DNA of 50,971 nucleotides from contig DWUX01000007.1 of the NCBI GenBank assembly GCA_019120545.1, positions 1 to 50,971 on the forward strand, written 5' to 3'. The stretch is from Candidatus Blautia stercoripullorum. Lineage in GTDB: Bacteria; Bacillota; Clostridia; Lachnospirales; Lachnospiraceae. The notes under the pieces were generated by a model, which was given only the letters and a program-made list of their open reading frames with translations, ran no database searches and was not told where the DNA came from. The position numbers and the translations under genes were made by a program. Below are positions 1 through 50,971 of the stretch, one piece after another (position 1 is the first letter of the stretch; each line of letters opens with the position of its first letter).

Positions 1-30
1 TTTATTGTGGTGAGATTTTCTCATGATTGT

Positions 31-50
31 CTGTCGCATTAATGCGACAG
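31..50. repeat. Perfect 20-bp palindrome, terminator-like hairpin
   Basis: The sequence CTGTCGCATTAATGCGACAG is its own reverse complement. It is flanked by a wider 9-bp inverted repeat (TGAGATTTT at 11-19, AAAATCTCA at 78-86). It lies about 100 bp past the stop of the minus-strand NUDIX gene, so it could end that transcript, although no clear T-run follows. The core AATGCGACAGCC recurs in the hairpin at 45943-45984, which suggests a family of intergenic hairpins in this genome. The rest of 1-153 shows no gene. Confidence 0.5.
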
Positions 51-153
51 CCTCTACAGAAAACGGTTATATTCAGCAAAATCTCATTTTAAGCGGTATA
101 TTTATCAGGAAAGTACGGTTACATCACCGAGAATACCTTCCTTTTAATTAATA

Positions 154-687
154 TCAAGTCTCCCGCTGTGAGAAATATCTTGCCCACGCCGCAAGTCCGG
201 CGCCGTGCATAAACTGTCCCTCAGCCACAAGTTTTCTGAACTGCTCCTCCGTCATCTCCTCCATCTGAATGATCTCTCCCGGTTCTCTGTGGGAATCTCC
301 TGCTTCACCGCACTCTGCCGCAAAAAGCCAGATCTTCTCATTCGTCGATCCGAAGGACGGGTAGAATGCCCCGAGAGAATGCAGTTTCTTAACGCTGTAC
401 CCTGTCTCTTCTTTAAGCTCTCTCTCGGCCGCCTCATCCGGAGTCTCCCCCGGATCAACGAAACCGCCCGGAAGCTCCCATTGCCAGGAACGTACAGGAT
501 AGCGGTACTGCCTCTGCAAAAGTATATTTCCATCCCGGATAGGAAGGATGCTTACCCCCTCCCTGATCTCCAGATAATCATACGGCTGTTCATGGCCGTT
601 CACGCGCACACGATCCTGGACGATCGTGAAGCGTCCTGCCTTCATCTTCTTTGACTCCAGTGTCTCAAAGGGTGTTTTTTTCTCCAT
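154..687 (-). CDS. NUDIX hydrolase, ADP-ribose pyrophosphatase-like
   Basis: A 177-residue cytosolic NUDIX protein. The Nudix box runs from GGFVDPGETPDEAAERE into LKEETGY (about residues 74-97) and matches GX5EX7REUXEEXGU. The N-terminal part, with an RVNG..YDYLEI-type strand region and a Q-rich stretch before the box, resembles the ADP-ribose pyrophosphatase (NudF/YqkG) group, which splits ADP-ribose to AMP and ribose 5-phosphate. The ATG at 687 follows AGGAGG at a suitable distance. It is the last gene of the minus-strand sugar operon, separated from the isomerase/kinase gene by a G/C hairpin, so its link to mannan use may be only positional. Family is certain; exact substrate is inferred. 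Confidence 0.85.
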   Translation of the reverse strand: MEKKTPFETLESKKMKAGRFTIVQDRVRVNGHEQPYDYLEIREGVSILPIRDGNILLQRQYRYPVRSWQWELPGGFVDPGETPDEAAERELKEETGYSVKKLHSLGAFYPSFGSTNEKIWLFAAECGEAGDSHREPGEIIQMEEMTEEQFRKLVAEGQFMHGAGLAAWARYFSQRET

Positions 688-712
688 TTCAAGCCCTCCT
701 AAAATACAACAA

Positions 713-745
713 GGGGCAGGTCCCTCTAGGCAAAGGGGCTGCCCC
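713..745 (-). terminator. Hairpin between sugar operon and NUDIX gene
   Basis: GGGGCAG pairs with CTGCCCC around a loop that holds a second small stem (CCCT/AGGG). On the minus strand it sits just after the isomerase/kinase stop and before the NUDIX ribosome site. The following T-run is poor (TTGTTG), so it may only weaken read-through. Confidence 0.4.
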
Positions 746-770
746 CGATTTCAGACATAATCAGTATATT

Positions 771-2648
771 TTACAAAAGTCCTGCCGCTCCGATCATTCC
801 GGCGTCATTGCCAAGCACTGCCGCTTCAATCTCCGGCACATCTCCTTTTTCTCCGCCAAAGCATTCTTTTTTCACGATCTCGCGAAGGGGGGCAAGAAGG
901 GTCTCGCCCTGCCTGGAGATGCCGCCTCCCAGCAGCACAAGCTGGGGCCGGAAAATATTCACGATATTTACGATACCCAGACCCAGTCTGCGGATATAGG
1001 CATCCACAACTGTCTTCATCACGGCATCACCCTGTTCTGCCATTGCAAATATCTCTTCCGGCTCCAAATCCCTACCTGATGCGCGGCGTGCGTCTCGCTT
1101 TAAGGCAGTCGCGGAAGCATAGGCCTCCAGACATCCCCGCCTTCCGCAGGTGCAGGGTTCTCCGTTCTCCACAATAACCATATGTCCCAGCTCGCTGCCG
1201 CCGATTCCTCTTCCTTCATAGATTTCGCCGTCCAGAATAATCCCGCCGCCGACGCCGGTTCCCAGAGTCAGCATAACCACATCGCTGCAGTCCTTTCCCG
1301 CTCCCGCCACTGCTTCGCCAAGAGCCGCACAGTCCGCGTCATTTGCGATCTCCACCGGGATGGGAAGATATTTCCCGATTTCCTGTGCCAGAGGCACTTC
1401 TTCCCACCGGATGTTGTTGGAATAACGGACAACGCCATTCTTACGGTCCACAGTACCCGGGACGCCGATCCCCGCACCCACACACTGATCCATGGCGATT
1501 CCGTTCTTCTCCAGAAGAGCAAGCGCTGTCTCTCCGATGGTCCGGATCACTTCCTGGACCGGACGCTCTGCTGCCGTTGGGATACACACAGAGTCGATCA
1601 GCTTCTGGTGCACGTCCACAAGACCGATCTTCGTGTCCGTTCCTCCGATATCGATACCGATCCTGACAGGCGCCGCTTTCTCGCGGATCGTGGTGAGCAG
1701 AGCATCGCAGCTTCCTTCGATCACATAGGCGCCGCTCCCTGCCGGAAGGAACAGGCTGTCGCCTTTCTTATAGGATACCTGTGTGTCGTCATCTGAAGCT
1801 TCATCCTGCCCGCCGCAGGAAACAGTTCCCTCACCGTCAAGGATCAGGATACTGACAAAGGACTCTTCGGATACAAAGCCTTCCATCCTGCGCATCATCC
1901 GTCCGTCCAGATTCAGTTTGTCTACAGTGAAATAATCACAGTCCGCAACGTGGGGATAGCTGCTCTTGCTCTTGATCAGCGGGACCCGGTTGGTAACGGC
2001 AAGGGCTTTCTCGATATGGAGATCACGTTTTTTTCCGTCCTTTCCCACTCTTCCGTAATCATAGACACGGTAAGTCACATTGGAATTCTGTTGAATCTCT
2101 GCAATCAGGATGCCGGCTCCGATGGCATGGATCGTACCGGACTCAATGAAGAGGACGTCTCCCTTCTGCACTGGCACTGCATTAAGCACCTCCAGAAGTG
2201 TATCTTCCTGAATTCTTCTGGCAAATTCTTCCTTGCTGATCTCCGTCTTAAAACCATAGTAGAGAAACGCGTCTTTCTCGGCATCCATCACGTACCACAT
2301 CTCGGTTTTTCCGTACTGGCCCTCATTTTTCAGGGCATACCGGTTATCCGGATGGACCTGGATGGACAGATTCTGCTTTGCGTCGATAAATTTGATCAGA
2401 ATCGGAAAATCACGGAACCTTCTGCAGTTGGTTCCAAGGACTTCTTTTCCTGCCGCCTCTATGTACTGTTCCAGTGTCTTTCCGGCATACGGACCGTTTA
2501 CAATCGTAGAAGGACCGTCCGGATGACAGGACAGTTCCCATGTCTCAGCCAGCACGTCGCCGTCATATTCTTTCCCGTACTCATCCGCCAGCCGGCGGCC
2601 TCCCCAGAGATAGTCCTTACAGCTTGGTTTCAGTTTATAAACACTCAT
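771..2648 (-). CDS. Fused mannose-6-phosphate isomerase / ROK sugar kinase
   Basis: A 625-residue two-domain protein. Residues 1-325 are a type I (cupin) mannose-6-phosphate isomerase with likely zinc ligands H99 (QVHP), E116 (KTEMW) and H174 (GTIHA), converting mannose 6-phosphate to fructose 6-phosphate. Residues 328-625 are a ROK kinase with the phosphate loop DIGGTDTK (333-340), catalytic Asp in NDAD (about D437) and the ROK zinc site H489, C499, C501, C506 (CTCGRRGC). ROK members phosphorylate glucose, mannose or N-acyl hexosamines. Joining it to the isomerase suggests a mannokinase or broad hexokinase that hands mannose 6-phosphate to the next step. Both halves keep their active residues and lie in one frame. 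The start at 2648 follows GGAGAG and overlaps the GH113 stop by 4 bp. Sugar choice is inferred from context. Confidence 0.88.
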   Translation of the reverse strand: MSVYKLKPSCKDYLWGGRRLADEYGKEYDGDVLAETWELSCHPDGPSTIVNGPYAGKTLEQYIEAAGKEVLGTNCRRFRDFPILIKFIDAKQNLSIQVHPDNRYALKNEGQYGKTEMWYVMDAEKDAFLYYGFKTEISKEEFARRIQEDTLLEVLNAVPVQKGDVLFIESGTIHAIGAGILIAEIQQNSNVTYRVYDYGRVGKDGKKRDLHIEKALAVTNRVPLIKSKSSYPHVADCDYFTVDKLNLDGRMMRRMEGFVSEESFVSILILDGEGTVSCGGQDEASDDDTQVSYKKGDSLFLPAGSGAYVIEGSCDALLTTIREKAAPVRIGIDIGGTDTKIGLVDVHQKLIDSVCIPTAAERPVQEVIRTIGETALALLEKNGIAMDQCVGAGIGVPGTVDRKNGVVRYSNNIRWEEVPLAQEIGKYLPIPVEIANDADCAALGEAVAGAGKDCSDVVMLTLGTGVGGGIILDGEIYEGRGIGGSELGHMVIVENGEPCTCGRRGCLEAYASATALKRDARRASGRDLEPEEIFAMAEQGDAVMKTVVDAYIRRLGLGIVNIVNIFRPQLVLLGGGISRQGETLLAPLREIVKKECFGGEKGDVPEIEAAVLGNDAGMIGAAGLL

Positions 2649-3589
2649 AATCTCTCTCCTCTTTCAAAAAACTGCTTCACAACTGCTTCTGCAGGTTTCC
2701 CGTATATTTCATAATATCTGTGCCCCTTTGCCTCTTCTTCCGACCCAAGGCTTGGATTCCACGACCAGAGAACCGCGCCCCTTATCCACGGACGTTTTTC
2801 CATAGCATGGAATGCTTTTTTATACCATTCTTCCTGTTCAGAGAGACTGACATCCCCCTCGACTTCCCAATCATTGGGACGCAGGGATGAACCGACTGTG
2901 GACATACATCCCGTCTCCGCAAAGAAGAACGGCTTCTGGTATTTCTCCACAACATTCTCAATCCGGTCAAGCTGATTTTCCCAGTCATCCGCCGGATAAT
3001 AACCGCTGGATGAGATCACGTCCACACAGTCCCACCATTTCACATTATGCTCCTGATATTTATCGGTATTATAGCTGACCGGACCATGGTAGACTTTCCT
3101 GATGTCCCCGATCAGTTTTCTCCATTCCTGCTCCCTGTGTTCCGCCATCACCATCTCACATCCCGCGATGAACATCTCACAGTGCATTCTTTCCGCAATC
3201 TGCGCATAATGAAGCTGGAACTGGGTATAAGAGGCAAACCACTCTGACCATTTCGGTTCGCAGGGCACATCTTCATCGAAAAAGTTGATATGTGCCCGCC
3301 ACGTTCCGTTCAGGCAGTTTACAGTGGGTTTTATAAAAACTTTAAGTTCCAGACTTTTCGCATAACTGATAAATTCCATCAGTTCCCGGTCAGACATCGT
3401 ACGTTCCGTATCATAACGGATTTCCACCGACTGAGCGGTTTTCTGCACTCCTCCCGGGGCCAGAAGCACCGTATCCGCACCGGTCCTCTCTTTCATGGCG
3501 CGCAGGCTTTCTTTTGCTGTCTCCCGGGAAAGCACTCCGCGTTCTGCAAACGGAGCAAATGTGATCCCTCTGATGTACTCAAAATCCAT
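2645..3589 (-). CDS. GH113 beta-mannanase/exo-oligomannosidase
   Basis: A 314-residue (beta/alpha)8 glycoside hydrolase without a signal peptide, so intracellular. Likely catalytic acid/base is E145 in AGCEMVM and nucleophile E225 in FFAETGC, spaced as in GH113 enzymes. A tryptophan-rich C-terminal strand (GAVLWSWNP) fits clan GH-A. The GH113 of the Roseburia mannan locus releases mannose from the reducing end of manno-oligosaccharides, and the same role is likely here. The start at 3589 follows GGAGAACAGGAG. It overlaps the isomerase/kinase start by 4 bp, pointing to translational coupling with the enzyme that consumes free mannose. Family assignment is by overall pattern; endo versus exo action cannot be read from the sequence. 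Confidence 0.82.
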   Translation of the reverse strand: MDFEYIRGITFAPFAERGVLSRETAKESLRAMKERTGADTVLLAPGGVQKTAQSVEIRYDTERTMSDRELMEFISYAKSLELKVFIKPTVNCLNGTWRAHINFFDEDVPCEPKWSEWFASYTQFQLHYAQIAERMHCEMFIAGCEMVMAEHREQEWRKLIGDIRKVYHGPVSYNTDKYQEHNVKWWDCVDVISSSGYYPADDWENQLDRIENVVEKYQKPFFFAETGCMSTVGSSLRPNDWEVEGDVSLSEQEEWYKKAFHAMEKRPWIRGAVLWSWNPSLGSEEEAKGHRYYEIYGKPAEAVVKQFFERGERL

Positions 3590-3635
3590 ATGCCTGTACT
3601 CTCCTGTTCTCCATATTTATACTGCTCTTTTATAA

Positions 3636-4994
3636 CTAAATCCCGGCTCCGTTTGACCGGATAACTTCTCCGTACCAATACGCCGAGTCTTTCAGGATGC
3701 GCTTCTGGGTCTCAAAATCCACATAGACAATGCCGAACCTCTCTGCATATCCTTTCTCCCATTCAAAGTTCTCCATAAGTGACCACTGGAAATATCCCCG
3801 CAGATCAACCTCATCCGCCGCCCGCTTCAGTTCATGGAGATATCTCGCCAGAAAATCAATCCGGTTGGGATCATGGACCTTTCCGTCCAGCGAGACAGTA
3901 TCATGGCAGGCCATACCGTTCTCCGTAATATAGATCGGCTTGTGATATCTCTCATAGAGGAACTTCGGTCCCCAGTACAGGCACTCCGGGGTTACCGGCC
4001 AGTTCACTGCAGTTTTTGCATATCCGGGTACACGGTCTGTTTCCTCCGGTCTTCCGTCCGCTCCCATACGGAACGCCCTGCCGTTATAGATATTCTGTCC
4101 GTATACATCGATAGGTTCAGAGATAAGTCTCATATCCTCCTCCGTGATCCTTGGCAGATATTTCTCATATCGCGCAAGCCCTTCTTCCAGATAATGTCCC
4201 AACAGAACCGGATCCGACCACCATGCCACATTCCATGTCCAGTCCGAATCGTCATCCTGCATGGAGAAATATTTCTGGCGCGCCGCCTCTACATCTTCCG
4301 GACGGTCAGACGCCGGATAGATGATGCCGCTTGTAGGCGCATAGCCGATGGTCAGCGGCTGCTTTGCATACTGTCTTAACATCTGTACTGCCCTGCCATG
4401 GGCGCGAAGGGCATTGTGGGCCATTTCAAAGGTATCCCTCAGGGGACATTTCAGCCCCGGCGCGTGAACCCCTGTCAGAAATCCAAGGCCCACAAAACAC
4501 TGTGGTTCATTCAGCGTAAAGAAATGAGTTACCCTGTCGCTGAACCTCTCCGCGATAAGACGGGCATATTCCCCGAACCACTCCGCTATATCCCTGTTCA
4601 TCCATCCGCCCTTCTTATACAGCTCATAAGGCAGCTCCCAGTGGAACAATGTGATATACGGCTCGATCCCGTTCTTCAGAAGTTCGTCGATCAGATTGCT
4701 GTAAAACCGGATGCCTTCTTCATTCACCCTACCTGTCCCCTCGGGCAGGACACGGGACCAGTCGATAGAAAAACAGTACGCTTTCAGCCCGATCTCTTTC
4801 ATAATCTGCACATCCTCACGGAAACAGTGATAGTGATCGCAGGCTGTATCGCCTGTATGTCCTCCGTACACTCTCCCCGGCTCTTTCGTATACACATCCC
4901 AGATATGCATCCCCTTGCCGGTACCATGAACGCCGCCTTCGATCTGATAGGCGCTGGTAGCGGCGCCCCACACAAAATCCTCAGAAAAGCCCAT
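3636..4994 (-). CDS. GH1 beta-glycosidase (beta-glucosidase/beta-mannosidase)
   Basis: A 452-residue GH1 enzyme using the start at 4994, where CAGGAGG lies 8 bases upstream and the protein begins MGFSEDFVWGAATSAYQIEG, the normal GH1 N-terminus. The ORF-track start at 5060 adds 22 unlikely residues. Catalytic acid/base is in TLNEPQC (E163) and nucleophile in YITENGM (E358). No signal peptide, so it cleaves imported disaccharides in the cytosol. In this locus it probably removes terminal glucose or mannose from glucomanno-oligosaccharides, but cellobiose is equally possible. It lies between the phosphohexomutase and GH113 genes on the same strand with short gaps. Confidence 0.9.
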   Translation of the reverse strand: MGFSEDFVWGAATSAYQIEGGVHGTGKGMHIWDVYTKEPGRVYGGHTGDTACDHYHCFREDVQIMKEIGLKAYCFSIDWSRVLPEGTGRVNEEGIRFYSNLIDELLKNGIEPYITLFHWELPYELYKKGGWMNRDIAEWFGEYARLIAERFSDRVTHFFTLNEPQCFVGLGFLTGVHAPGLKCPLRDTFEMAHNALRAHGRAVQMLRQYAKQPLTIGYAPTSGIIYPASDRPEDVEAARQKYFSMQDDDSDWTWNVAWWSDPVLLGHYLEEGLARYEKYLPRITEEDMRLISEPIDVYGQNIYNGRAFRMGADGRPEETDRVPGYAKTAVNWPVTPECLYWGPKFLYERYHKPIYITENGMACHDTVSLDGKVHDPNRIDFLARYLHELKRAADEVDLRGYFQWSLMENFEWEKGYAERFGIVYVDFETQKRILKDSAYWYGEVIRSNGAGI

Positions 4995-5067
4995 ATCTAA
5001 ATCCTCCTGTATGTCAAAATCTGCTGCTAAATCCTTCCTGCCGCATCGCCCGGGCTTCATCTCAAGA

Positions 5068-6792
5068 TTACTCCGCCAGTGCTTCTACAGCTTTTGTCAG
5101 CGTATCCAGCTTCTCCTGTGCGTCCGCGTCATCCGAACCCTTTACACCGATGTAAAACTTGATCTTGGGCTCTGTCCCTGACGGACGGATACAGCACCAC
5201 GCGTCATTCTCCAGCTCAAAGTAGAGCACGTTTGACCTGGGAAGTCCCGTAGCCGTCTCTTCGCCTGTCCCACAGTCTCTTATAATATTTTCTCTGTAAT
5301 CCCGGAACCGCAGTACCTTCAGCCCGCCGACTGCATCCGGTACGTTTGTGCGGATCTGCTCCATCATGGACTGGATCTTCTTCGCGCCTTCCTGTCCTTT
5401 CAGCGTCACGGTACAGAGACCTTCCTTGTAATATCCGTATTTCTTAAACAGCGTTTCCATCTGATCGCACAGAGTGATGCCCTGATGCCTGCAGTATGCC
5501 GCCACTTCGCAGAGGGCCATTACCGCAACCACCGCGTCCTTGTCTCTTGCATGAGTTCCTACAAGGCAGCCATAGCTCTCCTCATAGCCGAACACATACT
5601 CATGGCTGCCTGTCTGCTCGAAGAACTTGATCTGCTCCCCGATGTATTTGAATCCGGTAAGTGTCTCGATGAGCGTCATGCCGTACTCTTTTGTGATCTC
5701 CTTTGACATCTTTCCGGATACGATGGTGGTAACCACTGCTCCGTTTTCCGGAAGTGTTCCCAGCGCTTTCCTCTGGGAAAGGATATATTCCAGAATGAGC
5801 ATGCCGGACATATTCCCGGTGAAGCTCATGTATTCCCCTGTCTTTGCATCTTTCGCATATACGCCGAGACGGTCCGCATCCGGATCTGTGGCAAGAACGA
5901 TATCCGCGTCCACTTCTTTCGCAAGCTCCAGCGCCAGCGTGAACGCGTTTTTATCCTCTGGATTCGGGTAGGATACTGTCGGGAAATTCCCGTCCGGGAG
6001 TTCCTGTTCTTTGACAACATAGACCTTTTCAAATCCCAGCTCTTTCAGGATTCTCCTAACCGGAATATTTCCTGTCCCGTGGAGCGGGGTGTACACGATT
6101 TTTAAGTTCTGTGCCTCCTCGCGGATGATCTCCGGGTGTATGGCGAGAGATTTCAATGCCTCGATATATTTATCGTCGATCTCTGGTCCGATCACCTGAT
6201 ACAGTCCGGCTTTCTCAGCCTCTTCCCGGCTCATTGTCTTCACGCTGGCATAATCTGTCACCGCATTGACCTCTCCGATGATCTGCTCATCCTTCGGGTA
6301 TGTGATCTGGGCGCCGTCCTCCCAGTATACTTTGTATCCGTTATACTCCGGCGGATTATGGCTGGCAGTCACCACGATTCCGGCTGTGCATCCCAGCTCT
6401 CTGAGCGCAAAGGAGAGCATAGGGGTAGGACGAAGGGACGGGAAGATATAGGCCTTGATCCCGTTTGCCGCAAGGCAGAGCGCCGCTTCTTCGGCAAACT
6501 CAGGAGACATATTTCTCGAGTCAAACGCGATAGCCACTCCCTTTTTCTCCGCCTTTTCTTTCAGGATGAAATTGGAAAGACCCTGGGTCGCCTTTCTCAC
6601 CGTATAGATATTCATCCGGTTGGTTCCTGCTCCGATGATTCCACGGAGTCCTCCTGTCCCGAATTCCAGGTCACGATAGAATCTCTCCTCTATCTCTTTT
6701 TCATCCTTTGCTATACTTTTTAATTCGGATTTCGTAGCTTCATCAAAGTATGGATTTTCCAGCCATTCCTCATATCTTTTCTTTGCATCCAT
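5068..6792 (-). CDS. Alpha-D-phosphohexomutase (phosphogluco/phosphomannomutase)
   Basis: A 574-residue alpha-D-phosphohexomutase of the long PgcA type. The phosphoserine is S144 in TASHNPP, metal ligands are in ATDPDADR (D303, D305, D307), and the sugar-binding loop is GYEESYG. The C-terminal phosphate-binding loop is RPSGTEPK. It interconverts hexose 1-phosphates and 6-phosphates. Here the two GH130 phosphorylases generate mannose 1-phosphate, so the main task is likely mannose 1-phosphate to mannose 6-phosphate, feeding the fused isomerase. Activity on glucose 1-phosphate is also expected for the family. The start at 6792 follows AAGGAGG. Confidence 0.92.
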   Translation of the reverse strand: MDAKKRYEEWLENPYFDEATKSELKSIAKDEKEIEERFYRDLEFGTGGLRGIIGAGTNRMNIYTVRKATQGLSNFILKEKAEKKGVAIAFDSRNMSPEFAEEAALCLAANGIKAYIFPSLRPTPMLSFALRELGCTAGIVVTASHNPPEYNGYKVYWEDGAQITYPKDEQIIGEVNAVTDYASVKTMSREEAEKAGLYQVIGPEIDDKYIEALKSLAIHPEIIREEAQNLKIVYTPLHGTGNIPVRRILKELGFEKVYVVKEQELPDGNFPTVSYPNPEDKNAFTLALELAKEVDADIVLATDPDADRLGVYAKDAKTGEYMSFTGNMSGMLILEYILSQRKALGTLPENGAVVTTIVSGKMSKEITKEYGMTLIETLTGFKYIGEQIKFFEQTGSHEYVFGYEESYGCLVGTHARDKDAVVAVMALCEVAAYCRHQGITLCDQMETLFKKYGYYKEGLCTVTLKGQEGAKKIQSMMEQIRTNVPDAVGGLKVLRFRDYRENIIRDCGTGEETATGLPRSNVLYFELENDAWCCIRPSGTEPKIKFYIGVKGSDDADAQEKLDTLTKAVEALAE

Positions 6793-6813
6793 TTTGTTTT
6801 TCCTCCTTTTTTC

Positions 6814-6851
6814 CGGCAGCCCTGCCGATATATTTTCGGCCGTTCCGGCCG
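6814..6851. other. Two small GC hairpins in the CE17-mutase gap
   Basis: CGGCAG-CC-CTGCCG (6814-6827) and CGGCCG-TTC-CGGCCG (6837-6851) stand between the esterase stop and the mutase ribosome site. Neither has a proper T-run on the minus strand, so they look like mRNA-processing or stabilising hairpins rather than strong terminators. Confidence 0.4.
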
Positions 6852-6862
6852 TCTTATTCTTT

Positions 6863-7939
6863 TTATGCTGTGATGAGAGCCATCAGATAAAACGGCTCTG
6901 CGGTCTCATACTCGTCCGGAAGCACTTTGATTTCCACCGTATGTCTTCCGCTTTTTCCGTGGTGGAGCACCGGTTCCAGATACAGGCAGTCTCCCCAGTC
7001 TTCATCGAAATTTCCGTCCAGCAGCACAGGATGTTCCATGTCGCCGTCCAGGATCAGCTCCGCTTTTCTTGCAGGATGACGAATCGTCTTCCGGTACTGC
7101 GCCGCGATACAGGACGCCTGGATTTCAAATAAGATCCGGTCGCCTGACTTTTTCCCGAGCCATCCGTTCTTAAAGTGATCAAGATGTCCTTTCTTTTCTT
7201 CTGTATCAGCCCGGAATCCGTCAAGCTTCGGACAGCTCTCCCGGATTGTAAGTCTGCGGGCATTCTCATAGGTGTTGTCGGTCATTGCTGAGGGGACAGG
7301 CTGTTCCGACTCATCCTCCCACATGTGTTCTTTCACCTGTTCCAGATATGACGTGATCTCCGCCGCTACAAGCCCATGTCCCTTATCATTGGGGTGAAGC
7401 CCGTCAGGGGTGATCTCCTCTCTGGTAAACGCTCCGGCTTTCATCCTCAGCCACACCGTATCCTTTATACTCACATGGGGCAGATGATACCAGTCTCCCA
7501 CTCGATTGTGGTATTCCTGGGCATTTTTCCCTGTATCGTAAAATACATTGTTAAGAAGCAGGACTGCCGGGTTTGAACTCCATGTCAGCATCTTTCGGAT
7601 CAGTCCTTCATAGGTCTCCTGAAAAAATTCATTCGGATCGTCATTTACGGAAAAGTCCACCGCCACAAAATCCGGCTGATACATCAGCATATCCGTCACC
7701 ACGCGGGAAACTCCATAGTGAGAGGTGGTTCCGCCGATCCCACCGTTTACATAATGGAACGCAGCTTTCGGAAAGGTCTCTTCCCACCACCGGAACACTC
7801 TGTATGCATAACAATTCTCGTGCTTTGTGGCAAGGCTGTCCTGGGTAATAGAACCGCCGAAAAATCCGATTGTCAGTTCTACACCTGCCTCCGCCCGTCT
7901 CATACATGATTTCAGTCTGGTAAGATCTGGTCTGTTCAT
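6863..7939 (-). CDS. SGNH acetyl esterase, CE17-like
   Basis: A 358-residue SGNH hydrolase whose catalytic domain is N-terminal. Block I is GFFGGSITQD (Ser about residue 30), block III includes SVNDDPNE, and the Asp-His pair is in TPDGLHPNDKGH. About 150 further residues form a C-terminal beta-rich domain of the kind seen as a carbohydrate-binding module. SGNH first plus C-terminal module fits family CE17, whose Roseburia member removes acetyl groups from mannose in mannan. No signal peptide. I use the start at 7939 because GGCAGGAA precedes it and the mature fold begins soon after. It pairs with the CE2-like esterase next door; together they would strip acetylation from several positions. 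Esterase is sure, CE17 is inferred. Confidence 0.8.
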   Translation of the reverse strand: MNRPDLTRLKSCMRRAEAGVELTIGFFGGSITQDSLATKHENCYAYRVFRWWEETFPKAAFHYVNGGIGGTTSHYGVSRVVTDMLMYQPDFVAVDFSVNDDPNEFFQETYEGLIRKMLTWSSNPAVLLLNNVFYDTGKNAQEYHNRVGDWYHLPHVSIKDTVWLRMKAGAFTREEITPDGLHPNDKGHGLVAAEITSYLEQVKEHMWEDESEQPVPSAMTDNTYENARRLTIRESCPKLDGFRADTEEKKGHLDHFKNGWLGKKSGDRILFEIQASCIAAQYRKTIRHPARKAELILDGDMEHPVLLDGNFDEDWGDCLYLEPVLHHGKSGRHTVEIKVLPDEYETAEPFYLMALITA

Positions 7940-7958
7940 CTGTATTTCCTGCCTTTCT

Positions 7959-7984
7959 CCGGCGCCTTTGTCCTGAAGCGCCGG
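7959..7984. other. Intercistronic hairpin between the two esterases
   Basis: CCGGCGC pairs with GCGCCGG across a 12-base loop in the 59-bp gap. The minus-strand transcript has no T-run after it, so mRNA stability or translation control is likelier than termination. Confidence 0.4.
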
Positions 7985-7998
7985 TATTTTTCGATTTA

Positions 7999-9042
7999 TT
8001 ACCACTGGACATCCAGTTTCTCAATATATGCGCTCAGTTCTTCCGCCATCTCCTCAGCCTCGGGAATTCTCAGATGCCCCGGCGTTCCCCTTCCATTTCT
8101 GCGGAACACAAAATGACGGATCTTCTCATCCTGCAGCGAGCTGCACACTTCATTAATAGACTGATCCCATGACGGATCGTGCTCCAGCAGAGTGGTAATA
8201 CACACAATCCATGCATCCGGGTACTGACCGCGTATCTTTTTCAGCAGTTCCCCGTATCCTCTTCTCCAGCGCACGGCACGGTCACAGTTATAATCCTCTT
8301 TCATATAATCTTCCGGGTGATTGTCGTTCTGTCCGATGGCAACGATTACCACCTGAGGCGTATACTGTGTGAAATCCCAGTCTGTCGCCGGTCCGAATAC
8401 CGGATTGTAATGTATCTTGTTCCATGCAGTCTCCATTCCTATATAGTCCGGTTCGTTGAACCAGCCCGTACCGTCAAGAAGAGCAATGCCGCCCTGGGCT
8501 ATGTCATGGATTTCCGCACCCAGTTTCCGGGCTGTCATCCACGCGTAAGAATACCAGCTGTTGGAATACTGTCCGTTATGCTCTGGGTCCGGTTTTCCCA
8601 CATAATCCACAGCCTCCGACACCTCGCCTGCCGAAACCGAATCGCCGTACACTTCGATCCTGCGCCGGGATCTTTCCGGAGGAGCAAGGAACTCTGCTCC
8701 GTCTTCTATCTCAAATCCCAGAAATGCCACCTCATGACAGGAATCCTGCCGCTTAAACAGAAGCACCTCATGGGAACTGTCTTCTGTCGTCTGATTTACG
8801 GGGATTTCAATAACAGCTTCCCCATTATCCGGCAGGCGGAGCTTTGTCTGCTCCCCGTCCAGAATACAGCCGAGATAATTCTCCCAATATGCTTTTTTGT
8901 TTCTCACATATACTTTCAGCGTGTCGCCTGTAAAACGCATCCGCACCGACGTACAGGGGAATACGAACACAGGGGCAGTCCGATTCCTCCAGTCCACTCT
9001 TCCCGTATACTGCAGATACTTATGCTCTGGCATGATCAGCAT
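7999..9042 (-). CDS. SGNH acetyl esterase, CE2-like
   Basis: A 347-residue esterase with the CE2 layout: an N-terminal jelly-roll domain (about 1-125), then an SGNH domain starting EVYGDSVSAGE (Ser about 135), with AIGQND as the oxyanion block and a C-terminal His in PGHLRIPEAEE. CE2 enzymes deacetylate O-6 positions of mannose and glucose units. Cytosolic, as no signal is present. The start at 9042 follows AAAGGAGG; the longer ORF start at 9090 is inside the YesL gene. It overlaps the YesL stop by 23 bp, which suggests coupled translation. In the Roseburia mannan locus a CE2 and a CE17 enzyme occur together, as here. Confidence 0.82.
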   Translation of the reverse strand: MLIMPEHKYLQYTGRVDWRNRTAPVFVFPCTSVRMRFTGDTLKVYVRNKKAYWENYLGCILDGEQTKLRLPDNGEAVIEIPVNQTTEDSSHEVLLFKRQDSCHEVAFLGFEIEDGAEFLAPPERSRRRIEVYGDSVSAGEVSEAVDYVGKPDPEHNGQYSNSWYSYAWMTARKLGAEIHDIAQGGIALLDGTGWFNEPDYIGMETAWNKIHYNPVFGPATDWDFTQYTPQVVIVAIGQNDNHPEDYMKEDYNCDRAVRWRRGYGELLKKIRGQYPDAWIVCITTLLEHDPSWDQSINEVCSSLQDEKIRHFVFRRNGRGTPGHLRIPEAEEMAEELSAYIEKLDVQW

Positions 9043-9712
9043 TTTTTTCCTCCTTTTCTCCGAAAAGTCCGGAGTCATAGTCTTTTTCATTTTCCGCCGT
9101 TTCCTCAGAAATATATCTCTGGAAGATCTTATTCAAAAATATGGCATTGATTCTGGCTGTAAGTGAAAATCCAACGGCCACATAAACCGGCGTGGCAAGT
9201 GCCATCGTTACACTTCCAAAAACAATACAGACTGCCGGAATCATGTTCAATACCAGCATAATAATCGTAAAGGGAAAATGCCGGACTGCCATGTACCCGG
9301 CGTTCTTGAATATATTTTTTACCGTATTTTCAAATCGGGCCTGCACAGCGAATACATATGTAAACACCATTCCCCATATAAAAGTCAAAGCGCCTACCGC
9401 TATATTAAGAAGACTCCACATATTTTTCGCCACCATCAGATCAAAAGTCAGCAAAATGCCTGTGGCAAGCATGATCAGCCAGATTCCTGTGCTTTTCTTC
9501 CATTCTTCTTTCCATGCCGAGAAATATTCCTTTGCCACATAAACGCATTCTTTTCTCTCCATCCGCAGTGTTACCCGGTACATGGCAGAAAGAGACATTC
9601 CAATAGTCACTATCGGAATACTTGTTATAATAAACAGCACATTTAATATAAGGATATCTCCCACTCTGCCCATAAATCCGAAAAACGGATTATCAATCCC
9701 GAACCTTTTCAT
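9020..9712 (-). CDS. YesL family (DUF624) membrane protein
   Basis: A 230-residue integral membrane protein of the YesL/DUF624 family, with the typical N-terminal FFGFMGRVGDILILNVLFII and about five hydrophobic segments. The C-terminal tail is charged and cytosolic. YesL proteins sit beside carbohydrate ABC transporters and glycosidases in Firmicutes; their biochemical role is not established. The start at 9712 follows GGGAGATGAAAG; the ORF-track start adds 13 residues without a better ribosome site. Its 3' end overlaps the CE2-like gene. Confidence 0.8.
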   Translation of the reverse strand: MKRFGIDNPFFGFMGRVGDILILNVLFIITSIPIVTIGMSLSAMYRVTLRMERKECVYVAKEYFSAWKEEWKKSTGIWLIMLATGILLTFDLMVAKNMWSLLNIAVGALTFIWGMVFTYVFAVQARFENTVKNIFKNAGYMAVRHFPFTIIMLVLNMIPAVCIVFGSVTMALATPVYVAVGFSLTARINAIFLNKIFQRYISEETAENEKDYDSGLFGEKEEKNADHARA

Positions 9713-9763
9713 TCTTTCATCTCCCAAAAATCTTCTATTTTCCTTAATCAAATATAAAATCTA

Positions 9764-10396
9764 TTACTTTCGAATAAAGTCAAGAAATGCCTGACATTCT
9801 TCCTCATTCTTGCCGGTATCCGGAAAGGCAAGAAGAAGAGGCTCTCCTGTCTTATTTTCCAGATATCCTGAAAGTTTCGTATTTTCCACTTCTACCGCTG
9901 TAGCAATTCCTTTATCTCTATATAAAGTAAATCCTTCTGTATTCCAGCCTTCGAGATTCCTGAAAGTTCCTCCCAGCTTCTCACAGTACTTATAAAAGCT
10001 TTCAGGCAAAACAACTGCGTCCAGCTCTCCATTCTGCCATTTAAAGAAAAATTTTTCATAAGAACTCTCATTAATCCCCTCCGGTTCAATATCTCCATAG
10101 GCTATATTAAAGTCTGAATTAATCTCCATCCGTTTTTCGTCAATTCCTGAAACAGCAGAGAAATCTTTTTCTATTTCTTCATCTCTGGTAAAATTTATTT
10201 CCTGATTCACCAGCGCACAGGTAAAAAGAGGGGGAGCCTCCCTAAAACCAAAATGTATAATAAGAAAAAGAATCAGACATATAGCTCCGATCATTCCCAA
10301 TATGTGATACCAGTAATACGTCAGAATATATTCTCCTTTTTCCCTTCGGTTCATTCCGGCGGTATTTTTTCTGATCTCTCTGATATAATGTCCCAT
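9764..10396 (-). CDS. Membrane-anchored protein of unknown function
   Basis: A 210-residue protein I cannot assign to a family. Residues 1-30 are basic, residues 31-51 form one strong membrane helix, and the rest is a soluble, acidic, probably extracellular domain (charge rule: Arg/Lys-rich N-terminus inside). It sits directly upstream of YesL on the same strand, about 50 bp apart, and after a terminator that closes the phosphorylase operon, so the two may be a membrane pair at the head of their own transcription unit. AGGAGAGG precedes the start. The segment is more AT-rich than the esterase genes downstream. Confidence 0.6.
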   Translation of the reverse strand: MGHYIREIRKNTAGMNRREKGEYILTYYWYHILGMIGAICLILFLIIHFGFREAPPLFTCALVNQEINFTRDEEIEKDFSAVSGIDEKRMEINSDFNIAYGDIEPEGINESSYEKFFFKWQNGELDAVVLPESFYKYCEKLGGTFRNLEGWNTEGFTLYRDKGIATAVEVENTKLSGYLENKTGEPLLLAFPDTGKNEEECQAFLDFIRK

Positions 10397-10450
10397 GACT
10401 ATCAGCCTCTCCTGATTCTTTTTTAGATTTCTAATTTAATTTGTCTTTTA

Positions 10451-10495
10451 AAAAAAAGCAGCGGTCTTGAACCGGTATGTCCTTACCGCTGCTTT
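10451..10495 (-). terminator. Rho-independent terminator after the GH130_1 gene
   Basis: On the minus strand AAAGCAGCGGT pairs with ACCGCTGCTTT and is followed by a run of Ts. It lies right after the stop of the GH130_1 gene and ends the importer-phosphorylase operon. The downstream YesL unit would then need its own promoter in 10397-10450, where I see only AT-rich sequence and no convincing -35/-10 pair. Confidence 0.85.
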
Positions 10496-10513
10496 GATTC
10501 TGCATGTATAATC

Positions 10514-11695
10514 TTATTGATTATTCTCTGACTTCAGCAGTTCTAAGTTTTTATGGATCAGTTCACATCTCTGTTTTACGCAATCCGAAGACCTTAAAGG
10601 ATCTTTCGGCGTATGGAACAGATAATCTTCCATCTTATCGATAGTAGTTGTTGCCACATGCATCCTTGTATCACAGGATGCATAGTATATATAAATATCG
10701 CCATTTTCCTTTGCAATAGCCCCGTTTGTAAATACAACGTTGGAGACATCTCCTACCCTCTCAGAGCCAAGAGGCACAAGAAATACTCCAGAGGGCTCTG
10801 CGATCACCTGATCAGGATGTTCAAGATCCGTGCCGAATGCATAGAGTACATAGCGCAGTCCTGCTGCTGTATTTCGTACTCCGTGGGCAATATGGATCCA
10901 GCATTTGCTGCCCCGGATCGGTACGGCGCCCGCGCCGTTCTTTGATTCCGTCAAAGTATGATAAATACGTCTGCTGATAATCTTTTCTTCATCAATCACA
11001 GCATGCTCAATATCATCACACAGTCCGAATCCGATTCCTCCGCCTGACCCTGTTTCGATAAATCCATCCATAGGCCGGGTGTAAAAAGCATATTTCCCAT
11101 CTACAAATTCCGGATGAAGGGCTACGTTTCTCTGCTGGGGAGAACGAAGGGTCTTCAGATTATCCAGACGCTCCCAGGTTTTCAGATCCTTTGTACGAAC
11201 GATGCCTGCCGCCGCCACTGCTGCGGAAAGATCCGGGTTCTCCTGATCCTTGCTTTCGGAACAGAATACCCCATAAATCCATCCATCTTCATGTTTTGTA
11301 AGCCGCATATCGTAGACGTTAGTCTCCTCCGGGCAGGTATCCGGAAGTACTACCGGATAATCCCAAAAATGAAATCCGTCAATTCCGCTGTCGCTTTCTG
11401 CCACTGCAAAAAAGGACTTTCTGTCATTCCCTTCCACACGGACAACAAGATAATATTTCCCGTTCAGTTCTATGGCTCCTGAATTCATGACCGCATTAAT
11501 GCCCAGCCTCTCCATAAAATAGGGATTTGTCTCTTTATTCAGATCATATCTCCAGTGGACCGGAGCAAAATCTCTTGTCAGCACGGGAAACTCATATCTC
11601 TCATAAATTCCATTATAGAAATCCGTCTTGCGGTTTTTTCTTTCTATCAGACGGTCTACTTTTGCCTTTTCTACATAATACTGCTCATGTAACAT
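10514..11695 (-). CDS. GH130_1 beta-1,4-mannosylglucose phosphorylase
   Basis: A 393-residue five-bladed propeller phosphorylase of GH130 subfamily 1, judged by length and by the N-terminal extension before the first blade. The proton-donating Asp is D129 in NVYDMRLTK. The family splits mannosyl-beta-1,4-glucose with phosphate into mannose 1-phosphate and glucose. Its substrate would be made by the epimerase encoded just upstream, which turns mannobiose into mannosylglucose. The stop of the epimerase overlaps this start by 11 bp and CAGGAGG lies in front, so the two are probably co-translated. Cytosolic. Confidence 0.9.
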
Positions 11696-12878
11696 TCTCT
11701 GTCCTCCTGATAACTTCCATACACATCCTTCCGTTGTGATACGGGCATTTCCATGGCTCTACCACAGGCTTGTCAAGAGGATTTCCTTCCTGATCCACTG
11801 CCCAGAACCACTCAGATCCGGCTCTGTGATCTACTATTTTTTCCTTGATATATTTCCATATATCTTCTGCCGCCTCCAGATATTCCCTGTGTTCCGGGGA
11901 TCTCTGCCATCCGTTTAGAAATCCTACTACAGCTTCCGCCTGAACCCACCAGACCCTTGTGGTATCTACCATTCCATTTTCTGCTTCATTTACAAGAGAA
12001 TGGCCGATATACGCACGTTCATAAATATTCTTTGTGATCTCTTTTGTGATCGGGCTCAGCCGCTCCTTATATACCGGATCTCCCAGAATATCCAGCCCCC
12101 GGTCTACCAGCCATGCCGTCTCAATATCATGGCCATAAGAATACAGGTCAATAAGACTGTTCCATTTTCTGTCAAAAAACACTTCCTGCCTTCCCAGATC
12201 ACGGTTATAGATTTTCTTCTCCACCAGATCCAGCATAAATTTTATCTTTTCTTCCACTTCCGGAGCTTTTGTCACCCGGTAAAATTCTGTATAGGCTTCA
12301 AAAACATGAAGCAGCGTATTCATCGTTTTTTCTGCCATAACCCCGTTTTCTGAAAGTTTGTCATTATCTTCCGGCTCAAACCGGATATTAAAAGCTTCCA
12401 GATATCCATATTCATCCCTGCATCTGGTCTCGATCAGGTGATACAGATCCCAGGCCAGTTCCAACGCTTCCCTGTCTCCCGACGCATCATAATAAGAAGA
12501 CAGGGCATACATAGCAAAAGCCTGATTATAAGTATGCTTGGTTGTATCTTCTGGTTTTCCATCATAGGAAAGGGACCAGTAGACACCCCCGTTTTCACGG
12601 TCCACACACCTGTCTTTTAAAAAGTTCCACCCATGTTCTGCTTCTTGGAGAAGACTTTTCTCCCCCAGAAGCAGATACGCATTGGAAAAGAACCACAGGA
12701 TCCGGCTGTTCAGGATACAGCCTTTTACCGCCTTCTTGTCCAGTACCAGATCATAGCCAAGCCATCCGTAATACCCGCCGTACTCCTCATCCCTCAGACT
12801 TTTCCAAAAGGGAATGATCCTCTCTGTCAGATGTTTTTTTACATCATCTGCAAATGTTCTGATGTCCTGCATAATCAT
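11685..12878 (-). CDS. Cellobiose/mannobiose 2-epimerase (AGE family)
   Basis: A 397-residue (alpha/alpha)6-barrel epimerase of the N-acylglucosamine 2-epimerase superfamily, cellobiose 2-epimerase branch. Visible landmarks are [43 protein letters not shown] and the C-terminal [15 protein letters not shown], which carry the conserved His and Trp residues. It epimerises the reducing-end sugar of beta-1,4-mannobiose to glucose, giving mannosylglucose for the GH130_1 enzyme. Its start overlaps the GH130_2 stop by 4 bp (ATGA). An in-frame Met two codons later is an alternative start. Confidence 0.9.
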
Positions 12879-13900
12879 CGTCTTCCTATCTCTGAATCAC
12901 TTTCTCTCACCACAGAATGCTCTTTAATATAAGAAACCACCTCATCTGCTGTAGTAAAGGCAAGTCCCACATAAGAGTCTGCTGCGCCATAGTAAATGGC
13001 AATCCTTCCGGTAGCTCCGTCATGGATCGTAGCACATGGGAAAGTTACATTTGGTACAAAACCTCTTTCCTCATACCATTTCTCAGGTGTAAGCAGAAAG
13101 TTTTCACAGCGGTATTTCACTACAGAAGGATTGTCAATATCCAGGATAGCGCCTCCGATACTGTATACATAGCCATTGCATGTACCTGTTACACCATGAT
13201 AGAAAAGAAGCCAGCCTTCACTTGTCTCAATAGGAGCAGCTCCTCCCCCGATTTTTACAGACTCCCACCATTCCGGGCTTTTTCCCATAACATGGCGGTG
13301 TTTTCCCCAGTAGACCATATCCGGACTTTCGGAAAGGAAAATATCACCAAAAGGTGTGTGGCCGCTGTCACTTGGTCTTGAAAGAAGTACAAAATTTCCG
13401 TTTATTTTTCTTGGAAACAGTACCGCATTTCTGTTAAATGGGAGAAAAGGATTTTCAATTCTTGTAAATGTCTTAAAGTCCGTCGTCTTCGCCATGCCGA
13501 TAGACGCACCGTAGAAATCCTGGCACCACATGATATAATACACGCCTTCTACTTCCACAAGTCTGGGATCATACGCATATACAGGCATAAAATCTCTGCC
13601 TTCTTCGTCTTTAAAAGGAATCTTGTCTTTTTCAAAATCCCAGTGGATACCGTCATTACTTCTCCCAAGATATATATAGGGAATCCCATTAATCTGCTCT
13701 CCTCTGAAAACTCCGATAAATCCATCCTCATAGGGAATTACCGCACTGTTGAAAATGCGGGCTACGCCTTCTACAGGATTCCGTCCGATTACCGGGTTTT
13801 CACTGTACCTCCACAGGGGCATCCATGTCTTTGCATCTGCAGGACGATCCTGCCAGGGCATATTGGGTACACTCCCTCCGATAATTTTCACATTGCTCAT
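12875..13900 (-). CDS. GH130_2 beta-1,4-mannooligosaccharide phosphorylase
   Basis: A 341-residue GH130 phosphorylase of the shorter subfamily 2 type. The likely catalytic Asp is D111 in AYDPRLVEV. Subfamily 2 acts on manno-oligosaccharides of two or more units, removing the non-reducing mannose as mannose 1-phosphate with phosphate. It would work on imported, deacetylated chains before the epimerase and GH130_1 handle the last disaccharide. CGGAGG precedes the ATG at 13900, and the gene follows the MalG-type permease by 30 bp. Cytosolic, no signal. Confidence 0.9.
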   Translation of the reverse strand: MSNVKIIGGSVPNMPWQDRPADAKTWMPLWRYSENPVIGRNPVEGVARIFNSAVIPYEDGFIGVFRGEQINGIPYIYLGRSNDGIHWDFEKDKIPFKDEEGRDFMPVYAYDPRLVEVEGVYYIMWCQDFYGASIGMAKTTDFKTFTRIENPFLPFNRNAVLFPRKINGNFVLLSRPSDSGHTPFGDIFLSESPDMVYWGKHRHVMGKSPEWWESVKIGGGAAPIETSEGWLLFYHGVTGTCNGYVYSIGGAILDIDNPSVVKYRCENFLLTPEKWYEERGFVPNVTFPCATIHDGATGRIAIYYGAADSYVGLAFTTADEVVSYIKEHSVVRESDSEIGRR

Positions 13901-13930
13901 AAATAACCTCCGTATAATAAGTTTTGAACT

Positions 13931-14773
13931 CTAGCCTTTTACTGCTCCTGCTGCCATTCCTCCGTACACCTGTTTCTGGAAGATCAGGAAGAGGATAAAG
14001 ATAGGGATAATGGTGATCAGTACGCCGGCGCAGATATAGTTGTACTGATTTCCATAAGGTCCTGTAAACGCATACAGGGCCGTAGATATAGTTCTCAATT
14101 CCTTTGTCTGCAGATACAGATTGGACATATAGTACTCGTTATACACGCTTACTCCTTTTAATACCAATGATGTCACAATAGCAGGTTTCAGAAGAGGAAA
14201 CAGAATTTTGAAAAATACGCCGAAATATGTACATCCATCCATGATCGCCGATTCATCAAGAGATACCGGAAGATTCTCGAAAAACTGCAGGAAAATATAG
14301 ATGGAAATAATATCCGTCCCCATCAGCACGATCATATATCCATATAAATGGTTGATGAATCCTAAAGAATACATGATCTGATAAACCGTTACCTGTGTAG
14401 CGATTCCCGGGATCAGAGACGCAAACATAAACAGGTTCTGGATTACCCCATTGCCCGGGAACTTAAACCGGTTCAGCACATAGGCCAGCATAGCGCTGAT
14501 AAAAATAGAGCAGGTAAGAACCACCACAAGAATGATCGCTGTATTAGCAAATCCCCGAAGCATATTTGCCTGTTTAAACGCTATGGAAAAATTTTCAAAC
14601 ATCCACTGGGTAGGCAGATCTAGAACCGATGTAGTATTATATTCTTCCGTCGTTTTGAACGCAGTGAATACACACACTATAACCGGAAGCAGAGAAATAA
14701 CCGCAGCGCCAACAAGCATTACATATTTAAACAAAGTAAAAAAGATAGTTCCGATTTTTATCTGCCGTTTCAT
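13931..14773 (-). CDS. ABC sugar permease, MalG type
   Basis: A 280-residue inner-membrane subunit of a carbohydrate importer (CUT1 class, BPD_transp_1). About six membrane helices are visible, with the coupling motif region ESAIMDGCTYFGVFFKILFP (EAA-like loop) at about residues 193-212 that docks to an ATPase. It partners the MalF-type subunit, overlapping it by 4 bp. The substrate is inferred to be beta-mannooligosaccharides from the neighbouring genes. No ATPase gene is present in the locus, so an MsmK-like shared ATPase encoded elsewhere must be assumed. Confidence 0.9.
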   Translation of the reverse strand: MKRQIKIGTIFFTLFKYVMLVGAAVISLLPVIVCVFTAFKTTEEYNTTSVLDLPTQWMFENFSIAFKQANMLRGFANTAIILVVVLTCSIFISAMLAYVLNRFKFPGNGVIQNLFMFASLIPGIATQVTVYQIMYSLGFINHLYGYMIVLMGTDIISIYIFLQFFENLPVSLDESAIMDGCTYFGVFFKILFPLLKPAIVTSLVLKGVSVYNEYYMSNLYLQTKELRTISTALYAFTGPYGNQYNYICAGVLITIIPIFILFLIFQKQVYGGMAAGAVKG

Positions 14774-15795
14774 GCTGTCTGTCCTCCCTTCCCATTCTGG
14801 GCCATTTTCTTTGCCGCTTTTTCCGCTCTTTTTCTCTTTCGTACTGCTGCCTTGGACTCATCGGAAGTTCCATCGTCAAAGGCATATTTAAAGAACAGTT
14901 TCTGGGCCACTGTACAGATAATTATGATCGCCAGCAGCACAATAGCCATGGCACAGGCCAGCCCTACCTTCTGATTTTCATGGGCAATACGGTTCATGAT
15001 AACAAAATAAGTGCCGGTTCCCATTGTACCGTTTGTAATAACATATGGAGGTTCAAACGCACTGAGAGAACCGCTGATGGAAAGGATCAGATTCAGGACC
15101 ACAATAGATTTAATGCTGGGAAGGATGATATAACGGAACTGATGCCATTTATTTGCACCGTCCAGTGATGCAGCCTCATAAAGGTCAGAATCTACGGACA
15201 TCATTGCTCCCAAAAACAGAATCATATTCTGTCCTGTGTATCTCCACACAGAGGTAGCCGCAAGAGCGATATTATTAATCTTTTGATCTTGAAGCCACAT
15301 AGGAATATCTTCAAGATCCATTCCCAGCAGCTGAAGCAGAGAATCAAGGACAAAACCTCTTGCATAGAAAAATTTAAAAATAAATCCTACGGCGATACCG
15401 CAGATCAGATAAGGAAAGAACATTGCGCCTTTAAAAAAGCTGGCACCCTTTACTTTAAAGACCATAAGAGACGCGAAGAACAGTGCCAGCGCAAGCTGTA
15501 CAACCGCTCCGCCCATGTAGTAAAGGCTGACAAATAAAGAGCCAAAAATATCATCTCTTTGGAATACGTCTATGTAATTTTTAAGACCTACAAAGGTTCT
15601 TTCCCCGATATATTTCATATCGTAGAAACTGAACTGCACCATTTTTATAAAAGGCACATAAGTAAAAACAACCAAAAGGAGCAAAGGAATAAACATGAAC
15701 AGAACGATCACCAGAATTCTCTGTCCTTCTCTCCTTTTCATCAGCCCTGTCAATCCACCTTTTTTCTTGGGAACTGCAGCTTCCTGTTTACTCAT
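14770..15795 (-). CDS. ABC sugar permease, MalF type
   Basis: A 341-residue inner-membrane subunit of the CUT1-class importer. I take the start at 15795 (MSKQEAAVPKKKGG) because AGAGAGGAGA lies upstream; the ORF-track start adds 39 residues that overlap the binding-protein gene. The EAA-like loop YEAASLDGANKWHQFRYIIL is present, as are about six membrane helices. The C-terminal tail is very basic. It forms a heterodimer with the MalG-type protein. A GC hairpin between the binding-protein gene and this gene would make permease levels lower than binding-protein levels, as usual for such operons. Confidence 0.9.
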   Translation of the reverse strand: MSKQEAAVPKKKGGLTGLMKRREGQRILVIVLFMFIPLLLLVVFTYVPFIKMVQFSFYDMKYIGERTFVGLKNYIDVFQRDDIFGSLFVSLYYMGGAVVQLALALFFASLMVFKVKGASFFKGAMFFPYLICGIAVGFIFKFFYARGFVLDSLLQLLGMDLEDIPMWLQDQKINNIALAATSVWRYTGQNMILFLGAMMSVDSDLYEAASLDGANKWHQFRYIILPSIKSIVVLNLILSISGSLSAFEPPYVITNGTMGTGTYFVIMNRIAHENQKVGLACAMAIVLLAIIIICTVAQKLFFKYAFDDGTSDESKAAVRKRKRAEKAAKKMAQNGKGGQTA

Positions 15796-15822
15796 AATAT
15801 TCTCCTCTCTTGACTGAGAAAA

Positions 15823-15840
15823 GGCGGCCGTAAGACCGCC
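15823..15840 (-). terminator. Attenuating hairpin between binding-protein and permease genes
   Basis: On the minus strand GGCGGTC-TTAC-GGCCGCC is followed by TTTTC. Its position in the 59-bp gap fits a partial terminator that sets a high binding-protein to permease ratio. Confidence 0.55.
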
Positions 15841-15854
15841 CTTCCCTGTACGTC

Positions 15855-17240
15855 TTACATGTTGACGTCCACACCTAACGCTTCCTGGGCAGCAGACCAC
15901 TGAGCGTTCCACTCGTCAATTACTTCGTCTAAGGTTTTACTTCCATACAGAGCACACTCCAGCAGATAGCAGTTAGGATAATCGTCATTGTTGATTCCTA
16001 CTTCACTTTGATTATTCACATCATTAAATAATGTTTCCTCACCTTTCACTGGAGGATTGTCAGACAGAAGTTCTACACCTTCAAAATCAGCCAGTGCATC
16101 TGGAAGATCTTCTCCTTTAAGAGCCGGGATACTTCCCTCGTCTTCATATATAGAAGAATCTTCGATAAGCCATTTCAGATAAACCATTGCTGCGATCTGG
16201 TTGTCGCTGCTTGACTGATTGTTAATACCAAATGAATAGTTTCCGCCTGCTCCTGCATACTGTTTTCCGTCTACTGTAATAGGGAATGGCATATATCCTA
16301 CATCTTCCGGTGTGTCTCCCGCGTCTTTACACTGCTGTACCGCCCAGGAGCCAAGTACCATCGTGGCGATCTCTCCATTATTGATTCTGGCCTTAGAAGA
16401 TTCCCAGTCGCTGCTGGCTGGATCCTCTTCAACAAGTTTTCTTGCAACAGACTCATAGCAGGTATAATAAACTGCGTAAGGACCTGTCATATCATCTCTT
16501 TTTGCAAAAGGATCTTTCATATGCACAATGTCATGGTTCATAAAGTCCGGATTTCCTGTTGCCGCAATACCAATATAGGCATCCCATGCTCCCATAGGCC
16601 ATCCTGCTGAAAAATTGGTATACAGAGGAATAGCATCTGTATTATCTTTAATGATCTGGAGATCATCTAAAAACTCATCCGGGGTCTTAGGCAATTCTGT
16701 AATTCCCGCATCTGCCCAAACTTTCTTGTTATACACTACTCCGTTGGCTGTACCGCCGTTGGCGATTCCATAAACTGTTCCGTCATAGGTTTTCTCGGAA
16801 ACGAAATTGTAAACAGGATCAAGGGTATCGTAGTCTCCCAAAGGAGTAAAGTAATCACTCAGTTCACTTTTATCCACACCTGTAGGGATAAAGCAAAGAT
16901 CGCCCCAGTCTCCGGTGGTCAGACGCAGTGTCAAAGATTCTTCATAATCTGTAACAGCTTCATACTCTACCTTAATGTTAGGATACAGCTCCATAAACTG
17001 ATCTGCGTATCCTGCATACACAGTATCTACAATATCTGTTCTGTTTGTCAGCACTTTAATAGATGCCTTGATGTCCTGATAATCCTCTCCGACTGTGATC
17101 TGGTCGATTGTAGGAATAGCTTCTCCGCTGGAAGAGCTTCCTTTGTCGCCTCCTCCGCCGTTGCCGCAGGCTGTCAGTGAAAATACCATCGCTGATGCCA
17201 GAGCCATTGATACTCCACGTTTTAAAGTTTGTTTTTTCAT
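15855..17240 (-). CDS. Sugar-binding lipoprotein of the mannooligosaccharide importer
   Basis: A 461-residue family 1 extracellular solute-binding protein. The signal peptide ends in the lipobox SLTAC (lipidated Cys 25), followed by a Gly/Ser linker, so it is anchored outside the membrane. Many aromatic residues (for example GSWAVQQC, SFGINNQ) fit a sugar-binding cleft. It hands oligosaccharides to the two permeases encoded downstream. The predicted ligand is beta-mannooligosaccharide or galactomanno-oligosaccharide, by analogy with the Roseburia mannan-binding protein. It is the first gene of its operon, with AGGAGG before the ATG and a good promoter just upstream. Confidence 0.9.
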   Translation of the reverse strand: MKKQTLKRGVSMALASAMVFSLTACGNGGGGDKGSSSSGEAIPTIDQITVGEDYQDIKASIKVLTNRTDIVDTVYAGYADQFMELYPNIKVEYEAVTDYEESLTLRLTTGDWGDLCFIPTGVDKSELSDYFTPLGDYDTLDPVYNFVSEKTYDGTVYGIANGGTANGVVYNKKVWADAGITELPKTPDEFLDDLQIIKDNTDAIPLYTNFSAGWPMGAWDAYIGIAATGNPDFMNHDIVHMKDPFAKRDDMTGPYAVYYTCYESVARKLVEEDPASSDWESSKARINNGEIATMVLGSWAVQQCKDAGDTPEDVGYMPFPITVDGKQYAGAGGNYSFGINNQSSSDNQIAAMVYLKWLIEDSSIYEDEGSIPALKGEDLPDALADFEGVELLSDNPPVKGEETLFNDVNNQSEVGINNDDYPNCYLLECALYGSKTLDEVIDEWNAQWSAAQEALGVDVNM

Positions 17241-17268
17241 CTTTTTTCCTCCTTTTTAAGTTATTTTA

Positions 17269-17297
17269 ATCTTATCATTAATTATTTTTAATTTCAA
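17269..17297 (-). promoter_or_regulatory. Promoter of the importer-phosphorylase operon
   Basis: On the minus strand TTGAAA (17292-17297) and TAAGAT (17269-17274) are separated by 17 bases. The expected start of transcription would lie about 20 bases before the binding-protein ATG. A TTTAAGTT motif at 17255-17262, also found upstream of GH36, overlaps the start region and could be an operator. Confidence 0.55.
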
Positions 17298-17521
17298 TAT
17301 TTAATCCATTTTTATCGTCATTTCTACTATTTAAACAGTTTTATAATTTGTTTTTTATACAAATTTAACATACTTTTTTCAAACTTTTCCAGGAATTAAA
17401 AGATTAACTCTAATTTTAGCTAACTTAAATTTATTCTTTTTTTAATCAGCGTGTTTCTTTAACATACACAACCCTTTCTGTTACGACAGACAACAGACTT
17501 TACGAATTGTCCTTTAATAAA
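17298..17521. other. AT-rich intergenic region without a gene
   Basis: I see no ORF with a ribosome site here. Two features stand out: an imperfect palindrome AATTTTAGCT/AACTTAAATT near 17412-17431 and a short inverted repeat TCTGT-TACG-ACAGA near 17478-17491. Either could bind one of the LacI regulators or a catabolite regulator; both are weak in such AT-rich DNA. Confidence 0.35.
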
Positions 17522-17562
17522 AAAGAAGCACAATTCCTGTCTTTCCAGAAACTGTGCTTCTT
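17522..17562 (-). terminator. Terminator after the tandem LacI genes
   Basis: On the minus strand GAAGCACA pairs with TGTGCTTC and is followed by TTTTTTATT. It sits 19 bp after the stop of the last LacI gene and separates the GH36-lacI-lacI operon from the importer operon. Confidence 0.85.
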
Positions 17563-17580
17563 CTTTTTCTCATTATAAAA

Positions 17581-18588
17581 TTACTTCCAGATCCTCAAAT
17601 CTTTTACGCTTTGTCTTTCTATAATCCTGCTGTCCACATATCTTGTGCCGCAGTATTTCTCTTTTCCCCGTATCTTGTCTCTCAAAATTTTCACAGCCTG
17701 TCTGGCCATTTCCTTCATATCTACATTATAGGTGGTCAGCATATCAGCAAAAGCATTTCCATACAGATAATTATCATATCCCACGATAGAAATGTCCTCG
17801 GGAACCCTATATCCTCGTTTTGTCAATTCATCGTACAGCATTCCCGCAGACCAGTCGCTGTTACAGACAAATGCCGAAGGCATATTTTCAGGGACCTCTA
17901 CTTTGCTCATTCCTACCAAAAGATCACGGTCTTCCAGGATCCATTCTTTTCTTTCCCGGATGCCCGCCTCTATCAAAGCCTTTCTGTATCCGTAATAACG
18001 ATCCAGAATATTTTCATTTGCCCGGATTGATCCAAAAAAAGCTATACCTCTGTGTCCCCTTTCCAAAAGATATCGGGTCATTTTATACATTCCCACATAG
18101 TTATTAGACATTACGGCATCGCATTTCATATTCTTCAGCTGGAAATCCAGAAGGACAATAGGGACTTCCGCCCTTTTCACAATTTTCTCCACATAAGACC
18201 GGGACATCCAGCCAATGATAACAAGGCCGGCAATAACCTTTTCCTGCATCAATTTGGGAAGCTCTTCTTTTTCTTCCATAGCAAAAGTCAGGATTTCCAG
18301 CATGGTGACATTCTGGTTTTTGGCAGCTTCGTATGCCACATTCTGATACATTGCCCAGTAAAAAGAATTTCCCACTGTAATGTATTTTTCTGAAGCTATA
18401 ACGCCTATAACATTTGCCGGATCTTTTTTATTATGTTTTTTATTATCATATCCCATTTCCCTGGCCGTCTGTTCCACCAGTTTTCTTACATCTTCACTGA
18501 CTCCCTTTTTTCCGGAAAGCGCATTGGAAACTGTAACAACACTGACTCCCACCTCTGCGGCAATATCTTTCATTTTAATATCTGCCAT
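17581..18588 (-). CDS. LacI-family transcriptional regulator (first of tandem pair)
   Basis: A 335-residue LacI-type repressor. The N-terminal helix-turn-helix reads MKDIAAEVGVSVVTVSNALS (about 6-25), followed by GKKGVSEDVRK and a sugar-binding periplasmic-protein-like domain from about residue 60. It is 1 bp downstream of its paralogue and forms the end of the GH36 operon. It likely senses a mannooligosaccharide or galactoside and controls the importer and/or GH36 promoters. The hinge lacks the usual Leu-containing intercalating stretch, as in several clostridial members. Confidence 0.88.
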   Translation of the reverse strand: MADIKMKDIAAEVGVSVVTVSNALSGKKGVSEDVRKLVEQTAREMGYDNKKHNKKDPANVIGVIASEKYITVGNSFYWAMYQNVAYEAAKNQNVTMLEILTFAMEEKEELPKLMQEKVIAGLVIIGWMSRSYVEKIVKRAEVPIVLLDFQLKNMKCDAVMSNNYVGMYKMTRYLLERGHRGIAFFGSIRANENILDRYYGYRKALIEAGIRERKEWILEDRDLLVGMSKVEVPENMPSAFVCNSDWSAGMLYDELTKRGYRVPEDISIVGYDNYLYGNAFADMLTTYNVDMKEMARQAVKILRDKIRGKEKYCGTRYVDSRIIERQSVKDLRIWK

Positions 18589-18589
18589 T

Positions 18590-19612
18590 CTAAAGGTCTC
18601 CTTTCCGTCTCACCGTATTTCCCAGCACAATGCTGCCCCCTACGATTCTCACTCCTGAAGGCTTTTTTCTCCCTTCAATCCTCTTTAAAATAGTGTTTAC
18701 ACTGATCTGAGCAATGGCTTTTTCATCATTTTCGTAGGTCGTCAGCTTTAAAGGCGTAAGATTTCTGGTATTATAATTGTCAAATCCAACTACAGAAACA
18801 TCTTCCGGCACATGGATCTCTCGTTTTTTCAGCTTTTGCAGCAGAATCTCGGCAGTCTTATCACAGTTGCACACAAATGCCTCCGGTAGTTTATCCGGCA
18901 GTTCAAACTGGATACGATAATCTCCATTACTGAAATCCCGGTCCGGCAGAATGTTGTTCTGTGCCTCTTCCTCCCCTGCCAGCTCCAGGGCTTTGCAATA
19001 TCCCAGATACCTGTCGGTGATGTTTTTAGTCCCGTCCGGAGTCCCTACAAACATTAAATCCGAAAACCCCTGATCCAGCAAAAACCTGGTCATCTGTTCC
19101 ATGCCGCCGAACCCGTCTGTAATGATATAATCCATGTCTTCATAGACATCATAATAATCCACACACACTACAGGTATATCATAGGTGCTTCGTATAGCTT
19201 GAATATATAATTCGTTCAGTTCCCCGATCAGAATCAACCCCGCTGTTTTCTGTTCCAGGAACGGTTCAAAAGGCTTTTCCAATGCCTCTTTTTCAGCGGT
19301 GACAACTTCCAGGACTGTAAGATGTCCTTTTTTTACCGCTTCTGCAGCTATTCTTTTATATATATCCATATAAAAAGAGGGAAATTCTTTTACATATTTT
19401 TCAGCTACTGCCACTCCGATGATATAAGATTTCTCTTCCTTTTTTTCTCTTACCACACTGCGGTATCCCATTTTTTCCGCAGTATCTGCAATTTTCTTTC
19501 TGAGACTGTCGCTGACTCCTTTTTTTCCTTTCAGCGCATTGGATACTGTAACGATACTGACTCCCAGCGCCTCTGCAATATCCTCCATTTTCACACTCTT
19601 TTTCTGACCCAT
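18590..19612 (-). CDS. LacI-family transcriptional regulator (second of tandem pair)
   Basis: A 340-residue LacI-type regulator with helix-turn-helix MEDIAEALGVSIVTVSNALK (about 9-28) and a C-terminal effector domain (GFDNYNTRNLTPLKLTTYEN). Its recognition helix is nearly identical to that of the adjacent paralogue, so both may bind the same operators with different effectors, or form heterodimers. It lies 38 bp after the GH36 stop. Effector and targets are inferred from position only. Confidence 0.88.
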   Translation of the reverse strand: MGQKKSVKMEDIAEALGVSIVTVSNALKGKKGVSDSLRKKIADTAEKMGYRSVVREKKEEKSYIIGVAVAEKYVKEFPSFYMDIYKRIAAEAVKKGHLTVLEVVTAEKEALEKPFEPFLEQKTAGLILIGELNELYIQAIRSTYDIPVVCVDYYDVYEDMDYIITDGFGGMEQMTRFLLDQGFSDLMFVGTPDGTKNITDRYLGYCKALELAGEEEAQNNILPDRDFSNGDYRIQFELPDKLPEAFVCNCDKTAEILLQKLKKREIHVPEDVSVVGFDNYNTRNLTPLKLTTYENDEKAIAQISVNTILKRIEGRKKPSGVRIVGGSIVLGNTVRRKGDL

Positions 19613-19650
19613 GATCCACCTCTTTTCTTAAATCTGTATCTATCCGGCCT

Positions 19651-21834
19651 TTACTGACACATACTGATCTCTATAGTCCTGCTGCGAAAATCTCCCATTT
19701 CCGGCGTGATTCTAAGGCCTGCCTGCATCAAAGTCCTGCCGGAATACTCTTTTCCATCAACCTGATATCTTTTGTCCGGATCCAGCCCTGCGAGCCTTAA
19801 AAATCTGCTCTTCACATTTGCCCTGGACAGTACCTGTACATAAAACAGCAGGGCTTTGGATTTATCCTTTTCTACGATCATCCAACTATCATAGTATCTG
19901 TTTTCAGCCGCAGATGCAAGACGATAATAATCTCCTTCTCTGATCAGGTCATTATATTTATGATATTTTTCCACCTGAACCTTCACCAGGGTTTTCTCTT
20001 CCTCAGTCAGCTTGGTGATGTCCAGTTCATATCCGAATGTTCCAAGCAGGGCTACGTCTCCTCTTGTTTCAAAAGGCGTTACCCGTCCTACGGAATGATT
20101 CGGACATACGCTTACATGAGCTCCCATGGCAGATACCGGGTAGACCAGAGCTGTCCCTTCCTGGATCGCAAGACGTTCTATAGCATCTGTGTCATCCGAG
20201 CACCAGATCTGAGGGCTGTAGTACAACATTCCCGGATCAAACCTGGCTCCGCCGCCGGAGCAGTTTTCCAGAAGAATATCTGGGAAATCTCTGATCAGCC
20301 GTTCCTGCATCCTGTAAACTCCCAGCACATACCGATGGTACAGCTCTCCTTGACGGTCTGCCGGAAGAGCGCTGCTTCCCATGGTCGCCAGCTGCCTGTT
20401 CATATCCCATTTCACATAAGAAATATCCGCGCTTCTCAGTACTTCTGCGATCATCTCATAGACCCCGTCCACGACTTCCTGTCTGGAAAAATCCAGTACA
20501 TACTGAGCCCGGCTTTGTGTAGTTTCTCTTCCCGGAATCTGAATCGCCCAGTCCGGATGCTTTCTGTACAGCTCAGATTCCGGCGAGATCATTTCCGGTT
20601 CTACCCAGATTCCGAACTTCATCCCCAGTTTTTTAACATTTTCCACCAGGTTGTTCAAACCGCCCTTAATCTTCTCTTCATTGACAAACCAGTCTCCCAG
20701 AGAACTGTCGTCCAGATTCCGCTTTCCAAACCATCCGTCATCCATGACCAGCATCTCAATTCCCAGTTCAGAGGCCTCTTTTGCGATCTCAAGCAGTTTT
20801 TTCTCATCAAAATCAAAATATGTAGCCTCCCAGTTGTTGATGAGAATAGGACGTTTTTTGTGAAGATAAGGGCTTCTGATCAGATGCTGTCTGTACAGAT
20901 CATGGTAGGTCCTGGTCATCTTCCCAAGGCCCTGATCTGAATATACCATCACCACTTCCGGAGCAGTAAAATGTTCTCCCGGCTCCAGCTTCCAGGTAAA
21001 GCCCTCCGGATGGATCCCCATGGTCATTCTCACAGAATCAAACTGGCTTTTTTCCGCCTGGGCAATGAAATTTCCGGAATATACGAAGTTCATCCCGTAG
21101 ACTTCTCCAGTCTCCTGGGTGGTTCCTGGCGTCACCAGAGCCATAAATGGATGCTCCTGATGACTGGACTCCCCTTTTAAAGAGGCAATGTTCTGCCTTC
21201 CGTAGCCCAGAGGCATTCTCTGAATATGACGTTCTCGTGCCCAGGATCCAAAAAGTCCCAGCACCTGGAAATTCCGGTCGTCCATATCCAGGCAGGCAGA
21301 AAGTACTTTTTCAAGATAAACGCTTTCCTTCCCCTGGTTTTCAACAAAAACTGAACGGATGACCGCATCTGAATCTTCCATTACAGAATAGAGAAGGGTC
21401 GCTTTTATTCCCAGAAGCCTGTCCAGGCAGAAAATCTTCAGTGTTGCACATTCCTCTTTCTTTCCCCACACAGAAGGAAGCCCTTCCAATGCCGGTTTTC
21501 CTTCCATGATCTCATATCCTGTGTAAACCAGTTCACTGGCTCTGTGCCCATCCTGGCTTCTGACACAAAATGCACTTTCGCGATAATCGCCCATACCTGT
21601 CTCCGGGTATTCAAAAGCCGCACAGTCCAGAAAAGCCCCTTTCTCCCGCAGATTCACAGATGGCACTAAAGGAGCCTCATCTTCACGAAGAAGATAGCGC
21701 AGATCCCTTTCATCCAGATATTTTCCATAATACATATGAGCCACATATTTTCCATCTACAATAGCAATACCATAAGTAGTACTGTTGGTGTGGATTAAAA
21801 ATACTTTTTTTTCTTCATCAAATATGATTTTCAT
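19651..21834 (-). CDS. GH36 alpha-galactosidase
   Basis: A 727-residue family 36 alpha-galactosidase of the full-length type: N-terminal beta-sandwich (about 1-320), catalytic barrel (about 325-640) and C-terminal beta domain. Landmarks are MDDGWFGKR, GIWVEPEMISP, the nucleophile D477 in KWDMNR, LLENCSGGGARFDP and the acid/base Asp in CSDDTD (547/548). It has no signal peptide, so it trims galactose from imported galactomanno-oligosaccharides; raffinose-type sugars are an alternative. AGGAG lies before the start at 21834. It heads an operon with the two LacI genes. Confidence 0.93.
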   Translation of the reverse strand: MKIIFDEEKKVFLIHTNSTTYGIAIVDGKYVAHMYYGKYLDERDLRYLLREDEAPLVPSVNLREKGAFLDCAAFEYPETGMGDYRESAFCVRSQDGHRASELVYTGYEIMEGKPALEGLPSVWGKKEECATLKIFCLDRLLGIKATLLYSVMEDSDAVIRSVFVENQGKESVYLEKVLSACLDMDDRNFQVLGLFGSWARERHIQRMPLGYGRQNIASLKGESSHQEHPFMALVTPGTTQETGEVYGMNFVYSGNFIAQAEKSQFDSVRMTMGIHPEGFTWKLEPGEHFTAPEVVMVYSDQGLGKMTRTYHDLYRQHLIRSPYLHKKRPILINNWEATYFDFDEKKLLEIAKEASELGIEMLVMDDGWFGKRNLDDSSLGDWFVNEEKIKGGLNNLVENVKKLGMKFGIWVEPEMISPESELYRKHPDWAIQIPGRETTQSRAQYVLDFSRQEVVDGVYEMIAEVLRSADISYVKWDMNRQLATMGSSALPADRQGELYHRYVLGVYRMQERLIRDFPDILLENCSGGGARFDPGMLYYSPQIWCSDDTDAIERLAIQEGTALVYPVSAMGAHVSVCPNHSVGRVTPFETRGDVALLGTFGYELDITKLTEEEKTLVKVQVEKYHKYNDLIREGDYYRLASAAENRYYDSWMIVEKDKSKALLFYVQVLSRANVKSRFLRLAGLDPDKRYQVDGKEYSGRTLMQAGLRITPEMGDFRSRTIEISMCQ

Positions 21835-21875
21835 CTTTTTCTCCTATTTTTAATTAATTTTAAGTTCTTATTTAA

Positions 21876-21906
21876 CTATAATTAATTATTTTCTTCTTTT
21901 TGTCAA
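21876..21906 (-). promoter_or_regulatory. Candidate GH36-lacI promoter
   Basis: On the minus strand a perfect TTGACA (21901-21906) is followed by AT-rich sequence with several possible -10 boxes (TAATTA at 16 bases, TTATAG at 19 bases). A TTTAAGTT motif at 21859-21866 downstream is shared with the importer promoter and may be an operator. Confidence 0.45.
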
Positions 21907-21978
21907 TATGCTTTTATAAGATTTGAAAATATTTTTTTGGATTTTGATAGATTTCCTTTTCTTTTTGCGAATATAAGG

Positions 21979-22008
21979 TATAACCATCAGATGTGTTTAC
22001 GCTATACT
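21979..22008 (+). promoter_or_regulatory. Possible promoter of the ECF sigma gene
   Basis: TATAACC near 21979-21985 and TATACT at 22003-22008 stand upstream of the sigma gene. The AAC-containing upstream element would fit an ECF-type, self-regulated promoter, but no second copy is available to compare. Confidence 0.25.
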
Positions 22009-22073
22009 TTTACTATGGCACGGCAGATCTCCTGCCGAATCGAGTATGCATACCGGAGCCAGAAGGAGAGTTT

Positions 22074-22643
22074 ATGAAAATAACAGAACAAAATTTTATA
22101 AATGAGATAAGTCTTGGAAATGAAAAGGCACTGGAATACTGTATGCTCCACTATGGCGGTCTGGTCCGTTCTGTGATACACCGGCATATAGGAAACCTGA
22201 CTCAGTATGAAGAGGATTGCATCAACGAGGTATTCTTCGCAGTATGGGAACATATTGATTCCTACCGTCCGGAGAAAAATCCCTTTGCCAACTGGATCGC
22301 AGGGGTGGCCCGGCTAAAAACTCTGGACTGCCTGCGGAAATATTCCCACCACCTTATGGAGCATAGCTGGGAAGAAAACGTCCCCCATACTGCCTCCCGG
22401 GAAGATACGGCCCTTCAGGCCATTGAAGAAGAAATTTCCCGTGAGACTCAGCAAATGCTGGACTGTCTCACCCCCCAGGACAAAGACTTATTTATCCGCC
22501 TTTATGTGGAAGAACAGGATATGGAAAAGATCAGCCGGGATACAGGCATGTCCAGACCGATGATCTATAACCATCTATCCCGGGGAAAACGAAAGATCCG
22601 AAAATTATTTCCCGGAAAGTCCGGAAACCAGAAAGGAGACTGA
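22074..22643 (+). CDS. ECF-type RNA polymerase sigma factor
   Basis: A 189-residue sigma-70 family protein. Region 2 spans about residues 20-90 (YEEDCINEVFFAVWEHID, NPFANWIAGVARLKTLDCLR) and region 4 about 120-180 with the helix-turn-helix MEKISRDTGMSRPMIYNHLS. I use the ATG at 22074, preceded by AGAAGGAG; the longer ORF start has no ribosome site. The next gene, 3 bp downstream, encodes a membrane protein of the DUF4179 group often paired with such sigma factors as anti-sigma factor. Target regulon is unknown. Confidence 0.9.
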   Translation: MKITEQNFINEISLGNEKALEYCMLHYGGLVRSVIHRHIGNLTQYEEDCINEVFFAVWEHIDSYRPEKNPFANWIAGVARLKTLDCLRKYSHHLMEHSWEENVPHTASREDTALQAIEEEISRETQQMLDCLTPQDKDLFIRLYVEEQDMEKISRDTGMSRPMIYNHLSRGKRKIRKLFPGKSGNQKGD

Positions 22644-22646
22644 CCT

Positions 22647-23693
22647 ATGAAAGAATCTATCTACAATTTATTAAATGATATTGACAGCAGCCCGGAATCC
22701 TACACGACTGCTCAGGTAACCCAAAAAGATATAAAAGACTGGAAAAAAGCTTTTAAGAATAAGGAACAAAATTCCGGTCTACCCGGTAAAAGAGCCCTCA
22801 GAAAGCATCGTTATGTGAAATATGCAGCCGCTGCCGCCGCCGCAGTGGTCCTCATCTGCGCCGGATCCATCCCTTCTGTCAGGATCACCGCCTATGCCGC
22901 AGTAAAATCTGTCACCTATGATCTGGGACAGCTCCTGGGAATCTCGGCTGATCTCTCCCCCTATACCACAGTGGTAGGAGAATCTGTTTCTAGAGACGGA
23001 ATCACTGTAACCTTAAATGAAGTGATCATGGATGAAAATATGATGTACATCACCGATACAGTAACTACTTCTGAAAAAATGGACACCGTAGAAAAACAAA
23101 TGGGATATATGGCTGACGCCATGGTATTTATCAACGGTAAAATGGCTTCCAGCGGAGCCAGCGGCGGCGTTGAGCAGGCAGATGACTATAATCTGGTATC
23201 CACCATGGAGATCGACCTTTCCGATATTGATACCAGCGGTACTGTGGATATGGAAATCCGGTATTCAGTAGAGGGCAGAGAGATCGGCACCATAGCCTTT
23301 ACTGCCTCAGGCGCAGAGCTTCTTGCAGATACTGTTACCATACCTTTAAACGAAGTCATTACCCTGCCTGATGACAGCACATTATCCCTGGAAAAATACA
23401 CTACCAGCGAAGTAGGCCAGAAAATCTTCTTCACCCTTTCTCCCAAAAAGGTAGTCTACGACGTTATCCTGAAAGGACAAGATAATCTGGGGAATCCGGT
23501 GGAATTCATCACCCGTTCTATCCACGACGGCCAGGGCCGTATGGAAGTCAGCACCATAGACAACGGCTACGTAAACGACCAGGCGGAAAGCCTGACTCTG
23601 ACCCCGTATGCGGTAAGATTTCCGGAGACCAGCGGAAAAATGAGCAATGATTATCAGCCGGTAGGAGAAGCTTTTACGATCCAGCTGAAGTAG
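22647..23693 (+). CDS. DUF4179 membrane protein, likely anti-sigma factor
   Basis: A 348-residue single-pass membrane protein. Residues 1-55 are cytosolic and could bind the sigma factor; residues 58-76 (alanine-rich) form the membrane helix; the remainder is an extracellular beta-rich DUF4179-type domain with repeated GITVTLNEV/DTVTIPLNEV-like strands. It follows the sigma gene with a 3-bp gap. DUF4179 proteins are regularly encoded next to ECF sigma genes in Clostridia, and the anti-sigma role is inferred from that pairing. The extracellular domain would be the stress or ligand sensor. Confidence 0.75.
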   Translation: MKESIYNLLNDIDSSPESYTTAQVTQKDIKDWKKAFKNKEQNSGLPGKRALRKHRYVKYAAAAAAAVVLICAGSIPSVRITAYAAVKSVTYDLGQLLGISADLSPYTTVVGESVSRDGITVTLNEVIMDENMMYITDTVTTSEKMDTVEKQMGYMADAMVFINGKMASSGASGGVEQADDYNLVSTMEIDLSDIDTSGTVDMEIRYSVEGREIGTIAFTASGAELLADTVTIPLNEVITLPDDSTLSLEKYTTSEVGQKIFFTLSPKKVVYDVILKGQDNLGNPVEFITRSIHDGQGRMEVSTIDNGYVNDQAESLTLTPYAVRFPETSGKMSNDYQPVGEAFTIQLK

Positions 23694-23700
23694 ATCTATA

Positions 23701-23753
23701 AAAACAGGACCGGGAAGTTACAGGTCATGCCAAAACTTTCCCGGTCCTGTTTT
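23701..23753. terminator. Bidirectional terminator between anti-sigma and folBK genes
   Basis: A long stem (AAAACAGGACCGGGAA...TTCCCGGTCCTGTTTT with one bulge) ends in T-runs on both strands. It closes the plus-strand sigma operon and the minus-strand folate operon. Confidence 0.9.
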
Positions 23754-23773
23754 TTGGTTTTATATCCTATCTC

Positions 23774-24592
23774 TTAATCCAGCTCTTTCAGCAACTGGAA
23801 AATAGTCTTTTTATAGATCGGATGCCGGATATTTGGCGCTATCTCACTTAGCGGTCTCAGCACAAAATCCCGCATATGCATTTCTACATGTGGAATGATC
23901 AATTCGTCGGTTTCCATGACCAGATCGTCATATAATAAAATATCAAGATCTAAGGTCCTTGGCCCCCAGCGGATGATCCTTTCCCGATGGGCCTCTTTCT
24001 CAATCTCATGAAGTTTTTCCAGAAGTTCTTCCGGAGAAAGGAGCGTCTTTAAAAGAAGACAGGCGTTGAGAAAATCATCCTGCTCCACTCCGCCGTAAGG
24101 TTCTGTCACCAGATAACCGGAGACTTTTTCCACCTTGCACCCTTCCGCTTCATTCAGACGCTTCACCGCCTGATCCAGGTAAGCCTTTTTATCTCCCAGG
24201 TTAGATCCCAGCCCCAGATACGCTCTGTGCCAGAATCTGCTGATCTTCACAGATACATATTCCAGAGGCAGCCCTACCGGAGCCCAGGGCTTTTTCAGCT
24301 CCAGTTCAACTCCTTTCAGCAAAGGGTATCTACAAAGCAGTTCCCGGGCAAGATTTTCTCCAGCCGCCTCTATAAGCTTAAAGGTATTTTTCTGCATATA
24401 TTCTGTGATAAAGTGGCTGACTTCCCCATAATCTATAGACAGTTCCAGCTCATCCTTCTTTCCTGCCGGCCGTGTATCGGTATACATGACCAGAGAGAGG
24501 ATAAATTTCTGTCCCAGCTTTGTTTCTTCAGGGAAAACCCCATGCCTGGCATAAAATTCCAGATTCTCTATATGTATTTCATCATATTTCAT
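23774..24592 (-). CDS. folBK: Bifunctional dihydroneopterin aldolase / HPPK
   Basis: A 272-residue fusion. Residues 1-118 are dihydroneopterin aldolase (FYARHGVFPEE, IDYGEV) and residues 122-272 are 6-hydroxymethyl-dihydropterin pyrophosphokinase, with the signature RWGPRTLDLDILLYDD (about 208-223) and AYLGLGSNLGD. It performs two consecutive steps of dihydrofolate synthesis, from dihydroneopterin to the pyrophosphorylated pterin used by FolP. It is the last gene of the folate operon, 7 bp after folP, and ends at a bidirectional terminator. Such FolB-FolK fusions are known in Firmicutes. Confidence 0.95.
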   Translation of the reverse strand: MKYDEIHIENLEFYARHGVFPEETKLGQKFILSLVMYTDTRPAGKKDELELSIDYGEVSHFITEYMQKNTFKLIEAAGENLARELLCRYPLLKGVELELKKPWAPVGLPLEYVSVKISRFWHRAYLGLGSNLGDKKAYLDQAVKRLNEAEGCKVEKVSGYLVTEPYGGVEQDDFLNACLLLKTLLSPEELLEKLHEIEKEAHRERIIRWGPRTLDLDILLYDDLVMETDELIIPHVEMHMRDFVLRPLSEIAPNIRHPIYKKTIFQLLKELD

Positions 24593-24599
24593 CGTTCTC

Positions 24600-25406
24600 T
24601 TACTCCTTCAGGATGGCCTGGGTCATCTGTATAGCTCTCCGGTTCTCCTTAACATCATGGACCCGGACAAAAGATGCCCCCTTTTCCACTCCCATTACCG
24701 TAGTTACCAGAGTTCCTTCCACCCGCTGATCTGCCGGAAGGTCCAGAGTCCGTCCGATCACAGACTTTCTTGAAGTAGCCAACAGCACCGGATACCCCAT
24801 ATCTTTCAAACATTCCAGATGGTTTATGACCCGGAGATTCTGCTCGTATGTTTTGCCAAAACCTACGCCAGGATCCAGAATGATATTTTCATCGGGGACT
24901 CCTGCCGCCTTTGCGATCTCCACGGAATCTCTCAGATCCCGGCACATATCTTCCAGGAAATTTTTATATTCCGTGTTATCCCGGTTATGCATGAGGCAGC
25001 AGGGCACCTGGTACTGTGCCGTCAGATCCGCCACCCTTTTGTCATACTTAAACCCCCAGATATCATTTACCATATCAGCTCCGGCCCTTAAAGCAGCTTC
25101 TACAACAGCGCTTTTATAGCTGTCCACAGATACCGGGATATCAAAGTTTTCCTTTATCATACGGATAACCGGAACAACTCTCTGGATTTCTTCCTCAATG
25201 GTGATCTGGGTATGGCCAGGACGGGTGGATTCTCCTCCTACGTCAATGATCGCCGCCCCTTCCCGGATCATATCTGCCACATGTTTTTTTGCCTTGTCCA
25301 TATTGTTCCACATTCCCCCATCGGAAAAAGAATCTGGAGTCACATTTAAGATTCCCATAATGTAGCATTCATTTTCTGTATCAAAATATTGATTTCCGAT
25401 TTTCAT
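24600..25406 (-). CDS. folP: Dihydropteroate synthase
   Basis: A 268-residue TIM-barrel enzyme joining p-aminobenzoate to hydroxymethyl-dihydropterin pyrophosphate. Signatures are GILNVTPDSFSDGG (about 18-31) and IIDVGGESTRPG, plus the pterin-binding DPGVGFGKT and LLATSRKSVIGR loops. This is the sulfonamide target; the motifs look ordinary. It lies 18 bp after the HD gene in the folate operon. Confidence 0.96.
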   Translation of the reverse strand: MKIGNQYFDTENECYIMGILNVTPDSFSDGGMWNNMDKAKKHVADMIREGAAIIDVGGESTRPGHTQITIEEEIQRVVPVIRMIKENFDIPVSVDSYKSAVVEAALRAGADMVNDIWGFKYDKRVADLTAQYQVPCCLMHNRDNTEYKNFLEDMCRDLRDSVEIAKAAGVPDENIILDPGVGFGKTYEQNLRVINHLECLKDMGYPVLLATSRKSVIGRTLDLPADQRVEGTLVTTVMGVEKGASFVRVHDVKENRRAIQMTQAILKE

Positions 25407-25424
25407 GGCAGTTCTCCTGTTCTC

Positions 25425-25907
25425 TTATACGCTGATCAGCATATTCTTTTTTTCTTCACTCCAGTTGCAATCCGGTTCCGCAGGACAGAACCCGCAGAGT
25501 CTGGACTTCTTATCTGCCCGGTAGAGTATTCCGGCAAGCCGGCTGTCCTCTCCGATATCTTTGTCTCTGTGCCGGGCAATCGCTTCCAGGATCTCTATCT
25601 GCTCTTCCCCGGTAAAACCGCAGTCTTTCAGGATCTCCGCAGCCAGGTCTTCTCCGGCTCTTTCGTGGGGGATTCCTTCCGTATACTGAAGATATCTTCC
25701 AATATCATGGAGCAGCGCCGCTCCATAAATGATTTCCTTGGAAATCCCACAGTTTTTTTCCAGATTTTCTATGTAAGCGATCCTGGCCACATCCATCAGA
25801 TGATCTATGCCATGTCTGCAGAAAATACGATTTTTCTCATATTCCGCCAGATGTTCCATATGCTGTTTCCACACAGGATGTCTCCATATTTTATTGACTC
25901 TTTCCAT
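25425..25907 (-). CDS. HD-domain phosphohydrolase in the folate operon
   Basis: A 160-residue HD protein with metal-binding residues in CRHGIDHLMDVARIA and ALLHDIGRYLQY. A short C-terminal segment holds CGFCPAEPDC, a possible metal site. I choose the start at 25907 (MERVNKIW), just past the folE stop, with GGAG upstream. It sits between folE and folP. Because the dihydroneopterin triphosphate dephosphorylation step has no other candidate here, this hydrolase could fill it; that is inference. HD proteins in fol clusters are common in Clostridia. Confidence 0.8.
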   Translation of the reverse strand: MERVNKIWRHPVWKQHMEHLAEYEKNRIFCRHGIDHLMDVARIAYIENLEKNCGISKEIIYGAALLHDIGRYLQYTEGIPHERAGEDLAAEILKDCGFTGEEQIEILEAIARHRDKDIGEDSRLAGILYRADKKSRLCGFCPAEPDCNWSEEKKNMLISV

Positions 25908-25908
25908 A

Positions 25909-26466
25909 TCATCTCCGCTCCAGCATACGATAGAACTGATTCTGCAGTTTCTCATCATCATTAAAAACGCCTCTTGTAACTACCGTAACCGTCTTTGTGC
26001 CTGGTTTTTTGATCCCCCTCATAGTCATACACATATGTTCCGCTTCGATCAGCACCATAACTCCATGAGGTTTTAATTCTTCCATAAAGACATCCGCAAT
26101 CTGTGCGGTCAGACGTTCCTGGAGCTGGAACCTCTTTGCAAAGACTTCCAGAGTACGGGCAATCTTGCTCAATCCTACTACCTCCCCATCAGGGATATAG
26201 GCAACTGCCGCTGTTCCATAAAAAGGCAGCATATGGTGTTCGCAAAAAGAATAAAAAGGAATATCTTTTTCCATGACCATATCATTATTGTCCACATGAA
26301 ACCGTTTCTTTAAATGTACCCCGGCATCCTCTGTATATCCTGCAGCCAGTTCCTCATACATTCTGGCAATACGGTCCGGAGTCTCCACAAGTCCCTCTCT
26401 GTGTATGTCTTCTCCGATACCTTCTAAGATCAGCTTTACTCCTTCCTGTATCTTTGCCTTATCCAT
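25909..26466 (-). CDS. folE: GTP cyclohydrolase I
   Basis: A 185-residue type I GTP cyclohydrolase (FolE1), which opens GTP to 7,8-dihydroneopterin triphosphate, the first step of folate synthesis. Zinc ligands are C75 and H78 in FCEHHMLPF and C146 in EHMCMTMRG. It forms homodecamers in known relatives. Its first 8 bases overlap the end of a 45-codon ORF in another frame, and its ribosome site AAGGAGG lies within that ORF. The folate operon order is small ORF-folE-HD-folP-folBK. Confidence 0.95.
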
Positions 26467-26596
26467 GTTTCTTCCCTCCTTTTCCGGCCTCTCTGTGTAA
26501 GCCTGCTGGTGGAAGAACTGTTTCCAGGTTCTTCAAGTCAAGTCCACTTCCGTATTTGGATCCTTTTTCCAAATATACTCTTGCTCTTTCTTTCAT
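26459..26596 (-). CDS. Small 45-codon ORF leading the folate operon
   Basis: Too short for the ORF track. It runs from ATG at 26596, preceded by ATAGGAG, to a TAA that overlaps the start of folE by 8 bases (the bases CATGGATAA serve both). The product is basic (starts [18 protein letters not shown]) with no membrane helix. A clear promoter lies 38 bp upstream. Coding is supported by the ribosome site and the overlap; I do not recognise the protein. It may be a real small protein or a leader peptide that couples translation to folE. Confidence 0.5.
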
Positions 26597-26633
26597 CTTT
26601 AGGTTCTCCTATCTGAGATAATATTTTCCTCTC

Positions 26634-26662
26634 ATTATAGAACGCTTCTTTTCTAAACTCAA
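26634..26662 (-). promoter_or_regulatory. Promoter of the folate operon
   Basis: On the minus strand TTGAGT (26657-26662) and a perfect TATAAT (26634-26639) are exactly 17 bases apart. It drives the small ORF and folE. Confidence 0.75.
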
Positions 26663-26710
26663 TATCTTTATGCATTTTCTATCCCTCAAATTTTCCCGTA
26701 TATAAAATCT

Positions 26711-26752
26711 GCCCTCAGCATATAGAAATAAACTTCTTTGTATGCTGAAGGC
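26711..26752 (-). terminator. Terminator after the ABC exporter
   Basis: On the minus strand GCCTTCAGCATA pairs with TATATGCTGAGGGC and is followed by AGATTTTATA. It lies 15 bp after the stop of the exporter operon. The T-run is modest; on the plus strand it would be followed by ATTTTAT. Confidence 0.55.
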
Positions 26753-26766
26753 ATTTTATCTTCCGT

Positions 26767-28581
26767 CTAAGCGAACTGGCTGTTATAAAGCTGGGCGTAA
26801 GCTCCGCCTTTCTCCAGCAGTTCCCTGTGACGTCCCTGTTCGATTATGTTTCCATTCTCCATAAATAGGATCAGATCTGCGTCCACAATAGTAGAAAGAC
26901 GATGAGCGATCACAAAGCTGGTCCGGTTCTTCATCAGACTGCCCATAGCCTTTCCGATCTCCATCTCTGTCCGGGTATCCACACTGGAAGTAGCCTCGTC
27001 TAAGATAAGGATCGGCGGATCACAGAGGAATACTCTGGCTATAGTCAGAAGCTGTCTCTGGCCCACAGAGATATTCTCTGCCTCGTTCTGCAGTACCGTA
27101 TCGTATCCCATAGGCAGGGTCCTTACAAAGAAATCAACCCGTGCGGCCTTGGCTGCGGCGATGATCTCTTCTCTGGAAGCTTCCGGTTTTCCATAGGCAA
27201 TATTTTCTGCAATGGTTCCCTGATACAGCCAGGTATCCTGAAGGACCATGCCAAAGTTTTCCCGCAGGTTTCCTCTGGTCATTTTCCTGGTATCTACGCC
27301 GTCCAGGAGGATCCTGCCTCCATTTACCTCATAAAACCTCATGAGCAGATTGATCAGTGTGGTCTTTCCTGCTCCTGTGCTTCCTACCACAGCAATCTTC
27401 TGCCCCGGTTTTGCCCGGAAACTGATGCTCTCCATAAGGATCTTTTCCGGGGAATATCCAAAACGTACCTTTTCAAATTCTACCAGGCCTCTGGCTTTCT
27501 CTACCCTCTCCGGTTTTTCCGGCTCCGGAGAGATCTCTTCCTCATCTAAAAGCTGGTAGACTCTCTCCACACAGGCCAGGGCGGACTGCATGGAATTGAT
27601 CATATAGGCCCCTTCTGTCAAAGGTTCTCCTGCCTGATATACGTACTGAAAAAAGGCCTGAAACCTTCCTACAGAAAGACTCCCCTCCAGCAAAAGTTTT
27701 CCCGCAAATACTGCAATCCCTACCTGCCCCAGACGATTGATGAGGCGGATCGCAGGATTAATGGCATTGGTCACAAAATCCGCCCATTTAGTTGCCTGGG
27801 CCAGTTCTTCCGTCACCTGATGCATATCCCGGGAACTGTTCTCTTCCTGGGTAAAAGCTTTGATAATATTCCTGCCGCTGTAGGCCTCCTCTACCTGTCT
27901 GGTAACCCGGCTGACACACTGCTGCCTTCTGGCGGCAAACTCCAGAGTCTTGGCGGAAAAAAGTTTTGTAGAGAAAAGAGAAAAAGCCATAAACACCAGA
28001 AAGATCATCGTCAGTCCCACATGAAAGCGGAACATCATGATCAGCGATCCTATCACAAGACCCACTGCGGAAAACAGTTTAAGCAGTCCCGTCTGAAGAG
28101 CCTCTGCGTTTTTATCCAGATCGTTTACCGTCCGGCTCATGATCTCTCCCGGCTGATGTCTGTCAAAATAGGAAAGAGGAAGCCGTGAAAGTTTCTGACT
28201 GATATCTGTCCGCAGTTTCAGACTGAGCCGCTCCGCAAAGCTGGCCATAAGAAAATTCTGAAGGCCGTAGAACAGAGAAGTTGCTCCGTAAATGACAAGA
28301 AGAACACAGATCTCCCTGCCTCCTGATCCCCAGGTCACAGAAAAAGCCTGTCCGCCTCTGACCGCTTCCTGTATCTTTTCCCAGAGCAGGTCAATGATCC
28401 CCGCGCTGTAAACAGGCGCCAAAATAGAAAGAAGGGTGTAAAAGATCACAGATACCAAAACCACCAGAAGACGGCCGTGCTGCTCCTCTACAGAATCCCA
28501 CATTCTCTTTAAAGTCTCCAGAGGCCGGCTGGGCATTTCAAACTCCTGCTCTTCAAATAAAGCCTGGCTGTTTTCTTCCAT
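26767..28581 (-). CDS. Heterodimeric ABC exporter subunit (canonical-Glu half)
   Basis: A 604-residue half-transporter: six membrane helices (about 35-330) and an ATPase domain. Walker A is VGSTGAGKTT, Walker B ends LILDEATSSVD with the catalytic Glu intact, but the signature loop is SVGQRQ rather than LSGGQ. The neighbouring partner has the complementary defects, the hallmark of LmrCD/TM287-288-like heterodimers that export drugs or peptides. It lies 2 bp after its partner. Regulated with it by the MarR protein upstream. Substrate unknown. Confidence 0.9.
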   Translation of the reverse strand: MEENSQALFEEQEFEMPSRPLETLKRMWDSVEEQHGRLLVVLVSVIFYTLLSILAPVYSAGIIDLLWEKIQEAVRGGQAFSVTWGSGGREICVLLVIYGATSLFYGLQNFLMASFAERLSLKLRTDISQKLSRLPLSYFDRHQPGEIMSRTVNDLDKNAEALQTGLLKLFSAVGLVIGSLIMMFRFHVGLTMIFLVFMAFSLFSTKLFSAKTLEFAARRQQCVSRVTRQVEEAYSGRNIIKAFTQEENSSRDMHQVTEELAQATKWADFVTNAINPAIRLINRLGQVGIAVFAGKLLLEGSLSVGRFQAFFQYVYQAGEPLTEGAYMINSMQSALACVERVYQLLDEEEISPEPEKPERVEKARGLVEFEKVRFGYSPEKILMESISFRAKPGQKIAVVGSTGAGKTTLINLLMRFYEVNGGRILLDGVDTRKMTRGNLRENFGMVLQDTWLYQGTIAENIAYGKPEASREEIIAAAKAARVDFFVRTLPMGYDTVLQNEAENISVGQRQLLTIARVFLCDPPILILDEATSSVDTRTEMEIGKAMGSLMKNRTSFVIAHRLSTIVDADLILFMENGNIIEQGRHRELLEKGGAYAQLYNSQFA

Positions 28582-28583
28582 AC

Positions 28584-30308
28584 TTACTCCTCTCCTTTCA
28601 TCTGGGATCTGGCAATATCTCTGTATACGGAACAGTGTTCCATAAGATATTCATGATCACCCACATCTGCGATCCTGCCTTCATCCAGGACTACGATCTG
28701 GCTGGCATGTAAGATAGTACTGATCCTCTGGGCAATGATCAGCACTGCCGCTTCTTTCGTCTCTTCTTTCAAAGCTTCCCGCAAGGCTTTATCTGTCTTA
28801 AAGTCCAAAGCCGAAAAACTGTCATCAAATACATAAAGGCCGGTCTTCTTCATCAGGGCTCTGGCAATACACAGTCTCTGCTTCTGCCCTCCGGAAAAAT
28901 TAGTGCCTCCCTGGGCCACTTTTGTCTCCAGACCCTGAGGCAGATTTTTCACAAAATCAGCCTGAGCGGTCTTCAATGCATGGAGCATTTCTTCCTCTCC
29001 GGCTGTTTCTTTACCCTGGGCCAGATTTTCCTTTATGGTCCCTGAGAAAAGCCAGGCCTTCTGGGGCACATAAGAAATTTCCTGCCGCAGCCCTTTCTGG
29101 GGAAGACTGCGGATATCCTGTCCTCTGAACAAGATCCTTCCCTGGCTTACATCGTGGAATCTGAGGATCAGCCTGGCTATAGTAGATTTCCCGCTTCCCG
29201 TACTTCCAATGATCGCCGTAGTTTCTCCCCTTCTGCAGGTAAAACTGATGTTTTTCAGTGTGTTTTCTTCTGCATCTGAAAAACAAAATCCCACATTTTC
29301 AAAGCGCAGGATTTCCTCTCCCTCTTCCTCCGGCCAGTCTGCACTTTCCTCTGTGTCCTGTATTTCAGGCACTGTCTCCAGCACCTCCTCCATACGGCGG
29401 ATACAGACTCTGGCCCTTGGAAGGAGGATGATCACCATCTGTGCCATAATAATATAAAACAGAATAAGAATCGCGTATTCTGTCAGGGCTGTTATGTCCC
29501 CGATCTGCATAAATCCCCGGCCGATCCGGTTTCCTCCCAGCCAGAGGATCAGGACAATACACAGATTGATCACTGTAAAAGCCGCCACATCCAGTCCTGC
29601 AAAAAGCATGTTTGCCTGGATGGAAGACTCTGCATAGTCCTCAAAAGTTTTCCTCATTCTTCCTTCTTCTCTTTTTTCCTTGTGGAAAGCTCTGATCACC
29701 CGGACTCCTGTAATATTCTCCCGGAGGACTACATTCATCCGATCCAGGAACCGCTGGAGCCGGTCAAAAATTTCCGATGCTTTCCTGGTCACAAACAAGG
29801 CCAGCACAATAATAAAAACCGTCACTCCGATAAGCAGCAGCCCCATCTGAAAATCTATGGCAAAAGCCAGAGAAGTGCCCATGATACAGACCACCGGAAC
29901 AGGGACTACCATCTGAATACACCAGACCACGGCCTGCTGGATCACATTAATATCATTTAAAGTCCTTGTGATCATGGAACCGGTCCCAAATTTCTGAAAA
30001 TCCTCTCCTGAAAATTCCAGAGATTTGTCATATACTGCATTTCGCATATCCCTGCCAAGTTTTGCAGACAGATCTGCGCACAGGTAGCTTCCCCCAAGAG
30101 CTCCTGCTCCTGCAAGAAAAGCGATCAGTATCATCTGACCGCCTTTTTCCAGCATATAGTCCAGGCTTCCTCCGGCCACGCCTATATTGACCATATCTGC
30201 CGTCAGTCTGGGGATCAGCAGGCCGCCCGCCACATCCAGCACTGTTACCAGTAATGTAAAAAAGCATAATCTTTTATACGGTTTCATAAACCGTAATACC
30301 GTCTTCAT
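28584..30308 (-). CDS. Heterodimeric ABC exporter subunit (degenerate-site half)
   Basis: A 574-residue half-transporter with six membrane helices (about 15-290) and an ATPase domain: Walker A IGSTGSGKST, signature FSGGQKQR, and a Walker B end VFDDSFSALD where Asp replaces the catalytic Glu. It therefore supplies the good signature loop and the weak hydrolysis site in the heterodimer. It follows the MarR gene by 36 bp on the same strand. Function is likely multidrug or peptide export. Confidence 0.9.
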   Translation of the reverse strand: MKTVLRFMKPYKRLCFFTLLVTVLDVAGGLLIPRLTADMVNIGVAGGSLDYMLEKGGQMILIAFLAGAGALGGSYLCADLSAKLGRDMRNAVYDKSLEFSGEDFQKFGTGSMITRTLNDINVIQQAVVWCIQMVVPVPVVCIMGTSLAFAIDFQMGLLLIGVTVFIIVLALFVTRKASEIFDRLQRFLDRMNVVLRENITGVRVIRAFHKEKREEGRMRKTFEDYAESSIQANMLFAGLDVAAFTVINLCIVLILWLGGNRIGRGFMQIGDITALTEYAILILFYIIMAQMVIILLPRARVCIRRMEEVLETVPEIQDTEESADWPEEEGEEILRFENVGFCFSDAEENTLKNISFTCRRGETTAIIGSTGSGKSTIARLILRFHDVSQGRILFRGQDIRSLPQKGLRQEISYVPQKAWLFSGTIKENLAQGKETAGEEEMLHALKTAQADFVKNLPQGLETKVAQGGTNFSGGQKQRLCIARALMKKTGLYVFDDSFSALDFKTDKALREALKEETKEAAVLIIAQRISTILHASQIVVLDEGRIADVGDHEYLMEHCSVYRDIARSQMKGEE

Positions 30309-30344
30309 AAAATCCTCCTGTTATGTCTCTCTCTTTTGTAATTG

Positions 30345-30788
30345 TCAGATTTTTTCCGCTCCTTCTTTCATATATCTGGTATACTTCCGGAGAATCTCCG
30401 TGATCTGTTCCTGTTCCTGTACTTCCAGCCTTGCAAAGACCTGATGCTCCAGATCCAGCATCCGGTCTACGGTCCTTTTCACAAAGTCTTCCCCTTTTGC
30501 TGTGAAAGAAAGAGTCTTGTTCCTCCTGTCACCGGGAGCCGGCGCCATATAAAGATAGCCCTGTTTTTCCAGGTTCTTAATAGCAGAGTTTATGGTCTGC
30601 CGGCTCATAGACATTTCCTCTGCGATCTCTGCCTGAGTCAGCTCCCGGTCTGCTTCCCGCATGGTACACAAAATCCACATGGCACTGTCGGAAAGCCCAA
30701 ATTTCAGCGCCAGCGTATGATAGACATCATCTGCTTCTTTAGAGGCGCTGATAAATTCCTGATATCTTTTTTCCGATTCTTTTTCCAA
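30345..30788 (-). CDS. MarR-family transcriptional regulator
   Basis: A 147-residue winged-helix regulator: dimerisation helices at both ends and the recognition core LTQAEIAEEMSMSRQTINSAIKNLEKQGY (helix-turn-helix about 50-75), then the wing with GDRRNKTLSFTAKG. It heads the exporter operon. Two copies of an inverted ATAATCCGA-type site lie on its promoter, so it very likely represses itself and the exporter until a ligand, probably an exported compound, is bound. Confidence 0.92.
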   Translation of the reverse strand: MEKESEKRYQEFISASKEADDVYHTLALKFGLSDSAMWILCTMREADRELTQAEIAEEMSMSRQTINSAIKNLEKQGYLYMAPAPGDRRNKTLSFTAKGEDFVKRTVDRMLDLEHQVFARLEVQEQEQITEILRKYTRYMKEGAEKI

Positions 30789-30862
30789 TTATCCTCCTCC
30801 TTATCCTCAAAAAATTAAAAGCCCCGATGCGGGTATGTCCCTTTGACTTGTTGTCCGCATAA

Positions 30863-30915
30863 ATAATCCGAAATCGGATTATAGAGATTATATTACGATT
30901 TCGGATTATTATCAA
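30863..30915 (-). promoter_or_regulatory. MarR-exporter promoter with twin operators
   Basis: On the minus strand TTGATA (30910-30915) and TATAAT (30887-30892) are 17 bases apart. Operator 1 (30863-30882) is a 9-bp-arm palindrome, ATAATCCGA-AA-TCGGATTAT, just after the -10 box. Operator 2 (30892-30909) is an imperfect copy filling the spacer. A repressor on either would block polymerase. Confidence 0.8.
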
Positions 30916-30942
30916 GATAAATCTCTGCAATTCCTTCTGGAT

Positions 30943-31752
30943 TTATCTGAATAAATATTGATATGCCCGCCTCTGCTGAAGCAGAATGTCACAAACTCTG
31001 TTTTTTATCTCTGCAGGATAGTAACGCTCTTTCTCCAGCAATTCTGTTATTACATGCTGGTCATAATAGAATTTCAGATTTTGCCCATACAGTTTTTCAA
31101 CGGCTTCAAGCTGTTCATTAAAATCCTGACTCAAAGTCTTAGCCCGAACCTGTGGTATTAAATTTATAACATCTTCACTCACAGGGTAATCCATCTTGGT
31201 ATCTGAAAGGAGCGCACAGCCATTATCAAAGATCGGACAGTAATGATATTCTCCTGATTTATCACGCAGCACCGCAATATTATGCATATGCCTGTCTTCA
31301 TTGAGAAATAGTGCATCTACAGTCAATAATTTAGAGAGATACACTCCAAAATCTTTCAGTCCTGTCATCTGTTCTACCTGTTCTGTCAGAAAACGACCCC
31401 GCTCCTCGATTCCCTGAATTCTAAAGATACTTTTATACAGGCTCTGATTATAAAAAGTATGGAACAGACGCTCTAATGTGATGAGCTGCCATCCCCGGGG
31501 AAGAAAATTCCTGCTTTTACAGCCCAGATATCTGCTTTTTTTATAAAATATCTCCTCTGTTTCATAAGGAATAAATTCCCCGGCCTTTAAATCGGAATAT
31601 TTTAAAAGGGCGGAAACCATGTATTCCGCCAGCCCCTCATATCCTGTGTAGTCAGCTTTATACCACTCCCCGGCCTGCTCCCATTTAAGCTGATTCCCCT
31701 TGGAAGACTGGACAGGAAAAGCTCTGATATCTTTTTCTTTCAGCTCTGCCAC
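30943..31752 (-). CDS. HipA-like kinase (toxin of a TA pair)
   Basis: A 269-residue HipA C-terminal-like kinase using a GTG start at 31752, where the ribosome site AGAGGTGA overlaps the stop of the upstream regulator; the ORF-track start is a TTG nine codons earlier. The catalytic loop is NEDRHMHNIAVL and the metal-binding loop IFDNG, both as in HipA kinases. It lacks the N-terminal subdomain of classical HipA (about 440 residues), so it is a short variant. With the HTH protein upstream it forms a HipBA-like toxin-antitoxin unit; substrate (in HipA, a tRNA synthetase) is not known here. Confidence 0.75.
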   Translation of the reverse strand: MAELKEKDIRAFPVQSSKGNQLKWEQAGEWYKADYTGYEGLAEYMVSALLKYSDLKAGEFIPYETEEIFYKKSRYLGCKSRNFLPRGWQLITLERLFHTFYNQSLYKSIFRIQGIEERGRFLTEQVEQMTGLKDFGVYLSKLLTVDALFLNEDRHMHNIAVLRDKSGEYHYCPIFDNGCALLSDTKMDYPVSEDVINLIPQVRAKTLSQDFNEQLEAVEKLYGQNLKFYYDQHVITELLEKERYYPAEIKNRVCDILLQQRRAYQYLFR

Positions 31753-31757
31753 TGTTC

Positions 31758-32297
31758 TCACCTCTCGATCTGGATCCAAAAATCGTCTTCTGCCATCCTG
31801 CCCTGGGTTTTCTGGATGATCATAAACGGATCATAAAAAGGAAGATTTAATTCCCTGAGCACAATTTTCATTTTATCTCTGGTCCTTGGAAAACATCTGG
31901 ACTCCAGAAAAGCCTCATAGTCTTCATAGGAAGGATGCTCTTCCTTTCCAAAAGCCCGCAGTACGGGATCTGCCGCAAAGTTTTTTATTTTTACATTTCT
32001 GGCAGGATCATCTACATCGATAATCGTACATAACTGATCATTATACATATATCGAAGACGGACCGGCAGCTTTTTCTCCGGGATCTCAAATTCTTCTACA
32101 AGCCACACTTTTTCTCTGAGAATAGCAAGAAGTATAGCAGCAGGGCCTTTGACCTCACCATCTCGCTGTTCCCATCGTTCCACTGTTTTTACGGATACAT
32201 TCGTTAATTCTGCCAGTTCTCTCTGTTTTAATTTCAGTTTTTTTCGGATAATTTTCACCTCGGCGGCAGAAAATGTTTTCTGAAAAGCAAATTCCAT
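31758..32297 (-). CDS. XRE-type HTH regulator (antitoxin of HipA-like pair)
   Basis: A 179-residue protein with an N-terminal Cro/C1-type helix-turn-helix (KLKLKQRELAELTNVSVKTV) and a C-terminal domain of about 110 residues that I do not recognise. The start at 32297 is preceded by GGGGTGATC; the ORF-track start adds 12 residues. It is directly followed by the kinase gene, giving the usual antitoxin-first order. Autoregulation through the large inverted repeat at 32335-32389 is likely. Confidence 0.75.
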   Translation of the reverse strand: MEFAFQKTFSAAEVKIIRKKLKLKQRELAELTNVSVKTVERWEQRDGEVKGPAAILLAILREKVWLVEEFEIPEKKLPVRLRYMYNDQLCTIIDVDDPARNVKIKNFAADPVLRAFGKEEHPSYEDYEAFLESRCFPRTRDKMKIVLRELNLPFYDPFMIIQKTQGRMAEDDFWIQIER

Positions 32298-32321
32298 AAG
32301 ATCACCCCTTCTAGTTTCAAT

Positions 32322-32350
32322 AGTATACCACAAAAAACTCCTAAATATAA
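32322..32350 (-). promoter_or_regulatory. Promoter of the HipBA-like pair
   Basis: On the minus strand TTATAT (32345-32350) and TATACT (32322-32327, preceded by TGTGG) are 17 bases apart. The -35 box lies inside the long inverted repeat. Confidence 0.5.
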
Positions 32351-32389
32351 GGGGTATTTCTTTATTTTTCCCCTTATATTTAGGAGTTT
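32335..32389. terminator. 20-bp perfect inverted repeat: terminator and likely operator
   Basis: Two 20-base arms (32335-32354 and 32370-32389) pair perfectly over a 15-base loop. On the minus strand the stem is followed by TTTTTT, making a strong terminator for the molybdenum operon that ends at 32444. The same arms (each with CCCCTTATATTTAGGAG) cover the -35 box of the toxin-antitoxin promoter, so they may also be paired operator sites for the HTH protein. Confidence 0.75.
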
Positions 32390-32443
32390 TTATAGTTGCT
32401 CCTTATTCCAGAACCGTAAGCTCGTCCCTTTCCCTGTCAGCAT

Positions 32444-33466
32444 TCAGCCGGTCCCAAAGCCGCAGTCCGGCCAGCGGCATTCCTCACAACCCAGACACAA
32501 TCCTCCATTCCCAAGCCTGGTAATATCCTTCCTGGAGATCCGGACTCCTGCCGCGATCCTGGGCAGGACCAGATCGAAGATCGTGGTTTTTGCATACATG
32601 ACACAGCCGGGCAGCCCCATAACCGGCGTCCCATCGGAGAAATAGGCCAGGCAGAACATAGCTCCCGGAAGTACAGGAGCTCCATAGGTAACTACCTCAG
32701 CCCCGCTTTCTTTTATAGCTCCCGGCGTCTGGTCGTCGGGGTCCACGCTCATGCCTCCTGTGGCTATGATCAGTTCACATCCCCGGTCCTTCAGCTTTCG
32801 GATCCCTGCTGTGATCTTTTCTTTTTCATCTCCCACAGTGATATGATCTTCTGCCTGTATACCGTATTGCTCCAGTTTGTTTTTAACTACTGGAGTAAAG
32901 GTATCCCGGATCCTTCCATAAAATACCTCATTTCCGGTGGTAATGATCCCTGCTTTCTTCAAACTGTAAGGCAAAAGCCGGCAAAGAGGCTTCTCCCCCG
33001 CCGTCTTTTTGACCAGCTCCATTTTTTCCTTTTTGATCACCAAAGGGATCACCCTGGTCCCCAGGAGTTTATCTCCTTTTTTCACCGGAGTATTACTGTG
33101 TCTGGTAGCGATCATCACCTGTTCGATCTCGTTGACTGCATCCAGTCTTTCCACATCAACCGTAAACAGTCCGTCGCAGGCAGCAGTCAGTTCAATCTTG
33201 CCTTCTTTAACTTCAGAGGGGATCATATTTTCTCCCCCGGAAACCCGGCACAGGATCCGGGCCGCTTCATTTTCATGGTAGACAGTATCATCTTTTTCCC
33301 ATACATAGAGCTGGTCTTTTCCCATACTCAAAAGAACGGGGATATCTTCCTCTGCGACAATATGCCCTTTCCTGAACCGGGGGCCTTTGGAGACCCCTTT
33401 GATGATCTGGGTCAGGTCATGACAGAGCACCTGTCCTACCGCATCTTCTGTACGTATTAACTTCAT
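32444..33466 (-). CDS. MoeA-like molybdopterin-binding protein
   Basis: A 340-residue protein with a MoCF_biosynth domain (about 165-305: ITTGNEVFYGRIRDTF, IIATGGMSVDPDD, MGLPGCVMY) that binds molybdopterin and, in MoeA, inserts molybdate. It lacks the full MoeA N-terminal layout and carries a C-terminal Cys motif, CLGCEECRWPDCGFG, typical of the version found with molybdenum hydroxylases. It overlaps modC by 4 bp, tying cofactor assembly to molybdate import. It may deliver molybdate to a dedicated cofactor variant. The stop is TGA; I see no selenocysteine signal beside it. Confidence 0.85.
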   Translation of the reverse strand: MKLIRTEDAVGQVLCHDLTQIIKGVSKGPRFRKGHIVAEEDIPVLLSMGKDQLYVWEKDDTVYHENEAARILCRVSGGENMIPSEVKEGKIELTAACDGLFTVDVERLDAVNEIEQVMIATRHSNTPVKKGDKLLGTRVIPLVIKKEKMELVKKTAGEKPLCRLLPYSLKKAGIITTGNEVFYGRIRDTFTPVVKNKLEQYGIQAEDHITVGDEKEKITAGIRKLKDRGCELIIATGGMSVDPDDQTPGAIKESGAEVVTYGAPVLPGAMFCLAYFSDGTPVMGLPGCVMYAKTTIFDLVLPRIAAGVRISRKDITRLGNGGLCLGCEECRWPDCGFGTG

Positions 33467-34530
33467 ATCTCATCCTCCTGTATCTGCTCCGGATAAAGAA
33501 GCAGAACATTCTGAGGGGCAATGCCAAGCTTCTCCGGCATGATCCTCGGGTTTCTGTCCTTAGGCAGTCTCCACCAGAGATCCCCGGTCCCCTCCTTCTG
33601 TCCCGCATATCGGAACAGGATCCTCATCTCGAAGGGCTCTTCCCTTTCTGATGAATATATAACCGGGAAGACATTTTCCCGGGCTTTAGGGTTAAAATAA
33701 TGAGCCCTAAGCCCCACCGCGCACACATCCTCTCTTACCGGCTTTCCTGTGCGGAGACAAATGCCCCATTCCGGCACTTCCACTTCATATTCTCCAATTT
33801 TCCGGGCGCCGGCGATATTTTTACATCCCGTAAGCATTGCTCCCGCACGGCTGCCCGGATCTGCGAAAAGTTTTTTTGTTTCATCGGTTTTCAGGATCCG
33901 GCCCTTTTCCATGACTGCCGTCCGGCCGCAGAGATAATAAACTTCATCCCGGCTGTGGCTCACCAGAAGCACATCTTTTCCGTAACCGGCAAGAATATCC
34001 TTCACCTGTATCTGGAGGAGTTCCCGGAGATAGGAGTCTAAAGCGCTGAAAGGTTCATCCAGTAAAAGGACTTCCGGTTCGCTGACCAGCATCCGGGCCA
34101 GCGCAGTTCTCTGCTGCTGGCCGCCGCTTAACTGGGCCGGATATAATTTTCTCTGTTCTGAAAGATCCATTTTTTCCAGCATATCTTCCATTTTTTTCTT
34201 CCGCATTCCCCTGTCCTTTTCCGCGGACAGGCCGCAGAGAATATTTTTCTCCACAGTCATATTAGGAAACAATGCGTAATTCTGAAAAAGGTATCCTACC
34301 TTCCGATCCTGGGGCTTCAGGTTGACCTTCTTTTCGCTGTCAAAAAGCACCCTGCCATCCAGGACAATCCTTCCTTCATCCGGCTTTTCAATACCTGCGA
34401 TCGCTTTCAGGGTCATACTCTTTCCGCAGCCGGAAGCTCCCAGAAGCCCGGTAATACCGCCAGGGTGCTCCAGATCTACAGCCAGCTGAAAATCCCCCAG
34501 TTTTTTCCGGATATGGACTGACAGACTCAT
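33463..34530 (-). CDS. modC: Molybdate ABC transporter ATPase
   Basis: A 355-residue ATP-binding subunit. Walker A is LGASGCGKSMT, signature LSGGQQQR, Walker B LLLDEPFSALD, H-loop VSHSRDE. The C-terminal 120 residues hold a TOBE-like region that can sense molybdate. It energises ModA-ModB import. Overlaps modB and the MoeA-like gene by 4 bp each. Confidence 0.92.
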   Translation of the reverse strand: MSLSVHIRKKLGDFQLAVDLEHPGGITGLLGASGCGKSMTLKAIAGIEKPDEGRIVLDGRVLFDSEKKVNLKPQDRKVGYLFQNYALFPNMTVEKNILCGLSAEKDRGMRKKKMEDMLEKMDLSEQRKLYPAQLSGGQQQRTALARMLVSEPEVLLLDEPFSALDSYLRELLQIQVKDILAGYGKDVLLVSHSRDEVYYLCGRTAVMEKGRILKTDETKKLFADPGSRAGAMLTGCKNIAGARKIGEYEVEVPEWGICLRTGKPVREDVCAVGLRAHYFNPKARENVFPVIYSSEREEPFEMRILFRYAGQKEGTGDLWWRLPKDRNPRIMPEKLGIAPQNVLLLYPEQIQEDEI

Positions 34531-35201
34531 CTTCTTCCACCTGCCTTTCTGTTCCGGCGTTCCAGCATATTTACTGCCAGCAGGATCACCGTGGATATAA
34601 CTACATTTACTATAACCCAGAGAAAGGCTTCCTGCTCATTATTTGTCCTCCAAAGCTGATAGACTGTAGTGGATATAGTGGCAGTCTTTCCCGGTACATA
34701 GCCGATCAGCATACTGGTGGCTCCATATTCTCCCAGTGCTCTGGCGAAAGCCAGGACAGTCCCTGCTAAGATCCCCTGGCGGCAGGCCGGCATCCGGATC
34801 CTCCAGAAAATATAGGTATTGGAAAGTCCCAGAGTCTGACCGGAGTAAGCTAAAGTTGTATCAAAGCTTTCAAAGGCCCCTCTGGCCGTCCGGTACATCA
34901 GAGGAAAGGCCACCACAGCTGACGCTACAATTCCTCCATACCAGGTCATAGCAAACTGTATGCCGAAATTTGCCAGAAATTTCCCCAAAGGTCTTTGAGG
35001 TCCCAGCAGGATCAGCAGAAAATAGCCGCATACTGTAGGCGGGAGCACCATAGGCAGGGTTAAGATCACGTCCAGTATACCTTTGACGCCTCTGGGAAGC
35101 CGGGCTATATAATAAGCCGCCAGGATTCCCAGAAAAAATACAACTATGCAGCTGACCGCCGCGATCCTCAGAGAGTTCCAGAGGGGATACCAATCCATCA
35201 T
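34527..35201 (-). CDS. modB: Molybdate ABC transporter permease
   Basis: A 224-residue permease with about five membrane helices and the EAA loop region (about GQTLGLSNTYIFWRIRMPA) that contacts ModC. It matches the compact ModB family in length and includes the usual ARALGEYGATSMLIGYVPG segment. Overlaps modA and modC by 4 bp each. Confidence 0.93.
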   Translation of the reverse strand: MMDWYPLWNSLRIAAVSCIVVFFLGILAAYYIARLPRGVKGILDVILTLPMVLPPTVCGYFLLILLGPQRPLGKFLANFGIQFAMTWYGGIVASAVVAFPLMYRTARGAFESFDTTLAYSGQTLGLSNTYIFWRIRMPACRQGILAGTVLAFARALGEYGATSMLIGYVPGKTATISTTVYQLWRTNNEQEAFLWVIVNVVISTVILLAVNMLERRNRKAGGRR

Positions 35202-36109
35202 CCTTCTTCCACCCTGGAGAAGCCTACCTGTTCAAAAATTTCCATACAGGGATCTGTCTGCAGAAAATCCAGGAAAGCCTGTGCCTCCTCCGGATGCCGG
35301 CTGTTCTTCATAACAGCAGCCGGATAGATTACCTGCCCGCACATCTCCGGTGTGGCGTAATCAGAAGCAGTAAGTCCTGCAGAGTAAGCATCTGTACAAT
35401 AGATCACACCGCAGTCTACAGCACCTTCGGAAACCTGAGTTGTTACTTCCTTTACATTGCTTCCATAAGAAATCAGACCGTCAGCAGCCAGCTTTTCTTC
35501 ATCCAGTCCATAATATTCCAGAATCTTCCGGGTATACTGTCCTACCGGCACATCGCTGTTTCCCATTCCCAGCAGGATCGTCCCCTCTTTAAGAGCCGCC
35601 GCCATATCATCAAAAGTCTCCAATGGCACGCTGCTGTCGCTGACGCAGAGTACCACTTTATTCTCCAAAATATCAATTCTTGAATCCTCCAGCACCAGAT
35701 CCAGCCCTTCTGTATTCACGGAAGGATCTGCGGTACTGTCCATCTGATCCATCTGAGTCTGTCCGGCGGAAATAAACAGGTCACAGACAGCTCCCTCCTG
35801 GATCTGGGTCTTTAAGGTCCCGGAAGAATCGAAATTAAAGACCAGGCTCACCTCCGGATGCTCTTCCTTATAAAGTTCGCTGATATCCGTAAGAGTTTCT
35901 GTAAGAGATGCAGCTGCAAATACTGTCAGTTCCACCTCTTCTCCTTCATCAGCAGTTTCTCCGGTCTCAGAATCTGTTTCTGTAGAATCAGTCTCCCCTG
36001 AAGAAGATTCTCCTGTGCCGGACGTCTCTGTGCCGTTTCCCTGTCCGCAGGCTCCCATAGCCAATGCCATTGTACCTGCCAGCAGTACTGCTAGAACTTT
36101 TTTTCTCAT
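35198..36109 (-). CDS. modA: Molybdate-binding lipoprotein
   Basis: A 303-residue solute-binding protein with a signal peptide ending in lipobox MGAC (lipidated Cys 21), an acidic Ser/Thr/Glu-rich linker (about 25-57) and a ModA domain (TVFAAASLTETLTDI, FDSSGTLKTQI, GEGAVDCG-like regions). It captures molybdate or tungstate outside the cell. First gene of modABC-moeA-like, with a strong promoter before it. GGAGAAAG precedes the ATG. Confidence 0.93.
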   Translation of the reverse strand: MRKKVLAVLLAGTMALAMGACGQGNGTETSGTGESSSGETDSTETDSETGETADEGEEVELTVFAAASLTETLTDISELYKEEHPEVSLVFNFDSSGTLKTQIQEGAVCDLFISAGQTQMDQMDSTADPSVNTEGLDLVLEDSRIDILENKVVLCVSDSSVPLETFDDMAAALKEGTILLGMGNSDVPVGQYTRKILEYYGLDEEKLAADGLISYGSNVKEVTTQVSEGAVDCGVIYCTDAYSAGLTASDYATPEMCGQVIYPAAVMKNSRHPEEAQAFLDFLQTDPCMEIFEQVGFSRVEEG

Positions 36110-36218
36110 TTGCTTTCTCCTTTCTTATTCAGAAATTTTATATACAAAACGTGGATTTACACGCTTTGCCCTAAAGCTATCAGAAAAATAAAGTCTTCTC
36201 ACTTGTAACCCAAAAATA

Positions 36219-36276
36219 TTCGGCAAATCTCCGAAAATTGTATACTAATTATAGCAATCTTCTCCTGTTTTCTCAA
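36219..36276 (-). promoter_or_regulatory. modABC promoter with candidate operator
   Basis: On the minus strand TTGAGA (36271-36276) and TATAAT (36248-36253) are 17 bases apart; the -35 box overlaps the stop of the HAD gene. An inverted repeat TTCGG-N7-CCGAA (36219-36235) lies just past the expected transcription start, a good place for a repressor. The ModE-like protein encoded upstream is the obvious candidate. Confidence 0.6.
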
Positions 36277-36962
36277 GGAAATTCCTCTATTTTAACAATT
36301 TCTTCTCCCCGGACCAGATAGCTGTCTTCATTGTTTTTTCTCCATCTCAGATCTTCTCTTTTGTCTCCAAGGAAAATCAGTTTTTGATCTTCCGCCGGAT
36401 CTGCTGTTTCAAAGAATCTCTCCTTTTTATTCCATGGCGTAATGATCTCCCCGTATGCTCCGGTGAGATTCTCTGCATAATAAAGTTCATTGGCCAGCAC
36501 CCGGATCCCCTTGTGTGAGAATCCCCGTATCTCCAGCCAGAACCGGATCACATTTCCCAGTCCGGCGGAGACGATCCAGACCGGAAGATCTTCTTCACTG
36601 CAAAGTTTCAGAAGCTCCAAGGTCTCCATCCGGGGAGGCAGCAGCTGTGCCGCTTTTCTCAGAGTTTCTTCACTGATCCCTTCTCTTACATACAGTTCCA
36701 TCTGCTCCCGCCACCAGTCCTCTGCCATTTTCCTGAAGGTTTCCGTCTCCTGGCCCTTCTTTGCCTGGCTTAAAACAGATTTTCCCAGAGTCTGAAAAAT
36801 CTTGTCCTTTCCCATAGCCAGTCCGGAATCCTCTCCCAGTACATGGACCGCCCCGTGAAGGGAACTTCCGGAAAGGGTCAGGGTTCTGTCAAAATCCGTT
36901 ACCAGGATCCCCCGGCTCCGGGACAGCGCCTTTTTTATCTTCTCCATTTTTCCCGTCTCCAT
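36273..36962 (-). CDS. HAD-superfamily phosphatase
   Basis: A 229-residue haloacid-dehalogenase-type phosphatase. Motif I is VTDFDRTLT with the nucleophile Asp, followed by a helical cap, motif II about WIVSAG, and motif III/IV FLGDKREDL. The layout resembles SerB-like or pyrimidine-5'-nucleotidase-like members. I choose the ATG at 36962 (GGAG upstream); 36947 is another option, and the ORF-track start at 36983 is less likely. It overlaps the ModE-like gene by about 70 bp. Its place between the regulator and modABC suggests it removes a phosphate or nucleotide in cofactor metabolism, but the substrate is unknown. Confidence 0.72.
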   Translation of the reverse strand: METGKMEKIKKALSRSRGILVTDFDRTLTLSGSSLHGAVHVLGEDSGLAMGKDKIFQTLGKSVLSQAKKGQETETFRKMAEDWWREQMELYVREGISEETLRKAAQLLPPRMETLELLKLCSEEDLPVWIVSAGLGNVIRFWLEIRGFSHKGIRVLANELYYAENLTGAYGEIITPWNKKERFFETADPAEDQKLIFLGDKREDLRWRKNNEDSYLVRGEEIVKIEEFP

Positions 36963-37290
36963 AATACCGCTCCATAACCGCATCTGCAGCCGCCCAGGCA
37001 GCCCTCTCCGCTTCTTCGTAAGCTTCCAGCATCTTTCTCCCTTCCACTGTGAGGGTAGAGCCGCTTTTTCTCATCCTATGCAGCAGCTGTATTCCCAGGG
37101 CTTCTTCCGCCTGACGGACAATCCGCCAGGCCTTGCTGTAAGCCATTCCCATATGTCTGGCCGCCAGGTTCAGGGAACAGAATTCATCCACGCCGTGGAG
37201 AAGGTCCGCCACTCCCCTGCCAAAATATTCATTTCCCTTATCATCTTTGCGTTTGATCCGCAGCCGGGCGATATAATAAAACTCATTCAT
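36889..37290 (-). CDS. ModE-like winged-helix regulator (no molybdate domain)
   Basis: A 133-residue protein with a LysR/ModE N-terminal winged helix (LLHGVDEFCSLNLAARHMGMAYSKAW; helix-turn-helix about 40-65, then RRQAEEALG-type helix and LTVEGRKML). It lacks the C-terminal molbindin domains that sense molybdate in full-length ModE, and ends in a Gly/Glu-rich tail. It overlaps the ligase gene by 4 bp. Likely target is the inverted repeat at the modABC promoter; the signal it senses is unclear. Confidence 0.78.
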   Translation of the reverse strand: MNEFYYIARLRIKRKDDKGNEYFGRGVADLLHGVDEFCSLNLAARHMGMAYSKAWRIVRQAEEALGIQLLHRMRKSGSTLTVEGRKMLEAYEEAERAAWAAADAVMERYYGDGKNGEDKKGAVPEPGDPGNGF

Positions 37291-38531
37291 CTGCTTTCCA
37301 CCTGCCTGTTTCTGCTATTTTCTCTATCCTCAACTCTGCGTTTTCCCCGGTAACAGGGGCCGTCTTCAGATCCCGCCTGTTTCCAGATACTGCCAAGTCT
37401 TTTTCCTTTCCACTCTCCGGGAAGAAGTCTCTTGATTTCTCCTTCCCTGTCCTCTGCTGTTGTCAGCCCTTCTATCTCCAGCTCTTCTCCTTTTCTGGAT
37501 ATCCGGTAATCCACGATCCAGGGAATCTGGAATATCACGTCATCCAGCTCTTCCATTTCTTTTTCTGCCCCCATCCGGCTGATCCTGTCCAGCCGCCGCA
37601 GACAACAGCCGCAGGGACATGCACCCGGTAAAAAACGAGTTCTGTCCCCTGTACGGTAACGGATCAGAGGCATTGCTCTGGCTTCTGTCAGAGTGATCAC
37701 CAGCTCTCCCCATTCTCCTTTGGGCACTCTTTTCCCCTTTTCATCTACGATTTCCCCGATAATATCATTTTCTCTCAGATGCATACCCTGAAAAGCCGGA
37801 CAGGTAACCGCTCCTCCCAGTCCCATTTCTCTGGATCCATAATGGGGATATAGTCTGGTCCCCAGGATATCCTCGATCGCCTTTGTCACTCCCGGCGGAC
37901 AGGCGTCGCCGCTGACCAGCCCTCTTTTTATACTGCCAGCCGGTCTCAGCCGGAGCAGAGACAGCAGCAGCACCGGCGGACCTATAAAGGTATCCGGCTT
38001 TTCATTATCTAAAATCTCCAGCAGCTCTTTAAAGGTATTCAGATTGCCTGCCGGTACAGGTACAGCCCTCAGTTTTTCCACCCCTTCCCGGATCAGTTCT
38101 CCCAGTCCCCTGTTCCCCGTAAAAGGCATAGCGATCATAGCTTTCTCTCCCGGATAGATCAGCTCGGAAAGTCCCGCTGCAAAAAAGGAGACCGTCCGCT
38201 CATTGTCCTCCGCTGTATAAAACACCCTCTTTCCAGGTCCTGTGGTTCCCGAAGTTTCCCAGCTTCTCACTCTTTCGATCTCTGACTGGCTGACCAGGAC
38301 CATGGAATTTCCCTGTTCCCTCAGATCTTTCTCTGTGGTGAAAGGCAGCGATTCCAGGTCCTCCAAGGCCTTTAACTGCCGGGGAAGGTTCCTGTAAAAT
38401 CCCTGCCTCCTGTATTCTCTCTCAAGAAGCCTGTTCAGTTTTTCCAGCTGAATGTTATCCACAGCTTTTCTATCCAAAGTCTGGATTCCTTCTTTCTCCC
38501 GGACCCAAAGGTCCAGTCTGGCTATATTCAT
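37287..38531 (-). CDS. AMP-forming acyl ligase, PaaK-like (DVU_1553 type)
   Basis: A 414-residue adenylate-forming enzyme like phenylacetate-CoA ligase. The phosphate loop is SWETSGTTGPGKR (about residues 90-102), followed by HYGSREMG and the adenylate-binding IRYRTGD; a CPCGCCLRR segment resembles the metal site of PaaK relatives. It would activate a carboxylate as an acyl-AMP, possibly to CoA. In the Mop-type gene set I recall, a member of this family is conserved, so it probably serves the aldehyde oxidoreductase or its cofactor rather than phenylacetate use. Overlaps the radical SAM gene by 4 bp. Confidence 0.72.
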   Translation of the reverse strand: MNIARLDLWVREKEGIQTLDRKAVDNIQLEKLNRLLEREYRRQGFYRNLPRQLKALEDLESLPFTTEKDLREQGNSMVLVSQSEIERVRSWETSGTTGPGKRVFYTAEDNERTVSFFAAGLSELIYPGEKAMIAMPFTGNRGLGELIREGVEKLRAVPVPAGNLNTFKELLEILDNEKPDTFIGPPVLLLSLLRLRPAGSIKRGLVSGDACPPGVTKAIEDILGTRLYPHYGSREMGLGGAVTCPAFQGMHLRENDIIGEIVDEKGKRVPKGEWGELVITLTEARAMPLIRYRTGDRTRFLPGACPCGCCLRRLDRISRMGAEKEMEELDDVIFQIPWIVDYRISRKGEELEIEGLTTAEDREGEIKRLLPGEWKGKRLGSIWKQAGSEDGPCYRGKRRVEDRENSRNRQVESR

Positions 38532-40186
38532 CGATACAAAGTCCTCCCGTCAGATCCTGTCAGATTATAAATGCAGAAAGGCACCATTCCATACCGGCTG
38601 TCGGTTTCCAGTATATAACAGCGGCGGAGACGGTCCAATTCTAAATTCCAGGCGTCCTGAAAGAGCATTCCGGAAACCGCCAGAGTATTTCTGTGCATTT
38701 CTTCCAGAAATTCATCCAAAGAAGAAGTATCCAGAGTCAGTCCCGCTGTGGATCCTCCGCAGCAGCAGGTCTCTTCCCGGGGCTTTTCTCCGCAGCAGGA
38801 AGCTTTCTGATCTGCCTCCTGGCAGCAGCAGTCATCAGTCCCGCTCCACTGGCGGGCCACAAAATCCCGGGCCTGCTCTGAAGCACCGGAAGCCCTGGGT
38901 TCTCCATGGGCCAGAAGTTTCATTGAGCCGTCTTTCTGTTTCAGATAATTGGCCTGGAAAGTACAGTAAGGGTTGGTGGCTCCTCCTCCGGTAAAATCCC
39001 CTGCATGGATCCACCCTTCTGTCTGGTCTTCCATAAGTGCCAGCATTTTCGGGATCGTGATCCGGTAGCTGCCCGCCGGCTCGCTGCATCGTCCGAAGTA
39101 GCTGACCGGCTGAAAATGAACTCCTCTTACCGCAGGCATCCTGCTTTTGGCATAAAGGAGGATGTCCCCTGTCTGGTCTTCATTGACTCCGGGAGCAATG
39201 ACCGGAACCAGGACTACTCCTAGACCTGCTTTTTCACAGGCGTCGATAGCCTTCTTTTTTATCTCCAGCAAAGGACGTCCTCTGAGAACCTGGTATACAG
39301 AATCTTTCAGTCCGTCAAACTGGAGAAACACACAGGAAAGCCCCGCCTTCTTCAGCTTCTCTGCATATCCCGGCTCTTCTGCCAGACGGATTCCGTTAGT
39401 ATTCAGCTGAAAAAAAGTAAAGCCCAGGTCCTTTCCAAGGCGGAGAATGTCTTCTAGGTCCTCCCGGACTGTAGGTTCCCCTCCGGAAAGCTGAAGATTA
39501 AAAGGCCCTCCGTGTTCCATCAGATATCTCATCTGTTTCTCCAGCTCTTCAAAGGGCACATCCCGTCCCTTTGGCCCGGACCCTGCAAAGCAGGTAGGAC
39601 ACTGGAGATTGCACCTTCCTGTTACCTCCAGCAGAACACAGCAGCCCCGCCGCTGATGATTTTCACAGAGTCCGCAGTCCAGAGGACACCCTTTCTTTTG
39701 AGGAAGGGCAGCAGGAACTGAATCCGGAGGAAGGATCGTTTTCCCCCAAGCCTGATAACTTTCCAGCGATCCTTCCCAGATCAGTGCCTCAAACTTTCCA
39801 TGTTCCGGGCATTCTTTCACCAGGTAGATTCCATCCTCTCTCTCCACTTTTCCTGCAGGCAGGACTTTCAGACACTGAGGACAGATGCTTTCCCCCGGCT
39901 CTGAAATATAGATTTCCTGGTCTTCCATCCACTTTTCCATCTGTTCTTTTTCTGTCTCCCAGTTGTCTGCCGTATAATTGATCTTTACAACTTTTTCCTT
40001 CAGGATCCCCTTCACTTCCAGTCCGCCCTTCTTTGCGGAGAAAACCGGACGGCGGAAACTGTGGTTTTCTTTTACTTCAAAGCCCTCCAGCCTGACGGAC
40101 AGCTCCTGTCCGGTAATAGGCAGTTCATATTCATAAGTCCTGGCTTCGGCAAAACAGTTTTCTGTCTTTTTCCACTTAAATTTCAT
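38528..40186 (-). CDS. Radical SAM protein with Cys-rich tail (TrsS-like)
   Basis: A 552-residue radical SAM enzyme. The SAM cluster motif is CNLQCPTC (C192, C196, C199), the SAM-contact GGEPT is at about 235-239. Upstream lie extra Cys motifs CPQC (102/105), and CPLDCGLC (167-174), which could hold another cluster. Near the C-terminus eight Cys fall in 24 residues (453-476: CCC...CC...CCC), then a conserved-looking PFCIYNLTG end. Some relatives, as I recall, carry selenocysteine; here cysteine is used throughout. It sits between a cysteine desulfurase and the AMP ligase and is conserved with them. The reaction is unknown. Confidence 0.75.
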   Translation of the reverse strand: MKFKWKKTENCFAEARTYEYELPITGQELSVRLEGFEVKENHSFRRPVFSAKKGGLEVKGILKEKVVKINYTADNWETEKEQMEKWMEDQEIYISEPGESICPQCLKVLPAGKVEREDGIYLVKECPEHGKFEALIWEGSLESYQAWGKTILPPDSVPAALPQKKGCPLDCGLCENHQRRGCCVLLEVTGRCNLQCPTCFAGSGPKGRDVPFEELEKQMRYLMEHGGPFNLQLSGGEPTVREDLEDILRLGKDLGFTFFQLNTNGIRLAEEPGYAEKLKKAGLSCVFLQFDGLKDSVYQVLRGRPLLEIKKKAIDACEKAGLGVVLVPVIAPGVNEDQTGDILLYAKSRMPAVRGVHFQPVSYFGRCSEPAGSYRITIPKMLALMEDQTEGWIHAGDFTGGGATNPYCTFQANYLKQKDGSMKLLAHGEPRASGASEQARDFVARQWSGTDDCCCQEADQKASCCGEKPREETCCCGGSTAGLTLDTSSLDEFLEEMHRNTLAVSGMLFQDAWNLELDRLRRCYILETDSRYGMVPFCIYNLTGSDGRTLYR

Positions 40187-40219
40187 CTTTTAGGTCTTGC
40201 CCTCCCTTTTCAGGATATT

Positions 40220-41356
40220 TCAATGAGATTCCCTCATAGCCGCCACAGCCTCCAGCACCCTGTCGGCGTCTGCCTTTTCTGTAAACCGGGACAAACTCAG
40301 ACGTATAGTTCCTTCCTCCATTCCCAGGTTTTCCATGATCATAGGCGAACAATGAAGGCCTGTCCGGCAGATAATGTCATAGCTGCCGGATAAAATATCT
40401 CCCGCATCTCCCGGATGCCAGCCCGGAACAGTAAAGGAAACCACCGGCGTTACCGGAGGTTTTGGCCGGATTACCCGGCACCCCAGCTTCTCCAGACTCT
40501 CTTTCAGATATTCAAGGATTTCTTCCGTCTTCTCCTTTTTTAAAGGATTTTCCGCCGTCCACCGCAAAGCTGCCAGAAGGCCGTGGTATGAAGGCTCGTT
40601 CCCGGTGCCTGCCTCCAGATGGAGAGGCATTTCTTCCGGCATTTCCCTGAGGTCGCTTTTTACGCCTGTGCCTCCCAGCACATAAGGCCTCAGGGTCAGT
40701 CCCGGCCGGACATAAAGCCCCCCGGTTCCCTGAGGGCCAAGCAGATACTTGTGTCCTGTAAAAGCAGCCATGTCCACACCCCATTTTTCCAGCTTTACAG
40801 AGATCCATCCCAGACTCTGAGATATATCCAGAAGCATAGCAGCGCCGGCGGCTTTAGCCATGGCAGTAAGTGTCTCTGCATCATTGACAGCTCCCGTCAC
40901 ATTGGAAGCATGGATCAGCGCGCACAGCCTGGGCCGGTACTTTTCCAAAGCCTTTTTCCACATTTCAGGCTCCATCCGGCCGGTCTTATCCACATCCAGA
41001 TAGATCACCTGGATTCCCTCCTTTTCCAGGCGGTGCAGAGGCCGGAGTACTGCATTATGCTCTGCCTTTGTAGTCAGCACTGTATCTCCCGGCTCCAGAG
41101 GGAAACCGAAAACAGCCTGGTTCAGCCCCCAGGTAGAATTGCTCCCCAGAGCGATTCTTTCCGGACAGCCAATTCCCATCAGAGCTGCCAGTTCTTCCCT
41201 TGCCTGATCAAAAATATTAAAATCCCGGATTCCTCCTCTTCCGGCATCTCCGGGGAGATTTTTCAGGGCTTCTGCCATAGCCGAAGCCACACACTCCGGT
41301 TTCGGCCAGGAAGTAGCCGCATTATTCAAATATATTTTGGGTTCATAATCTTTCAC
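40220..41356 (-). CDS. Cysteine desulfurase-like aminotransferase
   Basis: A 378-residue PLP enzyme of the class V aminotransferase fold. The PLP Lys is K203 in TGHKYLLGPQ and the reactive Cys is C336 in RTGLHCSPM, matching SufS/CsdA-type cysteine desulfurases. It mobilises sulfur (or selenium) from cysteine (selenocysteine). Its place in the molybdenum cluster suggests it provides the terminal sulfido ligand of the Mo cofactor, together with the XdhC-like factor. It overlaps the NTP-transferase gene by 14 bp; the gap to the radical SAM gene is 33 bp. Confidence 0.88.
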   Translation of the reverse strand: MKDYEPKIYLNNAATSWPKPECVASAMAEALKNLPGDAGRGGIRDFNIFDQAREELAALMGIGCPERIALGSNSTWGLNQAVFGFPLEPGDTVLTTKAEHNAVLRPLHRLEKEGIQVIYLDVDKTGRMEPEMWKKALEKYRPRLCALIHASNVTGAVNDAETLTAMAKAAGAAMLLDISQSLGWISVKLEKWGVDMAAFTGHKYLLGPQGTGGLYVRPGLTLRPYVLGGTGVKSDLREMPEEMPLHLEAGTGNEPSYHGLLAALRWTAENPLKKEKTEEILEYLKESLEKLGCRVIRPKPPVTPVVSFTVPGWHPGDAGDILSGSYDIICRTGLHCSPMIMENLGMEEGTIRLSLSRFTEKADADRVLEAVAAMRESH

Positions 41357-42422
41357 CTGTCATCACCTCAAATTCCTTTATCAGCCGACGGCAGATCTCT
41401 ATATCCCGCAGAATCCTCTTTTTTACCTCTTTTTTTTCTAAAGCTTTCCTGTACCGCTCTTCCAGAGACACACGCCTGCCCTCCATGATCAGTTTATCCG
41501 CCAGGCATACCAGCGCTTCCTCTGTGCAAAGAGTATCCGGCTCCTTTTCAAACCCTCTGTGTGCTCCTACTATCTTTGCAAGAGCCAGGTATCCCTTCTC
41601 CTCCAGAAATTTTTTTCCGGCTTTTTCATGGAAAGGCTCCAGTCTCAGCACATCGTGGAGATACCCTCCGCTTCTGCACAGTTCCATGTCCAGAAAAGCT
41701 CCGGCATCGATCAGGCTCTTCGCCATCCAGGCCGCCATTTCCCCTACTGCCAGACAATGGGTCCGGATATGAGCCGGCAGAGAAACTTCATCATAGAACT
41801 CTTCACACAGTTCCCGGGAGATTCCCCTGTGCTTTCTGGCATAGTCCTGGATCTGAGCCAGGTCCTTCCGGTTATCAGCGTCCATCTGAGCTCCCCTATC
41901 TTCTGCTGTGACGATTTCCGTTTTCATAGACCGGAAAGCTCCCTGGAGTCCCTGGCCGCCCTGATAGTTCAAGGCTTTTCTGCAGCCTTCAGGGAACAGA
42001 AAAGGCGGGTGAAGGGTTCTTCCCCCTGCTCCGGGGATCAAAGCCTCAGTTCCCGGCTTGGCCCCGGAAATCCCTTCCGCCAGTTTCCGGAAAGTACCTG
42101 GCGAGGTCAAAGGGATATCCCCGGGGAGAATGAATACTCCGTCCTTTTTATCCGCCGCTTCCAGCCCCAGCTTCACAGAAGCCAGCATATCCGTTTCCTG
42201 CCAGCGCCGGTTTTCTATGATCCTTACACCCATGGGCTCCAGAACTTTCTTCACCTCATCTCCCCGATATCCTGTCACCACAGTGATGTCTCTGATCCCT
42301 GCATTACTCATGCTCTGAACCGTCATAGCGATCATGGGAAATCCATTTATTTGCAGCAGAGGCTTAAATCCTTCCATCCGTCTGGATCCTCCTGCCGCCG
42401 GGATCAGTCCTGCTCCTTTCAT
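41343..42422 (-). CDS. MobA/MocA-like NTP transferase fused to HD domain (DVU_1551 type)
   Basis: A 359-residue fusion. Residues 1-190 are a nucleotidyltransferase (GLIPAAGGSRRMEGFKPLL, FILPGDIPLTSP) of the MobA/MocA type that adds CMP or GMP to molybdopterin. Residues about 205-359 hold an HD hydrolase (HIRTHCLAVGEMAAWMA, GGYLHDVLRL). I use the ATG at 42422 after AAGGAGG; the ORF-track start adds 40 residues. The fusion is the same as that recalled from the D. vulgaris set. Product is probably molybdopterin cytosine dinucleotide, as Mop-type enzymes carry it. The HD part's job is unknown. Overlaps the C_GCAxxG_C_C gene by 4 bp. Confidence 0.82.
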   Translation of the reverse strand: MKGAGLIPAAGGSRRMEGFKPLLQINGFPMIAMTVQSMSNAGIRDITVVTGYRGDEVKKVLEPMGVRIIENRRWQETDMLASVKLGLEAADKKDGVFILPGDIPLTSPGTFRKLAEGISGAKPGTEALIPGAGGRTLHPPFLFPEGCRKALNYQGGQGLQGAFRSMKTEIVTAEDRGAQMDADNRKDLAQIQDYARKHRGISRELCEEFYDEVSLPAHIRTHCLAVGEMAAWMAKSLIDAGAFLDMELCRSGGYLHDVLRLEPFHEKAGKKFLEEKGYLALAKIVGAHRGFEKEPDTLCTEEALVCLADKLIMEGRRVSLEERYRKALEKKEVKKRILRDIEICRRLIKEFEVMTGERL

Positions 42423-42847
42423 GGAATCCCTCCTTTTTCCTGGAGCAGCTCCACACATTTGTGATACACTGCTTCCACCAGCTCCGGGCACCGCTGAAAT
42501 TTGTTTCTTGGGTCTCCGTCCAGGATTTCCCGGCAGCTGCACCCTCCATATTTGCTTTTTGTTGTCTCTTCAAACCACTCCGCCAGCCTTCCGATCAAAA
42601 GCGCAGCCTCCGGATCTTCCAATTCTTCCGCCTCACCTTTTCCCAGAAAGTAACTCAGAAAGCAGCAGCCTCCCGTAAGAGCGCCGCAGACTCTTCCTGA
42701 AAATCCAAGACCTCCGTTTAATCCCCCCATGGCCCGGACCAGATCCGGATCCTCTTTTTCTTCCGATTCCAGGGCCAGGATCATTAAGATCTGGGCGCAG
42801 TAAAATCCCTGCCCTGACAGTTCCAGCATACGGTCAAATAAATCCAT
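42419..42847 (-). CDS. C_GCAxxG_C_C family protein (DVU_1555 type)
   Basis: A 142-residue Cys-rich protein of the C_GCAxxG_C_C family. The central motif reads CGALTGGCC (C54, C61, C62), with C17 before and C103, C105, C120 after, enough to bind a metal or iron-sulfur cluster. I use the start at 42847 (MDLFDRM) behind AAAGGAG; the ORF-track start is 61 codons longer and overlaps the methyltransferase fully. Probably a redox or metallo-carrier protein in the cassette. Confidence 0.75.
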   Translation of the reverse strand: MDLFDRMLELSGQGFYCAQILMILALESEEKEDPDLVRAMGGLNGGLGFSGRVCGALTGGCCFLSYFLGKGEAEELEDPEAALLIGRLAEWFEETTKSKYGGCSCREILDGDPRNKFQRCPELVEAVYHKCVELLQEKGGIP

Positions 42848-43433
42848 TTTTCTCTCCTTTCCTGAGACAGGCCAGAAAGTATCCGCACCCGGCTCTTCCT
42901 GCCTCTCTGAAGAAATCCACACATCTTTCCTCTGCATTTCCGTTCCAGAGACTTTCCAGAAAAAATTCTCTCCATGCTCCTGTTTCGTCCCTGGCTTCTT
43001 CCAGGCGGAACCCAGCTTCCTCAAAACCATCCTTCCAGCAGTTCCATGTCAGGGGCTTTTCCATTGACAGACAGGGCGCGTTTTTCTTATGAAAAAAAAC
43101 ATCTGACACCAGCAGGCAGCCGCCTTGTTTCAGCACACGGAACGCCTCCCTTAAGGCGGCGCCGCCGCCTCCGCAGCCGGAAATACTGCATTCTGCCAGA
43201 CAGCAGTCAAAACTCTCCTCTGCAAAGTCCAGCTTTCTCATATCCCCTGGCTCCACGTCCGGACCTGCCGGGTTCAGGTCTATTGCTTTTACTTCAAATC
43301 CCAGAGATTTCAGATATCCCGCTGTATCTCCCCCGCCGGCGCCCAGTTCCAGGATTCCGCCAGGAGGGCATATTCCTGATAGATCCAGAAGGCGGACTGT
43401 CATTTCTTTTCCCCCGGGATGAAGGCCGATCAT
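42834..43433 (-). CDS. Class I methyltransferase (DVU_1556/TrsM type)
   Basis: A 199-residue Rossmann-fold SAM-dependent methyltransferase. The SAM loop is LELGAGGGDTAGYL, with AIDLNP as the next motif and VLKQGGCLLVSD as motif III. A Cys/Gly-rich loop, CCLAECSISGCGGGG, replaces the usual middle region and is odd for a methyltransferase. The start at 43433 follows GGAGG; it overlaps the redox gene by 4 bp. Usually paired with the radical SAM protein in this gene set; substrate unknown. Confidence 0.75.
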   Translation of the reverse strand: MIGLHPGGKEMTVRLLDLSGICPPGGILELGAGGGDTAGYLKSLGFEVKAIDLNPAGPDVEPGDMRKLDFAEESFDCCLAECSISGCGGGGAALREAFRVLKQGGCLLVSDVFFHKKNAPCLSMEKPLTWNCWKDGFEEAGFRLEEARDETGAWREFFLESLWNGNAEERCVDFFREAGRAGCGYFLACLRKGEKNGFI

Positions 43434-43648
43434 TTGTCCTCCAGGCTGCGTTCTACAGAAAGGACCTTGCCCACAGCCAGTTCCTCCGGCACATAAATGT
43501 ATCCGCATTCCGGACACACCGGCAGTTCTACAGGAAAGGCATTCCCCAGATAACTGAACACTGCTTTTCCTCTGACCAGTTCTCTCCTGCATTTATGACA
43601 CATCAGTTTTCCCATGGGATCCATGGAATAGTAAGTCTTTTCTCCCAT
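43430..43648 (-). CDS. Small zinc-ribbon/rubredoxin-like redox protein (DVU_1557 type)
   Basis: A 72-residue protein with two CxxC pairs, CHKC and CPEC, forming a zinc-ribbon or rubredoxin-like metal site. I use the start at 43648, after AAGGAGG; the longer ORF start lies in the upstream gene. It begins 11 bp after the oxidoreductase-like gene and overlaps the methyltransferase start by 4 bp. Probably an electron carrier or metal chaperone for the cassette. Confidence 0.7.
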   Translation of the reverse strand: MGEKTYYSMDPMGKLMCHKCRRELVRGKAVFSYLGNAFPVELPVCPECGYIYVPEELAVGKVLSVERSLEDK

Positions 43649-43659
43649 TCCGCCCTCCT

Positions 43660-45891
43660 TTACTCCACTGTCATCCGATGGCTGTAGGCTCCGTATACCA
43701 GATAGCCTTTCTCTGTCTCTCTGAACTTTACCCAAAAGGTAACGTTCCCGATCCTGGCAGATGCAGCCAGCCATCCCTTCTCGGGATCTTCCACCGCTTC
43801 TCCCGAAGCTTCATAAGCCTTCAGCACAGCTTCTACGTCGCTTTTCAGGATCATACGCCTATCCATTTCTTCTTCCGCTCCATTTTCATAAAAGACCGGC
43901 AGCATGATTTCCCTCCTTATTTCTTCTTTCCAGATTTCTTCCAGCAGTTTTTCCTTCAGTTTCAGACGGTTGGCTCTCCGCTGGGACAGATCCGGCACCG
44001 GACCCGGACCTGTTCCATAAGCCAGTTCCAGGATATGTACAGAATCTGCTCCCGCTCTGGTCAGCTGATCCCTGCAGGCCATGCAGTAGGTCAGGATCTT
44101 CCCGGAAGTCCTGCCGGCTGCAAAAGAAGCCTTTTTTTCAGACATTTCCGGATTTGCGAACCGGACCATCCCTCCGTATCCGCAGCAGGGAGAAAGATCC
44201 CCCGAAAATGGGATTTCCTCTGTTTGACACCCCAGAGCCGCCGCAAAGGCCCTGATCTGATCCTGGGTCTCATGATCTCCTCTGGCTCCGCAGGCATCCT
44301 GTATGGCTACTGTCTCCTCTGTCACAGGATCTATTCCCAGTTCCAGAAGTACCTGCCATATTCCTGTGACAGGAATTTCCGTCCTTTCTTTTAAAATCTT
44401 CATACAGGTGGGACAGGCGCAGATCACTTCCGTCTCTCCCATCTCTTTCCAGGCGCTGCGGATTTTCTCCAAAGCCTCCTCTGCCATATCCTCTCTTCCT
44501 GCCCATTGGGACAAGGCCCCGCAGCAGCCAAGGATCAGTCCCACGCCCCCCGAAAGCCGTTCTGACAGATCTCTATAAGCTGCTTCCACAGTATCCGGCG
44601 ACACTGCCAAGGCCTGACATCCGGGGAAGAACAGATACCTGCAGCGGTCATATCCCGGCTGAGGCCTGGCCAGAAACCCTTCCCCCAAGGAAAACTGCTG
44701 ATCCAGGAGTCCGAACTCATGAGCAGAAGGAGGCATTTTCTCTGTCTCCACCATGATCTTCCTGGCCATCTGGCACACCTCCGGATAATCAAACCCCTTA
44801 GAACAGGCAGCTTTGCACTGGCCGCACAGGTCACAGGCATTGATCATCCCATTTGCCATATGATTTCCCATGACAATGGAAAGATTGTTATAAATCTCCC
44901 GGACAGCTCCCCTGGGATTCCGCTTATACTCCTGAAGATATACGCAGCCCTTTACACATTCCAGGCACTGGCACTGGATGCAGCGGCCTGCTTCCGCCTC
45001 AGCCTGTTCTCTGTCAGGGTTCTCTGGTCCGGCAAGGGCCCGGCTTCCTCCCACTCCATCCATTGTCACATATAAACGGCTTTCCTCAGGCCCAGGCGGT
45101 CTGAGTCCTTCCGGAGATGCTCCCTGGAGATACCGGTCAGCCTTTGCCGCTGTATATTTCGCCCAGGCCAGTATCCAGACCGCAGCCTCTCTTTCTTCCC
45201 ATTTCTCTTCTGTTCCAAAGGTATTTTCCGGAAGACCTCCGCGCCAGAGATCCGGCGACAAGCAAAGAGCATCCCCCTGTTCCGCCCATTCTGAGATTTC
45301 CTCTTCTGCCCCTGTTCTTATTTTTTGTGTAATCCGGTAGAGAGCCAAAGAAGCGGAGTCTCCCTCAGCTTCCTCTTCCGTCAGATTCCAGCAAAGCAAG
45401 GGCTCCTTCCTATTCTGACACCGTGTATACCAGAAGATCTCATATCCCTTTTTCCCCAGTTCCCAGCAGCAGGCCAGGGCAAAGAGATCATCTCCTGCCA
45501 CGATCACTTTTTTATTCTTCCGCGGGATCAGAAAGCGGCTGCCTCTTTCTTTTCCTCCATACAAAGCGCAGGCTTTTTCCAGAGCCTTCATCTGGATCCC
45601 CTCTCCTACCCGTGACAAGGCGCAGGCCTCTTGGCACATCCCGGGGCAGGACCTTGCCAGAAGATGGAGAAAAGGAGTAACTCCGCGAATGACCCCTGCG
45701 GCTTTTCCAAAATCTCCTTTCGCCCCATAAGCGCAGATAGTCCGCACATCCAGATGAAGGGGACACGCCGCGGAACACCCGGGGGGATCCTCTCTGGTAC
45801 ACACTGCCTCTCTCTGATGAAGCTCTTCCTGGCCGAAAGCCTGTTTCATTAAATAATGCTTTCCCACAAAGCCCCGATCCTTATGTTCCAT
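43660..45891 (-). CDS. Oxidoreductase-like multi-cluster Fe-S protein (DVU_1558 type)
   Basis: A 743-residue protein built as: Cys-rich GltD/DPYD-like N-terminal Fe-S domain (C31-C90, CPGMCQEAC), a nucleotide-binding domain, a dicluster ferredoxin (C304-C316 and C353-C363), two CCG domains like HdrB/GlpC (GCCGALSQW, CCGYGGMVRF) and a C-terminal domain of about 100 residues. The FAD loop that should be GxGxxG reads VAGDDLFAL, and the second flavin motif is missing, so flavin binding is doubtful here. It likely passes electrons between the aldehyde oxidoreductase and a cellular carrier. First gene after a terminator, with TAGGAG before the start. Confidence 0.75.
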   Translation of the reverse strand: MEHKDRGFVGKHYLMKQAFGQEELHQREAVCTREDPPGCSAACPLHLDVRTICAYGAKGDFGKAAGVIRGVTPFLHLLARSCPGMCQEACALSRVGEGIQMKALEKACALYGGKERGSRFLIPRKNKKVIVAGDDLFALACCWELGKKGYEIFWYTRCQNRKEPLLCWNLTEEEAEGDSASLALYRITQKIRTGAEEEISEWAEQGDALCLSPDLWRGGLPENTFGTEEKWEEREAAVWILAWAKYTAAKADRYLQGASPEGLRPPGPEESRLYVTMDGVGGSRALAGPENPDREQAEAEAGRCIQCQCLECVKGCVYLQEYKRNPRGAVREIYNNLSIVMGNHMANGMINACDLCGQCKAACSKGFDYPEVCQMARKIMVETEKMPPSAHEFGLLDQQFSLGEGFLARPQPGYDRCRYLFFPGCQALAVSPDTVEAAYRDLSERLSGGVGLILGCCGALSQWAGREDMAEEALEKIRSAWKEMGETEVICACPTCMKILKERTEIPVTGIWQVLLELGIDPVTEETVAIQDACGARGDHETQDQIRAFAAALGCQTEEIPFSGDLSPCCGYGGMVRFANPEMSEKKASFAAGRTSGKILTYCMACRDQLTRAGADSVHILELAYGTGPGPVPDLSQRRANRLKLKEKLLEEIWKEEIRREIMLPVFYENGAEEEMDRRMILKSDVEAVLKAYEASGEAVEDPEKGWLAASARIGNVTFWVKFRETEKGYLVYGAYSHRMTVE

Positions 45892-45942
45892 ATTTTCTCT
45901 CCTATATTAATTATCTATTTCCAGAATAATATATGGGTAAAA

Positions 45943-45984
45943 GGTGCTGCCGCACTAATCAAAATCGACTAATGCGACAGCCCC
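45943..45984 (-). terminator. Terminator-like hairpin after the aldehyde oxidoreductase
   Basis: On the minus strand an 18-bp stem with a few G-U pairs (GGGGCTGTCGCATTAGTC / GATTAGTGCGGCAGCACC) is followed by TTTTACC. It lies just after the oxidoreductase stop and separates it from the cassette. The core AATGCGACAGCC also occurs at 31-50, pointing to a repeated intergenic hairpin family. Confidence 0.7.
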
Positions 45985-46008
45985 TCTGTTTTTTATTTTT
46001 CTGTCATT

Positions 46009-48756
46009 TTACAGAGCGTCCAGCGCAGCTTTCACCACTTCCGGTCTGGCCGGAACTCTGGTGATCCGGGCTCCCGTAGCGCTGTAAATGGCGTTCAGGA
46101 TTGCCGGATGAGGCGCCGCCAAAGGTCCCTCGCCGCAGCCTGCGGCTCCGTATGGCCCAAGGGGTCTGGGATGATTTTCCTGATAAACCAGTTCAATATC
46201 ATCCGGGATATCATTAGGATAAGGAATTCCGCACTTCAGCAGGCTGGTATGCTTCTTCAGATCTTCAAAATCCTCTGACAGGGCCAGACCGATACCCTGG
46301 GCGATAGCTCCCATTACCTGTCCGTCCACAACGGTTTTGTTGATTATGGTTCCGAAATCTGATACCATGGTAAATTTCACAACCTTTACCTTGCCTGTCT
46401 CCATATTTACCTGTACCACAGGAAGGTTGATACAGTACATATACACAGAGAAAGGATTTCCCTGGGCTGTTTCCTGATCGCAGTCTGTACATGCGGTAGC
46501 CACCCATTTGCCCTCATACTTTAACGGAAGTTTTTCTTCTACCATTTCTTCATAGGTACGGTAGGTTCCGTCTGGTTTTCTCATGGCGTTCACCAGCATC
46601 TCCGAGGCAACCCGCACTGCGTTTCCTGTCATAACATTAGAACGGGATCCTCCTGCAGGTCCGGAGTTCGGAGTCTTTCCTGTATCATTCATCACCAGCC
46701 TGATCTGGTCCGGAGTAAAGCCTGCCTGGCGGAGAGTTTCGTGGGCATGGGTAAGGGTGCCGATATCTGCGCCCTGTCCGTGATCTTCCCAGGAATCATA
46801 AATCGTTACCGTGTTATCCGGATTCAGCTCTGCCCAGGCCTCTGAAGAGTCCACACCGTCCAGTCCGCATCCATAAACCCCCAGTGACACTCCGGCTCCG
46901 TATTTGAACTTGCCGTTTTCCCCTTTTTCCTTGTTCAAGGTTTCCGCATAAGCTTTATTCTTCTGGTAATAAGGTCTTGCCAGATCATACAGATCTTCCA
47001 GACAGTATACGTCCGGCTTGCATCCGTTAGGAGTGGTAGACTCTGCGGATTCTTTGTAGCAGTTCATGGCTCTGAACTCAAAGGGATCGATCCCCATCTT
47101 GGCTGCCATCATATCCATAGCGATATCGCCGCCCATAAAAGACTGAGGCGCGCCGTATCCCCGGAAAGCAGCTCCATATGCGTGATTGGTGCAGACAGTG
47201 CGTGACCTGTTCCGGATATTAGGAATATCCACTCCGGCCCCCACAAACTGGCTGAGACGCATAGTCAGCAGGTCTCCGAATTCTGAGTAGGGACCATGGT
47301 CAATAAGGTTGTCTCCTTCCAGGGCCAGGATCTTTCCTTTCTCATCAGCCGCCAGCTTAATGTGCATAAAGCCCGGGCTTCTCTTTCCTGTATAAGTGAT
47401 CATCTGGTACATATCAAAGTTCAGCGCCACCGGACGTCCTGTGACAAGCGCCGCCACACCTACCAGAGCTTCGATGGTTGGAGAAAATTTATAGCCAAAG
47501 GTTCCTCCGGCATGGAGCTGTATCAGCCGCAGTTTTTCCGGCTCTACCCCTATTCCTGCACAGATCATGGCATGGTGGAGATGGATGCCGATGGATTTGG
47601 AATGGATGGTTACTCTTCCTTCCTCATCTATATAGGCATAAGCCACATCCGGCTCAATAGGCATATGGGGCTGGCGGGAGCAGTAGGCGTCCATTTCTAT
47701 CACATTGGGAGCCGTCTCCATAATAGGCGCAGTGTCTTCCCCTTTTATACAGTTGGTTTCATAATAAACATTCGGCGTGCCCGGATGGATTTCAATAGCG
47801 TCGGGATCCATGGCCTCCGGCGCGGACATATAAGCAGGCAGCAGTTCCAGATCAACCTTCACATGTTTGGCCGCTTCTTTTGCATGGGCTACTGTATCCG
47901 CACATACCATAGCGATGGCGTCTCCATACTGGAACACTTTCTCGTCGCAGAGAATGGGACGGTCCCAGCCGTCTCCTTTATTTGTAGGGAAGGTAATAAG
48001 TCCGGTGATCCTGTTCTTGCCGGGAACATCCTTGTATGTAATGATCCTGTATACGCCTGGCATAGTTTCTGCTTCTGAGGTATCTATCCCTTTGATCAGT
48101 GCGTGAGATACTTCCGCCTGGACCAGGGCGATCTGGAGAGTATCCTCAGGAAGTGTCTTAATCTCATCTGCTCCGAAATCCCAGGACCCCGTAACCTTTG
48201 CCGCCGCTGAGGGCCGGGCATAACTGGTCCCCAGGATCCTATTGTCTGTAGGCTGGAACATCAGATCTTCTTTTGTGATCTCCCCCCGCAGTACACGGGC
48301 CGCATCCATAACTGCGTCTACTAAAGGCTTGTATCCCGTACAGCGGCAGAGATTCCGGTTCTTGTTAAACCATTCCCTGACCTCTGTTCTGGATGGTGCG
48401 GGATTATTCTCAAGAAGCACCTTTGCGCTCATAATAAAGCCCGGCGAACAGAAACCGCACTGGGCGCAGCCATGAGCGATCCAGGCTGCCTGCAGAGGAT
48501 GAAGGTCCTCCAGCGTCCCGATTCCCTCGATGGTCTCGATCTTGGCATAGTCAGGCACCTTAGATATCTTGGTAATACAGGAACGAGTCACTTTTCCGTC
48601 CACGATCACATTACAGGCGCCGCAGTGGCCTTCGCCGCAGCCGATCTTGCATCCTGTAAGAAGAAGCCTGTCACGGAGTACTTCAGCTAAGGACTCCTGT
48701 CCCTCTACGACCAGGGTCCGCTGAGTGCCGTTAATGATAAGGATTTTTTTTATCAT
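46009..48756 (-). CDS. Mop-type molybdenum aldehyde oxidoreductase
   Basis: A 915-residue member of the xanthine oxidase family that oxidises aldehydes to acids. The N-terminus holds two [2Fe-2S] clusters: C40, C45, C48, C60 and C100, C103, C137, C139, the same positions as in Desulfovibrio gigas Mop. Then the molybdopterin domains with GGTFGYKF, AFRGYGAPQ, GQGADIG and the catalytic Glu in GCGEGPL (E876, aligned to Glu 869 of D. gigas). No FAD domain, so it needs another electron partner. It could in principle use purines or other heterocycles, but the domain layout favours aldehydes. The start follows AAGGAGGTG. It lies head-to-head with a small ORF. Confidence 0.9.
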   Translation of the reverse strand: MIKKILIINGTQRTLVVEGQESLAEVLRDRLLLTGCKIGCGEGHCGACNVIVDGKVTRSCITKISKVPDYAKIETIEGIGTLEDLHPLQAAWIAHGCAQCGFCSPGFIMSAKVLLENNPAPSRTEVREWFNKNRNLCRCTGYKPLVDAVMDAARVLRGEITKEDLMFQPTDNRILGTSYARPSAAAKVTGSWDFGADEIKTLPEDTLQIALVQAEVSHALIKGIDTSEAETMPGVYRIITYKDVPGKNRITGLITFPTNKGDGWDRPILCDEKVFQYGDAIAMVCADTVAHAKEAAKHVKVDLELLPAYMSAPEAMDPDAIEIHPGTPNVYYETNCIKGEDTAPIMETAPNVIEMDAYCSRQPHMPIEPDVAYAYIDEEGRVTIHSKSIGIHLHHAMICAGIGVEPEKLRLIQLHAGGTFGYKFSPTIEALVGVAALVTGRPVALNFDMYQMITYTGKRSPGFMHIKLAADEKGKILALEGDNLIDHGPYSEFGDLLTMRLSQFVGAGVDIPNIRNRSRTVCTNHAYGAAFRGYGAPQSFMGGDIAMDMMAAKMGIDPFEFRAMNCYKESAESTTPNGCKPDVYCLEDLYDLARPYYQKNKAYAETLNKEKGENGKFKYGAGVSLGVYGCGLDGVDSSEAWAELNPDNTVTIYDSWEDHGQGADIGTLTHAHETLRQAGFTPDQIRLVMNDTGKTPNSGPAGGSRSNVMTGNAVRVASEMLVNAMRKPDGTYRTYEEMVEEKLPLKYEGKWVATACTDCDQETAQGNPFSVYMYCINLPVVQVNMETGKVKVVKFTMVSDFGTIINKTVVDGQVMGAIAQGIGLALSEDFEDLKKHTSLLKCGIPYPNDIPDDIELVYQENHPRPLGPYGAAGCGEGPLAAPHPAILNAIYSATGARITRVPARPEVVKAALDAL

Positions 48757-48826
48757 CCTTCCACCTCCTTATTTTGTTGTTATGAACTCTGCCGCCGGCA
48801 AATTCTATTCACAGCGGCCCTCTATC

Positions 48827-48847
48827 TTTAAGGTTTGGAACCTTAAA
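48827..48847. promoter_or_regulatory. Palindromic operator between divergent genes
   Basis: TTTAAGGTT-TGG-AACCTTAAA is a perfect 9-bp inverted repeat. It overlaps the candidate -10 box (TAAGGT, 48840-48845) of the minus-strand oxidoreductase promoter, whose -35 would be TTGACC (48863-48868) at 17 bases, and lies just upstream of the plus-strand promoter. A regulator here could control both. Confidence 0.55.
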
Positions 48848-48861
48848 TTCTCATCTTTTTC

Positions 48862-48890
48862 TGGTCAAATTCTTCTCCCTTTGCTACAAT
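48862..48890 (+). promoter_or_regulatory. Promoter of the 81-residue ORF
   Basis: TGGTCA (48862-48867) and TACAAT (48885-48890) are 17 bases apart, about 25 bp before the ATG. It partly overlaps the oppositely oriented candidate oxidoreductase promoter. Confidence 0.5.
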
Positions 48891-48915
48891 AGGCATATAA
48901 AAAGGAGAAATATGA

Positions 48916-49161
48916 ATGGAACTGAAAGAAATTCACGCAAAACAGGTTACTGTAGAGGTCAGAGACGAAGCCACCGGAGAAATATTCCGCCGTACTCTGC
49001 CTATGGATTATTACGAAACCGCCAATTTCCTCCGCCTTAGCGGAGAAGACGGGAGAGGAAATCCCAGCGAACTGGTTTTTCTGTCTGAAACAGGTATGCG
49101 GCGCCTCAGAGATCTGACAGGAAAAGGGCCCGATAAAGACCCCTGCGGTACACATCAATAA
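48916..49161 (+). CDS. Small protein of unknown function beside the oxidoreductase
   Basis: An 81-residue soluble protein, rich in Glu, Arg and Thr, with no membrane helix and a single Cys near the C-terminus (DPCGTHQ). It begins MELKEIHAKQVTVEVRDEAT and contains a likely beta-strand N-terminal half. AAAAAGGAGA lies before the ATG. It is divergent to the aldehyde oxidoreductase and co-directional with the XdhC gene 123 bp further on. I do not recognise it; the position suggests a role in the oxidoreductase system. Confidence 0.6.
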   Translation: MELKEIHAKQVTVEVRDEATGEIFRRTLPMDYYETANFLRLSGEDGRGNPSELVFLSETGMRRLRDLTGKGPDKDPCGTHQ

Positions 49162-49196
49162 TTTTCTGAATCTTTTGTCTTAATTATAATTTGTTT

Positions 49197-49244
49197 TCAA
49201 AATAGAGTCAATGAATTCACTTTTTTCCAATTATTCTATTTTGA
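49197..49244. promoter_or_regulatory. Inverted repeat upstream of the XdhC-like gene
   Basis: TCAAAATAGA (49197-49206) and TCTATTTTGA (49235-49244) are perfect 10-base arms over a 28-base loop in the 123-bp gap. It could be an operator or mRNA hairpin; there is no good promoter that I can fix next to it. Confidence 0.4.
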
Positions 49245-49284
49245 GAATAATATATTTTTATTTTTTGGGAAAGGAGTTTAACAT

Positions 49285-50313
49285 ATGACAGAACTGTACC
49301 ACCTCATCGCCTCCTGCAATCCTAACCGTCAGACACTCATTCTTACGGCTTTGGAAGGAGAAGCAAAAGGAGAAAAAGCTTTTGTTGTGGACGGAGTCCT
49401 CCAGTGGGAATCCAAAAAGGGAGGATTTTTCTCACAAATATCCGATACTCTCCCGGATGTCTCTGCTCCCGGTATTATTACAGAGAACAATACCCGGATC
49501 TTCTGTGAATTTCCGGCCCATGAGCAAAAACTGGTGATCTGCGGCGCCGGCCATGTATCCATTCCTGTGATCCAGATCGGCCGTATGATCGGCTGTACTG
49601 TCACAGTCCTGGAAGACCGGCCGAAGTTTGCCGACAATGCCAGAAGAGCCGGTGCAGATACCGTGCTCTGCGAACCCTTTGAAGAAGGGCTGAAAAAAAT
49701 CCCCGGGGATCCGGATACCTATTTTATCATTGTGACCAGAGGCCACCGTTACGATCAGGTGTGTCTGGAAAAGATCATGAAAAAAGAGCATGCCTATATC
49801 GGCATGATGGGAAGCCGGGCCCGGACTGTCAAAGTAAAGCAGGCTCTGCTGGAACAGGGTGCCGATCCCCAGGTACTGGAATCCGTACACACTCCCATCG
49901 GTCTGCCTATCGGAGGCGAAACTCCGGAAGAGATCGGCGTCTCCATCATAGCTGAAGTGATACAGGAAAAAAACCGCTGCCGGAAGCGGGGCGGTTTTAC
50001 AAAAGAAATCCTCAGGGCAATTTTAGATGAAAAGGACAAAGACATCAAAAAAGTCCTGGCCACTATCGTGACCAAAAAAGGTTCCTCTCCCAGAGAAGCC
50101 GGGACAAAAATGCTGGTTTACCAGGATGGAAGAACTGTGGGAACCATCGGCGGAGGCTGTCTGGAAGCAGATATCATCCAGAGATCCCTCCGTCTTATGT
50201 CCCAGGAAAACCTCTCGCTGGTACTCCATCACGCTGATATGACCGGAAAAGATGCTGAGGACGAAGGCATGGTCTGCGGCGGTATGGTGGATGTTTTATT
50301 GGAAGTGCTATGA
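49285..50313 (+). CDS. XdhC-family aldehyde oxidoreductase maturation factor
   Basis: A 342-residue XdhC/CoxI-family protein. Unlike classical XdhC, the NAD(P)-fold XdhC_C domain comes first (CGAGHVSIP, 86-94; VLEDRPKFA) and the XdhC_CoxI domain follows (KKGSSPREAGTKM, TIGGGCLEADI, about 240-342). XdhC proteins bind the Mo cofactor, receive a terminal sulfur from a cysteine desulfurase and insert it into the hydroxylase. It faces away from the oxidoreductase gene but within the same cluster. AAAGGAG lies before the ATG. A hairpin follows the stop. Confidence 0.88.
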   Translation: MTELYHLIASCNPNRQTLILTALEGEAKGEKAFVVDGVLQWESKKGGFFSQISDTLPDVSAPGIITENNTRIFCEFPAHEQKLVICGAGHVSIPVIQIGRMIGCTVTVLEDRPKFADNARRAGADTVLCEPFEEGLKKIPGDPDTYFIIVTRGHRYDQVCLEKIMKKEHAYIGMMGSRARTVKVKQALLEQGADPQVLESVHTPIGLPIGGETPEEIGVSIIAEVIQEKNRCRKRGGFTKEILRAILDEKDKDIKKVLATIVTKKGSSPREAGTKMLVYQDGRTVGTIGGGCLEADIIQRSLRLMSQENLSLVLHHADMTGKDAEDEGMVCGGMVDVLLEVL

Positions 50314-50331
50314 AAAGTAAGCGACAGAAAA

Positions 50332-50363
50332 AGGGCTATCGGACAATATTTCTCGATAGCCCT
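50332..50363 (-). terminator. Terminator for a minus-strand transcript
   Basis: AGGGCTATCG pairs with CGATAGCCCT; on the minus strand the stem is followed by TTTTTC. It ends any transcript of the gene fragment to the right and sits just past the XdhC stop, where the plus strand lacks a T-run. Confidence 0.75.
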
Positions 50364-50609
50364 CAATCTTATGCTTGGACACAAGGTTATCTTGCGATAG
50401 CACTCTATATTACTAATCTGTCAGTCAGTGATTACTCGATGATAAAAGTAACACTGCCTGATCCAACTCTGTACGTCTGCCTTCACTTCATGATATCAGA
50501 CCAGTGTATTGCGGTGTGAATGATGATTTTTCGTGTGATTCATGTTGGAAAATACAGATTTTCCGCTGTGTCCGCGTGATTTTGGTGGATTTTGTTATCA
50601 CTACCTTAC
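50364..50609. other. Intergenic region without a clear gene
   Basis: Reading both strands I see no ORF with a ribosome site. One short hairpin, GGAAAAT-ACAG-ATTTTCC (50547-50564), and a few repeated GTGTGA/GTGATT words are present, none of known meaning. Confidence 0.4.
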
Positions 50610-50912
50610 TTAGTTCTTAGCAAATTTTGCAAAAAATGCAGGCATCTCTGGAGCAGAAACTGGTTCTGGATCATTGTTCGCTCCAACTCTTGTATAATAT
50701 CCATTGTCAAACATAATAGCTCCATTGTCATTTACTATTTTCATAATAATGATAGACTTGTCGTAATAACTTACCATCCTCATTTTACTTCCAATCTGTC
50801 TTCTATAATGTTCATCTAATGGCATTGTTTGTAATGCATTTTTAAATTGAGCAAAGTACACATCGTAATCGCCTTTATAAAATTTATCAACTTCCCCATC
50901 TGGATATACCAG
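50610..50912 (-). pseudogene. C-terminal fragment, AlbA_2/Schlafen-like ATP-binding protein
   Basis: The reading frame is open on the minus strand from a TGA at 50946-50948 down to the stop at 50610. The ORF-track call starts at an internal GTG, but the frame reads on upstream as SALVYPDGEVDKFYKGDYD, so the gene is N-terminally truncated. The pattern (hydrophobic strands, then IIIMKIVN, AIMFDNGYYTRVGANND) resembles the end of AlbA_2-type domains (PV..dgkyYvRvGs.n). Upstream sequence looks like an insertion-element end, which would have cut the gene. The assignment is tentative; a terminator lies 250 bp downstream. Confidence 0.4.
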
Positions 50913-50971
50913 TGCGCTGAAAGCGCCTGTCCGGTGTTTTGGAAATCACCTGTCCGGAAAGAGGAAATCAT
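50913..50971. mobile_element. Probable end of an IS21-like insertion sequence
   Basis: The edge shows tandem imperfect repeats of 22-23 bases: CCTGTCCGG at 50926 and 50949, GGAAATCA at 50941 and 50963. A small hairpin GCGCT-GAA-AGCGC (50914-50926) opens it. Multiple terminal repeats of this size that bind transposase are typical of IS21-family ends. The transposase genes would lie beyond the window. The gene fragment at 50610 stops resembling a protein at this point. Confidence 0.45.

What the first reader, a model, noticed from the sequence alone, without database searches (positions are those of the whole stretch)
771..2648. Mannose-6-phosphate isomerase fused to a ROK sugar kinase
Both halves keep their catalytic and zinc residues. 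The fusion joins two successive steps (mannose to mannose 6-phosphate to fructose 6-phosphate) and is placed with enzymes that release free mannose.
Basis: partly seen in the sequence, partly recalled or inferred. Interest (0 to 1): 0.6.

Follow-up and report, generated by a model that had tools for sequence, protein, structure and literature searches.

The report
Isomerase fused to a sugar-kinase domain
[quoted passage not shown] the fusion occurs in many related species, and in about half of them the kinase half has lost its ATP site but kept its sugar pocket, as if it became a sugar sensor.

Summary
In detail: one uninterrupted 625-codon ORF (minus strand, 771-2648) holds a type I phosphomannose isomerase (PMI, aa 1-322) and a ROK sugar kinase (aa ~329-625), with all expected zinc, sugar and ATP motifs. 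It is not an artefact: full-length PMI-ROK fusions occur in 80 other genome-collection loci (64-97% identical), nearly all Lachnospiraceae or gut/rumen MAGs, with a nearly invariant junction. The gene ends a beta-mannan operon and is the only PMI in the genome; a separate true glucokinase exists. I also found an inverted fusion (ROK-PMI, Subdoligranulum), a probably independent PMI-ROK fusion (Exiguobacterium, in a PTS/GH1 cluster) and tandem PMI/ROK genes. The unexpected part: only 43 of 85 fused ROK domains keep both key aspartates (phosphate-1 Asp333, catalytic base Asp437), against 66 of 67 stand-alone relatives; the sugar pocket is kept in 84 of 85 and the zinc motif in 83. The decayed domains are under purifying selection (median dN/dS 0.075). 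The window copy is intact. I read it as isomerase plus active hexokinase here, in a family where the ROK half is kept mainly for sugar binding. Substrate, activity and regulation are untested.

The parts
771..2648 (-). PMI-ROK fusion gene, 625 aa (stop codon at 771-773)
1683..2648 (-). type I phosphomannose isomerase domain, aa 1-322
   Evidence: Pfam PF20511/PF21621 and PDB 1qwr match; AF2 model matches 1qwr, TMt 0.86
1665..1682 (-). junction aa 323-328; spacing between aligned domain ends is 3-4 residues in nearly all clostridial fusions
774..1664 (-). ROK sugar-kinase domain, aa 329-625
   Evidence: Pfam PF00480 248.9 bits; AF2 model matches glucokinase 2qm1, TMt 0.86
1638..1652 (-). phosphate-1 (ATP) motif DIGGT aa 333-337: intact here, lost in many fused relatives
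1338..1343 (-). N436-D437, sugar contact and catalytic base: intact here
   Evidence: equivalence to GNE N516/D517 from PMC2742894
1125..1193 (-). ExGH...CTCGRRGCLE sugar/zinc motif aa 486-508, almost invariant in the whole fused family
2645..3589 (-). GH113 beta-mannan hydrolase, 4-nt overlap with the fusion gene
   Evidence: Pfam GH113 438 bits
3636..5060 (-). separate GH1 glycosidase (in Roseburia a GH1 domain is itself fused to PMI)
   Evidence: PMC6385246, PMC9784577
5068..6792 (-). phosphogluco/phosphomannomutase
   Evidence: Pfam PGM_PMM I-IV
6863..9090 (-). two esterase genes (GDSL and CE2)
10514..13900 (-). GH130 family protein, epimerase (GlcNAc 2-epimerase family, presumed mannobiose epimerase), GH130 phosphorylase
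13931..17240 (-). ABC importer: two permeases and solute-binding protein
17581..21834 (-). two LacI regulators and a GH36 alpha-galactosidase

Best explanation
A single polypeptide carries phosphomannose isomerase (mannose 6-phosphate to fructose 6-phosphate) and a ROK hexokinase-type domain, made as the last product of a beta-mannan utilisation operon. In this species every ATP, sugar and zinc residue of the ROK half is intact, so it most likely still phosphorylates a free hexose set loose in the pathway (mannose from GH113/GH1, glucose from mannosyl-glucose phosphorolysis, or both). The isomerase half takes the resulting mannose 6-phosphate plus that made by the mutase from mannose 1-phosphate. 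Across the family the sugar pocket is held while the ATP site is lost again and again, so the ROK half probably also serves as a hexose-binding module that adjusts the isomerase. Shown: fusion, residues, operon, sole PMI, separate glucokinase, ATP-site decay under purifying selection. Inferred: kinase activity, its sugar, and any regulation of PMI.
For: Single in-frame ORF with both domains; AF2 model of both domains confident, pLDDT 88.8, best PDB matches PMI 1qwr and glucokinase 2qm1. Mannan operon around it; among relatives that could be scored the fusion lies beside mannan genes in 44 and elsewhere in 21. It is the only PMI in the genome; a separate ROK at C9 passes the glucokinase cut-off (311.6 against 260.35) while the fused one does not (218.2), and in the tree the C9 gene pairs with 2qm1, apart from the fused ROKs. 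In Roseburia and Faecalibacterium work mannose phosphorylation is assigned only to 'a hexokinase'. Inverse fusion L154, Exiguobacterium fusion L153 and tandem genes support a real functional link. ATP-site loss against pocket conservation: 43/85 fused keep D333 and D437 against 66/67 stand-alone; sugar set 84/85, zinc set 83/85; at least 14 changes on the PMI tree; dN/dS of decayed ROK halves 0.075; two HTH ROK proteins of the same genome show the same kind of ATP-motif loss with the zinc motif kept.
Against: No activity, ligand or regulation was measured. Kinase dispensability in relatives weakens the claim that kinase activity is important here. The fused ROK does not reach any curated specificity cut-off, so the substrate is open. 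A rumen clade carries the fusion outside mannan operons, among varied housekeeping genes. The counts are not independent of phylogeny and many branches of the tree are weak.
Confidence: 0.5

Rival explanations
1. Dedicated mannose kinase plus PMI: two consecutive steps on one chain, perhaps with channelling.
For: Intact motifs; mannan operon; a separate glucokinase exists, so glucose phosphorylation is covered elsewhere; free mannose has no assigned kinase in the Roseburia and Faecalibacterium models.
Against: ROK kinases are often promiscuous (general knowledge); no specificity model passes its cut-off; loss of kinase residues in about half the family. Channelling has no support here.
Confidence: 0.3
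2. The ROK half is a glucokinase serving the other product of the pathway: GH130_1 releases glucose from mannosyl-glucose while the PMI half handles the mannose-1-phosphate branch, so the fusion couples two parallel branches rather than consecutive steps.
For: Best NCBIfam match is ROK glucokinase, though below cut-off; best PDB kinase matches are glucokinases; the locus holds two GH130 enzymes and an epimerase-type gene, whose Roseburia counterparts yield glucose and mannose 1-phosphate.
Against: The genome has a separate ROK glucokinase over the curated cut-off; the fusion also occurs outside mannan loci.
Confidence: 0.2
3. The ROK half is a pure sensor or scaffold in the whole family, including the window, with intact motifs being only slow to decay.
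For: Repeated loss of the ATP site with conserved sugar/zinc half and purifying selection; same signature in HTH ROK proteins.
Against: The window clade keeps the complete ATP site and its ROK half is under similarly strong constraint.
Confidence: 0.2
4. Artefact: two genes joined by sequencing or assembly error.
For: Stand-alone PMIs end exactly at the junction in some relatives.
Against: More than 80 independent assemblies including isolates carry the same in-frame junction; low dN/dS across both halves.
Confidence: 0.01

Closest known systems
GH1-PMI fusion of Roseburia and the GH1 'isomerase' of Faecalibacterium mannan loci (PMC6385246, PMC9784577, PMC8262883)
   Same: PMI encoded within a beta-mannan locus with GH130, epimerase, mutase, esterases; PMI fused to another domain
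   Different: Partner is an N-terminal GH1 domain there (inactive on tested substrates in R. intestinalis); here the partner is a C-terminal ROK domain and GH1 is a separate gene
B. subtilis gmu operon: GmuE (annotated fructokinase) and GmuF (PMI) (PMC11669640)
   Same: Sugar kinase and PMI encoded together in a glucomannan operon
   Different: Separate proteins and PTS uptake; here one polypeptide, ABC uptake and phosphorylases
GNE, UDP-GlcNAc 2-epimerase/ManNAc kinase (PMC2742894)
   Same: Sugar-converting enzyme fused N-terminally to a ROK kinase; same sugar and zinc motif residues
   Different: Different partner enzyme and sugars; GNE keeps an active kinase, whereas many PMI-ROK fusions have lost the ATP site
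ROK transcription repressors (for example Mlc, NagC, Lmo0178)
   Same: ROK fold with sugar/zinc half kept and kinase motif lost, as in the decayed fusions
   Different: They carry a DNA-binding HTH; the fusions carry PMI instead and no HTH
Guanylyltransferase-like N-terminus + PMI protein of about 780 aa (L164)
   Same: Type I PMI fused to another sugar enzyme in the same bacterial order
   Different: Partner and presumably pathway (GDP-mannose synthesis) differ

Membership tests
Type I phosphomannose isomerase | Pfam catalytic and cupin domains over curated cut-offs; manA NCBIfam model | tested here: met
   PF20511 58 bits, PF21621 38.7 bits; TIGR00218 154 against 116.2
Type I phosphomannose isomerase | Zinc ligands Q, H, E, H | tested here: met
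   Q97, H99, E116, H174; 86-87 of 87 fused homologues keep them
Type I phosphomannose isomerase | Isomerase activity | not testable with these tools
   needs enzyme assay
ROK family | PF00480 domain with HC3 zinc motif GHx9-11CxCGx2G(C/H)xE | tested here: met
   248.9 bits; GHMVIVENGEPCTCGRRGCLE; motif definition from PMC2742894
Active ROK sugar kinase | DxGxT ATP motif and catalytic Asp in the window copy | tested here: met
   D333-T337, D437, T464 all present; activity itself not testable
Active ROK sugar kinase | Same residues conserved across the fused family | tested here: not met
   D333 and D437 both kept in 43/85 only; 66/67 in stand-alone relatives
ROK glucokinase (TIGR00744) | Score over curated cut-off 260.35 | tested here: not met
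   218.2 for the fusion; the separate C9 gene scores 311.6
Fructokinase, N-acetylmannosamine kinase, allose kinase, NagK | Score over curated cut-off | tested here: not met
   all below cut-off
Beta-mannan utilisation locus of the Roseburia/Faecalibacterium kind | ABC importer, two GH130, epimerase, mutase, CE2, GH36, GH113, PMI | tested here: met
   reference gene lists; no secreted mannanase was seen among the ORFs annotated
GH1-PMI bifunctional protein | GH1 domain fused to PMI | tested here: not met
   GH1 is a separate ORF 3636-5060

The most novel reading that the evidence does not exclude
The ROK domain fused to PMI is a recurrently arising pseudokinase that works as a built-in hexose sensor, tuning the isomerase: a third use of the ROK fold besides kinase and DNA-binding repressor. 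The window protein would be an ancestral-like form with both kinase activity and sensing.
Probability: 0.35. Interest if true: 0.7.

Novelty: new variant of a known kind. Interest (0 to 1): 0.5.

Why it matters
It names a candidate for the unassigned hexokinase step in gut mannan catabolism. It also offers a natural series (stand-alone kinase, intact fusion, fusion with a lost ATP site, stump, stand-alone isomerase) in which one can ask directly whether a sugar kinase fold can become an allosteric sensor for a metabolic enzyme. It also warns that PMI-ROK proteins should not be annotated as kinases by domain match alone. I found no mention of the fusion in the open full-text library searched, which does not cover most subscription journals.

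Tried and rejected
Artefact of frameshift or assembly: rejected. The ~780-aa PMI frames of relatives, which I first took for GH1-PMI, are guanylyltransferase-like + PMI in the one case read (L164). A claim that the fusion is confined to mannan loci: rejected, a rumen clade has it elsewhere. A single origin for all PMI/ROK fusions: rejected for L154 (inverse order) and unlikely for L153 (at most 38% identity to other ROKs in the set, no zinc cysteines); for the second family f17 (L007/L008) it stays open, since its PMI half groups with stand-alone PMIs at support 87. The distance between the two active sites could not be measured because model coordinates are not exposed. Viral collections were not searched as irrelevant.

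Full report
Observation. Window 771-2648 (minus) is one ORF of 625 codons beginning with ATG, overlapping the preceding GH113 gene by four bases. Pfam finds the type I PMI catalytic and cupin domains in aa 4-317 and ROK in 330-624, all above curated cut-offs. The nearest solved structures are B. subtilis PMI (1qwr) for the first half and E. faecalis glucokinase (2qm1) for the second. An AlphaFold2 model from 50 fused sequences has pLDDT 88.8, and Foldseek returns the same two structures, TM-score 0.86 on the target in each case. All zinc, sugar and ATP motif residues that I checked are present.

Surroundings. Upstream lie GH113, GH1, phosphogluco/phosphomannomutase, two esterases (GDSL, CE2), two GH130-family proteins, an epimerase-family enzyme, an ABC importer, two LacI regulators and a GH36 alpha-galactosidase. 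This is close to the gene set reported for beta-mannan loci of Roseburia and Faecalibacterium (PMC6385246, PMC8262883, PMC9784577). [quoted passage not shown] In Roseburia the PMI is fused to a GH1 domain; here GH1 is separate and PMI is fused to ROK.

Own genome. The fused gene holds the only PMI. Five ROK matches exist. One, at C9, passes the ROK glucokinase cut-off (311.6 against 260.35) and groups with 2qm1 in the tree (support 96), apart from the fused ROK, whose score for the same model is 218.2. Two further ones carry N-terminal extensions that look like the HTH of ROK repressors.

Distribution. A scan of 84,980 species genomes, keyed on two PMI peptides and therefore blind to the state of the ROK half, gave 471 confirmed relatives; the best 80 all cover essentially the full fusion at 64-97% identity, from Blautia, Mediterraneibacter, Faecalicatena, Schaedlerella, Dorea, Limivivens and rumen MAGs. 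In these fusions the aligned domain ends are 3-4 residues apart except in a few with an insert (L103, L104, L106, L141). In an order-wide and a family-wide sample most genomes have PMI and ROK separately. Of the relatives scored, 44 lie beside mannan genes and 21 elsewhere; 9 more sit on stretches too short to tell. A gmu-like PTS operon with its own ScrK-type ROK carries the fusion in L064 and similarly L069.

Other fusions. Subdoligranulum plasmid record OY725846.1 encodes the inverse order, ROK then PMI, in one 644-aa ORF. Exiguobacterium plasmids carry a distant PMI-ROK (597 aa), next to GntR, GH1 and cellobiose-type PTS genes, with zinc cysteines missing. PMI and ROK are adjacent separate genes in L010, L012, L156 and L165. 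Roseburia has GH1-PMI (literature), and L164 shows a guanylyltransferase-like + PMI protein. PMI is thus repeatedly joined to other sugar enzymes, and more than once to ROK.

Decay of the ATP site. In 85 distinct fused ROK domains only 43 keep both D333 (phosphate-1) and D437 (catalytic base), and 35 keep the whole six-residue ATP set; among 67 stand-alone ROKs at least 35% identical to the window domain 66 do in each case (Fisher p 1.6e-12, not corrected for relatedness). Of 53 columns conserved in at least 95% of stand-alone ROKs, the ones most often changed in the fusions include I339, G576, N614, D333, T464, T337 and G336, which I read as mostly the nucleotide-binding loops, while N436, E486, E508, G465, G467 and the zinc cysteines stay at 98-100%. 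In GNE the equivalent sugar residues are N516, D517, E566, H569, E588 and the ATP motif is DxGxT (PMC2742894). On the PMI tree at least 14 changes separate kept from lost; many branches are weak, so this is a rough floor. Decayed ROK halves are not drifting: pairwise dN/dS median 0.075, against 0.099 for intact ones and 0.034-0.044 for PMI. AlphaFold2 predicts a confident full-length model, with closely similar secondary structure, for a decayed member, L111 (pLDDT 90.8). The strain record QXWR01000039 (L099), named as a strain rather than a MAG, is among the decayed ones, so this is not only MAG error. ROK loss goes further in L009, whose PMI ends in VRIGIDII and a stop, a stump of the ROK start, and in L139. 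Two ROK proteins with repressor-like N-termini in the window's own genome have the same pattern, degenerate ATP motif with ExGH and CxCGxxGC kept.

Mechanism. For the window copy I commit to PMI plus probably active ROK hexokinase acting on mannose and/or glucose; kinase activity and substrate are inferred. For the family I infer a sugar-binding role that outlives kinase activity, most simply ligand-dependent control of PMI; a structural role such as dimerisation would not by itself demand invariant sugar contacts. Channelling is unsupported either way.

Limits. Controls were chosen by similarity to the window's ROK half, and proteins with long N-terminal extensions were left out, which removes repressors by design. 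Fused sequences are not independent of each other. No coordinates of the models were available for measuring distances. The paper library is open-access only.

Noticed in passing
L009 (G254), L139 (G546): PMI followed by a ROK stump (VRIGIDII and stop) and by a shrunken ROK remnant: fusions apparently being dismantled in relatives.
   Followed up: partly
L154 5896-7830: Inverse-order ROK-PMI fusion on a Subdoligranulum variabile plasmid record (OY725846.1).
   Followed up: partly
L153 5983-7776: Distant PMI-ROK fusion on Exiguobacterium plasmids beside a PTS/GH1 cluster; its ROK half lacks the zinc cysteines but keeps both catalytic aspartates.
   Followed up: partly
L164 1501-3837: Protein of 778 aa with guanylyltransferase-like N-terminus and PMI C-terminus; frames of similar length with a PMI match recur in many order members.
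   Followed up: no
L103, L104, L106, L141: Fusions of 695 aa with an insert of roughly 45-65 residues between PMI and ROK.
   Followed up: no
window 9764-10396: 210-aa protein without a Pfam or NCBIfam match, conserved in mannan loci of relatives (35-85% identity), next to a DUF624 protein.
   Followed up: no
window 32444-48756: Molybdenum-enzyme cluster: ABC transporter parts, MoCF-domain protein, radical SAM protein, xanthine dehydrogenase-like 915-aa protein.
   Followed up: no
window 23774-24592: FolB-FolK (dihydroneopterin aldolase/HPPK) fusion next to a pterin-binding enzyme.
   Followed up: no
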